Source: Symbiodinium sp. CCMP2592 (lineage: Eukaryota > Sar > Dinophyceae > Suessiales > Symbiodiniaceae). Taken from it: DNA of 64,000 nucleotides. Shown in pieces: positions 1-64,000 of this stretch (positions within the stretch are counted from its first letter, which is position 1; every line of letters begins with the position of its first letter). Position numbers and translations under genes: made by a program. The DNA lies in the NCBI GenBank assembly GCA_905221615.1, contig CAJNDT010000135.1, forward strand, positions 235,037 to 299,036, in the 5' to 3' direction. The notes under the pieces are model-generated. The model was given only the letters and a program-made list of their open reading frames with translations. It did no database searches and was not told where the DNA came from.

Positions 1-65
1 AAATTTCCGGGAAAAGTTTCGAAGTTTCAGGGCGCCGGAAGGGCGAACTTCGAAAGCTCGGCGCT

Positions 66-210
66 TCCCATGAACCCCAAACCCTAAACCCTGAACCCCA
101 AACCCTGAACCCTAAACCCCGCAACCCTTAACCCCAAACCCCAAAGCCTAAACTCTAAATCCTAGACGCTTATTCCTTAACCCCAAACCTTAAACCCCAA
201 GCCCCCCCTT
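66..210 (+). repeat. Degenerate CCCTAAA telomere-like array
   Basis: Tandem but imperfect CCCTAAACC / CCCTGAACC / CCCAAACC units, the complement of the plant-type TTTAGGG telomere repeat that dinoflagellates share. Many units carry substitutions, so this is interstitial or subtelomeric decay and not an active telomere. The orientation is the one expected at a left chromosome end. Confidence 0.8.
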
Positions 211-479
211 AGCAACCCCCGGGGGCACCCTGTGAGGAGGTCGGCTCCCGTGTCCTCGCCCAGCGGGCCGTCCGCGTGCCTGTGCCAAGACACTTTGGAT
301 TTGGGGGTTACCACTTAAAAAAGGATTATCGTGTTCTCTTTAACGGGTTCTTAGGGTTTTGTAGAATTTTTGTGGTTCCCCTTGAAGTGTGCTTAGGGCA
401 TGTGTGGTTTTCTAGGCAACATTCTAGGGCTCCCCTTCCAAGACCTGAGGCTTTTGGGGGTTCCATTTTCAGGTTCTGG

Positions 480-840
480 CGTTAGAGGATTTTAGGGTTC
501 TCTGTCAAGGGACTCCTAGGACTTTATATAGAGGAATTTGGGGTTCCAGTCAAAAGGTTCTTTACGGGCCTTAACGAAATTCTAGGGTTCCCTTTCAAGC
601 TCCTCGGGCTTTAGAGGATTATGGGGTTTCCTTTTTCAGGGTATCTTAGGGCTTTAGAGGATTGTAGCTTCCCTTTGAAGGGGCGACCCCGTGCAAGGGC
701 TCTAAAAGGGCATTACAGGACAATAGGGTTCCCTTTAAAGGGGTTCTTAGGATAATAGGCAAATTCTAGGGTTCCCTTTAAAGGGGTTCTTAGGATTATA
801 CAGGCAAATTCTAGGTTTCCCTTTGAAGGGGTCTCGTAAG
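480..840 (+). repeat. Degenerate repeats built on TTCTAGGGTTCCCTTT
   Basis: A unit containing AATTCTAGGGTTCCCTTT followed by AAAGGGGTTCTTAGGA recurs about every 55-60 bp, clearest at 700-830, and in looser form from about 330. The arms CCCTTTAAAGGG are palindromic. The units still resemble TTTAGGG, so they may be telomere-derived satellite. No coding signal was seen. Confidence 0.65.
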
Positions 841-2453
841 GGCCTTTTGGTGTCGGGACAGCTCAGTTGCTCCTCGATTGATGCTGGGCTCATCCTTCAT
901 CCACGGAAGCGATAGAGCCAACCCGTTCGCGTCCGGGGAAGAAATCACAAGACAACCCTGGTTTAGGGAAGTCCCTCTTCGACTTTCCAGATGCTGCTCG
1001 ATCGGCCTAAAGATGACCTGCCATGTCGAAGTGGCTGGCAGTTGCGCGACCTGCGCTCGGCAGGCACATGTGTGGTAAAGCTCCTCAGCCTCAGCCGGAC
1101 TGTCTCCTACCAAGGCGAGGGTTTCGATTCAAAGCATTGCACGACCTCACTCGGCCTCATTAGCTCGGCTCGCGCAGATCGACCTCTTTTTCGGAAGGCG
1201 GCTCTCCCCATAGCTCAGCCAGCTCACCCCGGATGGCGGCAAGCAAAGAAACGCAACCTCGGCACCAAAAGAACTTCAAGCGTCGGGGTTTGCAGACTTA
1301 GTCTTAAAGACTTCGGCCTATGTCGAAGCCTGCAGCCTTTCGCCAGATCGCGATACTCCGTCCACTCGTACTTGCACCGCTGGCCCCCTTTTGGCCTGCG
1401 TGTCGCTGAGGCCGCGGGCCCAGCATCGCAGGCACCAAGAGGGCCAAGGCCTGACCGAAGAGAAGGTCGAACCGATTCTCAAGCTTGGATCAGCAGAAGC
1501 TCTGGGGGCCGTCAACTCGAGAAAATCAGGAAATACTTCGACGGGCACTGCAAGGTTCCTCTCCGGGCTTCCTGCTGGCAGGCCCGGCAGATTGAAGCCG
1601 TACACGGAAGCCTCACAGCCGGCTGACCTCTGACGGCCCAAGATTGAAGGAGTTGTCACCAGCAGTTGCATGGTGGGGTATTAGGCCTAGGATTGGGCTC
1701 CAAGATGCGGGACTTAGAACGGGGTTGACCGATGACTACTTGGGGTGGTGCGCAGTGCCGGGATGACGAATTTAAACCTGCAGATTCTCCAGTGCCAGTG
1801 GGTGCAGCAGTGCCTAGCACAGGAGTCCTAGGAATCTTGGCAGGACTTGTCCAGTGAGGCAGGCGGCCCAAGCACGTAGCCCAGGAGCGCAGCCATGAAA
1901 TACCCGGGCCTGGCATTTTTCGAGTCTCAGCTTCATTTGCAGATGCTCAGGGCCACGCCGCCTGCTTCCGGACTCACTTTGAAGATCTCGGCGCAGTGCC
2001 TTGGCTTATGCTGTTGTGATCGTTTACGTGTCGGGTTCAGGGAATACCATGCCAATGCCTCTGAGCCCGTCGCCCAACCTGCAAGCACCGCCGGAAACAC
2101 GACGTCGCCAAGGCCCAAAACATCCTCCAAACTTCTTAGAGGATCAACCCGAAGGCAGAAGGCCGTGCAGCTGAGGGCCAGTCGCTGGGGCGGCTGCCTA
2201 AGACCACCTCAGCTTCTTGTAGTAGATTTTCATCTAGTTGGGTTCTTGCAGAATATCCAAGCAAAATGAAAGACTGTTCCGCGAGACAGTATAGTATGTG
2301 TCTGAGGGTTTACGAAAACACGTGTTCTAGTGCGTCCTCTAGTTTGTTAAAGTAGATTTTCGAATGCGCATGCTTTACTATGACACTGTTTCATAAGTAA
2401 AACTGTATTGTCCATCATCGTTTGTGGTACTGCTGCTCATGTATCGTACATTC
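841..2453. other. No recognisable gene
   Basis: Short overlapping ORFs exist on both strands, but none shows a protein family motif, conserved cysteine pattern or believable exon junctions. The part from about 2,250 is AT-richer and looks non-coding. It may contain unrecognised exons of the kind found elsewhere in the window. Confidence 0.4.
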
Positions 2454-2560
2454 GGAGTGCTTGTTAAAGGATTAACTGAAGTTCCCATTATGAGAACCAC
2501 AGTCTTTACTATAGATCCCTATTATGGTAACTTGAACTAACTTCCTCAACAAGAACCCAG
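2454..2560. mobile_element. Second, diverged copy of the introner-like inverted-repeat element
   Basis: This 107-bp stretch aligns along its whole length with the element that forms the intron at 5595-5707. The right ends share CTATTxTGGTAACTT and then a terminus AACAAGAACCCAG. The left ends share CTTGTTAAxGG, followed by a related CCCATTATGAGAACC / TCACAATAAAGAAACC core. The left terminus is more decayed. No flanking exon could be recognised, so it is unknown whether this copy is also an intron. Confidence 0.7.
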
Positions 2561-2734
2561 TATTTCCTACATGTCTTAGTATATAACAACTATAATCAGG
2601 AACCCCCAAAATAGTATGGCCTATCTTTCATGCTCCCATAATTGGCCAAAAGCTCCAGTGGTTGCATTCCCACATCGAGGGCCCGGCCTCGAGAAGGCCC
2701 GGCCTCTCCAGAACAGCCCAGAAATTAGGGTTCC

Positions 2735-2845
2735 GGCTTCGGGACTTTAGGGGCTTAGGACTTTAGGGCTTAGGGGTTTAGGGCTTAGGGGTTTTAGGGT
2801 TTAGGGGTTTAGGGTCTGGGGGTTTAGGGTTTAGGCTTCAAAGCT
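2735..2845 (+). repeat. TTTAGGG-like interstitial array
   Basis: Repeated GGGTTTAGG / GGGCTTAGG / GGGTCTGGG units in the TTTAGGG orientation, opposite to the array at the left edge. Degenerate, interstitial telomere-type repeat. Confidence 0.75.
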
Positions 2846-3622
2846 CCCCTGCTCTACGTTTCCTCCGCGCTCGGAGCGTGAAAGTCTTTCTCAGAAAACC
2901 TCCTCCACCATCTCGTCCTTCTCTTCCGACTGAGTGGTGGCCGACCCCCGCCTTGGGCGGAAGGAGGCGGAACCGAGCCCGAAGCTCAAGCCGTAACTGT
3001 TCGTGAAGCAGTTCGCAAACTCGTCTCTCTCATCATCCCGGTCCTGAGAATGACGACTTCGGCCCGAAAATCCCACTACTCTTTACGGGGTCGTCTTGGG
3101 GTGTGTCCCGTCGCGTGGCTCTCTGGGCATCCACCCGAGGGGAAGACTGAACGCAACCGGGAACCCCAAACCTGTACCAAGTACGTTCTATTTCCTGGGA
3201 ACGTAGGGCATGGACCATAGGCAGGAATAGGTGTTCCAAAGCTCATGTCTGAACATAGCTTGAGTGCTATACTGACACATCGGACATGAAGACTATTCCA
3301 AAGCTCAAGCGAAAATGATCGCTTAATGTGGACTTTCACGAAGTCGCATCTCTCCATTTCACCCTCGCCTTCAACTCCAAACTTGCAGCAGGCACGGGGC
3401 GAGCTTAATGTCGTAATCAGTGCACGATTCGCCTTAAACCGGTGCCCATTTCCTCATTTCCTCACTGTATATTTGCCTCAGGTTCGTGCATACTTCCTCT
3501 GCCTCTGCCGGGGCAGAGTCGGAACCTAAGAACAGGCAATGTTGACACCTGAAACATATTGACCTCTTGCATGCTACCGCCTGTGCACACGGCTTCCACG
3601 CCACGATCTTGCGCGAACATGG

Positions 3623-4511
3623 TCAAATGACGCGATGGGGTTCCCAACGGCTATATTCCCAAAAGCCCTCTATTGATGTGAATCCCTGCCCGGGGTCCTT
3701 CTCAAAAAGGATGGAGGCGCAGCGCGCAGCCAGGGGCTGAGAGTCCCCGTCTTGCAGCCGCTGCGCAATCTGCGCGACGCGTAGGTCCAGCTCCATCGCC
3801 GAGGACGAGTGAGGGGTGAACAAGAGTGCCACCTCCTGGAAAACTGCCTTTATGATCCGGAAGTAGGAAGCCGTGTCGCCATTTTCGATGCCAGTGCTCG
3901 CGATCTCCCGAAAGGAGGACAAAGATGGAAACTGGAAGTCGTCGGTAACCAGAATTGGCAGAACCGCGCAGAAGGTCAAATAACTTGCCTGCGTCAGCCA
4001 CTCGGCGATCTGCTTGGAAGCAAGGCCGCCATCACTGCAAATGAGGACGGCACAGACCGAATCAACTGGAATTGGCTCAGCCTTTGTTAGTACTGCAAGC
4101 TTGAGACTTGAGGAGCCTATTAGAAGCGGGGCGAGCAGGTCGTACAAGACCAGAGCCGTGGCGACCGCTTCCATGTCATCGGGGTCCGCGAGGATCACTC
4201 CATCCACATCCTGGTCCTTGGAGCCCTGACAAATGCTGGTGCCTGCGGTTTGGGTAAGGCTTGCTACGACCTCATCGATGCCCTCGGCACTGACCACATT
4301 CAGTTCCAATGTTTCCAGTGTCCAGAGCCACTTCAAAGTATCGTTAACTTCTGGAAGTCCGATTCCCAAGCTGGACAAGTCTCTGATGTCACCCACGGCA
4401 TTAGCGTAGTGCCTTCTGAAGGACTCGTCGGGCATGGAGAAACCCGGAAGTGTGATGAGCAGGCTTGGTACACTTTGCTGTCTTGCTGTCACCATTTCAC
4501 CAACACACCAC
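3623..4511 (-). CDS. TIR receptor exon 6: TIR C-terminal helices and C-terminal domain
   Basis: The exon starts after an acceptor CACCTGAG at 4512. Joining it to exon 5 rebuilds the TIR motif SRKWCVGEM, with phase 2 agreeing. The Glu of WCxxE occupies the place of the catalytic glutamate of NAD-cleaving TIR domains. The remaining 260 or so residues have no family I can name. They hold a hydrophobic beta-strand pattern (AVLICSDGG, CAVLPILVTDD) that could be a second Rossmann- or TIR-like fold. The frame ends at a stop at 3623. No poly(A) signal was identified downstream. Confidence 0.8.
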
Positions 4512-7500
4512 CTCAGGTGTCGCTGAGGTACCAAAACTAATGTCCGATTCTCTCTTCTACAGTGCTCCCATGTTCAACAACTCTTACATGCTTTGCAAGA
4601 ACAAGGTGCTTGGCTGATTTGGCGCCCTCGTGTTTCGACAATTCCGGAATCCCAGAACATGCTGAAATTTGTTGGGCCCGTCATTATGGTTGGGCCACGG
4701 ACGGTTTTTGTCAGAAAGGATTCGGACTAGAACATGCAATTATGCTTGGGTCATGGGTGCTCTCCTTGCAGAAAAAGGCGCGAAAGTCCAAAACCAAGGC
4801 ACAAACAGAAAAGCAAAAAAAAAAAGTGAAAAAGGGAGTTCCAGCATAAAACGTGAACAAGAACGTACACAAGTCGAGGTTCGGACACGAAACGAGCCAA
4901 AAAAACAAAAGCAAGCAAAATCAGCATAGTCACTCCAAAAACACCTGCTGCAAAAGCCGAAGGCAGCAAAGACTTATCGCGCAGACCCAAAAGCAAAGGA
5001 GGCAAGGGGTAGGGGCGGCAGCTCAGTGGCAAGAACAACCGAGCCACTTCCGTGACAGAACTGCAGGGCTTCCGAGAATGACGACTTTCTCCACATCGTG
5101 AGCCACATGGTTGAAGAGCTTCGAGAGGTCCTTGAGGTCGTCTGAATCAATGAAGGTCTTGAACTTCGATGCACGATGCTGAAGCTCAATTTTGAGCAGG
5201 CGGGCCAAGCTGCCTGCTGCCTGCTTGTGATGGCAGAGAAAGAATGAATAGCGCTTGTGTGTCTTTGCAATGAGGTGTCTCACGAGGCCGTACAAACTCA
5301 CGAGCACGAGCAACATGGCGACGAGCACGGCGATGACCACGCATGCCAGCATGGAGCTGTAGCTGTCTGCAGAAGGGACGAACAGGGCACCGATGTCCAG
5401 GATGGTGAGCGCACCGCCATGCATCAGGAGGTCCAGGTGGGTGCTCAAACGAACACGCCAGGGCTTTACATAAGCAGAGCAACACAAGCTGAGGTAAAGG
5501 ATAAAGTTCATGGAAAGCATCCTAGCCGTCTCGGAGGGCAGTAAAGGGCAAAGTACGATCATCAAGTTGCGGAACAAGAAGACAACCGCAAAGCCTGGGT
5601 TCTTGTTAAGGGCTATCTAAGTTATCACAATAAAGAAACCATATGATTTCGTATAGATTCCTATTGTGGTAACTTACATCAGATTTCCTTAACAAGAACC
5701 CAGAAGCCCTGAGCTCCAGGTCGAAAACGCATGGCCAAGAAGGACCAGGCCCGCACAAAGTTGGCATCCGCAGCCCTTACCTTCCGAGGGAACTCGATGA
5801 CAATCACCCAGGCACACACCGACAAGAAGGCTAAGGGCGCCAAAAGGGCAAATGCCCCGTACAAGCACATCTGCAGATGAATTCCTTGCCCATCACAGAA
5901 AACATCGGGGTAGTCATCGATGGTGTACAGGCCATTCGGATGCTCCTTGCATCGAAAAGGTCGGAGCAGCAGCGAACAAGCGGCAATGAAGAAGAGCACT
6001 GCCAGAAATCCCAGGGAACGTCCAAACAGGCGAAGGGGTACCTCCTTGCCGCCTGACCTTCGCACTTTGCTGTACACGACATGGGTCACGGCCAACACTG
6101 CAACCAGGCAACACGGGATGGCGAACGACTGTATGACGAAAAGTGACAGTGTGGGAACCTCCGCAAAGCATCTGATGGAGCTGAAGGAACTGAGCAGCAC
6201 ATCGAAGGCAACAACGTCCAGCATCTTCAGCAATGTCAGGAAGGGCTCGCCCCACTTCACCCCGAACTGCCTGATAATGAGCAACAGCTGTGCAAAGGTT
6301 ACGACTTGACCCATGCCTATTCCGGCAAGGACCAGCGGACGCGATTGACTTCTGTTGCCGGCCCAGATCATCACTAAATGCCATGTGACCGCAAACACAA
6401 GCAGCATCACTCCAATACCCGCCGCCACGATGTAGTCATTGCTGAAGCAGGCCACACACTCACCACGGATATCATCCTCGCGCCAACCCGGCAAGCAGCT
6501 GGCGCAAGCAATGCTTTGGTTGTCGCGGCCTCGGGCAATTTCGGGCTTCGGCTTCAGAAGTGCCATGCCAGTCCGGAGCCTTCACAAAGGCCCTGGGCCC
6601 CTCAGGGGCCACCCCGAAACACCTCAAAAAAGCCTCGGAAGCCCCAGCCCTGCCGCTCTGCCTCTGGCACAGGAGCCCGGGGAGCCACCGGGGCAGCGCT
6701 CCGGGAGCTTATGGCACTCCTGGGATCGGGAAAAGGGAACGCAGATGCACACACCTTCCCTTGGCTGAATATGGCTGAATATATAGCAGTATAGCAGTCG
6801 ATAGCCCCACGATGTCTTCAGAGCATTGCTGGTCGATGCAATGCTGACGGTATTGCAATACCCGGATGCAGCTATAGAACGAACAGCACAAAGACACTTC
6901 CAAAGCTCAAACTCCACTCCTGGGCACCTCCTCCAACTATATGTACAGCCCAACCTAGACCAAGACCTCAACGTCCCTGAAACTCTTCGCCAGGGCTCGA
7001 AGACGGCACCCGGGCTCTCGTTCGACGCATAGAAGCCTGGGCGCAGCTGGAGCTCCCCCGAGCCAGGGCAGACAGAGCCCATCGGACAGTCCTCCAACGA
7101 GCTTGGGTTTGGAAATGAAACAGGAATTATGGGCTTGGGGGTTTGGGGTTCAAAATGGTTCAAAAAGAAGGCTTTGCGGTTTGTGGAATTTGTGGGTACA
7201 GCAACAGCACTACTTAAGAAAACATTGGATTAAGAAAATGAGACTCTGGATTTTGCGATTGATAGGGTTCTATATAAAATACCAAGCACGGTTAAAATAA
7301 GAAAACCAGGGTACCCTCGTCCGCGAGTCTCATGTTCTTATTTCGTTCTGTCATACTAGTGCGCGTAAACTAGGCCTGTGCTGTATGAGGGATACCATAC
7401 ATCAGGGGCCTTTGCCTAACATCCTAGCCCTAGTACTTGGGGTGTCCTAGGCACTTCGTGCCTTGACCCTGCTGAAGTTTCCCCTCCAATGCTTCCAAGC

Positions 7501-10207
7501 ACGGCTTTCAGGGATCGTAGGCATCCTCCTGGTCTTTAGCTGGGTTCTGGAACGAAGGAGAATAAGAAAATGCCAGAGTCTCGTTTTCTTATTTAGGTGG
7601 GTTCTGGAACGAAGGAAAATAAGAAAATGCCAGAGTCTCAGAGTCTCGGTTTCTTATTTAGGTGGGTTCTGGAACGAAGGAGAATAAGAAAATGCCAGAG
7701 TCTCGTTTTCTGATTTAGGTGGGTTCTGGAACGAAGGAGAATAAGAAAATGCCAGAGTCTCGTTTTCTGATTTAGGTGGGTTCTGGGACGAAGGAGAATA
7801 AGAAAATGCCAGAGTGTCGTTTTCTTATTTAGGTGGGTTCTGGAACGAAGGAAAATAAGAAAATGCCAGAGTCTCAGAGTCTCGGTTTCTTATTTAGGTG
7901 GGTTCTGGAACGAAGGAGAATAAGAAAATGCCAGAGTCTCGTTTTCTGATTTAGGTGGGTTCTGGAACGAAGGAGAATAAGAAAATGCCAGAGTCTCGTT
8001 TTCTTATTTAGGTGGGTTCTAGAACGAAGGAGAATAAGATAATGTCAGAGTCTCGTTGTCATATTTAGGTGGGTTCTAGAACGAAGGAGAAAAAGAAAAT
8101 GCCAGAGTCTCAGAGTCTCGTTTTCTTATTTAGGTGGGTTCTAGAACGGGCCCTGGACATAGCTATTATCAGAAAACGGCCTTAAGAAAACCAGACTACC
8201 CTGACCCATCCCAGAGTAAATATTCCCATAAAACCAGCCGCTATCAAAATAAGAAAACCAGACCACCCTCGTCCCAGAAAGTATTTTCTTATACAGCGCT
8301 CCCGCTGTAGTGGAGTTGATGGTCACAACTACAGGAGAAAAGTCCATCTGCGACTAGCTAAGGCTTAGTGGTTCGTCATCACAGATCACAAGTGAAAGCG
8401 GTCGTCCGTGTATCCCGCAAGGAAATGAAACAAAATCAATATGGAAGAACCCTCTCTAAATTCATTCCTCGATGCTAGCTGCAGAGAAAGACATTCGGAC
8501 GTCCTGGCAGCGGCCGTCACTGAGATAAGTTCCGGCGATGCAACGGCAAAGGAGCTGTGAGGGTGCCCCACGCACGGCGACCCACTTCTCGCCGGTGGAG
8601 GTGTTCAGGCACTCGCTGGTCGTCCACCTCTCGTCTCCACAAAGGCTGCACTCTGTGAGGCCGCTTCTGTTTGCGAAGGAGCCAGGAGCACAAAATTCGC
8701 ATTCTGTGGAGCCGTTGACAGCGGAAATCTTGCCGGCCTCGCAAGCTACGCAGGCGGTCTCACCTGCCAGCTGCTGATATCGCCCGCTTTGACAAAAGAC
8801 ACAGCGGCGCGTGCTTCCGCTGCTGTCATCGAAGGCCTCTGAAAATGTCCCTGCGGGGCACATCCTGCACTCCGATGCCCTCGAGCGGGACGACAGGAAC
8901 AGGCCTTCTTTGTCGACAACTCCAGAGCCTGCAGTGCATTGGGTACGAAGAGGGACGACTTGGCGCCAGCTGCTGTCCCGTCGTAGCCAGTTGCAAGCCA
9001 CATCATACGTACTATTTCCAGTCTCCATCTGGCCAATAGCTTCTTGGACGTCATCTCGGTTGAAAGTCAGGTCGCTGAGCATCGCATGCACCAGCGGACT
9101 CTTCTCTTGCAGGTCGGCGCTGACCATTTTCAGGATCTGTGTGGAGGCTGGTGCCGTCCTTCGGTTCCCTGCTTCCCACTCTGCCGCACTGAAGCGGGGG
9201 AAGAGGATGGCCTCCGGGTTCATGGTGACGAAGGTCCCATCAGGTAGCCACCAGTAGAAGAGCACCCTTAGGTTCTCAACATAGTAGACGTACCTGTCAA
9301 AGTCATCGACGATGCCAATGGCAACAGGAAGAGCATAGGCAGCCGAGCGATGCATGAAGGACGGGAGCAGCCAGCCATAGCTGCCACTTGTAAGGAGTGG
9401 AATGCATTGGGTGACGTCGTGCCTGCAAGCTGGGGACGGCCACCAGTGGTTGCCGTGACATTTTGCCACGTAGTTCGGGCCTTCATCTCCAGGAACCTCC
9501 TGGACCCCATCAGTGTCGCCAGACCACTTGACATATTCCGCAAGCCTTCCATGGTGCACCCAGTTCGTCCCGGCCGTGTCGCAAGCAACCAAATCGGGCA
9601 GGAGTACATCTTCGATACTGTCGAACAGGGCTCGCACGGCGCTGGCATGGGAGAGGCTTGCATTGTATGTGCGGTGGTAGTCCAGGGTCAACCCTGCAGA
9701 TTGATAAGCAAAATCTTGGACCTCACGCTTCACGAAGAGGTACTCCTCACCCACGAAGCCAATTCCTCCAAGACTTACCGGCGCGTGCTGTGGGAACAGC
9801 CTCTCGAGAGTGGCAGGTGCATCTTGCAAGGCCGAGGTGTAGATATCCAGAGCCACATGGATTCTCGTATCCTCGCCGCAGCCCTCCAGGCTGGCTTCGC
9901 CCAGATTAAAGTCGCGACAGCCCACCAAAGCGTAGAGGGCCGTCCAAGACCCGGAAGCTCTCACAGAATGGACGTAAGTGCGATACCCCAAGACCTCTGC
10001 AGTTACAATTTGAGCAAACTGTGTCAACAGCTGCGCCGAGGACCAGTCGGCTTCCACAAACCCAACCGGGAGGTCAGCACCTCGATTGTCTTGCAAGAAA
10101 TATCTATCTGCTTCGGGAATGCCATCTTCCAAGCAAAGACCGCGAGAACCTATCAGGAAGCTGGGTACGAGCAGAATCACCGACCATGTGCGAAATGCCT
10201 TGGGCAT
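3623..10207 (-). CDS. OpuAC-like / GCC2-GCC3 cysteine-rich / multi-TM / TIR receptor-like protein, six exons
   Basis: Proposed join on the minus strand: 8504-10207, 6999-7091, 6662-6719, 5708-6529, 5048-5594, 3623-4511. These exons sum to 4,113 bases with no frame break, giving about 1,370 residues. Order of domains: signal peptide (1-25, MPKAFRTW then a hydrophobic run); an OpuAC-type compatible-solute binding domain (about 45-425); cysteine-rich repeats like GCC2/GCC3 or ephrin-receptor-like motifs (about 430-650); about eight or nine membrane segments (650-1000); a cytosolic TIR domain (about 1007-1110, FFLCHHK, FIDSDDL, KVVILGSP, SRKWCVGE); and a C-terminal alpha/beta region of about 260 residues. 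The layout suggests a cell-surface sensor of a betaine-like solute that signals through TIR. That role is inference; the domains are read from sequence. Intron boundaries are GA-AG, GA-AG, GC-AG, GC-AG and GT-AG. Confidence 0.8.
5048..5594 (-). CDS. TIR receptor exon 5: last membrane segments and N-terminal half of TIR
   Basis: Translation begins FAVVFLFRN after the 113-bp introner intron and contains three or four hydrophobic stretches (for example MLACVVIAVLVAMLLVLVS). A basic stop-transfer HLIAKTHKRY then leads into the TIR beta-A strand YSFFLCHHK. The exon ends after CGGAA with a canonical GT donor at 5047. Confidence 0.82.
5595..5707 (-). mobile_element. Introner-like inverted-repeat element forming intron 4 of the TIR receptor gene
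   Basis: The intron is almost entirely a small inverted-repeat element. Its ends are CTGGGTTCTTGTTAAGG and CCTTAACAAGAACCCAG, a perfect 17-bp inverted repeat, with inner arms GTTACCACAATA / TATTGTGATAAC. The short direct repeat GGCTT occurs on both flanks, in CAGGGCTTC and CAGGCTTTG, as expected of a target-site duplication. Splicing with a GC donor at 5707 and an AG acceptor at 5595 restores the frame exactly (RPGAQ-GFAVV). This fits the introner model of DNA transposons that make introns on insertion. Confidence 0.8.
5708..6529 (-). CDS. TIR receptor exon 4: last cysteine motif and five membrane segments
   Basis: Starts at acceptor CCCGAG (6530) as RDNQSIACASC. It finishes the cysteine-rich region with CASCLPGW and ECVACF, then runs through hydrophobic segments such as IVAAGIGVMLLVFAV, VVTFAQLLLII, FAIPCCLVAVLAV, FLAVLFFIAACSLLL and YGAFALLAPLAFLSV. 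A GTAAGG at 5780 looks like a perfect donor, but using it would lose the frame with exon 5. Reading on to 5708 keeps it. Confidence 0.82.
6662..6719 (-). CDS. TIR receptor exon 3: 58-bp micro-exon of the cysteine-rich region
   Basis: Encodes ECHKLPERCPGGSPGSCARG and nothing else. It is flanked by an acceptor ATCCCAG and a GC donor (AGAG|GCAGAG). The phase matches exon 4 (GCC AGA G + GC CGC), and GAGGC is repeated at both junctions. The CPGG...CARG spacing is typical of GCC2/GCC3-type cysteine repeats. Confidence 0.8.
6999..7091 (-). CDS. TIR receptor exon 2: 93-bp exon of the cysteine-rich region
   Basis: 31 codons beginning DCPMGSVCPGSGELQLRPGF, phase 0 at both ends. Joined to exon 1 it gives RCQ-DCPMGSVCPG, a natural continuation of the cysteine array. 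Both neighbouring introns would use GA donors (CAG|GAC and TTC|GAG). The sequences AGGAC and GAG are repeated at the paired junctions, so the exact cut is ambiguous by a few bases while the product is not. Confidence 0.75.
7538..8150 (+). repeat. Higher-order tandem repeat (57/65-bp units) in intron 1 of the TIR receptor gene
   Basis: Unit starts (AGGTGGGTTCTGG or close) fall at 7538, 7595, 7660, 7717, 7774, 7831, 7896, 7953, 8010, 8067 and 8132. The spacings are 57, 65, 57, 57, 57, 65, 57, 57, 57, 65, so four units make a 236-bp higher-order repeat. The 65-bp units differ by an extra CAGAGTCT. Units at 7595 and 7831 also share private variants (GGAAAATAAG, CTCGGTTTC), confirming block duplication. 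Each unit contains the palindromic arms AATAAGAAAA and TTTTCTTATT around a 13-bp loop. Confidence 0.9.
8504..10207 (-). CDS. TIR receptor exon 1: signal peptide, OpuAC-like binding domain, first cysteine repeats
   Basis: A true ATG at 10207 gives MPKAFRTW followed by a hydrophobic signal sequence. The OpuAC-like region opens with LPVGFVEADWSSAQLLTQF and closes with the family-like tail KSPLVHAMLSD, FNRDDVQEAI, VACNWLRRDSSWRQ. Cysteine repeats follow (CRMCPAGTFSEA, CVFCQSGRYQ, CVACEAGKI, CEFCAPGSF, CSLCGDE, CRCIAGTY). The frame stays open to a stop at 8462, but cutting after CAG (8504) fuses cleanly to exon 2. The ligand is unknown; glycine betaine, choline or a related osmolyte is inferred only from the family. 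Confidence 0.82.
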
Positions 10208-10614
10208 TCACTGGCCGTCTGAGACGACACTCAGAGATTTGTCAGCACACGCATTGAAAAAAGATCATTCATGCACTCGAGCCGACACGGCTCTGGAAGC
10301 TGGCGACATCGCCTTCCGAGACGATTGCTGGAGAAAAGACGTAATAACAATGGCACTTGAGGTGCTCAACCTGCACTGGTCCCACCTCCAGGTCGGAAGC
10401 AGGTTTCCTGTAGTCCCAAGCTTTGACAGTGCCACCTGTCACCCGGGGCTCGAACTCTCAGCCACAGAGCCCTTGCTTGTAAGCAGACCCAATCTTTGAA
10501 ACCAAAACGAAATCTCCTACAGCTTACCACGCCAACCTGCGCCATAGCTGAAGAAGAAACGTTGCCAGGACCTGACAAAAGGCGGCATCTGCAGATGTTG
10601 GTTGCTGTCATAAA
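10208..10614. other. Upstream region of the TIR receptor gene; no gene seen
   Basis: About 400 bases between the receptor start codon and the next repeat array. No TATA-like box, DinoSL relict or conserved ORF was recognised, although transcription of the minus-strand gene must start in or beyond it. Confidence 0.4.
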
Positions 10615-11290
10615 CCCACTAATCCCTAAACCCCTGAACCCCCACACTTTACTAACCACTAGACCGCGAAACTGTCTGCCCTAAACCCCCAAACTTTATT
10701 AGTCCCTGACGCCCTACACTTGACTAACCGCCAAAGCCCTAACTAAATGCAAATCAAACTTTACTAACCCCTAAAGCCCTAGAATTAACTACAACCTTAG
10801 GCCTTAAACTTTACTAACCCCTAAATCACCAGAGCCCTAAAGCCCTAAACTTTACCAAGTAATCCTTCCTCTACAAACACTAATCCCTAAACCACTAAAG
10901 TTGGCTAACCCCTAAACCACTAAACTCACTAAACTCGACCGAAACCCTAAATGCCCTAAACTTTGCTAAACCCGAACGCCGTAAACTTTACTAACGCCTA
11001 CAGCCCTAAACTTTGCTGAACCCTACGACCCTAATTTGTATAAACACTCAAAGCCCTAAACTCCATTGAACCCTGAGCCCCTGGACTTTACTAACCCCTA
11101 AGGTCCTAAACTTTTTTAAACCCTACAGCAAAACTTTTCAGCCTTGAAGCTCTAAACCTTACTGAACCCTAAACCCCGAATCTTTGCTCACCCGACACGC
11201 CCCAAACTTTTGAACCTTAAAGCTCTAAACTTTACGAAACCCCAGAGCCCTTCCCTAAACTTTAGTATCCCCTTAGGGTTTAGGGTTTAG
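10615..11290 (+). repeat. Degenerate CCCTAAACTTTACTAA array
   Basis: Irregular repeats of CCCTAAACTTTACTAACC with variants. This is a telomere-like CCCTAAA core joined to an AT-rich ACTTTACTAA spacer, with spacing near 28-35 bp. At about 11,270 the orientation flips to GGGTTTAGGG. Confidence 0.8.
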
Positions 11291-11394
11291 GGGCCCGAAA
11301 CCACCGATACCTGCGCCGAGGAGACGCGCAGCCAGAAGGGGTCCCAAGGTACTCAGCACGTCGTACCTCTTGGAGCACTTTGGGGGTTTGGGGT

Positions 11395-11530
11395 CAAGGG
11401 ATGTCAAGGGTTTAGGGTTTAAAACTCACAGTGCTTGGGGTTTAGGGTTTGGGGTTGAGGGTTTAGGGCTTAAAGCTTTGTGCTTGGGGTTCAGGGTTTG
11501 GTGTTGAGGGTTCAGGGTTTGAGGTCTTGG
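11395..11530 (+). repeat. TTTAGGG-like array, opposite orientation
   Basis: GGGTTTAGGGTTT, GGGGTTTAGGG and GGGTTCAGGG units, degenerate, in the orientation opposite to 10,615-11,270. Confidence 0.75.
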
Positions 11531-12247
11531 CTTTGGCATGCTTTGGACTTGTCTTCGGAGTTCTTTCGGTAGTGCCAGATTCTTGACCGGATACTCTTCA
11601 GGTTGATGGCACTGTTGGTAGGAAAAGCTGGTCGATGATGGCAGACGGAGCGCTTGCATCATGGTTCTAATACCGAAGCAGGCCACGCTGCTACACCGAA
11701 GAGCAGCAGCGCGATGGTCTGGAAACGCGGCAACGCCAGAGCCCGCCTGGAAAGCCAGAGGAGGCGCAGCTGAGGGTTGCTCTTCCAGGCTTTGACGTCC
11801 AGTCTGTGCCCAGCGTAGCAGGAATGACACCTCTGAGGCTCCGGCGATGCAGTGATGGCAATGCACAAGTTGACGACTCGGTGGTCGATGTTTAGTACTG
11901 CGCTTCGAAACGTCTGCAGGCCCTCCCCAGGCATTCTTAGGAGCCAGACCGTTCTGCACAGGCCAGGCCCATGACAAAGGGAGGAGGAAGGCCACCAAGG
12001 TGCCGGCCACTGCCAGGCCTGGAGGAGAACAAGAGCTCAAAGCCTCGGAGCCTCGGGAGTCTGGGTGCCCGGTGCCCGACCTGTTGCCAGGATGCCCACC
12101 GACTTCTCCTGGCAAGCAGGGCTACGAGAAGCGGTGCGGGTGCAGGCGGAGCTTCTCTTCGCCTCCACGCTCCAACTCTCCAGCGCTGCCTTGACCTCGC
12201 CCTTTGGGCACAGTGGGATGTGGGATGTGCAGGGAAGCCAGGAGGAT

Positions 12248-15056
12248 TCAGGAGCAGAGGGGGGCGGGGGGCAAGCGAGGACGCAGCAAGGCCCCCATTT
12301 TAAACGATGCGCAAGCGAGGGATTTGTAGCGGTCGGCTGGTCTCAGGCAATCGTCTTTGGATCCGGACAGGTATGCATTCCTGCGAGGGTCACCACTTAA
12401 GAAGTCGCCAATGCCATGCCGCCTGACATGCAATGGCCACATGTGGCCTCTGTCCAATGCCGAGATCTTGGCCATCTCTTCCGCTGACAGGGTGCCCTTC
12501 GACCTTACCAGCAGGCAGCGCACGGCCTTGAGGGCGTGGGAAGTGGTGGGAGGCGGCAGGTTGACTAAAGCCAAGCCACACGGACAGGTTTTCGAGCATT
12601 CGCTTCTCGTTGGCAGACTTCGGAATGACAATGATGTCTCTCTGCAGCAACCACGATAGCACCTGAAACGTTGGAGAGAGTTCGATGGCTCACAGTTGTG
12701 TCAAACACTGTCCTGAACTCACCAGACGCTAGACGGTACAGTGACGAATGAAGCTTCCGATTGTACATTCCTTGCGCCGAGCTTCCACCTGGCCCGGTCC
12801 TGGAACGAGGGGCTTCTACGCTGCACAGGAAGACAAACAGCCCAACAAGAACCCTCAGCCGGAACCGGTCCTATGCTGTTGTCCGCTGCGATCTGCAGAA
12901 TCACGGGATCCTGACAGTTTCAATCTGAGTAGCACGACTCAAGCCTAGTCACGCATGCAACACGCCCGCAGGGGCCTCCAGCAGGTTCAAGTGCCCGGCG
13001 GCCAGAGGAGAGTATGCTGTAACCTGGCAAGGTTTGAGGGCACCGGGTCTTCGGAGCCGCAGGACCCACGTATGTATACTTGTGCAAAACGCCACTGACA
13101 AGCCTGAATGCCATTGCCCTGGCAGTATTCGACGAGTTCCACTTGGGCCTCGTCAGTGTCAGCGCGAAGCTTGCTGGCACAACCGCATCCGGCAGTCCAG
13201 AGAGCGAGCTCGGCATTCGACGAGATAGGGATGGACCTCGATCTGATTCATCATGGGCATCACCTGCTTAAAGGCTCATGGGACTTGGTAAGTAGGTTCT
13301 ATTTCGGGCTTATAAGTCCCCTAAGTGGGGGGTTATCCTAACTATAACCTACTTCTAACCTTACTAAGTCCCATGTGCCGTCGTACGTGGAGCTGCTCAG
13401 GGGCTCTGTTTTGGGAAATCCGGGAACCCGGCCTTGCAGCAGGGGAGCAGCTCTGCCAGGTGCTCCTTCCTTGCGCAGAAGGCTGCGGCTGCGGGCTTTA
13501 GGAACTTCAGGAACTTTAGGGGCTTTCGGGTTTAGGGTCTAGGAAAAAACGCCGAAGCCAAGTCGCGTGAAGTTGGACACCTGGGCAGATCTCTTCATTC
13601 GGACAAATAAAGCTCCCGCTGTAGCATAAGGTGGCGGGGCACAGACGTCACCGGTACGCCGACATGCAAGGTCAACATCATTGCAGCACTTCATATAGTA
13701 CTGTACACCTCAAAGCCCTATCCTAATCCTAATCATTCCCGCAAAAATCTTTTGCACTGCTAGGGAACGCCAATCGCCCTCGCCAGCTTTCTCTCGTGGA
13801 TGCCCTCTAGAGCCGACCACATCTCCTGTCCGCGTGCTTCGAGTCGACTAGCTCCGGGCTCAAAGGTTTCGAGTCTGAAGGCCAGGGAGACTCCTTCCGC
13901 TTCGCCCTCATGAGTTCCCGGCTGGGCATGGGCGGCACTTCGTCCTGCAGAGAAGGTTCTTCTCTCTGTTTGGGTCCTCCCCAGTTGAAGGCTCCTTGGG
14001 AACTCTGTCTTCGGGGAGCACCGCGAGCCCGGGCCAGTGAATCAGCAGCAGATCCACGAATCCCATGCCCAAGTCGTAGAGGCTTTGGTGGAACTCCTGC
14101 AGCACGCCCTGGTAGGCGTTCAGCTCGGGGTTGTACCTCTGCTGCGCGATTCCCGACGACAGCCTTTAACTTCTAAAGCGCTCTTGAGGTGACTTCGGCA
14201 AAGACCATGTAGTGACGGCGGCGAGCAACATGACTCCACACTTCGAAGTTCTCTGCTCAAGCCGTTGGCGGCAAACTTGACATTCGCCCACTGTCAAACG
14301 ACGGGTCGTCAAGAGTTTTGGGTTGTGGGCTTCGGTGTTGTGAGCCTCCCTCTGATACAACCTTGCTTTCGAGGTGCATGTACTGCGTCTTTGCATTCGG
14401 GTAGTCGGCTGTGGGCATGTGGGCAACTTTCGTCGTCAGAAAGACCTTCGAGCACCCTACGAACATTACAGTTTCCCGTGAGGCTTTCTCGCCCTGGCGT
14501 TGCCCCAATCTTTGCGTTCCAGAAAGCCGACTCTCGTGCCAGCTTGCCCTGGGCGAAGAAGTCGGCGAGAACGCCGCCTACCTGCCGCTCATTGCCGTAC
14601 ATCACCTGGGATCGGAAGGGAAGGTTGAGCTTGCGCTCGGCGGCAAAGGAATCCGTGCGTGCGTGGCGGATAGGTACTGATAAAACTTATGATAATATCT
14701 TTCCACGCAAACAGAGCAAGATCCCGATACTGTCGTCTAGCATGCTATCCACTTGGCATAGCTCCAAGGGGCTGCAGAATCGACGTGTCGGTAACCCAGC
14801 CGCAGTGCCGTCCGTAGGGCGTGGCAGGTGAGCTCCGGACGTCGGATGCCGTCCTGGAAGTAGGCAGTGCCGTATCCGACCATGGGCACCTGAACACCTG
14901 GGCAAGGGCGACATCAACGGCGAAGCGCCAGAACAAGCATCCGTGAGGCTTCCCAAGCTGGGCACCGTTGGCCAGCTGGATGCTGGGGCAAGCCATGTTC
15001 TGGATGCACCTCGCAGAACACGCTGCAACTGTCTCGGCTGGCAGCTTGAGTTGCAT
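12248..15056 (-). CDS. Aldo/keto reductase, multi-exon
   Basis: An NADPH-dependent aldo/keto reductase spread over at least twelve small exons. Boundaries confirmed by frame: 14964-15056, 14773-14889 (VPMVGYGTAY to GYRHVDSA), 14528-14605 (VMYGNERQVGG), an exon starting 14445 (VFLTTKV), about 14030-14110 (DLLLIHWPG), 13769-13825 (MWSALEGIHERKLARAIG), 13559-13580 (VSNFTRL), 13433-13482, 13222-13263 (MNQIEVHPYL), 13104-13148 (ELVEYCQGNGIQ) and one from 13023 (AYSPLAAG). Further exons near 12.9 and 12.4-12.7 kb carry DPVILQIA, WLLQRDIIVIPKSANEKR and LSAEEMAKISALD. The catalytic tetrad Asp, Tyr, Lys, His is present, in HVDSA, MYGNE, LTTKV and LIHWP. The junctions after exons 4 and 5 and the 3' end are unresolved. 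Most introns have GC donors. Confidence 0.88.
13277..13375. mobile_element. MITE-like inverted repeat inside an aldo/keto reductase intron
   Basis: The left arm CATGGGACTTGGTAAG and the right arm, whose complement reads CATGGGACTTAGTAAG, are inverted copies. A second pair, TAGGTTCTA / TATAACCTA, lies inside. The 99-bp element lies within the intron 13264-13432. No clear target-site duplication was seen. It is unrelated in sequence to the element at 5595-5707. Confidence 0.6.
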
Positions 15057-16130
15057 TTGTCTGGAAACAGCGAGAAAAAGAAGAGAGAGGGAGCGACAAG
15101 GGCAGAGGAACAAATTGACGGAGGCAGCTTCAGTGAGGGAGCGAACGCCGGACCTGTCGACTCGGCTTCGGGGGCCACCAGTGTCAGTGAAGCGAAGCAG
15201 CACGGATCGCAACTCACCTGCAGTGGGAGACATCGCCTAGCCTGACCACAACAACTTGCAGTGCATCAAAGGCGGCCGCCTGTCTTGAAAAAGCTCTTCA
15301 TGGAGTCCTCGCCAATTTCTAGGGCAACGTTAAAGACGGCCATGAGGAAGGCCTCGGGTCCCCGCAGCCTCTCAACAGTCAACCCTGGACCCTGCCCTCA
15401 ACAGCCCTCAGACTCCTCAAGGCTCCCGAAAGATCCCCCAAGTAAAACTCTACAGCTCTGGGGCCGAGTGCGTGCCCACAACGATCTCCTTCTCCCGCCG
15501 TGCCCGCAGCCAGAGCATGAAGTCGTGAGCCCTTGAGATTGACAGGGAAACATCTACGGAGCCCTATGATTGGCTTGGCTACTCATCCTCCCTCTTGTTA
15601 TGAGCTGTCGAGGCTTCGGGTGTGTCTGTGGGAGCTCTACAGCAGTGAGGCTCTACGAATCTTGGCCGGTTCGCCGTCGCATATGGAGGACAAGAGAAAA
15701 CCTAAGTGGCGACTGCTGATCATGGTACAGTATGTTCATGACCTGCGACAGTAAACAGGCAAGCCCGCCTGTGCGCCATTTCGTAGTACGTCTCCCGGCG
15801 CTTAGATGAGGTTGGATCCTCACAACAGCGCGCACAGTCCTACTAGGTCCTACTAGAGCCGAACGGCTATCAACAGGTTCCACAACAAACTCAAGTTAGT
15901 TGAGTCTACTAGGAAAACTGGGGTGCTTGTCGATTCATTGGCTCATTTTGCGCAGCTTGCGTCTTGTAAGCGTGCAGGGCTTCCTGGCAACATATAATCC
16001 GAGCTTTTGATTAACAAAATCCTCCACATTTAAAGAATTTTTTTCGGCTGCGGAGTGGCTCCGGCTTTGTGTTTCCATTACGTGGGGATTTCGTCTGGAG
16101 AATATTCCTCACGTTTTAGTTTTTCCGTTA
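15057..16130. other. No recognisable gene
   Basis: Short ORFs only, with no family motif. It separates the aldo/keto reductase from the histidine-phosphatase gene and may hold their promoter or 3' sequences. Confidence 0.4.
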
Positions 16131-16133
16131 CGT

Positions 16134-16335
16134 GGAGGTTTTCTCCATGCATCCAGCCTTTTTGAATGGCTTTCTCATAGAGATTCAATACATTGCTATG
16201 GTTTTTAATAGAGCCCAAAGAGCCCCAGTGGAGGATTTCTCCATGCATCCAGCCTTTTTGAATGGCTTTCTAGTAGAGATTCATAGAGATCCAATACATT
16301 GCTATGGTTTTTAATAGAGCCCAAAGAGCCCCAGC
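16134..16335 (+). repeat. Tandem duplication, about 96 and 106 bp
   Basis: The block from GGAGG...TCTCCATGCATCCAGCC to AAAGAGCCCCAG occurs twice head to tail (16134-16229 and 16230-16335). The second copy differs mainly by about ten extra bases near TTCATAGAGA. Likely a local duplication of non-coding DNA. Confidence 0.85.
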
Positions 16336-16799
16336 AACCCAGGGATGATTTGCCATTAATGCGAAACCCGGAAATTCAATTCTGAAACCTTTTTTTTTGG
16401 GGGGTCCCCCCCACTATTCCGAAGCTCGGATTAATACAACCGTGAGCTTCAGCTAAGGCGGCTAAGGATCCTCTTCGTGCTTTATGCACGAAGTGTCTAC
16501 ACCAGGGAAGGTCTCGGCGTAGTCGGATCTGTTGGACCGTCGGTCGCAGACATTCACGCCACACTGCTCTCGACCTAATTAGATGGCTAACCCACAGGCC
16601 ATCAGCTCAAGCAGTCTGCTCTGTTCCAACTGGGGCAACTGAGACGTGCACATCCTCCGTGAGCTATCACGGCAGTGCCGCGAGCGATTGCGTCTCGGAA
16701 ACCGACCAAGATGGTCTGAGTCCTGAGACGCTCCCAGATGATCTGAGCAGGAAGTGACGAGCCGGGATCATGCAGACAGTAGTAGCTAGGGAGATGACG

Positions 16800-17597
16800 C
16801 TCTCTTCAGCGGCGACACGACCAGGAGCTCTGGGTTCAGCAGCTTTGCGAGGGGCCACAAAGCCTGGAGGGCTCTTCAGCACCGCTCTTGTGGAGGAACT
16901 CAGCTTACGATACCCCAAGTAGGAACGCCTATTCCATTTTTTACTGTACATCCCCATCATGCCTGCGATCCGAAACCAGAAATCATTAACAAGACGACAC
17001 AACAGCGAGGACCTTGGCATCAGCGATGCCAAGGCAGGTGAGCGGCGGATCTTTGATCGCCTCCTGGACACATGCAACAAAGCCCGACAAAAGTGCCTGA
17101 GTGGCCAGGATCGATGTTCACAGGCCTGCAAGTAGGGATTGAAGGCATCTTTGTGCGCTTTCTCGTAGTCTCCCGAATCTGTGAAGCTTGCACCAAGCTG
17201 CCGCGAGACTTCGGCGAGCAAGTTGTGGTAGCCCTCGCGTCTTGAAGCACAGTGGGCCCACCGAACCGAAGAAAACGGAAGGAAACGCGAAACGAACAGC
17301 CTGGCCATGGCGCACCCAGTGAATGAGCTTTGCATCCTGCCAACACAACGACAAGTCCACAAGTCCATGGCCGCAAACACTGTCCGGCGCCGGGGCCATG
17401 TCGGGCCTCCGGCACGGGCATCCCAGGCTCCCAGCGCTGCGCCGAGACACGGACGCCGGGCGGCTCGAAGCGCTTCGCCGCCTCCTGCAGCCCGGCTCCA
17501 CCGAAGCACCGCAAGAGTTGGGGGGCCCAAACCATCCCGCCTCCGCCAGCGCAAGGTGCTCGGCGTGGCAGGCCGCGCGGAGCGCTTCCGAGGCCAT
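16800..17597 (-). CDS. Histidine phosphatase (phosphoglycerate mutase-like), partial multi-exon gene
   Basis: One exon ends at 17301 with IHWVRHGQ, whose RHG holds the catalytic histidine of the superfamily. The next, 17126-17233, is exactly 36 codons (GYHNLLAEVSRQ to NPYLQ), joined through a GC-AG intron. Further exons carry DPPLTCLGIADAK (about 17,010-17,052) and LLNPELLVVSPLKRA (about 16,800-16,850), both standard motifs of the family. The junction before DPPLT is off by one base in my model, so an unseen micro-exon, an unusual splice site or decay is possible. ATG at 17597 is a candidate start (MASEALRAA). The C-terminal exons were not found. Confidence 0.7.
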
Positions 17598-18423
17598 GGC
17601 TGCTCTAAAGGATCGGGTCAGGGGCCTGCGACTTTGGCGGGCCCCAACACTTGCTTACTTCAGCTTGCTTCGCAGTCCAAGCTGCTTGGGACCCAAGATG
17701 AAACCCCCTGAAGCTTTGACCGACAACACCGCGCTGACGTGGGCGCAGCACAGCGAGGCTATCAGGCTGTCATTCTGCTAATCCTACCTTTGGTTAGGAC
17801 CATCCTTCCATTCCCTACGATGAACCAAAGGCCACTGATCCCTGCCCTAATCACCTAGCCGTCGTCTTGGCCTTGGTGGCCAGGAAGGCGAAGGCTCCGT
17901 TGGAGACCAAGGTTCCTGGCAGGAAAACCCTCCCATAGTCCCTGCTTTAACCTCAAGACTCTACAGACGGGCCGATTGCCTTCTTTACGGCGCTTAAGGA
18001 GCCACGCGTCGCAGAAGTCGGGAAGCCGGAATCCAAAGGCCACCTTCGATTGAAAACCTCCCGGAGAAACCCCAAACCCGACGGCCCGTTCCCTCTCGTT
18101 TCACCTGGGCCCCAGGCCGAGCATCAGAGCCTGGGACACGGAGCCGGAGCCTTGACCCTGCCGACAGAGGCAACGCTCGGAGAGTCGTGACGCTATCACG
18201 GACCCTGCTCAAACCGCAGACAACCGCAGACACCACAACGTGCATCCAGAAGAACCAGTCACCCAGAACAGACCTGGCAACAGACAAGAAGCGGCAGGCT
18301 GCCTGCAGCGACAGGAGAGCCAGAGAACCCGCCAGCAAGACACCTGGTGAGGACACGGCCCGGGCCCGCCAGTATCGGGAACTCTGGTGACAGCTGGGGA
18401 CGACATGTAACAATCAGGAGCCC

Positions 18424-19086
18424 TTGCCATGTGAAGTTCATGGATCAGGCTTTGGACTTGTGATGGTTGGGTTCTGTCGGAGGAGAAGATATGCTTTAGC
18501 TCCAGGACGCGGGGGGGGTTGGCGGCCCCTTCATTTCAAGGTGGATTCGGGGCATCAACGGTTCAGAGCCGCGAAGCACTCAAGGCATGACGTAGTCTCA
18601 GGGAAGGCCGTGGCTGAAATCGGCTTCCTTCTTCAAGATCGCAAAAATGATGGTTCTGCTCTGCACCTGTATGCAGATGTGCCCTGTGAGGCGAGTTCAC
18701 TATCGAGATTTGTACAGTGGACCCAGCATCTCTTCACACTGGGTCAAGCTACGATAACAGATCTCCGCAGCGCGGCAATGCACAGACGTCAAGCGGCTTC
18801 GCCGCTGTCAGGCTGTAAGCCCAAGCGGCTTAAGTCTGGAAGAGTGGCTTCGCTTTGCTGCACGCATGAACGACATCACGTGGCTACTGCTTCTAATTTC
18901 ATTCTGACGGCAAGACATGTCATACATTTTGAGTCACTAGCACCTCGCCCAACAGCCTTTCAATATCACCAGGTTGCCCTTCTCGTAGGAACAAAGCACC
19001 TTTCCCGATCTGCCTTTCCTCTGAAAGACTGGGTCACGGAGACTTGTCCCTGGCTGTCACGCCTGAAAGGTCAGCTCTTTGCCTGA
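18424..19086 (+). other. Open frame of 220 codons, doubtful
   Basis: The longest plus-strand frame in a stretch where all recognised genes are on the minus strand. It has no recognisable domain, signal or repeat, and its composition looks like translated non-coding DNA. Listed only so that the interval 17.6-19.4 kb is accounted for. Confidence 0.15.
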
Positions 19087-19394
19087 GCAGTCCGAGTCAC
19101 TTAGGGCCTCGCCACCCAAGACCTGGAGAAAAGGGTCGAGGGTTTTGGTTTAGGGGGGTGCCCATAGTTGCGGGGTTCTAAATTCGGATCGGCTGCCGAG
19201 GGTTTCGGATCAGAGTGGGATAGTTTCGGAACGCGGGCGTGTCAGTTTCGTGGGGCGAGTTGAGCAGTTTCAGTCCGATTCTTGCAGGCCGGGTCCGAAA
19301 ACTCACCATGGCGTACCATGTCCCCGTCCGAAACTGTCCCGAACCCTGTTCCGAAACTCCCCCCCAAAACTCAGCACCGAAACTACTTCCTGGT

Positions 19395-22300
19395 TTAGTT
19401 TAAGGGGTGAGGCTTTATGCAGGGTTTTACGATGGATTCCCCACACTTGTTCGCAGCCTTTGCCACTGCATCGACCCAGCTGTCGCCGGCGTTGTTGCGC
19501 TTCTTGTGCAGGCACCAGACGGGATACTGCTGCCAGCTTGTCTCTTCAGATTTTTGGGTGGTTGCTATCCTTGGTTGGAACTCCAACAGCCTCTCCAACA
19601 TCCGTGATACAGAACACGGCAAGAGTTCAAGGCCATGTCAACTAACTTTGCTTGTGGCTCTGCTTCTTGCCGAGCTCATAGATACCGAAGTCCATCTGAT
19701 GGTCCTTGGTACCCTTGAAGTACGAGACCTGGAACTCGAAAACGGAGACGCCTGGAGACATGCACAAATCTTGCGAATGTGGCAGAGGCGGAGACCCGGC
19801 CACAGAGGGTGCAGGGCGCCTGTGAGGTTGGCACCGGCCCCGCCGCAACTGCTGGAGCCAACCCACGAGGCAATTTTCCCGTAGTCGGACTGGAAATCGC
19901 TAATCGGGTTCTTCTTCTCTGACTGGTACCAGGCCTTGTTGAAACATGAGCGATGCCAGACTTCTAGCAATCGTATCGCACTCACAAAGTATCTGCATTT
20001 CTGCTTCAATCGGTCACACGCAACCACTAAGCCCTGCCTTGTACTCGCCAGCCCAGACCGGCATCCCCGAAAGTGGCGAGCTTTTTAACGGCTGCAGCAC
20101 CTGCTCGCAGATGGTATCCTTAGATCCAGTGGCACATGCATGCAAACAGCCAGGGTTGGCAGTCGGCTCTTGCGCCGGGGCTCGGTGATGTCTTGCGTGT
20201 TAAAGCCCAGCAGGAAACGGTGCTGCAATGCGGCCCGCAGGTCATGGTGAGGAGCGTAGTCGTACAGGCTTGGCGAGAGCATTCCCTGCAGGGACCGACC
20301 TAGACATCCCAACGAGAACCACTTGCACCCATAACTATACCGCAATCATCACCAGGATCGACCACTTCCCCAAGCCCTGCCACCACGAAGTCGTACATAA
20401 AGCCCAGAGAAGCGAGCGTCCCGACCTGCACCTTTCAAGGCGAGTTTGAGCACTTTGAAGAGCCCACCGAGTTGATTCCGACACATCGTGACACCCTGAC
20501 ATGGACTCTGCAAACCCCACAGGCCTCTCCAGCTTTGTTGCCTGAGCAGATTGCGCAATCGGTCGGACTGTTGCAGCGTCGACCCACACCTCTGGAAAGC
20601 CTCTTAGCACTCTTAGAGCAGCCAGGACAGCAAAAGGGGCTACAGTAATTTCTCTCAAGATTTCGTGACATCGGATCCGCAGAAGCAAAGACACACAGCC
20701 CCACCGCCCAACCTGCAACGTTGGACTTGCAGGTCGGGCAGGTGGCGAACGAGTGGACCTCAGTGAGTTTTCCTCCCGCTAAGGATCGGAGCCCTCTGGA
20801 ACAAGAGCTACCGAACACAGCACCGACACGCATCCACCCACTACTGGTAGGGTACCCCAAAATCGAATGAATTGCACCCAGAGGACGACAGTGAAGGGCG
20901 GAAAGCGCCCATGGAGGCGCATGTCCTCCGGAAACTTCCAGGATGATGAAGCTTGGAAGCGTTACAGACGGTTCAAAGCTTGGGGGCGCAGGGTTCTGCG
21001 AGAAGGAAAGGTGCGATGGAAGTGTCCTTTCCCAGCTTTTCCCACCCTCGAAACTCCCGGCCTCTTCGGCAGCCAAAGCGCCGTCGATCGCAGAGAGGAG
21101 GGCTTTGGCGTAATACCTGGGCTCTGTGAAGCTTCGGGGTTTCGGGTACCCAAGGCACATTTATTTACTTCCGTCCTCCTCGGAAAGAAAGGTCGCACTC
21201 CATTCACTGATCTTGGAAAAGTCTCGCAACCGTTCTCAACTGAAGGCTCCAGGGACGGTACAAGTGGCTCCGCGGTTCGAAGCTGCGAGGCAGTGGACAC
21301 ACAATATAGTACCAACATATTCTGAAAGTGCTTGCAAAGGACCCGGCACTCCTGCTACCCAATCCTGTCCCGGAACTTCTCTCATGTTGTGCCTTTTGCT
21401 TCAGGTGAAAAGCTTTCGCCAAAGTGCCCTTCGCTCAAGGCCTCCTTGGCAATGGTCCCGTCGTACGTGATTTTCAACTCCGGCTCGTTGATCAGGATCA
21501 CTGCCTCAGGGATTGAGCTCCTTCACTAGTCGACGCCTGGGAGTCACAGTCCTAAAACGACAACATGCCGCCCGCTGCTGGCCTTGATGCTCGGATGGTA
21601 GTACATGAGACCATCGGGGCCTTTCTCTGCAAATCCATTCTGGAGCATGGCGGAATACTGCGACCTGTTGGCACGGCTGCTGCTCGCTCGACTGCGAACT
21701 CAGCTTGCGCAAGGGGCCTTATTTCGCTGAAGCAATTGTATGGCAATCCTGCTGCACATCTGCCGGTTGCATCCTGGCAGATGTGGTGTCACCAGCGCGA
21801 CCAAGGCAAACCGCTCAGCGCAAGCCGCGTCCTGCGTGTATGGGTAGTCTGAGATCGCCTTCACAAGACAAGCGCCCCAAGGCGGACTCTGTGAACTGAA
21901 AGTTACATGGGAATCCTAAGCTGAGGAGCCACCACCACGCTGATGCCCAGCTCATAGGCTCGGTTCAGGAAGTGCTTGTGATTCAGGCGGGGATCGTTGC
22001 CATAGAGTCGCAAGGTGTCTATGTTCCTTGGCTACGGACACGATGGCAGCTTCTGGGAGCATTCCAAGAGTTGGCACAGACTTGAAAAGCAGGACACTGG
22101 CGAGGCACATGGCGCGAATCGCGCTCAAATCATCCCGCCCTGGGGTGCCCCAGAGTGGCTGGGCCCACTGAGCCATGTAATCGTCTGTAGGAAGATTCGT
22201 GATGGTCTTGGCAGGAGTTGGTGCATAGCACCTGGGAACTGCGGACGCCACAGATCCAACATGGATCCCAGCCATCATTGCTTCAACGACCACAATCCCC

Positions 22301-23085
22301 ACGACAGGGACCAAAGAGCCCTGTGTGGGCTGTGCACAAGTGCGGCTGAGCAGCATGCTATGAAATGGATCTAGGGCAGCATTTGACGGGATTGGTCTAC
22401 CTGAGACCAGACACTTTGGACAGCCGGCAAGGAGTGTAATCACGAGCTTGCTGACATCAACCCATCGTTGGAAGTAGCCGGATAGAGGTCGGGCACATTT
22501 TATTCGAGCCAAGACTCAGCACTCGAGTAGCACTCCTTCGGGAGTTGGGCAGCAGTTGCCCGTGAGACCGGAGTCAGAGCACTTCTCCTTGTGCACTCTT
22601 CTGGAATATCTATGCAGATGCAATCCGGAAACCAACACACAATCCACGAATTCCATACACATAGAAATAACATGCAGCGCCAGATGTGTCAGAGTTTGCA
22701 TAGTAGATGGGACAGCCCTTGTTTTGATAGGAGAACGTGCAGTCACCATCTCCCTTCGACAAACTGCATAGCTTGAGTCTGGACTCATGCGCTGTGCATT
22801 CCGGCATGTAAACTGGGACAGGCGATGGAGGTGGCGCTGGTGCAGGCGGCGGGTCTGGACCCGAACCAGAGGAATCCACAAACATCCTCACGAGTGGCCA
22901 TGTACGAACAAAAGGCCAAGCTGAGTACAAGACGCAGCACATAGCCTCTATAGAGTGTGACCGAGAGGCATCACACAGACGGTCAGCGCCAGCGCCGCAA
23001 GGGCCACGCAGATCACGGCCAGGAACCCGCCACAGCCGCGCGAGCGCTGGGCGACGACCCACGAGGCCGTCGGAGATCCAAGCAT
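19395..23085 (-). CDS. Membrane-anchored glucan-active glycoside hydrolase (GH17/GH72-like), multi-exon
   Basis: The start ATG at 23085 gives MLGSPTASWVVAQRSRG, then a hydrophobic anchor (FLAVICVALAALALTVCV). A proline-rich linker and a cysteine motif (GLTGNCCPTPEGVLLEC, about 22,520-22,570) follow. The catalytic region is recognisable exon by exon: TLRLYGNDPRLNHKHFLNRA (21922-22026), ISDYPYTQ (about 21,835-21,860), GPDGLMYYHPSIK, AVILINEPELK (from 21504; NEP as the acid/base motif), YYAKALLSAIDGALAAEE, HRFLLGFNTQDI, MPVWAGEYK (candidate nucleophile Glu) and GVSVFEFQVSYFKG. Near 19.4-19.6 kb a cysteine-containing stretch resembles an X8-like module. The role would be beta-1,3-glucan cleavage or transfer at the cell surface or theca, by family. 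Most introns use GC donors. Confidence 0.7.
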
Positions 23086-23628
23086 TGTGAGGAAAAAGGT
23101 TAAGGCTGGCTGTCGTCTTGTGGGGTCAGGGTCCGGTCGGGCTCGAGTCGGAGTCGAGGTGGGAGGGGTGGGGGCTGGGCTTAGAAAGTCGGTATGCGTA
23201 TGCTCCGCATTGGCTAGGTCACGTGTGTTGCAAGCACCTTGAAGACATGCGAGCATTCAGCAAGTTCGGCATGCTCCAGCTTGCTGCGTGCTCCCTGCTC
23301 CCTATCACAAGGAGCTGCTCCTCTGTCTGTGCTAGATACCGGACTCCAAGACTCTCTTTATACCCACTACTTATGTTCATCCCAGCATTCTTCTGACGAC
23401 GCTCCCTACCGGACGGTACTATCACTTGTCATCATGGTTGCCCATGTCTTGAAGCATCCAAGGAAGGCACCGAGCAGGAGCGGGAGGCCCAGAGCCTCCG
23501 CAGCTTTGAGGCTTCGAGGCCGAAGCTTCGATGAATGAGAGGGTTTAGGAGTCTGTTCCTCAGACACTCCGACTCTACATACCCTATGTAGGCCTGGTCT
23601 GGTGCCTGACCGAAGGCCTAGCACGTCT

Positions 23629-25400
23629 TCATCTTGAAGTCTTGAAGTCTCTAACAGCAGGCCGACACCTAAATCTTGCTGTCACGTCTGAAGAGTCCGG
23701 TTCGTTGGGAGAGGTTTTCAACAATAAACAGCCCGACACCCGAGACGGGAGCCTGCTGCGTGTCGCTGAGGCTGTCCAGCTCCTGCTCGAGCTCATCAGC
23801 TTCCTGCCTGTTCGAGACTGACGACGACCGCCGCACTGTCGCAGAGTTCCGATTCGTAAGAAAAGCGCTTTTAAAAGCCCGGCGGCACAACACCTATGGC
23901 CCATGGCCCACGGCGATTCATTCCCTCACCGCTTCGGCTCCTGAGCTCGGGTGGCAACTCCGGGCCCAGGCCCAGCAGCTCCGCCGTCAGCGTCACGAGC
24001 CGCTCCCCGAGCGAGGCAGGCAGCAGCACCTCTTTTTAAAGAGGCCCCAAACGGCCGACGGGCAACCGCAAACGAGGTCAACCGAGGATTCAGGCGACCA
24101 CGGATCGCCGGGCAGCCACGAAGACGCCCCAGAAGGCCTGAGAGGATGTGAGCTACCACCGGAAGACGAAGACAACCAAAAGGTGTCTTTCGAGGCAAGG
24201 ACCAGGACGTAGAGGAAGATCCGCTTGGAGACCACGAGGAGAAGGCACGGAACTGTCGCTGTGCCAACAGGCAGCAACAGCAGGAGTGCAAGTGAGCTGT
24301 CCCAAACCCACTGCACATGGCAAACTGCTCTTCTTGCTCAGAGAATGCGAACTCACAGAACTCACACCGTGGTATGATGCTTTACAGGTAGCACGAAAGC
24401 CTCCTGCCCCAGCAAGTCCGGGTGCTGCACCGCTGCGGCAGGCCTCCAACAGCCAAGGGAATAGGACCTCGGTATCCGCGAGACTTTCGCAGGTCTTTGA
24501 GGTCTGGAGGTCTGGACAAGGGCCCCGGCAGCCCCGAGGGCAGAAGTCAGCACGAGGGCCGGGTACTCATACGACTCGTATGACTCGCACCCTTGCGTCT
24601 TCTCCGTCCCGGAGCGAAGGACCACTCCGACTCGCCCAAGTCGGCCGCAGATAGCAGCAATCGTAGTAGCACAGAGGCTACTGCTCGCCCGCAACTGCGG
24701 TCCATGGTTGCCCGTCGCGACAGAGTATGCCAAGGGTCGTCCGGATCGAAAATGAGATGCAGTGTGCCAAGTGCGACCGCCGTCTGTCCGCGCCAGCAAC
24801 ACTGGCCCTTGGCGCTCCATGCTACTAGTACAGCACGCAAGTGCCAGTCTCGCTAGAAGCAGTCAGTCCTTCGCTTTTCTCAGGAACCCTGGGATGGCCT
24901 ATGGGTTCTGGAGATGCTTCATGAAAGGTATCGTGAAAGCTACAGCAATTAAGGTCTGAAAACCGCCTGAGCCTCGAGGGCAGCGCAGGGCAGGGGCGCT
25001 GAAAACATCGCAGAGCAATGGCGCAGAGCAGGGGCGCGGCTGCCTCTCGGAGCAAAGGCGCCAGGCTGAGGAGCCCCGGCACGCTCACGGCGCCGTAGAG
25101 CACGGCCACACCCTGCAGATCCCACCCCCACCGAAGCGGACAGAGCTCGGAGAGCTCGGGCTCCCCACCGCGCTGCCACTGCGAAGCTGCAGGTCCAGGC
25201 CTCCAAAAGAAACGAGGCGAGGTCTGAGGTGCGGGAGCTGGCTTTCCGACACGCTTTGCAGCCGCGGGGCGGCTTGCTGCGAAGCCGGTTGCCAAACCTC
25301 CAAACGAGGATTTCAACTTCGCGACGGAGAAATGCATCAATTGTGTCTGTGACCTGAAGTGCTGGCCACCCGGAGGGCTTTGTGCAGGGTCTCAGCCTCA
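23629..25400 (-). CDS. Possible exons of an unrecognised membrane protein
   Basis: Hydrophobic minus-strand stretches at about 25,065-25,120 (GVAVLYGAVSVPGLLSLAPL, after an acceptor-like CTGCAG) and about 24,180-24,316 (SSLALLLLLPVGTA, RIFLYVLVLAS) look like transmembrane coding sequence. The first resembles a major facilitator helix. No complete exon chain or defining motif was found, and the overlap with GC-rich low-information sequence makes this uncertain. Confidence 0.25.
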
Positions 25401-26790
25401 ACTGGTATTTCCACTTTCCAGCGCACTGCCGCATGCGAAACAGCAGCGAGGAGGAGGAGGAGGAGGGAACAGAGAGCGGGAGGAGGGAGGGAGGGAGGGG
25501 AGGCAGTGCTTATGCTTGTTCCGTCTCACAACCCAGCTGTGGGAGCCCGGCATTGCATGCCGTGGCCGGGGACCCGGAGCCGCCTGGCCTCTGCAGATCA
25601 GCGAGCAGAGAACAACATCCGAACGGAACGGATTAACGTCAGCCGTCAGCCACAGAGGGTAAAGAGAAGCCGGGGCCCGGTCCACAAGAGCGCCCAGGCG
25701 CCAGCAGTGCACTCCTTGCCTTCGCGCGACTGCTCCCCACGTGGCCAAGCGCGCAGAAGCAGGCGGGAGGCCGTTTCTGAGCCTCGGGCCGTAGAGGTTC
25801 CTGCGCTGAAAAAGGCGTGAGGACAAGCATCGTGAGTGGGCGAAAAGCACCGAAGCACTGGCCTGTCTGTCCGTTCGAGCGATCGCAAGGACTCTATGCG
25901 AGGAGAATCTTAGCAGGGACCGGTTCGCACTGGCATGGCATTCAATCGGCTTTCAAGCAAACTTCCATGCCGCCCAGCTGCAGTAGGAGTTGGAGACAAG
26001 CAGCTCGTGGTAGGTACGAGCCGAGCTGGAGGTCAACAAATCCTGCAAAGGTGCCAGGACGAAGCCTCACTGCGATCCTCCCCACGCTTCCAAAGCCTCA
26101 GCCGCTGCTAGGCCGCCACCCTGCAAGCTCGAGTTGCCTGGGACTTACAGCAAGATTTCCCCGGCTCTTCTCAGTTCCGAGTCCCAGTTCCCCCGACCCC
26201 CACCCCGCACGCCGAAGATCACGCAGAAAGGCCGGCGTTTCCACTCAAAAGAGCACGGCGGTTTACTGCAACGATCAAATTCAAAGAGGATCTCTTCACA
26301 GGAAATCTTTATTCACACGGAAATCTTTACGATTTCGATAATGACAAGTTTGCGATTTGTGGCCACCACTCGCATATCTGGGTTCTACATCGCGAAGCAT
26401 GGTGAGGAACACACAACTACGGTCCGGTGGATCACGCCACGAAAGCAGAACTTGACTGCGCCTGCGACTTTGCAGGTCACCTGGAGAATTGCAGACAGAA
26501 GACGACTATACATGTGACCTGGCCGTGCAACTCCGAGCCCCATTGAGACGCAGCACTTTGCCTTTAAAAGTCCTTTAAACAGTCGCTTCCTTCGGTTGGG
26601 AGGCAATGTCGGACGGTCACAGTTAAACATGCAAGTCCACGGTACAATCGCGTACTGTGCAGCGCTCTGGCGCCTGCGCCGAACTATGGTCGTTGAGCTT
26701 TACACTTTGCCGGCGGGTTAAAAAAAGTTTTGCCGGCACAGACACTACTCGCTAGACCCGCTAGACTCTAGAAGACATCAGCAATTCGTG
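25401..26790. other. No recognisable gene
   Basis: Contains a purine-rich run (GAGGAGGAGG at about 25,450-25,500) and short ORFs without family features. Confidence 0.4.
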
Positions 26791-28553
26791 TCATCCATGA
26801 GCTTCGCAGCCTTGGCCGCCGACCCACCGCAAGCAGGCCGTCTCTGGTTGGCTGGTCAGAAGTATCACAAGAACGCCATAGGGAAGGCACACTGCCGGGA
26901 CGCCCAAGACGAGCCCCGTCATCACAGCGCTCGACTTCCAGTCCCTCTTCCGCCTCTGGGCATCTGCCTTTTGGCGGGGGATCAAAGGGAGCGCACACGC
27001 ACCGAGCATGGAGGCCGTGTAGGTCAGCACGTAAGACCATGCGACCGTAGTTCGAAAGCTAGGCAAGTCCGCAGCATAATTCTCCGGCTTCGACAAGGAT
27101 GGTGTGAAGAGGCTGGAGAGTTGATTGCTCACGGCCGTGGAGACGGGCTGGCTGGAGTGCATAACGGTTCCGATGAGACCATAGCACAAGCCCTCCTGTC
27201 CAGGTTCCGAGAGCTCGATGACCATCAGGTTCAGGACCAGGGCCAGGGCTGTTGTGGGCACAGCCGCCACGACCTCCTCGCCAAGGTAGAAGTACTGGTC
27301 ACGAATCACATCGAAGACGGCCAAGAAGGTTGGGATTGCATCAGTGATTGTCACCGTCACAATGGCAATGAGGATTGCCCTTCGCCAACAAGACTGGAGG
27401 AAGTACACCTTGTACGCCGCCGTGGCCAACATCATCACGAACATGCCGCTCATCTGGAAGAGCTGTTGTTGCAAGACCTTCACCTGGACCCACTGGTAGC
27501 GGACCATGGGCCCTGCTGTGGTTGTAATGCCGGAGAAGAACTGGCTGATGAAGGCGAACAAGAGTACGCTGGAGAGGCACTTGCTTTTGACCAGGTGCCT
27601 CGGTCGAGAAGCACAGCGAGGCTTCACCAAGGCTGTGTAACCCTACCAAGAGCTAAGCCCTGAGCCTGCCTATGGCCTATGGTGCAAGCAAGCTTCCATG
27701 AGGACTCCAAATGCGCCTTCAACGTCGGGCGCTCCACCTTGCGGGGCTCGTGCACGCAGCAGGCACAGACTACGAGGAGCACAGCAGAGATGCAAAAGCA
27801 GAGCGTCATCAGGCCGTTGAAAGACAGACTCCAGTCGAAGGTGCCCAAGTATTCCTTGCCGTTCATGAAGAAGGCAATGACCACGGACGAAGCAAGCGAG
27901 CCTGCCATCGTGACGATGGTGAACTCTGCCTTCATCTTACCACGACTCATCAGCGGCTCTCGCTGCGAGTACTCCAATAGCAAGCCCTCTCCGGCCACAC
28001 AGCCCATCTGAACACCTGCGACAAGAATGAACATGGGGAAGACGTACCAATTCTTCTCCTTGTGGATGCTTGGATTGCACGGAGGCGAGAGCGTGTCGTA
28101 GGTGCCGTCAGGAAACTGACAGTAATACGGCGGAGGCAGAGGCCATACGCTCATGACCAACAGCGCACCACCGCACAACACCCACGACGCCAGGAAATAA
28201 GGTTTCCTGTTCTGACCACAGATGGGGAGGCAGTCGTTCATCATTCCGAAGGGAAGAAGCAGCACTTGTGGAAGCTTCATGAGGGCGGTGACAGACATCA
28301 TCACGTTTGAGTCCAATCCCATGTAGCCGAGGAAGAACCCATAAGAAACACCCATCACGGTGGCGTTCAGGAAGGCAAGAAAGAAGCCACCGAGTGGCAA
28401 GCCGCAGGTGCGCCATGTCCAAAGGCTGATGGAGTCCTCATCTCCAGATTCTTCAGAGGTGGACTCTTCTGATGAAGTTGGAGCCTCCGCATCAGACTTG
28501 GATGATGGTTTTACAGGCTCTGGTGCACGCGGGGCGAAGAGATAGTCCTCCAA
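26791..28553 (-). CDS. Folate/biopterin-transporter-like (BT1/MFS) membrane protein, two visible exons
   Basis: Join of 27694-28553 and 26791-27598 through a 95-bp GC-AG intron (GGAA|GCTTGC ... CCGAG|GCACC) gives SSWK-HLVKSKC in frame. An acidic, serine-rich cytosolic N-terminus precedes about twelve membrane segments. The block VTALMKLPQVLLLPFGMMND then CLPICGQNRKPY matches the loop and amphipathic-helix signature of the BT1 folate/biopterin transporter family. Substrate is unknown; many dinoflagellate members are uncharacterised. No ATG precedes the frame. It opens at an in-frame stop near 28,590, so a 5' exon must supply the start, possibly the repeat-containing frame around 28,810-28,950. 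The stop is at 26791. Confidence 0.78.
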
Positions 28554-28825
28554 GTCCTCGGTCGCGCACAGACCCTCATCTTTGCTTTTTCAAGCTTAAA
28601 GCCGTACCCCTGAGACCTTTGCAAGGGGCAAGTGAAGTTGCGGTCGAATGCGAAACAGTCTACGTTGTCAGTATCTCTGGACACAACTTTTTCATGCTGT
28701 CCCAACACAGCTGGTGCCATCTCCAAATTTCTGACAAAGGCACGTTTATGGCTCCAGCCTCCAGGGGACTCGTCTGTCTCACAAAAGCTGTCGATCTTAC
28801 CGGCACCGGCGCGATCTGATGTCCG

Positions 28826-28925
28826 AAATCTGTGGTCTGCCGCTCAAAACCTGACGATTGCCGCCCGAAATCCGACGACTGCCGACCGAAGTCTGACGAT
28901 TGCCGCCCGAAATCCGTTGATCGTG
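28826..28925 (-). repeat. 21-bp minisatellite, about five units
   Basis: Units like CCGAAATCCGACGATTGCCG repeat every 21 bp. On the minus strand they stay in frame and would encode the heptad DFGRQSS with small changes (DFGRQSS, GFERQTT, DFGHQ). The location just 5' of the transporter frame makes it a possible N-terminal exon of that gene. Confidence 0.7.
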
Positions 28926-28950
28926 CTACCGGTGGCGTCACCCCGGTCAT

Positions 28951-30470
28951 GCTCTGGACAGGATGAGGCGGCTGGATCAGATTCTAATGCAGCTGTAGGA
29001 CTATGACTTTGGTCTAATCCTGCGCACCCACGCGGCGGCGGATATTGTGAGAAGCACTGGCAAGGTTTTGCTTACCAATGCATGCCTGGCTGCCATGGCA
29101 CAGCAAGCGACATAACTTCAGCAGACGCATGAATTGTGCCAGAACACCACTCTGGTCCTGCAAGCATTGTTTACGGGTGCCCGACCCAAAACGTGAAGGA
29201 AGTCCGATGCCTGCACAAAGGACATGCCACGGAAGTTGGTCTGCGGTGTGACTGCCAAGGCATTAATCCGCCTGACCCACTTCGACATCTCGAATCCACT
29301 CCAAAGACTGCGCCTTCAAACCAGTTCAGGGCAATCCAACGACACAAACCAAAGAAAACTGAAATTGAACGACAGGAATGTGTTGGCGACTCGGCTACAT
29401 TTGCTGTCACGGAATATCTTAGCCGACGACCGCTGCAGGAGTTCGTGGCCAACCACTGACAACTTGCGCGCTGACTTTGAACGCAGCCTCCAATCAGCAA
29501 CGCGAGTTACAAGTTTAAGTATCCCAGCAAGGAAAGACCTAAGCCATACGATGACATTTGTACAAATGCTTCAGGAACCTACATCAGCTTTGGGACGCCT
29601 GCTTCTGGGCGGGTGCGCTTGTTGGCCAAGTTGACAAGATGCAAATGGCCACCAAGAGCACAGCCATGTCGAAGCCTAAACTATGTTGTCCACTGTCCAA
29701 ATTCGACCTGGTTATGTTGAAAAGCTGGGGGCTTCATGCAAATGTAGAGTTCTTGATCATGCTGTACACCAGCAGATGTTCTACAAGTCAACCTGATGCC
29801 TGCGTTGTGGGTTCTCCATGGATGGCAGAACTTGTAACACAAGCCGAAAGGCGGCTTCAGCGGCACGAAATGAAGCTGCGTTGCCCACACGACTTCTGTG
29901 AAAAAGCACTTGCTAAATGAATGACTTGGATTAGAACAGCTTTGCAGCCCATGCAGGAAACGCACATACAGGGTAAGGTGAATATCAGAACTTTAAATAA
30001 CAAAAAAAAACTTGCAATGCGTGAGCCCAGTTGGAATGAAAGCTACATCCCGACCCATTTCTGAAACATCCCCTGGCAAGCTTGGTGTTAAGCACTGTGA
30101 CCGATTTGTTGAAGGCACAGGGCTACAGTTGCCCGTCAGCACCGACTGCCTTCAGAATAGCTACTTTCGGGGTTTAGTGTGCATGCCAAGGAGTTTGGGG
30201 TTTATGTACCTGAGCTTTCCGGCGAACTCTGTTAGAGGCGAATGTTTGCACCTTACGCCAAAACAGTGTATTGCCCATGTTCACTAAGAAGGTACTACTA
30301 TGAGCTGTTTGTATTTGTGACAACGACGGAATATTAAAGAAGGCATTGTTGACATCTGCATGGCTAGGTGGCTGATCGGAGGATATATAAAATAATCGAT
30401 TCGACTGGTAGCCTCCACTGAACAAAACTGTGGCCAATGTGGGCGTGGCCGGCCAGGCCTGCGGGAGAGG
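28951..30470. other. No recognisable gene
   Basis: Only short ORFs on both strands, no motif. It lies downstream of the LINE fragment, so part may be decayed 3' LINE sequence. Confidence 0.35.
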
Positions 30471-30472
30471 GC

Positions 30473-31880
30473 TCATGTCGGGACGCCTGAAAATCCAGAA
30501 AAGTAGTTTTGTACTCCAAGAATTGCGGATGCCCGCAAATGTGGCTTAGCAGTTGCAATCGTTGCTGGGACTAAAGCTGCGGAGGAGTAGGAACAGGGGG
30601 ACAAAATCTCTGTGACAAAACGGGATCTGATTCTAAAGATGTTGCGCAGTACCATAAAATGTACTGAGTTAATTTTGGTAAAGTGTGCATTCGAGAGACG
30701 CGCACTATCCACAGCATATGTAAGTATCGACACAACGATGGAACGGCACACGGTAAGTTTCCAGGCAAGGGGAATCGAAGAATGCGAGATGACGAGCTTA
30801 CCGAGCCGCGAGGCGGTGACAGCTTGGGAAACACGGTGTTTGAGATTTTTGCGACTGGATGTTCGAGAGTCCAAGTATACAACTAGTGGGTGTGGTCATA
30901 CCCAGCCGTGGAAAATAATACAAACGCTGGTTCCCATGACTACGGAGGTGCTGGCATTTATCATCATTTAAACCAAGGGACTTCCAATGAAACTGAACCT
31001 GATGGAAAAACTTATTGAAATGGTTCAAGACTAAACCAAAGGAACATGACGAGAGCGGGCACCCCTGGCAGAGGCCTTTAGTTTGACAGCAGGTAGCAGA
31101 TTTCTGAGAGGAGTCACACACAACAAAGGTAGGCTTGTGGTAAAAGAGGGCCATGATAACTGAGTGAATATGAACAGGAATGCAGCCACAGTCCATTGCT
31201 GCATCTCGAACACTCGGGTCAACACGTTGTTCCAGGTGGGGTTGGATCATACGGGCAACTATTTTACATGAAAAGTTCGTGAGAAACCCAAGCCTATAGT
31301 TCACCAGGAAACAGGTGTCTTCATTTTGCGATTTTGACAAGCATCACTATTTCCGAAAAAAGCCAGGAGTCAGGGATATGGAGCGTTTTTGTAAGTCTGT
31401 CTGGGTAGCCCGTTGGTGCCCACGGATTTGAGTGGTTTTACTTTGCGGAGAGCATTGTCAAGGTCTTGCATAGTTACATAGTTAAAACAGGGATCAGTTT
31501 TTGAGAAGCTTCCGGACAAGGATTTGATGCCGGTACAGGGGAATCTCTTTTAGACGAATTACTAATATTTTGCTGAGAAGTACTCGGCAAAAGTTTTGGC
31601 CCGCTGGGCCCATGAAACCACGTTGGTCTGAGCGTTGAACAGACTTGTACATTTCGGCTTTTCATCTGAGCGCATCTGCGTAGAGTGGGCCCATTGTTGA
31701 ACGGAGCTGCCCTGAAAATCTGAAGGGGGAATGTTTTTGTTTGCTTCCTGGCGGCTTTTTTGAGTTTGGAGCGTGATCATATAAATGCGGGCATGTCCGT
31801 GAAGGTCTTGTGCCGGAAGGTGTATAGTGTATATATAGCGCCACGGTTGACGGTTCCCTGGCCGCGAATGGGAGTTCAGG
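30473..31880 (-). pseudogene. Decayed non-LTR (LINE) retrotransposon reverse transcriptase
   Basis: In separate minus-strand frames the order of a LINE RT is preserved. First comes a WAQRAKTFAEYFSAKY-like region (about 31,562-31,640), then a KPLKSVGTNGLP-like stretch (about 31,415-31,450). The RT block follows with NYRLGFLTNFSCKIVARMIQ and GLCQGCPLSSCSFGLVLNHF (30798-31340). Last is a thumb-like block, WKLTVCRSIVVSILTYAVDS and INSVHFMVLRNIF (30473-30874). The frame shifts and stops between blocks, and no intact catalytic DD motif was seen. Not functional as it stands. Confidence 0.75.
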
Positions 31881-31974
31881 CACCATGTGGTTCTTTAGGT
31901 TTCAATTTACACAGTGCTATGCAAACGTCGTTTTAAATTTACACAATGCTATGCAAACGTCGGAAGGAGGGGGA

Positions 31975-31988
31975 GGGAGAGAGAGAGC

Positions 31989-32031
<43 letters not shown>

Positions 32032-32545
32032 CGAGAGACAGACAAACAGACGGACAGAAAGACAGACAGACAGACAGACAGACAGAGAGACAGACAAAGA
32101 GAAAGAGAAAGAGAGAAAGACACAGATAAAAAGAGACAGCGAGAAAGAGACAGATTATAGAGAGAGAGAAAGACAGAGAAAGCCAGAGAAAGAGAACGAG
32201 AAAGAGAAAGAGAAAGATAAAGATAAAGATAAAGATAAAGATAAAGATAAAGAGAAAGAGAAAGAGAAAGAGAAAGAGAAAGAGACTGAGAGAGAGAGAG
32301 AGAGAAAGTGAGAGAGAAAGACAGAGAAAGAGAGAGAAAGAGAGACAAGAGAGAAAGAGAGAAATAGAGAAAGAGACAAAAAAGAGAGAAAAGATAGAAA
32401 GAAAGAAAGAAAGGGAGAAAAAAAGAGAGAGAAAGAGAGAGAAAGAGAAAGAAGAGAGAGAAAGAAAGAAAGAGAGAAAGAAAGAAAGAAAGAGAGCAAG
32501 AGAGCAAAAGAGAAAGAGAAAAAGAGAGAAAGAGAGACTTTTTTG
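31975..32545 (+). repeat. GA-rich compound microsatellite
   Basis: Nearly uninterrupted purine tract: GAGA, then GACA, then GATAAA, then GAAA blocks over about 570 bp. It produces long spurious ORFs on both strands (Ser/Leu/Phe-rich or Arg/Glu/Lys-rich). Confidence 0.95.
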
Positions 32546-33350
32546 ACTTTGCGGTCGCAGAACTGTCTCCTGGTCCCACACCGAATTTAGAATGTCAGCA
32601 CGGCTAGCAGCTAGCAGGAGCTGTGAAAACACATCGGCTGCATTCAACTCCAAGCAAGTCAAATAGCAATTCTCAGCTATCAAAAATTGGACAATTGGAT
32701 TGGTCTTGCCCAGCCCAAGACACGCTGGAGCAAAGCAGAGCCATTGCTCAGACCTTTTGCTTTTGCCGCGGAGAGGAAAGAACAGCATCCACACCCGCAA
32801 GCAAACCTGTGGCAAACCCTTCCAAATAAAACTGCCCTCAAGTGTGCCTTCTCTTCGGATCTCCCCATGTGGCACACTTGGAAACTTTGCAAGCTTCTGA
32901 AACAAAGTTTTATCCAGCACCTGCAAGTGCGCCAACAAGAAGCCGACCGAAGTGGTTCGTGGATGATGTTTTGCATGAGTTCACCAAAGACATCCAAGTT
33001 AGACTTTTTGACTTTGACTTTGAAGCGCTGTTCGGCGACCGAACGTAGCGAGCTGTAAGGACGTGCATTGTGCACGGCGACCAGGTCGCTCACTCTGTGA
33101 TCCAGTACAGAAGAGTAGAAAAGAGAAGAGAGCATAGAGCCGTGCGCCGCCCCGTAGGACCAAGCACGCACTCCAGCAACAGTGTCCCCCGGTCCGCAGA
33201 CCCAAGCAAGGACTTACACAGGCCGTCTGAAGGCACCATACAAGCGGTATGACACGTAAGTAGTTGCGAATCCATCTTATCAACACAGTTACCAAATACA
33301 CATCATACAGTTATGTGGTCGGTTATCTACAAGGATCCAGGAACACAGCA
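32546..33350. other. No confident gene
   Basis: Overlapping ORFs of 100-160 codons occur on the minus strand. They have neither a domain nor a plausible start, and no exon pair could be joined with support. Confidence 0.3.
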
Positions 33351-33354
33351 AATA

Positions 33355-33505
33355 AATGAATTGTGATATAAATGTGAAATAAATGTGAATGGGAATGTGA
33401 ATGGAAATGTGAGAAAAATGAGACGAGCCGACAAATGTGAATGCAAATGTGAAAACAAATGTATTCCGAAATGTGAAAAAAATGTGAAAAAAAAGCAAAC
33501 AAAAA
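33355..33505 (+). repeat. AATGTGAA-rich simple repeat, copy 1
   Basis: Clusters of AATGTGAA, GGAATGTGAA and AATGTGAAAAAA at irregular 6-12-bp spacing. The same motif family fills 60,325-60,495, 27 kb away. Confidence 0.8.
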
Positions 33506-33744
33506 GCAATGACAGCAGAGCTCATGTGGGAGGGCCATCAAAGGCAGTTCTAGTTGCAAATTCAAGCAACCAAACCTGTCAGCCAGAATTGTGATAAAGA
33601 CCTTTTGCTGGGAAATGCTTGCATTTCTTTGCTGGGAAACTGTTCTGAAGCAACCAAACCTGTCAGCCAGGATGGGTAAAGATCTTTGATGGGAAATGCT
33701 TGCGCTATTACAAAGCAACCAAACATGTCAGCCAGGATTGGGGG

Positions 33745-34715
33745 AAAGATGTTAAGGGTTTAAGGGTTCCAGGGTTAAAAGTTAAAGGTCAAGAGTTTAA
33801 GGGCTTAAGGGTTTTAAGGTTTAAGGGTTATAAGGGTTAAGGGTTCAGGGTTGAGGATTCAGGGTTAAGGGTGAAGGATTAAGGGTTAAGGGTTCAGGGT
33901 TGAGGGTTAAGGGTGGAGGGTTAAGGGCTTAACAGCTTAAGGGTTTAAGGGTTAAGGGTTAGGAGTGGAGGGTTTAAGGGTTTAAGGGGTAAGGGTTACG
34001 GGTTTAGGGGTTTAAGGGTTGAGGGTTACGGGTTAAGGGTTAAGGGTGAATGGTTCAGGGCTAAGGGTTAAGCGTTGAGGGTTAAGGGTTTAAGGGTTTA
34101 AGAGTTCAGGGTTAAGGGCTTGAGGGCTTAACGGTTTAAGGATTTAAGGGTTAAGGGCTAAGGATTAAGGGTTGAGGGTTAACGGGTTAAGGGTTAAGAG
34201 TTCAGGGTTGAGGGTTTAGGGGTTAAGGGTTGAGGGTTAAGGCGGTTAAGGGTCAAGGGCGGAGGGTTAAGTAAGGGTTCAAGGGTTAACGTTAACGGTT
34301 AAGGCGTTTAAGGGTCAAGGGTCAAGAGTTAAGCGTTAAGGGTTAAGGGTTACGGGTTAGGGCGGTAAGGGGTTAAGTGTTAAGGGTTAAGGGTTCAAGG
34401 GTCTAAGGGTTTCATGGCTAAGGGTTAAGGGTTAAGGGTTTAAGGGTTTAAGGGTTTAAGGGTTAAGGCTTAAGGGATAAGGGTTCAGGGAGGGCTCAGG
34501 GTTAAGGGTTTAAGGGATAAGGGTTCAGGGTTGAGGGTTAAGGGTTAAGGGTTTAAGGTTAAGGGTTAAGGTTTTAACGGTTCAGGGTTAAGTTTTAAGG
34601 GTTTAGGGAAGTTTAGGGAGTTTAGGGATTTTAGACGGTTTAAGGGTTAAGGGTTAAGGGTTCAGGGTTCAGGGTCAAGTAAGTGTTAAGGATGAAGGGT
34701 TCAGGGTTAAGGGTA
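33745..34715 (+). repeat. TTAAGGG / GGGTTTAAGGG interstitial array
   Basis: About 970 bp of GGGTTAAGGGTTTAAGGGTTCAGGG variants, a telomere-like TTTAGGG relative in which TTAAGGG predominates. Highly degenerate and non-coding. Confidence 0.9.
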
Positions 34716-35219
34716 AGATTTGTTGCTCCACAAGCACAGCAGGCCAACAGCACTCTGAGCAATGTTCTTTCTATGGCATTCTATGGGTTCGATTGTATAG
34801 CATACAGCGTCATACTGGTTACTGCGCTGCTGGGTCAAGCCAATTCAACGACTACGAGTCGAGTCTAGCAGGGTTGCATTTGCTGTGGTTGCAGCTTGTT
34901 ACAGCGTGTTGGCGCGGCTGAACCAATCGTAACTAGGCTAAGCAGCTAAACTAAACTCAACGAGTGGCTCGGCTAGACTGGCCTTCGCACTGGCTCAATG
35001 ACGACAGGCTTCGATTAACGGCTAAAGTCTCTCTGTCACTGCACGGCACTGCTGCACTCACTACACCACTACACTCACGCCACGCTGCTTCCAGGAGCTT
35101 TCCTGCAAGAACTCGATGTTTGGACTCTAATCACACCAATATGTGAAATAAGTTCATCCACTCCAATATCTTTCGAAGTGTAGATATGCCCACAATCAGA
35201 AAAATATAATTCCGAATCT
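34716..35219. other. Left flank of the retrotransposon; no gene seen
   Basis: About 500 bp without a recognisable exon. It contains GCTAAG / GACTACGAGTCGAGTC short repeats and abuts the 3' end of the DIRS element. Confidence 0.4.
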
Positions 35220-35436
35220 TTATTTTCCAACGAAACTTCCGTTAGCGCGCGTTTGGGAAACCCTAACTGCGCTGCAGAAAGGACCCTGTGCCAAGCACTC
35301 TCTTTTTTCTCCTAGCGGACATGGGGGGTCGGTTCGGGCCCGATCTTCGGGCTATGTCGAAACGATGCCACTGGCATTTCAAACCAAAACTCGACCGCTG
35401 GTCGGTGGTAAGGCGAACGACTGGTTCACCCCCCCT
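35220..35436 (-). repeat. B2 split direct repeat (3' end of the element)
   Basis: Starts TTATTTTCCAACGAAACTTC on the plus strand and runs to the C-run before CTACTAGGGG. Copy of 35836-36051 at an offset of 616 bp, with one substitution noticed (CCAAGC versus CAAAGC). Confidence 0.9.
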
Positions 35437-35669
35437 ACTAGGGGACAACCCGTACCACGGGGAGATAAAGTGAAACATGCCAGGACCTACTGGGTCACTG
35501 CAGCTACTAGGTGCTACTCTGCATTTGCACGGCCTACGGCCTATATACAAAAGCGCACTCTGTGCTGAAAACTCTCCGCGGGAGAGAACATAGGAGCGCT
35601 GCTCCTGGCAGCTCTGCTGCCAAAGCGGTGTCCCGGACCCCGCATACTATACAGGGTGTGGTGGGTGGG

Positions 35670-35835
35670 ACAAAAACTTTTTGGATCACAGATCCAACTC
35701 CAAGCCGAAAGCTGCACGGCAAAGTTTGTCTAGTGTCACTCACACACAAGTGAAAACACTGTTTTCCTTTTTCGACAAACTTTGTCTACACTTTCGGCGG
35801 AAAATAAAACCCATTCACGCACGCATGATGGATGC
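35670..35835 (-). repeat. A2 split direct repeat
   Basis: 166 bp, identical by eye to 46355-46520. Contains nested inverted arms CCGAAAG ... CTTTCGG (35705-35711, 35791-35797) around CAAAGTTTGTC ... GACAAACTTTG (35720-35730, 35774-35784), so the single strand can fold into a long hairpin. Confidence 0.92.
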
Positions 35836-36051
35836 TTATTTTCCAACGAAACTTCCGTTAGCGCGCGTTTGGGAAACCCTAACTGCGCTGCAGAAAGGAC
35901 CCTGTGCAAAGCACTCTCTTTTTTCTCCTAGCGGACATGGGGGGTCGGTTCGGGCCCGATCTTCGGGCTATGTCGAAACGATGCCACTGGCATTTCAAAC
36001 CAAAACTCGACCGCTGGTCGGTGGTAAGGCGAACGACTGGTTCACCCCCCT
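35836..36051 (-). repeat. B1 split direct repeat
   Basis: Lies between the RNase H stop codon (36084) and A2, with no base between B1 and A2. Its copy is B2 at 35220-35435. Confidence 0.92.
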
Positions 36052-36083
36052 TGAAGGCACTCGAAGCCTTACTCACCCCCCAT

Positions 36084-39000
36084 CTAGTCCGCGCCGAGTG
36101 ACAAAGCCAACGACACTGCGTTGGGCGGCAAAAATTGGCGCTCTGCGCCAAGCCGTTGTGTCTCCTCCCACCAGTCTCTGCTGGGGCCATCAGCTATGTT
36201 GCTGTCTGTGGGGACTCGAAAGAAAGCGGCCCTGCACTGCAGGGATTCTTCGAAGTCCACCGCCTGCGAGACTATCGCAGCTCCTTCCACCTTGCGTGTG
36301 AAGGCCTTGTGCAGGGAGGTACGCGCTGCGTCGTTGTCTATCCAGACGAACAGGTCGCTGCCTGCTATGTGCTTAGCCCACATTTGCAGGCTGAGCAAGT
36401 AGGGCAACAGCTCGCACTCGTAGACGAGCTGCTGCTTCTGAGCTCTGGCGGCCCACTGGGCTGTGACTTGGCTGCTGATCTGCAGCCCCCAGGTGAAGGC
36501 GATGCCTTCTCCGATGAGCACTGCCCCGAGGCCACACTTGGGCACGAGTCTTGGGGTCTCCCACTCGCAGGCCCCGTCGATGTAAAGGTGCACTTTGCGG
36601 CGTGCATGGATGGACACTGTCCTGGGCGGTCCGTGCACGACTCTCTGCAGCAGAAACGCCATGGCTTGGCATTGCTGCTCTGTTAGGGGGACTTGCTCTG
36701 GTCCATCCCCAAGAACGTCGCCTACGCAGATCACTGCCATGCGAGTGTTACGACCCCAGGCTTGCTGCTCAGCGAAAATGAGCCTGCCGCGCAGGCTCTG
36801 CGCTTCCAAAGGGGACATGCTTCCGCGGGCGAGGGCCTCGCTGAGGACCAACCCCAGCTCTGCTGCGCGGGTTGGCTTGTTGCTCACTGAGATTTCCCCG
36901 AGGTGCTGCTTGGACAAGTCCACTCGCACGCCTAGCACGTCAAAGACTTCGCTGAAGTCTGCGTTCTTCTTGGGCTCTGTGGCCACTTGCCAACCCAGCT
37001 TGTGAAAAAGGTTGGACACTGCCAACGTGACGAGCTTTGAATGCGCGCTGCGCGTAAGGACGGTGAAGTCGTCGAAGAAGCTTGTCATGACTAAGGCAAG
37101 CTTTTCGCGGCCGATGGCTTTGAGCGCTTCGCTGCAGCGGAGGAAAGCGTGCACGGCGGCAACGGCGCCGAAAGGCATGCTATGCAGGTGGGCGATTTTG
37201 ACCTTCCCACTCTGTGGGTCCAGCATGACGATGCACGCGAATTTCTTGTGTGCGGCCTGCACTGCAAGCTGCTTGTAGGCACTCTTAAGGTCCCAGGTCC
37301 TGCCTACAATGCGGTGGGCCCGCTCTGCGGGAACACCTTGGCGAAGCCACTCCAGGCACACTGCAAGAAGCTCGTCGATGCTATCGACTTGGACCTTCTC
37401 TGTGGTCCCACAGCAGCTGTTAATGAAGCTGCTTTTGAAGTTATCAATGGGGCGCACTTTGCCCTTTTGAACGACGCCGAAACGGGACGATACTATCGTC
37501 TCGTGCAGCTGCCCTGGTGAGAAGTCTTCCAGTGAGAGCCAGCCCTGCTGGCCTTCCTCCATAGTGCTTTCCCAGACCCTGTCTGAGATCCCGTCTTGCG
37601 AGGGGCGCAGAGCGCTGCGAACACCTCGCATGCTGATGCTTTGGGCGTTTTCCAGTAGTGACTTCTCGTCTAGAGAAGGTGGCAAAATCTGCACTGGCCA
37701 CAACCCACTGGGTTGTATCCAGCCAAGCAGGGGAAAGCCTTCTCGCACCTGCTGGGCCAAAGTCTTGTCCGGAAAGTCGATTTCGTTCAGAAGCTTTGCT
37801 AAAGCTACTGTCTGCTTGGGCTTGGTGACGCTGTTCACCTGAGCATCAATCGACGAACGTACCTCGGTCTCGCGGACTTGGCACTCTGTGCAAGTTCGAG
37901 AGATATGCATGGATGCCACCGTGCGGCGCTTGGCCAGCAGGACAGTGTCCTCGTGTACCTCGGCGGCAATGGCACGCTTCAGGGATAGAGGCACTGCCTC
38001 GATGTCCCTGGCTGGGTGATCGATCAGGTGCGCTCTGCGCACCCAGTGTAGAGGCTGAAGCGGGATGGCGATGATGGCTTTCTGGGAGGCTTCAATCCAC
38101 TGGATGAGCCTTGAGCCTTTTGGGAAGCAAGTCCACGACTGTGGAAGCTTCTGCGGAGTCTTCCAGCCTCGAAAGCACCGCCCTGCGGGGCCTTGGAGAG
38201 TGACTTTGTCACTGAAGTCTGGCTCGTAGCGTAGACGACGCAGTCGCTTGCGACTGAGAGGCGCTGCCCGGAGTGCTGCTGCGCATTGGTCGGCCGCGAG
38301 GGAAACCCAGACGGAACTCAACTGAGTGGTGTAGGCGCTTTCTAGGGATGTGGACCACACTGTGGAACCATCCACTGAGGCTCTGCCCCACGGCAGGTGT
38401 TTGTGGCCTCCGTCGCAGTCTCTGCTCAGACCTGCGAACCAATCCAAGTTGGAGAGGATTGCGGTACGTTTGCGGCGCATGCTGCCGAACATGCACGAGT
38501 CAAACTCTACTCTGTGAGCTGACTGCAAGGCCTCTCTGAGGCAAGGCATCCTCCACAGGAGGCTACGAGCTGGATTTTCTATGGACCAGCAAACGCCGCG
38601 CTGAGACAGGGAGTGGCAACACTGTGCCATAAAAGCGACTAGGCTGTTCGCGCTGCGAACTCGCGCGGCGTCGGCTCCTTTGAGGCCTTTAAGGCCCGCT
38701 GGGCGCGCTTCGCTGCGCAAGGGGCCTGGAGCTCCCGGCCTGGGAATCTCTCTAGCTCTGCTAAAGGTGCCGCACGGGGGGGCCCAGTGGACCCATCTCA
38801 AATCTTGGTGTGAGAGCACTGCTCTCAGCAAGTTGCGGCCCAACTGGGTGCAAAGGTCGAGCTGAAGGACCTTGAGGCCTCTGGCCTTGGTCCTGTGATC
38901 CACGGCGATATTCGAGAAACCTTTCTCGATGGCTGCCTTACTAAGGCGACCGAGGCCGCAGAAAACTTCCACAAAAAGCGGAGGCCGAGGGGTCGCTTGC

Positions 39001-39305
39001 GAAGCCGGCTCGGGAAGAGTAACGCTCCGAGCGTTGTCTGCCAACACGCTGTGCTGTTCGGACAAGAGGAGCACTGGGGGCTCGGCGTTAAGCGCGGGCG
39101 CGGCGTCGTGAGACGGCGCAGCGGTGGCACGTCCTGGCTTACTTGTTGCAGGCGAGTGCAGAGGCGGTGCCGAGGCCAAAGGGTCAGGGCTCTGCCCTGA
39201 AGGAAAAGCAATGGCGGAAGAACCCAGCGCTGCTGGGATAAGAGCTGCAGGCCCTGTCTCTGAGGGCTGTTGCGGCTCTGCCGCGCTTGGTGCAAGGGTG
39301 CCTAG
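36084..39305 (-). CDS. Pol-like polyprotein: C5-methyltransferase-like domain, reverse transcriptase, RNase H
   Basis: The frame is open from 39305 to a stop at 36084, directly after the Gag-like stop codon and in the same phase. The first ATG lies far inside (VAFMAQCC), beyond the first methyltransferase motifs. An N-terminal SAM-methyltransferase-like domain (about 38,980-38,250) shows motif I FVEVFCGLGRLSKA, motif IV WAPPCGTFSRARE with the candidate catalytic Cys, motif VI WSIENPARSL and a motif-VIII-like GSMRRKRTAIL. The RT follows (about 37,500-36,900): VRPIDNFKSS, DLKSAYKQLAV (motif A Asp), MPFGAVAAVHAFLR (motif B), SFFDDFTVL (motif C). RNase H is C-terminal (about 36,540-36,180), with LYIDGACEWE, YECELLPYLLS and VWIDNDAART. 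It would copy the element's RNA. The methyltransferase may act on element or host DNA; that is inference. Confidence 0.88.
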   Translation of the reverse strand, partial: LGTLAPSAAEPQQPSETGPAALIPAALGSSAIAFPSGQSPDPLASAPPLHSPATSKPGRATAAPSHDAAPALNAEPPVLLLSEQHSVLADNARSVTLPEPASQATPRPPLFVEVFCGLGRLSKAAIEKGFSNIAVDHRTKARGLKVLQLDLCTQLGRNLLRAVLSHQDLRWVHWAPPCGTFSRAREIPRPGAPGPLRSEARPAGLKGLKGADAARVRSANSLVAFMAQCCHSLSQRGVCWSIENPARSLLWRMPCLREALQSAHRVEFDSCMFGSMRRKRTAILSNLDWFAGLSRDCDGGHKHLPWGRASVDGSTVWSTSLESAYTTQLSSVWVSLAADQCAAALRAAPLSRKRLRRLRYEPDFSDKVTLQGPAGRCFRGWKTPQKLPQSWTCFPKGSRLIQWIEASQKAIIAIPLQPLHWVRRAHLIDHPARDIEAVPLSLKRAIAAEVHEDTVLLAKRRTVASMHISRTCTECQVRETEVRSSIDAQVNSVTKPKQTVALAKLLNEIDFPDKTLAQQVREGFPLLGWIQPSGLWPVQILPPSLDEKSLLENAQSISMRGVRSALRPSQDGISDRVWESTMEEGQQGWLSLEDFSPGQLHETIVSSRFGVVQKGKVRPIDNFKSSFINSCCGTTEKVQVDSIDELLAVCLEWLRQGVPAERAHRIVGRTWDLKSAYKQLAVQAAHKKFACIVMLDPQSGKVKIAHLHSMPFGAVAAVHAFLRCSEALKAIGREKLALVMTSFFDDFTVLTRSAHSKLVTLAVSNLFHKLGWQVATEPKKNADFSEVFDVLGVRVDLSKQHLGEISVSNKPTRAAELGLVLSEALARGSMSPLEAQSLRGRLIFAEQQAWGRNTRMAVICVGDVLGDGPEQVPLTEQQCQAMAFLLQRVVHGPPRTVSIHARRKVHLYIDGACEWETPRLVPKCGLGAVLIGEGIAFTWGLQISSQVTAQWAARAQKQQLVYECELLPYLLSLQMWAKHIAGSDLFVWIDNDAARTSLHKAFTRKVEGAAIVSQAVDFEESLQCRAAFFRVPTDSNIADGPSRDWWEETQRLGAERQFLPPNAVSLALSLGAD

Positions 39306-39310
39306 TCAGG
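39301..39310 (-). promoter_or_regulatory. Candidate UGA stop-codon readthrough site (UGA CUAG)
   Basis: The Gag-like frame ends GCC GCC TGA CTA GGC and the same frame is then open for 1,073 codons through the methyltransferase, RT and RNase H. UGA followed by CUA is an established leaky context in animal viral and cellular mRNAs. Two short stem-loops lie downstream, GC-rich CCCAGC/GCTGGG at 39223-39237 and TCAGGGC/GCCCTGA at 39184-39200. Confidence 0.6.
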
Positions 39311-40562
39311 CGGCCCCTGCATTCTTTGGGCAATCTGCGGCTCCGTGGTCGGTGCTGCCGCAGCTCATGCACTGGTGCAACCCCCTGTCGCACTGCTTGG
39401 GGGAGCCGGAGGTCTCGAGGTCGCACCCGCACTGCAGGTTGAAGCCGTAGCAGAGGCGCTTGCCAGACTTTGAAACACTGTTCAAGTGGCGAAGCTCTTT
39501 AGGCATGCTCGGCGGCCTGGCGCGGTCTGCGCTCTCATGGCGCTTGCCCTTGCCCTTTCCGCGGCCTTTCTTGCCGCCTTTCTTACCTTTGCCGGTCGTG
39601 CTACGACTGCGGTCTTCTTCGTTGCGCGCCGAGCTGCGGCCTTTGCCCTTGCGACCCCTGTCCGCCACTGGCGAGGGGAGCAGGTGAAGCGTAACAATTG
39701 GATCGGACCACATGTTCTCTACTAGAGAATCTAGTGGCCTCTTACCATCCTTGTCCGGCTTGCACCCTTTGCGACACTCTCGCGCGAGCAGCGTCCACAG
39801 TTCTTTGTCGGCCCGTACTACGTGCCAGCTGTTGCCGCGTTCCATCCCCGGCGGCGCTGGCCGGTTCAGGACGGAGAAAAACTGTCTCACGAGTCTCTCG
39901 TGAATTGTGAAATCCAACACGCCGACTCTGTCGAGCGCGAGACCTCGGCGCGTCAGCGCCTGCGTGAGCTTTAGCTCATTGCCGATCTCCACGTGCACGC
40001 TGTGCTCCTTTTTCTTTACCGTGATCTCCCCAGACTCTAGGGAGAGGAAGTCCTTGTCACGCCTCACTGAGGCGATCTCTGCATCCCGGCTGACGCACTG
40101 CGACGGCGGGATGTAACGGACGATGCCGTCCTGCAGCATGAGCGCGGCCTTGTCCACGAGGCTGTTCGCGGGGTCGTAGTCACCTTCGATGACGACGCCC
40201 TTGAGGCGCGCAACTTGCGCGGCTCGGCGCTCCTCGCGCTCGTGCAGGGGCAGGCTCTTTGGGGTGACGCTGTCACCCTCGACCCTCATCTTCAGATCCT
40301 GGATACTGAAGGTGAGGCTTTCGAAGGCCAGGCGCCGCGCTGCGGCCTTGGTGCCTAAGGTCGGCTCTGCCGCCCCGAAGACCTTCTTGATGAGTTCTTC
40401 AAACTTCGCATCGCTGATGCGATCGGGTTGGTCGGCGACGCTGTAAGCGAGCGTGCCGAAGGTGCGGATGTCTGCCGCAAGGAGCTTCGCCGACTCGGCG
40501 GCTCCTAGGAGCTGTCCAGCTCTGCTGGAGAATTCCGCGACGCTGTCGACGAGGTTTGCCAT
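39306..40562 (-). CDS. Gag-like protein with CCHC zinc knuckle
   Basis: The ATG at 40562 (MANLVDSVAEF) gives 418 residues, ending UGA at 39306. The C-terminus holds the zinc knuckle CMSCGSTDHGAADC (CX2CX4HX4C), preceded by a basic Lys/Gly/Arg-rich tract (KGKKGGKKGRGKGKGKR). Both are typical of nucleic-acid-binding Gag proteins. The N-terminal two thirds is acidic/helical with no named domain. Immediately upstream is a pyrimidine tract ending TTGCCCTGCAG|GACAATGG, which looks like a splice or trans-splice acceptor 5 bases before the ATG. Confidence 0.8.
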   Translation of the reverse strand: MANLVDSVAEFSSRAGQLLGAAESAKLLAADIRTFGTLAYSVADQPDRISDAKFEELIKKVFGAAEPTLGTKAAARRLAFESLTFSIQDLKMRVEGDSVTPKSLPLHEREERRAAQVARLKGVVIEGDYDPANSLVDKAALMLQDGIVRYIPPSQCVSRDAEIASVRRDKDFLSLESGEITVKKKEHSVHVEIGNELKLTQALTRRGLALDRVGVLDFTIHERLVRQFFSVLNRPAPPGMERGNSWHVVRADKELWTLLARECRKGCKPDKDGKRPLDSLVENMWSDPIVTLHLLPSPVADRGRKGKGRSSARNEEDRSRSTTGKGKKGGKKGRGKGKGKRHESADRARPPSMPKELRHLNSVSKSGKRLCYGFNLQCGCDLETSGSPKQCDRGLHQCMSCGSTDHGAADCPKNAGAA

Positions 40563-40665
40563 TGTCCTGCAGGGCAAGAGAAGAAAACAGAGAGAGAGAG
40601 ACACACACACTGTGCAGACTGCGGGACCCTACTAGGACAGACAGGCGCAAGAACTCGCTCTCTTT

Positions 40666-42531
40666 TCACTCTGCATCGAAAGACTTGCTGCTCCAGCACG
40701 TCTTGCAGTGAGGCCGGCCCGGGGCCAGGTCGCGAACTTCGCAACTCTTATACTTTTCATTCAAACAGCGACCACAGAGAAGCCTCTTGGCATTCTCGCC
40801 GCGACTCGCGTGGAGCTTGCCACTGGCAAGATGACACCACGAAACGGCCCAGTCCGGGAGAGTGCACTGCACCTCCCTCCTGAGGCGAGGGTGCTCCTCT
40901 ACCTCGGGCTCGGCGACGAACTCGTCTTCTCTGTCAGTGTCACTGGCACTGTCCTCTGTGTCGCTGAGCTCCTGCTGCTGCGAAACCTTCAGGGCTTCCA
41001 CCCCCACTGGGGGTGCCGAGCCAGAGGAGGTTTTCCGGTGAGAAACCTTGCTAAGGTTCTCTCGCCTCAGGTTGAGCTGGCTGCTTGGCAGCGCGAATTG
41101 TTTCCCGAGCGGCTGGTCGGGAAGGAAGTCGCCATCTCTGATGGCAATGAGAACTTCCTCCAGAGCCCGCGCTGCGGGGATGAGCACGTTACGGCTGTAC
41201 GTCTCAGTGCTCCGAGCACTGTCGTGCACATGGTGGGCGAGGAGCCTGCGCAGATCCAGGTTGACGCCAGCTTGCGAGGCCCACGTGAGGCAGGTCGCTT
41301 TGAGACTGTGACTGCTAAGGCGCTCTGCGTCTTCGCAGCCGGCGTTGGACAGCGCGCTGCGCAGCCAGGAGGTAATCTCTTGAGAGTTCATCGGGCGATC
41401 CGCTAGATCACCATCCGATGTGAAAGCAGGGATCACTGACCCGAGCGGGATGTCTCCACTGGAGATGAGGCCCAACTTTTCTCGATTTGCGAGCCACTGA
41501 CTCACCCAAGACTCTTCGAAGAAAACTACCGGGGCTACTAGCGGGAGCAGCAGGCGGCTTCTAGCCCCTACGGCTGTTTTCGCCTTGTGAACATTCGCCT
41601 GCATCCACACTGTGGCGCAGGGGTCCTCTGGGAGCTCAACCGAAAAGGAGGCAACTCGGGCCGCGTCACTGGCACGGGCGCATGCGAAGAGCATGAACAA
41701 CAAGCCCCCAGACACGACACTGTCGTACACAGAGCCAGACAGCGCGATGCGCTCAAGAGTAGCCACCTCCGAGGCCTTAAGGGCGGGGGCCCGTTTGGGC
41801 GGAGGCGCGCTGGCTTCCGTGCTCTTACAAAGGCCCACGATACGGGAGCTGGTCACCTCCGACTCGAAGGAAAGACCGAAAACTCCCGAGCACCAGTTCA
41901 GACTCTGAATCAGGCTAGAGGGGCTGCTAGCCCCTTTCCCATTCCTCATCATCCACTGGATGTATCGCCAGGTGGCGCGCTCTGATACTGGGAAGGGCAC
42001 CACCACTGGGTCTTGGCAGTTTGCCCACTGGACAAAATTGCTGAGGGAGTTGAGACGACGAACCACTGTGTTGGTGGCTTTGTAGCTGAGCGCTGCTTCT
42101 ATGCTGAAGTCGAGCTCGTCCAGGTCGACGCAACCGGCTTCGTCAGCACACTGTGAGACGATCTCGAAGGCCTCTGGCCAGGCTTTTACCAAAGCCGTCA
42201 GTTTGAAAACCGCGCTTTCGCGGCGGTCGCCTTCGTACGCTGTACGACGGCAGCACACCTTAAGTGCGAAGGCTGTGTCTTCCGCTACTAGCGGCTGGGT
42301 GCTAGCGGAAGCTTTCCGCTTAAGCATCAGGCTTGACTCGTGCAGCACTGGCACGGGGCCCACGGAGGCGGGGCGAGTCACTGACAGCTCCCAGGGCCAG
42401 CTTGCATTGCGCGCAAACCATGAAGCTGATTCCCACGGCTGACGAGCACCGGCTCGGCGTGGTATAGACGACCAAAGGTTACTAACCTGGTCGTTGAAAT
42501 CGCCCTCTGGGGCGCTGCCCCTGGGCAGCAT
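40666..42531 (-). CDS. Tyrosine recombinase
   Basis: The ATG at 42531 (MLPRGSAPEGDFND) gives 621 residues. A SAM-like core-binding region (SNFVQWANCQDP, WRYIQWMMRNGKG) precedes the catalytic domain. Catalytic-box candidates are Arg in LFACARASDAARVAS, Lys in HKAKTAVGARSR, HxxK in SSHSLKATCLTWAS (where most recombinases have HxxR), His in RRLLAHHVHD and the nucleophile Tyr in STETYSRN. A C-terminal extension has CGRCLNEK and HCKTCW zinc-ribbon-like pairs. It would insert the circular cDNA of the element. It is placed 5' of Gag and RT, an unusual order. Confidence 0.85.
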   Translation of the reverse strand: MLPRGSAPEGDFNDQVSNLWSSIPRRAGARQPWESASWFARNASWPWELSVTRPASVGPVPVLHESSLMLKRKASASTQPLVAEDTAFALKVCCRRTAYEGDRRESAVFKLTALVKAWPEAFEIVSQCADEAGCVDLDELDFSIEAALSYKATNTVVRRLNSLSNFVQWANCQDPVVVPFPVSERATWRYIQWMMRNGKGASSPSSLIQSLNWCSGVFGLSFESEVTSSRIVGLCKSTEASAPPPKRAPALKASEVATLERIALSGSVYDSVVSGGLLFMLFACARASDAARVASFSVELPEDPCATVWMQANVHKAKTAVGARSRLLLPLVAPVVFFEESWVSQWLANREKLGLISSGDIPLGSVIPAFTSDGDLADRPMNSQEITSWLRSALSNAGCEDAERLSSHSLKATCLTWASQAGVNLDLRRLLAHHVHDSARSTETYSRNVLIPAARALEEVLIAIRDGDFLPDQPLGKQFALPSSQLNLRRENLSKVSHRKTSSGSAPPVGVEALKVSQQQELSDTEDSASDTDREDEFVAEPEVEEHPRLRREVQCTLPDWAVSWCHLASGKLHASRGENAKRLLCGRCLNEKYKSCEVRDLAPGRPHCKTCWSSKSFDAE

Positions 42532-43156
42532 CCTTGACACAAGGAAGGGGAGCACTGCTCAAGCCAGCGGCTGTTGTCCAGGCGGCTCTCAAGAAAAGGC
42601 TACCAGCACACGAACACAAGTGCACTCACTCTGGAAAGCTCGATTCAAGCGACGCGCTGCGACCCGCACCCTCCCATTCAGTCCTGAGGGAGGAGAGGAG
42701 GAAAAAAGAGAGCTGGGAAGAGTGAGGCTTAAAAGGCTGCGGTAAAAACGCATTTAAGAGCGCAGACTCAGAAGGTGACACTGCACTTAGAGTTACCTCA
42801 AAGGACCTACCAGGTCTCGGGGCACTGCGCACAAACCTACTAGGCAAGAAGAGCCTACTAGGCAAAAGAAGCTTCAGTCCTACAAGGTCTGTGTGCACAC
42901 GCAACCTGCGGTGTTCTTTTTACCAACCTCGCGATGCGAGTCTCTGGGCGGAGCCCGGTTGTCGAGGTGCGCTGCACCTGCCTTCTGCGATCCGCAGACA
43001 GGCCGGTGAGCAGCGAAGGCTCTTGTGGCCGGACTGTGCCGGCACTGCTGTGCTCTGCACCTGTGTGAGAAAGGGCGCAGACGGAAGGGCCACTGGCCCG
43101 TCAAAAAATTTATCCGAACACTGTTCGGAATGCGCTGGATTACGCCGCTGGCGTAT

Positions 43157-44545
43157 CTACCACTCTCGATGGTTCCAGCGTCGGTCGTGGTCCCAAGACC
43201 AACGACCACGGGACCACTGGTCCCGGTCCTCGTCGTCACGGCGGGACCTCTGGTCCTTGCCTTTGCCTTTGCCCTTGCCGTCTCTGCGGCGGGACTCCCG
43301 TTCGCGGTGCTCGCGCTCACGGGCTTCGGCTGCCTCGCGCTGCAAGGTCAGCCGAAGGGACTCGGGCGGCCCCCTAGTAGGGCGGCGCTCGCCACGGTAC
43401 TCGAGCTTGCCGTCTGTCCGCGGGACAGTGCCTGGGCAAGAGTAATTTTTCGCGCAGCGTGTGCAATGCATCACGCCGCACTCTGGACACTGCCAGGCCT
43501 TGCTGCGACGCTCGTGGGAAAACTGTCCCACAGCGCCACTGGCGCTAGGCTGATCGTAGGCATGCACTGCAGCCACGAAGGGGTGGAGCTCTCCGCATGC
43601 GCTGCATACGAATTCCGAAGACGGATCGCTCCAAATGTTCATCTGCATGTTGTCGCAGACTGAACATGCGAAGACTCGCTGAATCTCCCCCGCTCGGGGA
43701 CGCTCCGCCGCTGGCGGGCGAGCTTCCTGATCGTCTCGATCAGCGGTGTCATCTGACGCCGGGCCGCTGGCCCGGGTCCCAGCGACGCCAGCTGGGTTGT
43801 TGCGCGGGGGCTGCTGACAGGGACGCGGGCGAGAGCTCTCCCCACGACGCGCCACTGGCGGCGGGGGGGGCCGCTTGTTCTGGCGTGGGGCGGAGGCCTT
43901 CGGTGGCGCCGCTGGCGCCTGATCCCTGTCAGCTGCCGGCACTGCCGGGCTGGAGGACTTGCGCGCCACCTTGCCCTGAAGGGGAGGGTGCGGCTGCGCT
44001 GGCGGTGGCGGGGAGTCGCTCTCCGACTCCGACTCTTCCGAGCGGGAGCCTTGGTCGTCTTCGGTTTCATCCCGCCGCCCGCTGGGCTCCTCCACATCCA
44101 TATCCTCCGGCGCTGCCGAGGGAGCTTCCGCTGGAAGCGGTTCTTCTTTGACGCCCGAACCCGCTTCCTCAGCGGGGCTGGTCGGGGAGCGGCGCTGCGA
44201 GGCCGGCGCTGCGGCCGACGTGGGAGACGCGTTTGCCACCGCGCTGCGGTGGTCTTCGGAAGACACACCACGGGCCGCCGCTGGCGGCTCGGTGTTCGCA
44301 GGAACCACTGGGGGCTCGTAGCCCAAAAGAAGTCGCTGAAGAGCGACGGCATTGGCCTCTGAGCCGCCACTGGCGGGCTTGGTCCAGCCGGCGAGTTCCG
44401 CTGCCTCCGCCGCATTGACCACCACGTCCCCTATCTCTGATAGGGAGACGGCGGCTTCGTAGATGGCGGCCCTCTGGGCCTCCGGCACTGCACTGAGCGC
44501 CTGCAGCATCTGCTCGTTCGTTGGGTTCGCCATCGCTGATAGCAT
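43157..44545 (-). CDS. Element ORF2: proline/serine-rich protein with zinc-ribbon-like Cys pairs
   Basis: In-frame ATGs at 44545 (MLSAMANPTNEQM) and 44533 are both possible starts, giving about 460 residues. The N-terminus is helical (QALSAVPEAQRAAIYEAAV), the middle is a long disordered Pro/Ala/Ser/Glu region. The C-terminal third has FACSVCDNM...FVCSACGELH and CPECGVMHCTRCAKNYSC, two probable zinc-binding folds. The tail is very basic Arg/Asp-Arg-rich (GKGKGKDQRSRRDDEDRD). Nucleic-acid binding is likely; the function is unknown. It could be an additional Gag-like subunit. Confidence 0.6.
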   Translation of the reverse strand: MLSAMANPTNEQMLQALSAVPEAQRAAIYEAAVSLSEIGDVVVNAAEAAELAGWTKPASGGSEANAVALQRLLLGYEPPVVPANTEPPAAARGVSSEDHRSAVANASPTSAAAPASQRRSPTSPAEEAGSGVKEEPLPAEAPSAAPEDMDVEEPSGRRDETEDDQGSRSEESESESDSPPPPAQPHPPLQGKVARKSSSPAVPAADRDQAPAAPPKASAPRQNKRPPPPPVARRGESSRPRPCQQPPRNNPAGVAGTRASGPASDDTADRDDQEARPPAAERPRAGEIQRVFACSVCDNMQMNIWSDPSSEFVCSACGELHPFVAAVHAYDQPSASGAVGQFSHERRSKAWQCPECGVMHCTRCAKNYSCPGTVPRTDGKLEYRGERRPTRGPPESLRLTLQREAAEAREREHRERESRRRDGKGKGKGKDQRSRRDDEDRDQWSRGRWSWDHDRRWNHREW

Positions 44546-44891
44546 ACAAAGGCTGTTAGCTGAAGGCACGAAAGGGGCGACTTACTAAGCTGAAAAGGCT
44601 GCGGAAGAAAAGCACTGCTTGAAAACCGACACGGTTCAAAGAGCTGACTCAGCTGGAGAGACCTACCAGGCTCGCGTGACACACGACTGAAACAGGCGAG
44701 CAGCAGGCTTTTGCCGCATTTGAAATTATGCCGTCGGCTCGCCGCTGTGGGCGAGGTTCCAAAAACCTCGGAGACGCCCGCCCTGCAGAGGCTGCCGAAC
44801 TGTCGGCGGCGAAGCAAAAAGAGGTGCACTGCACCAGAAGTGACTATGGCGACTCACTGAGAAGCTAGCAGCTGCGCACTGCGCTCAGAGC

Positions 44892-46271
44892 CTAGCGGCG
44901 ACCGCCACGGGCGCCGTGATTTCGGGGTCGCTGACCCCGGCTGCTGCGGTAGCAGTTGTCGCATTCGTGATGATTGTGGGGGCTCCTGCCCACTGAGCAG
45001 TGCCGCCCACAAATTGCCATACCTTGGGAAATGCAGCCCTGCTGCGCGCAGGGCAGACAGCACATGAGGTCGCCTCGCCTCTCCGGGTACCTATCCCATC
45101 TGTCTGAGTTGGGTTGTGCCCAATAGGGCCATTCGTGCACGTCTGTGACGTGCAACTGCGGAGAAACCCTCCTGGCGTGCGTCACTAACGCACGGAGGCC
45201 AGGGTACCTGTTGTCGGTCGCTGACCCCAGGTTGCGCCAATCGTTATTCTGGGGGTCCTCCCCGGGCTGGAACTGCCAGCCCCGCTGGCGATTGCGACGC
45301 TGCGGTCGGGGCACGACCACAGTGTTCGCGTTGGGCGCGAACGGCACTGCCGTTGCGGCCTGGCTGCTAGCCAGGGATACCTCGGAGTCTCCCGAGTTCT
45401 GATCACTGTCAGTATCGATAACTTCAATGGCAGGCTCCGCCTCTGGCGGAGCGACGTCGGCAGCTGCGGCTGCGGGCGGGCTGCCTGTTGTGGCCGCAGC
45501 GGGCTTAGCAGGAGCGGCCGCTGGCGGCGGTAAGGGAGGGTCCGAGGCCGATGCCGACGCTGTCGGCAGAGCGGTACTGGACGAGGCGGTGGGGTCGGTG
45601 CTGCCGCTGGCAACTTTGTGAGACTTCTTCTTTTTCTTTTCAGAAGGGATTATCTTAATCCAACCGCCCTTGCCTTTGCCCTTACCCTCTGGGTGCCAAT
45701 GGAAGCCGCTGGCTTCCACCTTGGTGGCCACGTGGCCCTCTAGGGCGTCCACCCAATTAAGTCTCCACTGGAGTTTGGGCACATTATCCTCCTCCCCACT
45801 GGGGGGCCAGTCAAAAAGGCCAGTATACGGCCAGCCAGGTGTGGCCGCTGGCCGCATAGGCACGTCGCGCTGCGACATGGTATACCGGTGCATCGGATAG
45901 GCACTGCCTGATGTGTCCGGTTGTTCCCCTTGCATCTGCGCGAAAGGGTAAAAGGGAGGCCAAACTTTGGACTCCCCTTCCCCTGCGCGGTTCAAAGCTT
46001 CATGGTCGTCGCTGACGACCGCGGGGTCTACCCGCATGGCACAGCTAATGGCCCAAAGGAGATAACTTATCTCCTGTTGTGCCATCTCCTCACGCATGGC
46101 CTGCTCTAACACGAAAATTGGATTGCACTGCAAAAAACGGAGGCAGGAGCGACACTGTCGCACGCGTTGCAAACATTGTGGCGCTGCCAACTGATTCTCT
46201 CGACCGTCCCTTCTAGGGTACGGCGCCTCTGGCGATTCAGCCGCGTAATTGCGGGCTGCTTGGTCAACCAT
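44892..46271 (-). CDS. Element ORF1: low-complexity protein with cysteine-rich ends
   Basis: The ATG at 46271 (MVDQAARNYAAESPEAP) gives about 459 residues. A cysteine cluster near residue 35-45 (CLQRVRQCRSCLRFLQC) is followed by a folded-looking stretch and a basic KKKKKSHK patch. After it comes a Pro/Ala-rich linker containing EPAIEVIDTDSDQ, which resembles a SUMO-interacting motif. The C-terminus is Cys/His-rich (MCCLPCAQQGC, ICGRHCSVG, HHECDNCYRS). No family recognised. It is the first gene after the A1 repeat. Confidence 0.55.
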   Translation of the reverse strand: MVDQAARNYAAESPEAPYPRRDGRENQLAAPQCLQRVRQCRSCLRFLQCNPIFVLEQAMREEMAQQEISYLLWAISCAMRVDPAVVSDDHEALNRAGEGESKVWPPFYPFAQMQGEQPDTSGSAYPMHRYTMSQRDVPMRPAATPGWPYTGLFDWPPSGEEDNVPKLQWRLNWVDALEGHVATKVEASGFHWHPEGKGKGKGGWIKIIPSEKKKKKSHKVASGSTDPTASSSTALPTASASASDPPLPPPAAAPAKPAAATTGSPPAAAAADVAPPEAEPAIEVIDTDSDQNSGDSEVSLASSQAATAVPFAPNANTVVVPRPQRRNRQRGWQFQPGEDPQNNDWRNLGSATDNRYPGLRALVTHARRVSPQLHVTDVHEWPYWAQPNSDRWDRYPERRGDLMCCLPCAQQGCISQGMAICGRHCSVGRSPHNHHECDNCYRSSRGQRPRNHGARGGRR

Positions 46272-46354
46272 AACTGTCACTGACAGCTATAAAAAGGGGA
46301 GTGGAAGGACGTCGCTGACGACCCCCACTGCTGCGGAGCACTACAAGATACTCT

Positions 46355-46520
46355 ACAAAAACTTTTTGGATCACAGATCCAACTCCAAGCCGAAAGCTGC
46401 ACGGCAAAGTTTGTCTAGTGTCACTCACACACAAGTGAAAACACTGTTTTCCTTTTTCGACAAACTTTGTCTACACTTTCGGCGGAAAATAAAACCCATT
46501 CACGCACGCATGATGGATGC
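46355..46520 (-). repeat. A1 split direct repeat (5' end of the element)
   Basis: 166 bp, identical by eye to A2. Promoter functions are expected in this repeat by analogy to other DIRS elements but no element was recognised. Confidence 0.92.
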
Positions 46521-46997
46521 AAGATAAATGGCAAAAGTTCAATCAAATCATAGCTATGCCAGGTCAGCATGTGCAACAAGAAGTCTTTCACTGCACACTG
46601 ACTGCAGCTGCCTCGCTTCAAGAAGCACCGATGTGAAAATCAGCACTTGAGTCACTTAAAATCGATCTGAAAGATCTTGAGCGCTTGAGAATCGATCACT
46701 CTGAACGGATTTGAATGCCAGCAGCTTACCCTGCCTGGCCCAAACTGGCCCCTGCAGAGCTCGGACACGGACACTTCTTCAGCTGTAAGACTGTAAGCTG
46801 CTCTTAAGTGCTAGCTGCTAGCTGCTAGTACATGTCTACATACATTCCAGGATGGCAGGCACCCAGTCTCCAAAACGCTACGTGGCTTCAGGCTCGCGCG
46901 GAGCTGCCGTGCTGCTAGCTCTAGCTGGCTTGCAGCACAGAAGCTTAAGATCACATGGAAAAATGCGGTGCTGAAAGAACTTGGCTCATCCAAGAAC
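46521..46997. other. Right flank of the retrotransposon; no exon identified
   Basis: Contains GCTAGCTGCTAGCTGCTAG-type short repeats. The host gene's next exon, if it exists, was not found here or beyond the element. So whether the insertion is intronic is open. Confidence 0.4.
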
Positions 46998-47270
46998 CTC
47001 CCGAGCTTTGCTTAGCAATGCTCCGCACACTGCCTGCTCATCAATCTCGCCCCCACTGATCTTCGCAATCTGGGACGTCAGGATTGCCTTGTTGGATGTG
47101 GCAAGCCCCAAATGCAAACAGGACTCCAGCATCAGGACCTTCACAGAAACAACACGGGCATTTGCATCTGCCATGGTGGACTCAGCGGACGTGTAGCCAT
47201 CCCCTTCAATGATGTTCTTCTCATACAAGCCACCGTACTTGGACATCGACTGCTCAAGTCTGGTCATGGC
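46998..47270 (-). CDS. Exon of an unrecognised minus-strand gene (gene X2)
   Basis: Acceptor CCAATGCAG|GCC at 47271; donor GGGAG|GTTCTT after 46998. Reads AMTRLEQSMSKYGGLYEKN to VCGALLSKARE: soluble, helical and without a known domain. Exons of the same strand and style occur every 1-2 kb up to 55.4 kb, so I treat them as one gene. Confidence 0.6.
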
Positions 47271-48231
47271 CTGCATTGGATTTTGGGCTAGCTAGATTCG
47301 GCTTGATAATCAGATAGTCAGTCAGTTACAGTTAGTTACAGTAGGTTACAGCAAAAAGACTGACTAGTTGTGATTCATGACTAGTTATTTGTTTCATTAG
47401 AATAATTGAAATTCGAATGCCAGAAGCTGGATTCTACAATAAAGTCACTAAAGAACCCTCGTAGGCGTACACGATTCCTAGGTCCTACATTATGGCATAA
47501 AGGAACATAACATCTTGTGTATCTTCTCGGGTTCCCACTTTGACATTATGTCATTATGACCATTATGACATATGTGAGCGCGGGGCCCCAAGACTGCTGA
47601 TTAAAATATGCTGGATTGCTCAATGCTGCTGCAGAACTGCAAGTGAAATGACCTCCACAGACACAGACACCTCTCCCACAGCGAAAAAACCCCAACCTCC
47701 ATCCCTTTCCTCATGGCCCACGTCTCTGCTGCTGCCACCGACCACTGACTAGTGACTAGTGACTAGTGGCTAGTGGTGACTAGTGACTCATGACTCATGA
47801 CGAGTGTGACCACTGTGAGTAGCGACTACAGTGACTGCAGTTTCCAAGATTTCTGGCACAAAGCAACACCATAACCACCATGACCTAACTATGCTTTTCA
47901 TTCCACCTCAGCTCGGTGTGTGAGTGTCTAGTGTAGTGCACTGTTATGTGGAATGTAAACTTTTAAAAACTAGTAACTAGTAGACTTAATAGAATAGTAG
48001 TAGTGACTAGTAGAATAACAGAATCTAGAATCTAGAAAGTTCGAAAAAAGGTCGAGCAGAGAAAGTTCGAAAAACAAGGTCGATCACAAAAGTTAGGAAA
48101 AAAGGTCGAGCAAACATAAAAGTTCAAAAAAACGAGTCGAGCAACATCGAAGAACCCACAGGTGTAGCCATGTAACCATATCCACCACTTCACCAACCAA
48201 CTCAATCCCTCAACCCACACCGCAAGCTCAC
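47271..48231 (-). repeat. Intron rich in ACTAGT-type short repeats
   Basis: Runs such as GACTAGTGACTAGTGACTAGT (first 20 bases typical) at 47,745-47,800 and TAGTAACTAGTAGA at 47,970-48,020. Similar CTAGT clusters appear in nearly every putative intron of this gene. Confidence 0.6.
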
Positions 48232-48824
48232 AGAGCCTCGCGAAGGTTCTTGAAGTCAGTCTGCACCAAGCCTCCCTTGAGCGTGGCGATGGAGACCCCT
48301 GCCTTCTCCAGGACCTCCTCAGCATTATTGGCATCCTTGATGCCGAGCTTCCACGAGGTCGCTGCCAAGTCAAGATCCTGTGTGTGCGTGGACATCGTGG
48401 CCAAAATGTCCTGCACCTCCTTGATCTGTCCCTCGAACACTGAGGCCACACCTGCCTGCAACACATGCGTCTGCTTGAAGACCGCCTCCTTCACAGCGTC
48501 TCGCACACAGCACTTGAGCAAAGTGCCCTTGACCTTCTCCTTGGTCACGTTCGACTCCAAGTCCAAGCTTTGCTGGATGGCCCGCTCCATGCTGAGCATG
48601 GACTTTGCGTATTGGTCAAGGCGAACGTTCTTTGGGTCTCTCTGAACACGGACTGACGGTGTGATGCCAAGGGACCTGTAGGCCGCTTCGGTTCCTTTGG
48701 TAATCTGGCACTCGCGCAAAAGCGTGGTTTGCAGGGACCAGAAGTCACTGTTGAGCGCAGCCTTCTTTTGGATCGTGACAATCGCGGTGAATTCTGACTT
48801 CGAAATGTCACTGCCCTCCATCAC
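48232..48824 (-). CDS. Exon of gene X2
   Basis: Acceptor CCACTGAG|GTG at 48825 and strong donor CTCT|GTGAGC at 48231. Encodes 197 residues, helical and mixed-charge (SEFTAIVTIQKKAAL, KGTLLKCCVRDAVKEAVF, GIKDANNAEEVLEKAG). Coiled-coil or helical-bundle character is likely. No family recognised. Confidence 0.7.
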
Positions 48825-49904
48825 CTCAGTGGTTGTAATTGTAGTCATTGTAGTCACTGTAGTCAAGCCAGCAAGCAATCAGCTACGAGTAAGTCAGTCT
48901 TGGGTTGTGTGCTGTGTTTTTTTTGCTGTGTCTGCAGAGACTTGGTCTGCGTCGGAATCGGCCCTAGGGCCCTAGGGGGTACAGGTTCTTTAGAGACTTT
49001 AGAGTTAGATTTGCCACTTCCATAATGCCATAATGGGTCTTTGGAGCCAATATTCAGGTTGAGTCGCTGAGCAGTTCCCGAATCAAGCGTGGGTTTTGTT
49101 TAGGACCTCATTGAACTCGTTGACCGCGATTAGACGACTGGGCGGTTAGGCTCACCAGGCTGACCGGACAACGCAAATCATCACTGCTGCCTGGAAGCTC
49201 TGATCTTCATGCTTTGCAGCATGTTCGGGAGGGCCTCGACACAGGCTTGCTTCACCTTGGCTCGACAAATTGCATCCAACTCTATGGGATACTGAACGAT
49301 ATTGGCTCATTGCTGATTCGGAAGATGAATGCCATGGCCCATGGCAGTTGTTCAGCTCTAATGACTCTAATCTAAAGAATGTTCCAACCTCTGATAGCGG
49401 ATAGAGTCCGACAGCTGTCGTTTGGCCAGGCTTTAGGCCCAATACTATAAGACATGAGCCCGTTGTTTTCATATCATTGGCACCAAAGCCCCACATGACC
49501 TTGATTGGGTTCCAAGCAGCAGCAGTAGCAGCAGCGATAAAAATTCATTAGCCATTAAAACATTTCAACCAAGTCTATAGTCTCTGACAAACAGAAACAG
49601 AAATACAGTGATCATTAAATTCATTAAATGCAAGGCCTAGGGCCTCTGACCAGAGCGAGACCAGTACCCACGGTACCCGGTACCAGGAAACTGAAATAGC
49701 AAACCAAAGAAGGAATAGTCACTAATAGTTAATGGTGGAATAGCAACTGGAGTACCAGAGCCACTCGAGTCACCAGAGTAGTCACTAGATTCACTAGATT
49801 AGAATAGTTGGGTAAAGAGTAGTGATAATGACTGATACCGTAGTGTAGTTGAATAGCTGACTCGTTTATGATTTTATGAACCATCAGATAATCATCACTA
49901 TCAC
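48825..49904. other. Intron of gene X2; nothing else recognised
   Basis: AT-richer DNA with trinucleotide (AGC)n traces at about 49,515 and ACTAG-type repeats near 49,780. No coding block with motif support. Confidence 0.4.
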
Positions 49905-50791
49905 GGGGCATCTGCAGTCAGCTCGTCCGGCAGACCACCGATGTTCTCGAGAGCAATCGCCACATCCTTCAACGGCAGGCTGCGCAGATTGTCCGGGGAG
50001 GCATCCAAAGGCACGCAACGAAGCACTGCCTCCACAAAGCCTTGCACACCCAAAGTTGTGCCGGCAGACTCCTTGAACTTCTCCAGCCGGTGAAGAAGCT
50101 CGACCGCTTCCTGATCCATCGGATACAACTCCAAGCCCTTGATGACGACACTCACCATCTCAAGGCTGACCGACTTCCTCTCGGCCTCGGGGACGTTCTC
50201 CGTCGCCAGGATTGTGGATGTCGCATCCCGGAGCTCAGACAGCAGCAGACTCGAAAGCTCACGAGTAGCACCGTCTCTCATCTTCTCCACATACACTGGC
50301 AACCGCATCAGGGCTTTCTTCATGAGGGTGATGTCCATCGCCTCCTTGCCCTCCCTCGCCTCCCTGACCATTGCCAGCATCTCCTCGTACTCACCCTTGA
50401 TCGCGCGGGAAGAGCCTGCCTTCTTCTCCATCTCTTCTGCCAGCCCACTGTAAAACCCATTGCCTCCGAAAAGCAGGGACTTGGAGGTGACAATGATGTT
50501 GTGGCTGCTGGTCTCGTTCTTGAGAAACTGCAGATCGTCCATGCCAGCATTCTTGGAGCTTTCTGCAGGATCAAGCAGGGTCACAAAGGCAGCTGAAACA
50601 TGGCGGATGCGCTCCAGCCCTGTCTGCACACCTGTCGGGATCCAGCTCTTGTCCGGGTCCTGCAAAGCCACAATCTCCTCAAGCAACGTAGAGCAGATGA
50701 ACTTGATCACGTGGCAGGTGGCCTCGCCAGCAGCCAAAAGGTCGCATAGCCCATCTGTGTAGAATGCGCTGCACAGGCTGTCTCCCACGGC
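49905..50791 (-). CDS. Large exon of gene X2
   Basis: 887 bp bounded by acceptor GATGTCAG|GCC (50792) and donor GCCCC|GTGATA (49904). Reads AVGDSLCSAFYTDGLCDLL to LPDELTADAP, almost entirely alpha-helical by composition (EEMEKKAGSSRAIKGEYEEM, LMKKALMRLPVYVEKMRDG). No signal, TM or catalytic motif. Confidence 0.72.
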
Positions 50792-51677
50792 CTGACATCA
50801 CGAAAAAGGTTCCGGCAATCGGCACTTGTTCAACGACTGAACAACCGTAATCAAGAGGAATCCAGCAACACAATAATCAGTAACTAGTAACCAGTAACTA
50901 GTAAACTTAGCAAACCCAGTAAACTGAAGCCAACTTCAAACTTTGAGAAAATCAGCTGGCAGCAGATCGGCTATGACAAGGGCTCTCGGCTCGGGTGATT
51001 TCTGGACCTAGACCTAGGACCTAGGACCTAGGACGGGACCTTTAGAACTTAAAGGCTGAGGGTTCACGCTGCAAGCCGCCGCAACTCTCCAGACTCCAGA
51101 ATCCAAAAGCCCAAGAGTGCCCCAAACCATTACGACCAAACACAAAAACCCATAGCTTCAGACCATACTTGGCAAATCACCACAGTACAGTACAGTACAG
51201 TACTCAGTAAAGTAACTCAGCACAGCAGAGCACTCAGTACAATACAGCCATCACAGAGCTTCCAAAGCAACATGTCTTCCTGGGCCTCTTGCCTGCGGAA
51301 GGAAGAACAAACCAGGCTCGCTAGAATCACCAGAACACTAGAATCACTAGAACCAAACATATAAAACATCCAACAATCTGCAATCTACAATGTCTACAAT
51401 CTTCCACAGATGAGGCTGACTTCATTGTTTTGTTACGTTGCCATCAGCCCAGCACACACAGCATGCGTTAAGAAATTAGGGTAGCAGCAGCTACAATCTA
51501 CAAAGGAGAGTATCCTCCAACACGATCAATATCTATTCAATCGACTCCATTCCTATCTGGTTTGCGCTAATTCGCTAATCATATCAGTCATACCATGGCC
51601 TCGATTCCTACATGCATTCCATCACATAGGTTTGGAGTTTAGTTTAGAGCTTAAAGACACAGAAACAAGAATCCTGC

Positions 51678-52151
51678 CTGCCAAATTTCGTTGTGCTGCT
51701 CCATCATGGCAATCTCCTCAACAAGTTCGCATTCCCCGAGCTCCTGCGCCTGCTTGTCCGTGATGGCGGAAATCAAATTGGCATACGTAGGTCGAAGAAC
51801 ATCATCGGTCCCCTGAACATTGGCTTTCACCGGGACCAGCATCGTAACCAGGACCTGCACGGCCTCCAGCTGGGACAACTTCCTCAAAGCGTCATCCTTG
51901 GATCTGGCCTTCTCAGCCACATCTTTGATCTGCAGCCACAGGTGGGCAGCATGGCGTTCGGCCAACACCATGCGAACCTGAACTGGCAATTCGAAGTTGG
52001 CCCGCGTGACCAGGGTGACGGCTTGCTGCAGGGCCGTCTCTGAAAGGGAAGCACCACCTTGCGCAAGGCTTGCCGCTTTCTCGCACAAGGAAATTCTGTT
52101 CTCGAGCAGCAGCTTTGCTCCTCCGGTGAGGCGCTCCAAGAGCTTTTTTGC
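51678..52151 (-). CDS. Exon of gene X2
   Basis: Acceptor TTCCCAG|GCA at 52152; GC donor TGGCAG|GCAGG after 51678. Reads AKKLLERLTGGAKLLLENRI to MMEQHNEIWQ, helical with regular Leu/Ala spacing. Confidence 0.7.
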
Positions 52152-52339
52152 CTGGGAACTGCATTGGAATTGGAACTTATGTGCACCTGGACACCTAATG
52201 ACTAATGACGACTGAGTAGTACTGCTTGCGAGCTACTGCCTTCATCATTGTCACTGAAGCAGGGCCAATGATGAAAAGATCTAGTTACTGTAGTTAATTC
52301 AGTGACTGAGTTACTCAGTTACTGCGTTACGGACACTGA

Positions 52340-52572
52340 CAATCAGACTCAGAGGTGTCACAGCAATTTCCGAGGCCGGTACAGCAGCAACTCGGACGCC
52401 CAGTTTTTCTCCACGAAGATGTCTTGCCACGTCCAAGCCAAGCAAGCAAACCTGCTGGGGCTGACCCAGCTTTGCTTGCACCCGTTGCATTTCGCTGTCA
52501 AGCTGGCTCTCACCTTCAACCTCCGCACGGTCCTGGAGAGAGGGCTCAAATTTGAAGCAGGAACCTTCAACC
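52340..52572 (-). CDS. Exon of gene X2, limits approximate
   Basis: A likely acceptor GGTTGAAG|GTTCC precedes SCFKFEPSLQDRAEVEGESQ and the exon continues CLLGLDVARHLRGEKLG. The donor is not resolved between about 52,325 and 52,360. No domain recognised. Confidence 0.5.
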
Positions 52573-52790
52573 CGAATGACACCAGCCAGCATAAAAGATC
52601 TTCAGAGAGGAATGGCAGTACAGGGGTACTAGAACACTCGATGCAAAATGACTTCATGGCGTGTTGGCCACTGAATCTGTTCCATGAACTTGGTACACTC
52701 ACTACTCAACTCACTACTCACTAGTCACTAGTCACTACTCACTCAGTCCAGAAGTCACTGAAATAGCCTACCTACCAGGGCCTACCAGCC

Positions 52791-53192
52791 GAGCAACAAG
52801 TCAATGACCAATCGCATATCATAAAGTATGTTAAAAACACCTTTCACACTCGGGTCCTTCACCTTGGAAAGGCCTGACACTCCTGAGTTCCTGGAGCCCT
52901 GAGACAGCCTGGACCTTCCACCAAGAGATCTTGCAGGAGACGTCTCCCTTCTCACAGGCTCAGTCGGCTCGCGTGTGGTTGGGGGGGGGGCTGCAGTCGC
53001 CTTGGCCGCGGCTTTGGCCTTGCGCTTGGGTGCCCTTTTCAACTCCACCTGGGAAAGGGCTGAGCTGACTGCTATGCGGCCAGGCCCAACACCACGGGTG
53101 GGCCTTGTCTGTGCAATGACATCTTGCAGATCCTCCTCTGCAAGCTCTTCCTCGAGCTCCTCCTCCTCGCTTTCGACAGCAACAGCTGCTGC
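52791..53192 (-). CDS. Exon of gene X2: acidic then basic, disordered
   Basis: Acceptor TTTTGACAG|GCAGC at 53193 and donor GGCTG|GTAGG. Begins with an acidic run (VESEEEELEEELAEEDLQD), then a basic nuclear-localisation-like stretch (VELKRAPKRKAKAAAKATA), then Ser/Arg-rich sequence. It suggests a nuclear, nucleic-acid-associated protein; inference only. Confidence 0.68.
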
Positions 53193-54359
53193 CTGTCAAA
53201 AGGCAGGCAGTCACTCAAAAAGGGTTTATGAAAAAACTGCACAAGGATCTGATCAGTCAGTGTCCAGGATAGTCACGGAAGCAGTGCAAAATAAGTAACT
53301 GGAAACTCGCAGCTAGCATTAACTAGCAGCCAACTAGCAGCAGTAACTCAGCAACAAGCATCCACTGACTATAACCAGTTAACTAGTGACTTGTGACTAC
53401 CCTGACGACTAAGACTACTATAACCTCGTGACTAATGACTAGTGGCTAACGGCTAACGTGACTACTGGGTGACTACCGGTGACTACCGGGTGCCGGACTA
53501 CTCGACTGACTACCGGACCAGTGACTGCCAGACTGGTGACTGGTGGGAACCACTGGCATCAGTAAACGTAGAACCCCAAGTAGATTCCTAGATTGCTAGA
53601 TTCTGGGTGGTTAATACTAATTATTAGACACATAATACTAGTTACTAGAATGCAAACTGGCTTGAACCGGCAACCGGCAACCAGACCAACTTGCTACCCT
53701 GTTTCGTCGAGTCATTGTTGCAGAATGCAGAACTCATCAGACATGGTCATCTAACAGTATGGAACAGCTACGAATCTAGGACCATATCTACAATGACTGT
53801 AAAATGGGGTAACTATGGCATCCCGATTCACCGAACCGCGCTTCCCATCTCTCTTGGTACCTCGGGACCTAATTGTCAACACTGGTCACTAGCTATAGCA
53901 GCCACCAGTCACTAGTCCCTAGTCACTGGCAAGAATTCACAAGCAGCCAAGCAGACCAGTACAATAAACATCATAACTATAAGCCACTGTCGGCCATAAT
54001 CACATAATCGTTTCTCTGGTCTCCTTGCAGATTTGTATTCCCCAAAAGATATGTGGGGGATCGAAACATATAGAAACTTTGCCCCTATCCTGTTTGGGCC
54101 TTAGGGTTTAGGGCTTGCGGACGAGGATAATCATGATCATATCGGCTACAGTCTAGAGTCCGCTAGAGCCACAAATTTTCATTCCCGCAATCCCCGTGAC
54201 CTGAACCATAACTTCACCATGATATCTATGAACACAATCATAGTACCAGTAACTGTAACCATAACACACATCTCAACTATTAACTATTCATTCACACGGT
54301 CCTCAGGACCTTAAGAGAACCAAGCAAGGAGCTGATTCGAGAATGCTAAGCCTAAGCTG
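53193..54359. other. Intron of gene X2
   Basis: Many GACTACCGG / ACTAGTGACT short repeats at 53,330-53,560. No coding block recognised. Confidence 0.4.
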
Positions 54360-55034
54360 CGAGACTGCTAGACTGTCATGTAAAAAGGCCTGCTGCTTGA
54401 AGTCAGCACCCCGCTGGATCAGCTGCTGGAGGGTAGGAGGCACCGTGCGGGTCGAGTGGCCCACAAACTCTTTGGGGTAGCTCTCGGTCTGCTTGCGGGA
54501 AAGGAACGTCAACAGCACTGACGGCTGGGACTCGTGTACCATACCTTCAGGCTGCAAGTTATCCTCGCGCAAAACCAGAGCCGTGTCGCGATAGACCTGG
54601 ACACGCCTGAGGCTCAACACCTCGTCCAGCGGCAACCCCCGGAGGCTCAACAAAAAGCCTGCAAGCACTGGGTGCCCACGCTGCTCGGGCTGCAGCAGGA
54701 CTTCTTGCAGCTTGAGGAATTTGCTGGAGTGCCCCGCAAGGCGGACAACATCCCCTTCTGAGCAGAAGGCCATTTCAAACACCAAGCGGACTCCCTGGCT
54801 CGCCATGGAGCTCACAGTTGCAGGCAGGCTGAACTCAACCCCGTCCTTCAGGTTTTGGGCTGCCTCATCAATCACTCGTTTGCAAGTACGTCCAGCCTCC
54901 GAGTCTTCATGATAAAGGACGGCAACAACCTCCGGCGGTTGGTCGGGGTAGAGCTGTATCACCACCTTCAAATGCACTCCACACCACAAACCCGTCGGTT
55001 GGCTCTTGGAGTTGAAGGATGCCCACTCGACCTC
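54360..55034 (-). CDS. Exon of gene X2
   Basis: Acceptor GTGCGCAG|GAG at 55035 gives EVEWASFNSKSQPTGLWCGV upstream of the continuous frame, then PEVVAVLYHEDSEAGRTCKR and long helical sequence. The frame stops at 54303; the donor position is not certain. No known domain. Confidence 0.65.
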
Positions 55035-55217
55035 CTGCGCACATCAGGCTTCTCTTGAATCCCTTAACACTTTAGCTATAGCTAGGGCCAGGGAGCAGCT
55101 AGGGCTAGGGCTGCTTTACATGCTGATTAGTCACTGATTAGGCTGATTCGTTAGTCAGTTAGTTATGATTTATTGATTCGAACTAGATTACTTACTAGTT
55201 ACCAGTTACTAGATTAC

Positions 55218-55440
55218 TAGAGTCACTAAGAAAAGTTTCCTCAACCAACATAAAACCCAGGACCCAGGACATTTCGACGACTGAAAAGTGCCTTGGGGTT
55301 CTTCTTGCAGATCAAGCACTGCAACGAGGCCACACTCACCACGCGAGGCCTCTTGCTCTTGGGCTCCTGAACAGACAGGGCTTTGCTGGAACTTGAGATG
55401 ATGCCTGCCACACCCGACCCGTCCTCCCTGGACATCATTG
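55218..55440 (-). CDS. Exon of gene X2 with CxxC motif
   Basis: Acceptor CTTGCTTGCAG|C at 55441. Reads MMSREDGSGVAGIISSSSKA, then SLQCLICKKNPKALFSRRNV. The CLICKKNP motif resembles the start of a small zinc-binding module seen in some dinoflagellate proteins, completed perhaps in the next exon (WCGVH). Could be near the N-terminus. Confidence 0.6.
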
Positions 55441-57172
55441 CTGCAAGCAAGATGGGTCACAAGGCAATGTCAAGCCTGTGGGGCCGGCTGATCGAAAGCG
55501 GCTACGTCCGGTCGGCAAAAATCAGACAAATCTCACAAAACACTGATTCTGATAGAATCTGATAGAATCGAATGCTTGTCGCGGTCGCAAACATGAGCAG
55601 TTCATTACACATACTTCAGAAACTTCAGAGCAGCTCAGCGCCCATGAAGCCACACATTTTTCCCACAGTCCACAGGATTCGAGAGTTTCTGTGGCCAAGT
55701 GTTTTTTTCGGCAAACCCCCCACAGTAAGCCACAGGCCTACTGGAAGGTGGGGGGCACTCCGGGCTATCAAGCAGATCAAATCTAGCAGCATTGATCGTC
55801 ATACGTCATACTGGTACTCAGAGAAGCACCTGAAACATGATTTCTCTGTACTATTTCTACGGCTGGAGGCACCTGGCCGGCAGACGGCAGACGGGATTAC
55901 AGCTGTGCTCAAACGCTGTAAATTAGAGTAGCTGAGCAACCAGGACCTAGGAATTGAATCATGAATAAAGATTGAGAAGAAAACAACATGACCATACATT
56001 CATACATTACATTCACCACATTGACCGAACAAGATACTAGGTGCAGCTACTAGATACTAGGACTTACTGACTTACTAGAATCATAAAAAGTGAATCACAA
56101 GAGTTATCAGATTCCACAAACTCAGTAGCAGTCTGTCTCAGCATCCCTGCCGACACGGGCAACCAGAATCAGCTGTGCCCCAGTGTGTGCATGCACACAC
56201 ACACACACACGGAATCACACAGATGAGTCAGTGACATTCACTGTCTCCTGAAACAAGAAGGGCATGGCCAGTGACAACAGATAAGCTGGACACCGCTAGT
56301 GACCACTACCGACCGCTAGTCCTCTAGTGACCGCTAGTGCCGCTAGTGAAGACTTGACTTTGAACTGATGTGAGTCTTTGAAGCTGATGCCAATCGATTA
56401 AATAGATTGAATGAAGTCACCAATACAGTAAATTTAGTATTGAAGTATTGATACTCAGCTATTCAAATTCGGCCATCCCCTCCCAGCCCAAGAGCAGTCG
56501 GCCACAAAAAAACAGCGTTCCCACATGATTCGCTTGACCAAGATTTCAGCTGCAGCTGATACATTGTCCAGTCTACTTAGATTCTACTTAACTCTGTACC
56601 TGGCGTATGCTTGACACTCACTCTGTTAATGATAATGGTTACCTAAGACCTACCTAGGGCAGGGCGGCTAGAGCCCTGAGCGCCTGGGGACCTCGGGACT
56701 GGGGCAGCCATACACTCATACGCAGTATACATTATGTCGGTCACATAGGCAGACATACCTGCTCAAAGAAAGCCACGACGGTGTTGTTCTTGTTGTTGCT
56801 GCTGTTGTTCTTGAACTACTACTTGGTACTTTGCTCCAATCAAAGGATTGAGGCTCTCGATTAGCAATGATTAGCAGTATGGCAGTATGGGTTAGGACAG
56901 TTAGGCTCAGGGCTTAAGGCTTCAGGTTAAGCTTAAGGTTTCAAGCTTAAGGGGTAGTACCGGGTAGGGGTAGGTTCAGACCTGTGGGCTAGGTGCGGCT
57001 AGGTCTAGAGTCTAGGCGAGGGCCGGCTTCAAAAGTTTTTAAGGGCCCTTCCTGCTACAGTCGGAAAGGACTTTCGGCAGATTGAGGTGTTAGTTCGATT
57101 GTAGGTGATCAAGCTATGCCGACTCGTGTCCTTCCCGACCTTGCAAAAGTTTAGGGCTTAGGGTTTAGGGCA
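55441..57172. other. No gene recognised
   Basis: Contains a (CA)n run at 56,189-56,208 and scattered CTAGT motifs. TTTAGGG-like and GCTTAAGG fragments occur at 56,890-57,170. Confidence 0.4.
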
Positions 57173-57277
57173 TACGGTTGATGATATAAATCCTGCATCA
57201 CCCATAATAAGGAATATACCATAATTCCCATAGTTTAGGCTCCCTAAGGTAATGCAGGATTTATATCATCAACCGTA
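57173..57277. mobile_element. 105-bp MITE-like element, perfect 26-bp terminal inverted repeats
   Basis: The arms at 57173-57198 and 57252-57277 are exact reverse complements (outer bases TACGGTTGATGATATAAATC). The centre is AT-rich. It is inserted in TTTAGGG-like repeat DNA, which hides any target duplication. Confidence 0.88.
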
Positions 57278-58576
57278 GGGCTTAGGCTTAGGGATTAAAG
57301 ATGTGACTGTAATCAGTAATCACTGTAATCAGCAATGACAGCAGCATTGGAACATGATCCCCACTGCGGCCTGTAGGCAGTGAAGGATATGTTCCCAAGC
57401 GTGAAGGCAGAATCTGTGGACAGCACAGCAACACACCTGTGGACCTGATGTTGTGCAAAATTCTACTGCCAGCTGACAGCTGTCAGCTGCTCAGCTGAGT
57501 AGCAATATGATGATAGTACCTGCAAAGGCTAACACGGTAACATCGCTGGTGCCAGCAACAATGCTGCGAACACAAGCTCCACAGCTACACTACACTGTTT
57601 CTACATTCATGGGCTCATTAGCTCATTAGCTGCATCATTAGCTGCTCTTTGCTCTACTGAACTGCTACATTCCCACAAATCCTACGCTCCTACACTGTCC
57701 TACACTGGCCGCCACTGGCCCTACACATTGCCCCTGCTGAATGGAAGGTTTACATGGTTTTTTTCTAGTGGGGGGCCCGGCTACTGAAGCAGCACATCAC
57801 TAGCCACTAGAGGCTAGTAGAGTCTAGAATCTAGATAGAGTCGCAAAGGGCAGTCACTAGGGCACTAGGGCCATTAGGAATCATTAGGGCACTAGGGTCA
57901 CCTGTCACACAGGGCACAGGTAGGTGTATTCCCATTAAACTTAAACATACTAAACCTATGACTACAATTACAATGACTACAAACATATCACAACCAACCC
58001 GTGGGCCACAGGATCATCATCCCTGGAAACCAATCCAGTGGATGCTGCCTGGCATGTCCACAAACAAAGCCTGACAGGCTACGGCCAAGACCATCTTGAC
58101 AAATCTGAGCTGACTGACACACCCCAAGGAATCAACGATCAACAAATGACTGAATCGCTTAGTCAAGCTTTGTCAGGCCAGTCTAGTTACTTGCAAATCT
58201 AGGACGCTAGACCGCTAGACTCCTAGTCCTAGCAGTCCTACTATCCTAGTAATCCTAGTACCCATGAACTAGTGTCTAGTCAATCCAGTGTCTTGGCGGC
58301 TTTAGGTAGTTGTTTGTTACTGTTAATAACAGTCAATCACTCAATTAATTTATACTTCAGGTAAATTTAGTTTATTAGTTAAGTTATAGTTATAGGGCAT
58401 AGTTTAGGTCTTTAGGTTAGGTCGTTAGGTCCGGTAGGTACGGTTCGGTTTGTTGGGTTGGGTTGCGACAGTGAGGACCTGGCACCTAGGACCTAGACCT
58501 ACACCTAGGACCTAGGACCTAGGACTTAGGACCTAGGAGGAAGTATTGAAAGTTGCTCAGAAAAGCAAGAGGTCTG
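57278..58576. other. No gene recognised
   Basis: Non-coding in appearance; holds CTAGGACCTAGGAC repeats at about 58,480-58,540 and TAGTCCTAG motifs at 58,215-58,260. Confidence 0.4.
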
Positions 58577-59155
58577 TCAGCGCAAATCAAGCTCCCAATC
58601 ACCATCATCATCAGCATGAACGGCACAAGACGGGAGGCCCTTCAGCAGATACACTGCCCAAATCACAACTCCGAGGCACGGCAGCGACATGCCTTGCCCT
58701 GACAGCTCTCGCATCTTCCCTGCACACTGCTCAGGGATAGCAATGTCAAAGCCCCATCCCTGGAGCCTCATGTACTCAATCGGAAAGAGTGCCCGGTCGG
58801 CTTCAAAGGAGTAGAGTTGGGAGGATGTAGTCAAACAGCGCATCTCTCCATTCTTTCCTGAATAAGCCCTGCGAGCTGGATTTTGGCTCCAGTCCAGGAA
58901 CACATTGCACATGAGGTCAGGCCAAACAACATCACGAAGGTACCCACGGTTTGGATGCTCAGACCACTTCTGGAGACACACCAGATCAAGCATGGTTTGC
59001 ACCCGCTCATTCTGTGGAACACCCCGTCCCACAAAGTCTCGCCGACTTGTCCAAACACGGTGCTTAGCAACATCAACTCCAATGGCTTCGCTCCACCGAA
59101 CCGCCTGTGCCTTCCAGGCAGGGAAGCCCCCGCTGTCGCCACGAGTGCGGGCATC
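58577..59155 (-). CDS. C-terminal exon of a C5 DNA methyltransferase-like protein
   Basis: Acceptor TTCTGTGCAG|GAT at 59156; in-frame TGA at 58577. DFVGRGVPQNERV matches motif VIII (GVPQxRxR). RALFPIEYMRLQGWGF matches motif IX (E..RLQGFP). ELSGQGMSLPCLGVVIWAVY matches motif X (GNxV.P...). The catalytic PCQ/ENV half (motifs I-VI) was not found in the exons upstream. So this is either the end of a longer methyltransferase or a remnant. It is not the same subfamily as the retrotransposon domain at 38.3-39 kb. Confidence 0.68.
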   Translation of the reverse strand, partial: DARTRGDSGGFPAWKAQAVRWSEAIGVDVAKHRVWTSRRDFVGRGVPQNERVQTMLDLVCLQKWSEHPNRGYLRDVVWPDLMCNVFLDWSQNPARRAYSGKNGEMRCLTTSSQLYSFEADRALFPIEYMRLQGWGFDIAIPEQCAGKMRELSGQGMSLPCLGVVIWAVYLLKGLPSCAVHADDDGDWELDLR

Positions 59156-59447
59156 CTGCACAGAAGAATCTGCTTGGAACTATGAAGTCCCCCAATTGCC
59201 CAATTACCCGAGTGACTGCTAAAGGCTTTGGTGACCGTGTTGAATAGTGAACAGCGACTAGTGCCAATGCGGCGCCAATGCGGTACATTACAATGGCAAT
59301 AAGAAGATTTAACATACTAACATAATACTATTTGGAGAAAGTATTGGACATTATAAGTAATCATTATCAATAGTTCAATAGGGCCAGGAAATTTTGGTGA
59401 ATGGGATTAATGATTAATGATTGTCGTTTATATTGATAGATTATTGA

Positions 59448-59500
59448 TTAGAAGCTGCCCCCACCCTGTAATAGTGGTATAATAGGAATACAATAGGGCC

Positions 59501-59535
<35 letters not shown>

Positions 59536-59586
59536 AATATTAATATAATCCTTATGGCACTATTACAGGGTGCGGGCAGCTTCTAA
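59448..59586. mobile_element. 139-bp MITE with 8-bp target-site duplication
   Basis: Terminal inverted repeats of about 30 bp begin TTAGAAGCTGCCC and end GGGCAGCTTCTAA, with one mismatch. They flank a (TA)n core at 59,501-59,531. The octamer ATTATTGA stands directly outside both ends (59440-59447 and 59587-59594). An 8-bp duplication points to a hAT-like or Mutator-adjacent transposase family. Confidence 0.9.
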
Positions 59587-60324
59587 ATTATTGATTTTTG
59601 GCTCTTGGACTTGGACTCTTGGGCATGCACATCTGTTCAACAAAGCACTGACCTGCACAGCCTACATTCCTACATTGACTTCTGGCAAACCCCGACAGAC
59701 TCTGACAACGCATGCCGAAGCAAATCAGCCCAAGGCCCAAGGGAAACATGCAGCACAACATGAACAACTATGATCATCCATGATCTGATAGTCACAGTCT
59801 GCCTGGCCTTGCTTGTACGCTTCCAAGAACTCAAGCTGCAAGACTGAACAAACAATGCAACGCAGCTAAGCCGCTAAGCTTCCTCAAGACAATGCAGGCC
59901 CCAAAGGGACCCAAATCAAACTCTGTATGGAGCTGTTCTGCAACCCTGAAGCCTAAACCACCCATCAGCATAAGCAACCTTTTGTGCCCGGAAAGTCCCC
60001 AACCACTTATCAGTCAGTAAGCAACCTGTGCACCCCAAAGTTTGGGCCCCAAAGCCCCGGGCCCGCACCCATAACCTGTGCCCCCTCCCTCAACATCTCA
60101 AAGCAAGGCGCCCCAACCACCCCAGGCCACAGCTCCAGAATACAGACCCCACGCCCGGCCCGGCCCCAATCCTCACGTTGCCTTGGCCCTGGCCGGGGCC
60201 CCAGGCCTGGGCCCCTGGGCTGGTGCGGGGAGTGCCCGGCCCCCCCCGTTCACCGCCCCCAGACCCCCCATGCCAGCCCGCCCTGGCCTGGGCCGAAAAG
60301 TGGTCACTCCCTAGGGAAAATGCA

Positions 60325-60495
60325 AAAAAAATGTGAAAAAAATGTGAAAAAAAATGTGAAAAAAATGTGAATCAAATGTGAATCAAATGTGAAAAAAAAG
60401 CTCCGAAAATGTGGCCCTGAAAGCACTGGAAAATCCATGGTTCGAAAAATGTGACGGGAAATGTGAATCAGCAGGAAATGTGACAGAAATTGTGA
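60325..60495 (+). repeat. AATGTGAA-rich simple repeat, copy 2
   Basis: AATGTGAAAAAAATGTGAA, AATGTGAATCAAATGTGAA and similar, same motif as 33,355-33,505. Confidence 0.8.
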
Positions 60496-60509
60496 CCCTT
60501 GACATGCCC

Positions 60510-60723
60510 ACCCAATCCCAGCTTGCCAGGCCTTCTTCGCCCCTTGCTTTGCAAGAATCTCCAGGTTCTTCTCATATTGTGGATGGTCAGGCTGCATCAT
60601 AAGCTCACGAATAGACGCTGGAGGCACCTCCTTTTGGCCATCCAAGATCTCCTCATATGCAGCAAACACACTGATTAGCAGATTAACATCCCTCAACCGA
60701 CTTAGCCGACTTAGCCTTTGCTT
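60510..60723 (-). CDS. Exon of gene X1 (limits approximate)
   Basis: Phase-0 acceptor GTGTAAAG|CAA gives RLSRLRDVNLLISVFAAYEE, continuing LDGQKEVPPASIRELMM and EKNLEILAKQGAKKAWQAG. Donor near GATTGG|GTGGG. Helical, no domain recognised. Confidence 0.5.
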
Positions 60724-60785
60724 TACACTGTACACTGTACTCAGACTCATGTTGCAACTGACATGATGGCCGAAACTTTAACCAC

Positions 60786-60921
60786 CTGCTGCATGCTCAA
60801 ACAGCTGGCAACTTTCATATTCACTGCAATCACTGCAGCCCAAAGCGCCTGCATGATGCAACTCAGCTTGGTCGCATCATCTGCAGAGTAGATGTCCTTC
60901 CTCAGCAGCACCATGTAGATC
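60786..60921 (-). CDS. Exon of gene X1
   Basis: Acceptor TTCCGGCAG|GATC and donor CAGCAG|GTGG. Encodes IYMVLLRKDIYSADDATKLS and SCLSMQQ; 45 codons plus one base. No family recognised. Confidence 0.6.
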
Positions 60922-61132
60922 CTGCCGGAACACATATCTGATCTAATCTGAGAGTGGATTGGTGGGATTGCATATGCAAAGGGGATTCCCGGCTAGCTGC
61001 TAGTTTGGCAAGTGCTGAGCATCACTGAATCTGGCAAAATTGGCAGTGCTGAGTTGCTTTTTTTCTCTTCATGGGCAAAGCACTGCAACACGCGTACCGA
61101 GCATCTGATGTTGTCATGGGAGCCGCTTTATG

Positions 61133-62065
61133 GAACTCGATCCGGCTCTTCAGCTTCATCCTCCCTTCTCACCCGCTCGTTGCGGGCCATCGCCTCTGCA
61201 CCAGGGAGCTTCAAGAAGCGTTGCCGGGCCGACAATCGTTCAGCTTGTGTAAAGGATGACAACAGCTTAGGAGCTTGGTGAGCCTCTCGAGTGGAATGGT
61301 CCTTGCCGCAGAAAAGCCACTGAGCCAGCAGTCCAAGAGGTCTGCCCTGCCCTGCACGGGCAGGTAAAGTTGATGGCTTGCATGTCCTGGATTTTCTGCA
61401 GTCTTCATGGCCTTTTTGGCGGCAGAAAGCAACAAAGTTTTGGGCTGGTGGATAGAAGTGAATGGAACCAAAACCATCAATATCACACGTTTGCTCGAGG
61501 TAGGACCGCTTCCTGCCAGAAGTTGCCACTTGGAGGGCTTCATCGCCATCTTCTGCAGATTCGGCTGGAGGAGGATTTGCACGAGCTGGCATGGGGTCGG
61601 TCGACGACGATGCCGGTTCTGCTGATGCAGCTGGCCCTGCAGGCCCATCTCCCCCTCCAGTGTCGCCACCAAATCTGGGCCCACGCTTCGGCAGCCATTT
61701 GCTGATCTTCTGGGCCAAACTCTTTGGCTTGGCCTTGGCTTTGGCAGCCTTGGCAGCCTCTACCACATCAATCTGTCTGAGAATCCATGGAGCGACTGGA
61801 GCATCATCATCGGACAATGCCTCGGCCTCCGAAGAAGCCTGGGAATCAGTTCCTTCACTGTCCTCGGCTGCAGCGGCATTGTCGGCACCATCAGCAGCTT
61901 CAGCATCGTCAGGTGCAGCAGCAGCTGCTCCAAGCTGGCGCGGCTTCTTCAAAGGTCGAGAAGATGAACTCTTGTTCTTTCTTTTTCTCGGTTTTCCACC
62001 ACTGCGCTTCTTCGTGCCATACAGCTTCTGCAGTCTCTTTTCCTCCATCGCACCCTGATCAGAGA
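61133..62065 (-). CDS. Exon of gene X1: charged, disordered, then a folded C-terminal block
   Basis: Acceptor TTTTGCCTTGCAG|TCTC at 62066. A basic nuclear-localisation-like start (KKRSGGKPRKRKNKSSSSR) is followed by acidic Ala/Glu/Asp-rich sequence. A probable folded part comes next, with HFYPPAQNFVAFCRQKGHED, GRPLGLLAQWLFCGKD and SFTQAERLSARQRFLKLPG. Probably nuclear. Donor near ATCGA|GTTCC. Confidence 0.62.
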
Positions 62066-62491
62066 CTGCAAGGCAAAAAACAGCAGAATTGAAGCATGTT
62101 TATCAAACTATCGCTCCTGACTATTGACTATTGAATACCGGAAAATTGTATTTCTGAGCCACTTAGTGACTTAGTGACTTAGTGATTTAGTCTCAATTTA
62201 TTACCGAGCCTTACTCCCTCCATGCGCACTTGACTCTACTTGCAGCCTATGCATCTGCTTCCATAATGTTATGACTGTTGCGGTAACAAAAATGACATAA
62301 CTGCTAGCTGCTAGCTACTCAGCTGTGCTGATAAGAGCTAACTAACCCAGCGACCTAGCTAACTAACTTAACTAACAGTGACTAACTGACTAACTGGGTA
62401 ATGACTGTGACTAATGATAACTAATGTAACTACTAGTGGCAGCGGAAACTAGTCAGTCTAATAACTGGACACTGAAACAACAAGAGATCAC

Positions 62492-63345
62492 CACATGTGA
62501 AAACACACTTCGCTGCAACCAACAGTAGCCTTCCACACAAGCAGCTCCGGAACAGAGGCCAGCCGAAGCACTTCAACAACCTCAGGCGCCATGTCTAATG
62601 GAGCCAGCTCGCTGTCGTCAACAAAGATGATATACATCGCAGCCTTCCAAGCAAACTTGAGATCAAATCTCTGTTTGAATGCCACAGTGTCCCGCAAGAA
62701 AATTGAGGGCTCCGGAACTCGCAGCACAGTCAGTTGCCGACCATCTGTTGTTACCTGGGACTCAGGCTGTTCATCCAACAGGAGGAAGCTGAAGTGCCAG
62801 TCCCGAAAATTGGCATATGAAACATGCACCCAGATGCTTTCGTCCACGTGGGATTGCTCCACGCCTTGTCCGGAGTCCTGATCAGCATCCGCAAGAGGTT
62901 CTTGGCAGACTGTGTCCCAACCTGCACTTGTGTCAAAACTCGGCATCTGTCCCTCTGGCGGCAGCTTTGTGAACTTGAACACCAGAAGCCCTTGCTCCAT
63001 GAAAAGCCGCGGGACAGGCTTCTTCCCCTTCTGCACTGCAGGCTTTGATCCTTGCCGAGCACTGTCGGCGTCTGGCTTGGCTTTTGCTGCAGGCTTGACC
63101 CGCAGGAAAGGGCGGAAAAGTGACACCAGATTGGCATGAATCCTTTGGGCAGTCACGTGCTTGCCACAAACACACTCTGCAACTTTGCAACATTCCTGCT
63201 CATGAAAGTCCAGCCCCCTGTGCACCCCAGACAGAGATGGGGCATCGCAGTGCAGACGCATTGCAGATTGAGACTGGGTGACCTCCACGAGCTCTTTGAG
63301 CAAGCCACTTCTGTTGGGCAAAGTGCTGAAGAATTCCTTCAGGGG
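62492..63345 (-). CDS. Exon of gene X1
   Basis: Acceptor ATACCTCCTCCAG|CCCC at 63346. Reads PLKEFFSTLPNRSGLLKELV, then a Cys/His cluster (FHEQECCKVAECVCGKHVTA) and a beta-rich region (IWVHVSYANFRDWHFSFLLL, MYIIFVDDSELAPLDM). No family recognised. The end near CACATGTG|GTGATC is approximate. Confidence 0.58.
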
Positions 63346-64000
63346 CTGGAGGAGGTATTTGTATTTTAATGATATCAAGTAGAGTCAGAGGTTGGGGATT
63401 GGGTTTAGTTTAGATCTGTGCAGCAACAGCACAGCACCACCACCACCACCACCAACAACAACAACAAGAGAAACCTCTGCCAAGCGCTCTAGCCGCTAGC
63501 CGACTCTAGCCCAGATGGTGATTCAACAAATGCTTTCAACAATGGATTAACGAGTATCAGACACTCCCTAAACCCTGCTTGTCTGCGACTCCATGGCTAT
63601 GTCCGGCTAAGTCAATTTTGGCACACGACAATCAATAAAATTCAATACAACCAATACAATCATGATTTTCTACTAACTACTAGTAGACGTTCTTGTCTAC
63701 ACTGGTAGCCATCAGCAGTCAACAAATGTTAATCTGTCAATCTCTCTTTTGATAGCTGATAGATGATAGATTCTGATAGATCAGATCTATGTAGCACAGT
63801 TCAGTAGCCGCCAAGATAGGTGGGCTGCAAAAGATGACAAAGTATGTCCAAGTCTGAGTTTGCCACGTCGAGTAGAGGAGTCTAGGTCCTGGTCATGGTC
63901 GCTCAGTAGCCACTAGTCACTAGTCACTAGTCCCAGTTATTCAGCTGTTGGGTCCTGATCATACTGGTGATTGGCGGAGAATGGCTGCCTGCTATATGCT
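63346..64000. other. Window end; intron or upstream sequence
   Basis: Contains (ACC)n/(AAC)n at 63,437-63,470 and CACTAGTCACTAG repeats near 63,915. No exon recognised; the 5' part of gene X1 probably lies beyond the window. Confidence 0.4.

Follow-up and report, generated by a model that had tools for sequence, protein, structure and literature searches.

A candidate Symbiodinium receptor gene: OpuAC-type binding domain, Cys-rich stalk, multi-pass membrane region and TIR domain in one reading frame

The window, a 64,000-nucleotide stretch of the genome of Symbiodinium sp. CCMP2592, carries a gene at positions 3623..10207 (stop codon included) whose six exons, when joined, gave a stop-free reading frame of 1,370 aa. 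The gene and all features described below lie on the minus strand. Exon 1 (10207-8504) encodes the N-terminal binding domain and the beginning of a Cys-rich stalk, which continues in exon 2 (6999..7091) and exon 3 (6662..6719). The end of the stalk and the first part of a membrane region are located in exon 4 (5708..6529), the final membrane helices and the first part of a TIR domain in exon 5 (5048..5594), and the end of this domain (at about residue 1110) together with a C-terminal block of unassigned family in exon 6 (3623..4511). The exon assignments are based on the joined frame, complemented by paralogs for exons 2 and 3, by a membrane profile for exon 4 and by paralog alignment for exons 5 and 6. 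The introns have sizes of 113-1412 bp and the donors GA, GA, GC, GC, and GT, in this order, four of the five being non-GT, with AG as acceptor in all cases. Intron 4 (5595..5707) is introner-like: an inverted self-match of 77% over 114 positions runs through it, and it has inverted repeats at its splice ends, as is typical of introners; within the window, a partial 52-bp match to it is present at 2510-2560. The GA and GC donors and the introner-like intron appear to be in keeping with a dinoflagellate gene. Scanning the window for Rfam families and tRNAs gave no matches.

The five exon joins were compared with paralogs, which were obtained as tblastn matches from the same 1.098-Gb genome. A stop-free frame of 608 aa in paralog L061 crosses the junctions at residues 568, 599, 618, and 892 (junctions 1-4), and one of 650 aa in L047 crosses those at residues 618, 892, and 1075 (junctions 3-5). 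The joins are supported because these two frames read across all of them. The numbers of one-frame tblastn matches having no stop ≤ 15 residues from the junction were 10, 9, 11, 14, and 11 for the junctions at residues 568, 599, 618, 892, and 1075, respectively, with two genes that were fetched twice (L049 = L054, L047 = L058) being counted twice. Furthermore, L062 (1,114 aa) and L063 (1,439 aa) each contain the binding domain, the stalk, the membrane part, and the TIR domain in a single frame. An earlier note on this DNA had proposed six exons in one frame, about 1,370 residues, and a single protein containing all these parts, and both proposals were borne out by the paralogs. At the sequence level, the OpuAC-type domain is thus followed in one frame by the Cys-rich stalk, then by the multi-pass membrane region and finally by the TIR domain, and the same order recurs in paralogs.

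The protein begins with a hydrophobic, signal-peptide-like stretch (residues 1-23; 10139..10207), as suggested by a hydropathy peak at residues 8-26, which is followed by the OpuAC-type binding domain (residues 24-425; 8933..10138). Pfam OpuAC (PF04069) matched with 22.4 bits for the whole protein and 26.6 bits for the domain alone (cut-off 21.2), the match being limited to residues 315-409 of the protein and, on the profile side, to positions 172-256 of 257, i.e., its last third. When compared with a bacterial OpuAC reference profile built from 16 sequences, the N-lobe had a low score of 7.5 bits and the C-lobe a score of 30.5 bits; the best shuffles reached 6.6 and 4.8 bits, respectively, and none of 1000 shuffles attained the score of either lobe. 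The Cys-containing middle stretch (residues ~205-312) was no better than shuffles against this profile (149 of 1000 reached its score). A profile of the paralog family matched the bacterial profile along its length (P 2.4e-17 over 292 columns). According to the shuffle tests and the family profile, both OpuAC lobes are present and collinear. With PF04069 above its cut-off and both lobes better than their shuffles, the OpuAC-like domain of the earlier note was confirmed.

A PDB search with the binding domain yielded nine matches at E ≤ 1. The six with E ≤ 0.01, i.e., 7yle, 2b4l (OpuAC), 3l6g, 7ahc, 2reg (choline-binding), and 4xz6, all represent betaine-/choline-type systems; five bear such names, and the sixth, 7ahc, has only the entry name 'ABC transporter permease subunit' and is presumably OpuA. 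Searches of phages, viral contigs, and prokaryote genomes gave no relatives of exon 1, and the single-sequence AlphaFold model of exon 1 had a pLDDT of 34, too low to be used. The pocket was analyzed by comparison with ProX of E. coli, in which W65, W140, and W188 presumably form the aromatic pocket for the quaternary amine. W65 (mature numbering) corresponds to Y123 (9839..9841) and W188 to W320 (9248..9250), in both single-sequence and all three family-level alignments. The partner of W140 depends on the alignment: it is W279 (9371..9373) in all three family-level alignments, but lies elsewhere in both single-sequence alignments. Among nine paralogs, the W65 column, occupied by Tyr in the window protein, is aromatic in eight, the W188 column has W in seven and F in one, and the W140 column has W in six; paralog L036 is devoid of all three aromatics. 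The sequence profiles and the mostly kept pocket aromatics support a binding domain of the betaine/choline type, as had been proposed.

The Cys-rich repeats, whose exon 1 part spans 8504..8932, matched Ephrin_rec_like (PF07699) in three stretches with 33.9 bits (cut-off 23.1), best at residues 492-531. Cysteine repeats had been predicted as GCC2_GCC3; the repeats are present, but this family gave no Pfam match and Ephrin_rec_like matches instead. The region behind the stalk contains about nine membrane stretches and scored 52.3 bits against a profile of the paralogs L018, L019, L020, and L026, compared to 7.9 bits for the best of 1000 shuffles. L026 passes the cut-off of the Pfam TRP family (PF06011; 31.3 vs. 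28.5), which we take to be fungal FLC-like, and the TIR-bearing L062 matched it weakly (13.9 bits vs. 28.5). Judged by sequence, paralogs that seemingly lack a TIR domain share a homologous membrane part, and one of them (L026) lies above the TRP cut-off. PF06011 gave no match to the membrane region of the window protein itself, and a PDB search with the membrane profile gave no match with E ≤ 10. In a hand-made topology model with nine helices, the inner loops and the tail contain 2, 5, 6, 2, and 4 Lys/Arg residues and the outer loops 0, 4, 3, 0, and 0; of the four invariant cysteines of the membrane region, this model places three in outer loops and the fourth in a helix. Seven N-glycosylation sequons are found in residues 24-648 and one in residues 1000-1370.

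The TIR domain crosses the splice junction between exons 5 and 6. In a Pfam search with the whole protein, TIR_2 was the only TIR model to appear (E 0.089), and the window protein stayed below the curated cut-offs of TIR (15.7 vs. 21.3) and TIR_2 (15.6 vs. 28). When a 168-residue piece was used, one and the same stretch matched NCBIfam ThcB4 (E 1.3e-5), PADLOC ThsB (0.0029), Pfam TIR (E 0.013), and TIR_2 (E 0.023). Paralog L050, which aligns with the window TIR along the domain, reached 38.0 bits with TIR_2 (cut-off 28), and TIR_2 was detected at E ≤ 0.1 in 5 of 12 aligned family members. Pfam TIR at E ≤ 0.1 was found in none of L059, L062, and L063; the family's own TIR profile detects the domain in L062 and L063. 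In a PDB search with the paralog TIR profile, SARM1/TIR-1 made up 19 of 21 rows, with a best E of only 0.02. PF01582 matched nothing in the organism's own genome at E 0.001; we regard the TIR domain as too divergent for that model. The TIR domain proposed earlier is thus supported at the family level, by L050 and the SARM1/TIR-1 matches, whereas it falls below the cut-off in the window protein. In paralog and SARM1 alignments, E1080 (4496..4498) in the motif W-C-V-G-E was aligned to the E of SARM1 W-V-H-K-E, which we take to be the catalytic glutamate needed for NADase activity. This position is E in nine of the ten rows reaching it and D in one (L057).

The C-terminal block behind the TIR domain is conserved in paralogs; the single-sequence AlphaFold model of part of it was too low in confidence to be used (pLDDT 38). 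A second TIR repeat seen there by eye was dropped, as its local score was reached by 901 of 2000 shuffles (620 of 2000 with softer gaps), and weak matches to T3SS_ExsE and EPS_sugtrans below the cut-off were taken as chance. No relatives of exon 6 were found in viral contigs.

For 19 of 37 exon-5 clusters in the genome, the window's own included, a binding-domain match lies on the same strand no more than 12 kb upstream (chance expectation 0.009); the other 18 had none within this distance. In two further uninterrupted frames, the same parts are preceded by another kind of binding domain, of the phosphate-binding type in one and of the ANF-receptor type (partial match) in the other. The L018 gene, when read to its stop (L064), gave no match to the TIR profile, and C1890, C1269, and C3813 were absent from the exon-5 matches. 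The genome carries many relatives, and because the binding domain recurs upstream of exon-5 clusters and alternative binding domains precede the same parts, they look like a modular receptor family.

The window protein shares the TIR core and the W-x-x-x-E-x-V-T-A stretch with SARM1/TIR-1, and its best sequence models, ThcB4 and ThsB, link it to bacterial Thoeris TIR proteins. In contrast to these systems, its TIR domain belongs to a membrane protein that also has a binding domain, and it is followed by an extra C-terminal block; the Pfam search gave no SAM or ARM match in the protein. Toll-like receptors are similar in outline, having a ligand-binding part, a membrane part, and a TIR domain, but the window protein shows no LRR match, has about nine membrane helices rather than one, and is not a member of this group. 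Ionotropic glutamate receptors, insect IRs, and class C GPCRs use a bacterial-type periplasmic binding domain as receptor ectodomain. A likeness to class C GPCRs lies in a weak match of the Cys-rich part, in exon 1 alone, to NCD3G (21.4 bits, below the cut-off of 38.9). The window protein differs from all three in giving no Lig_chan or 7tm_3 match and in having a TIR domain at the other end.

The most economical reading, which we consider probable, is that the gene product acts at the cell surface as a chemoreceptor and links an osmolyte-like ligand to TIR signaling. The binding domain would be located outside the cell and close around a small osmolyte of the quaternary-ammonium or sulfonium class, e.g., glycine betaine, choline, DMSP or a similar compound, which would be held by the aromatic cage Y123/W279/W320. 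The stalk would relay this closure to the membrane region, which would bring cytosolic TIR domains together and thereby elicit a signal, probably by NAD+ cleavage via E1080. The most likely use would be the sensing of osmolytes from neighbors, hosts, prey or lysed cells, or of salt stress. Ligand, topology, and channel and NADase activity are what we infer from the sequence.

It is rather unlikely, but deserves attention, that the protein is instead a TRP-like ligand-gated cation channel, with the binding domain gating a pore permeable to Ca2+ and with a TIR domain that would serve as scaffold or regulator and not as NADase. Some paralogs (L018/L064; C1890, C1269, C3813) retain the parts from the binding domain through the stalk to the membrane region and apparently have no TIR, and the TIR domain therefore seems dispensable in the family. 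The homology of the membrane part to L026, which passes the Pfam TRP cut-off, and to the like, the weak TRP match of the TIR-bearing L062, and the replacement of the TIR glutamate by D in L057 point in the same direction. However, the window protein itself remains unmatched by PF06011, the membrane profile had no PDB match, and the TIR glutamate is otherwise conserved. An uptake or capture function, in which the binding domain would hand betaine or DMSP to a transporting membrane part and signaling would be secondary, is improbable. OpuAC domains serve osmolyte uptake in bacteria, and the window domain resembles bacterial OpuAC/ProX/ChoX proteins (PF04069) in its two collinear lobes, its mostly kept pocket aromatics, and its best PDB matches; it differs from them in its unmatched Cys-containing middle stretch and in being part of a multi-pass membrane protein related to TRP-type paralogs, with a TIR tail that has no known role in uptake; in the Pfam search, neither a permease nor an ATPase domain of ABC transporters was matched. 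That two adjacent genes are involved, or that unrelated exons were joined by chance, as the intron sizes and the four non-GT donors might suggest, can practically be dismissed, since stop-free paralog frames extend over every junction and L062 and L063 hold all parts from binding domain to TIR in single frames.

Dinoflagellate receptors reading dissolved osmolytes and nutrients are, to our knowledge, hardly known, and the exchange of betaine and DMSP is of importance in coral symbiosis and plankton ecology. No report of a receptor of this architecture was found in a literature search mainly outside subscription journals, which is not proof of absence. Six of the 13 TIR clades in preprint PMC13142454 are eukaryote-only and none of these six is characterized, the TIR proteins of PMC4083563 are cnidarian, and the passage on glycine betaine in PMC5299600 concerns an opuD transporter, in a coral section. 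Beyond the earlier note, the analysis relates the membrane part to PF06011-type paralogs and places the gene in a family with differing binding domains. With slightly less than even confidence, we propose a modular dinoflagellate receptor superfamily in which bacterial-type solute-binding domains (betaine/choline, phosphate, ANF/amino-acid) would be swapped on a chassis of Cys-rich stalk, TRP-like membrane part, and SARM1-like TIR domain and would directly couple nutrient and osmolyte levels to NAD-based TIR signaling. Such a family, with bacterial-type binding domains coupled to TIR signaling, would provide concrete, testable receptors for these compounds. TIR receptors would gain a multi-pass membrane class, and glutamate receptors and class C GPCRs would be joined by a further case in which eukaryotes use periplasmic binding domains as sensors.

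The gene was rebuilt from the six exons proposed in the earlier note, which lie on the minus strand at 10207-8504, 7091-6999, 6719-6662, 6529-5708, 5594-5048 and 4511-3623 (exons 1 to 6). The rebuilt join translates into 1,370 residues with zero stops, where that note had claimed an in-frame product of about 1,370; several exon ends can be moved by a few bases with the protein unaltered. An inverted repeat spans the length of intron 4, and dinoflagellate introners likewise have an inverted repeat. The donors of introns 1-5 are GA, GA, GC, GC and GT, and the acceptors are AG. Reportedly, 25-74% of Symbiodiniaceae introns have GC or GA donors and dinoflagellates contain introners (PMC11453091), and GA is one of the predominant donors in two of three Symbiodinium genomes (PMC5177918). 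Intron 1 contains a minisatellite (7535-8148) with about 10 copies of a 57-bp unit.

All five junctions, numbered by protein residue (568, 599, 618, 892 and 1075), are crossed by stop-free frames of paralogs in the same genome (1.098 Gb, 5,383 contigs), where exon 1 and exon 5 found at least 80 and at least 43 places, respectively. One stop-free frame of 608 residues (L061) crosses 568, 599, 618 and 892, and another of 650 residues (L047) crosses 618, 892 and 1075. One-frame matches bridging the junctions with no stop within 15 residues numbered 10, 9, 11, 14 and 11 rows, respectively, two genes entering twice. Neighbouring matches were merged into clusters with gap limits of our choice (up to 3.5 kb and up to 1.5 kb), which gave 46 binding-domain and 37 exon-5 clusters among the matches listed. 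Among these same matches, 36 of the 37 exon-5 clusters reach the TIR part. Upstream of 19 of the 37, one being the cluster of the window gene itself, a same-strand binding-domain match lies no more than 12 kb away, and for 17 of the 19 the distance is at most 4.4 kb; about 0.009 clusters would be expected by chance. The other 18 have no such match among those listed, and two of them carry other ectodomains. On one contig (C5022), three tandem clusters, each with binding domain and TIR, occupy about 40 kb.

The proposed OpuAC-like part is supported by Pfam OpuAC (PF04069), which matches residues 315-409 above its cut-off, although no more than the final third of the model is aligned there. Against a bacterial profile of ProX, the E. 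coli betaine-binding protein, and 15 plasmid-borne relatives hand-picked from 60 listed rows, the N-lobe scored 7.5 bits, a small margin over the best of 1000 shuffles (6.6), and the C-lobe, matched separately, outscored all 1000; the middle part (residues 205-312) did not match this 16-sequence profile. A dinoflagellate profile of ten sequences, the window's and nine of the 29 other loci fetched by the exon 1 search, aligned with the bacterial profile over 292 columns (P 2.4e-17) and found nine PDB entries at E ≤ 1. The six at E ≤ 0.01 represent betaine- or choline-type systems (best 7yle, 1.4e-5), including 7ahc, labelled just as a permease subunit, which we take to be OpuA. In mature ProX, the pocket tryptophans are W65, W140 and W188. 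Y123, W279 and W320 align to them in all three family alignments, the partner of W140 being unstable when the window sequence was aligned alone, and one paralog (L036) has lost all three aromatics. The cysteine repeats were recovered as an Ephrin_rec_like match in three stretches, and with exon 1 as query the PDB gave a single match at E ≤ 10, the mastigoneme protein Mst1, which aligns within these repeats.

For the TIR domain claimed in the earlier note, the window protein itself stayed below the curated cut-offs, and a paralog (L050) lies above the cut-off of TIR_2. Five TIR-type models from three libraries all fell on one stretch of a 168-residue window piece (ThcB4, E 1.3e-5; ThsB, 0.0029; TIR, 0.013; retron-TIR, 0.017; TIR_2, 0.023), which scored below every curated cut-off that these models have; with the whole protein, TIR_2 was the sole TIR model showing (E 0.089). 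TIR_2 appeared at E ≤ 0.1 in five of 12 aligned paralog members (best 2.7e-9). The TIR alignment left out L052, which is the window gene itself, the duplicates L054 and L058, and L061, which is short. Its profile returned 21 PDB rows, 19 of them SARM1 or TIR-1, with a best E of 0.021. A W-C-x-x-E stretch is conserved, with E in nine of ten rows and D in L057. PMC13142454 reports a few TIR domains of the SARM1-like kind, with dinoflagellates among their sources, and describes several eukaryotic TIR clades as uncharacterised; the word "periplasmic" is absent from its main text. The C-terminal block (residues 1111-1370, window 3626-4405) is conserved in TIR-bearing paralogs and is not known to belong to any family; a TIR repeat within it had no statistical support.

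Hydropathy agreed with the many transmembrane segments expected, giving about nine helices. In our hand-made nine-helix model, which places the hydrophobic stretch 715-733 outside, the predicted inner loops are more basic than the outer ones, and three of four invariant cysteines would lie outside, the fourth within a helix. This region is homologous to that of four paralogs, L018, L019, L020 and L026: against their profile the window gene scores 52.3 bits, where 1000 shuffles reach at most 7.9, and the profile-profile comparison gives P 1.1e-22. Of the four, L026 exceeds the Pfam TRP (PF06011) cut-off (31.3 vs. 28.5) and L018 matches weakly (14.9). In a scan of seven members PF06011 matched three, the window's own membrane part giving no match; a TIR-bearing paralog, L062, matches weakly as well (13.9). 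The main rival to a receptor is a ligand-gated channel resembling TRP, to which the TIR would be a side arm; the two readings are not mutually exclusive.

Two exon-5 matches, each a single uninterrupted frame, begin differently. L063 (contig C72, 1138-5454, plus strand, 1,439 residues) has a phosphate-binding-type domain in front (PBP_like_2, 68.8 bits vs. cut-off 27; PDB phosphate-binding protein 4jwo, E 7.7e-12), and L062 (contig C360, 1904-5245, minus strand, 1,114 residues) an ANF_receptor-type stretch (28.4 vs. 25.4), a partial match covering only profile positions 274-347 of 353, whose front may lie in a further exon upstream. Behind both ectodomains come a Cys-rich part, a membrane part and a TIR domain as in the window gene. 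The membrane profile scored 130.1 bits in L062 and 103.3 in L063, where 800 shuffles reached at most 5.8, and the TIR profile 74.3 and 47.6 bits, where they reached at most 6.1; Pfam at E ≤ 0.1 showed no TIR in either. L062 as query found 57 places in the genome, several of them on other contigs and matching its front part. Apparently TIR-less are five paralogs with long uninterrupted frames of 1,126 to 1,159 residues: L018, L020 and L021, together in about 13 kb of contig C1890, L019 (C1269) and L026 (C3813). Their contigs are absent among the exon-5 matches listed. Followed as far as its stop codon (L064), the gene of L018 has stalk and membrane part and is unmatched by the TIR profile; the other four frames were read except for the last 80-110 residues. 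Because the ectodomains of L062 and L063 differ and the L018 gene has no TIR match, the family looks modular at both ends.

Elsewhere in the window, several long open frames on the minus strand at 36087-46286 possibly form a DIRS-like element; two of them resemble reverse transcriptase and tyrosine recombinase (Phage_integrase) weakly, with scores under the cut-off in both cases. Two overlapping minus-strand frames at 26794-28589 match BT1 transporters (24.5 and 18 bits, cut-off 22).

Binding domain, stalk, membrane part and TIR stand in this order in one intact frame, and the arrangement recurs in paralogs. Every single domain is already known, and databases may hold proteins of this kind under automatically assigned labels; to our knowledge their combination is without precedent, and the literature search, in the portions of the sources covered, returned no report of it. 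In the most likely mechanism, for a receptor of the predicted topology, the pocket of the binding domain would indicate the class of ligand, binding of which would cluster the TIR domains, and the clustered TIR would then cleave NAD+.
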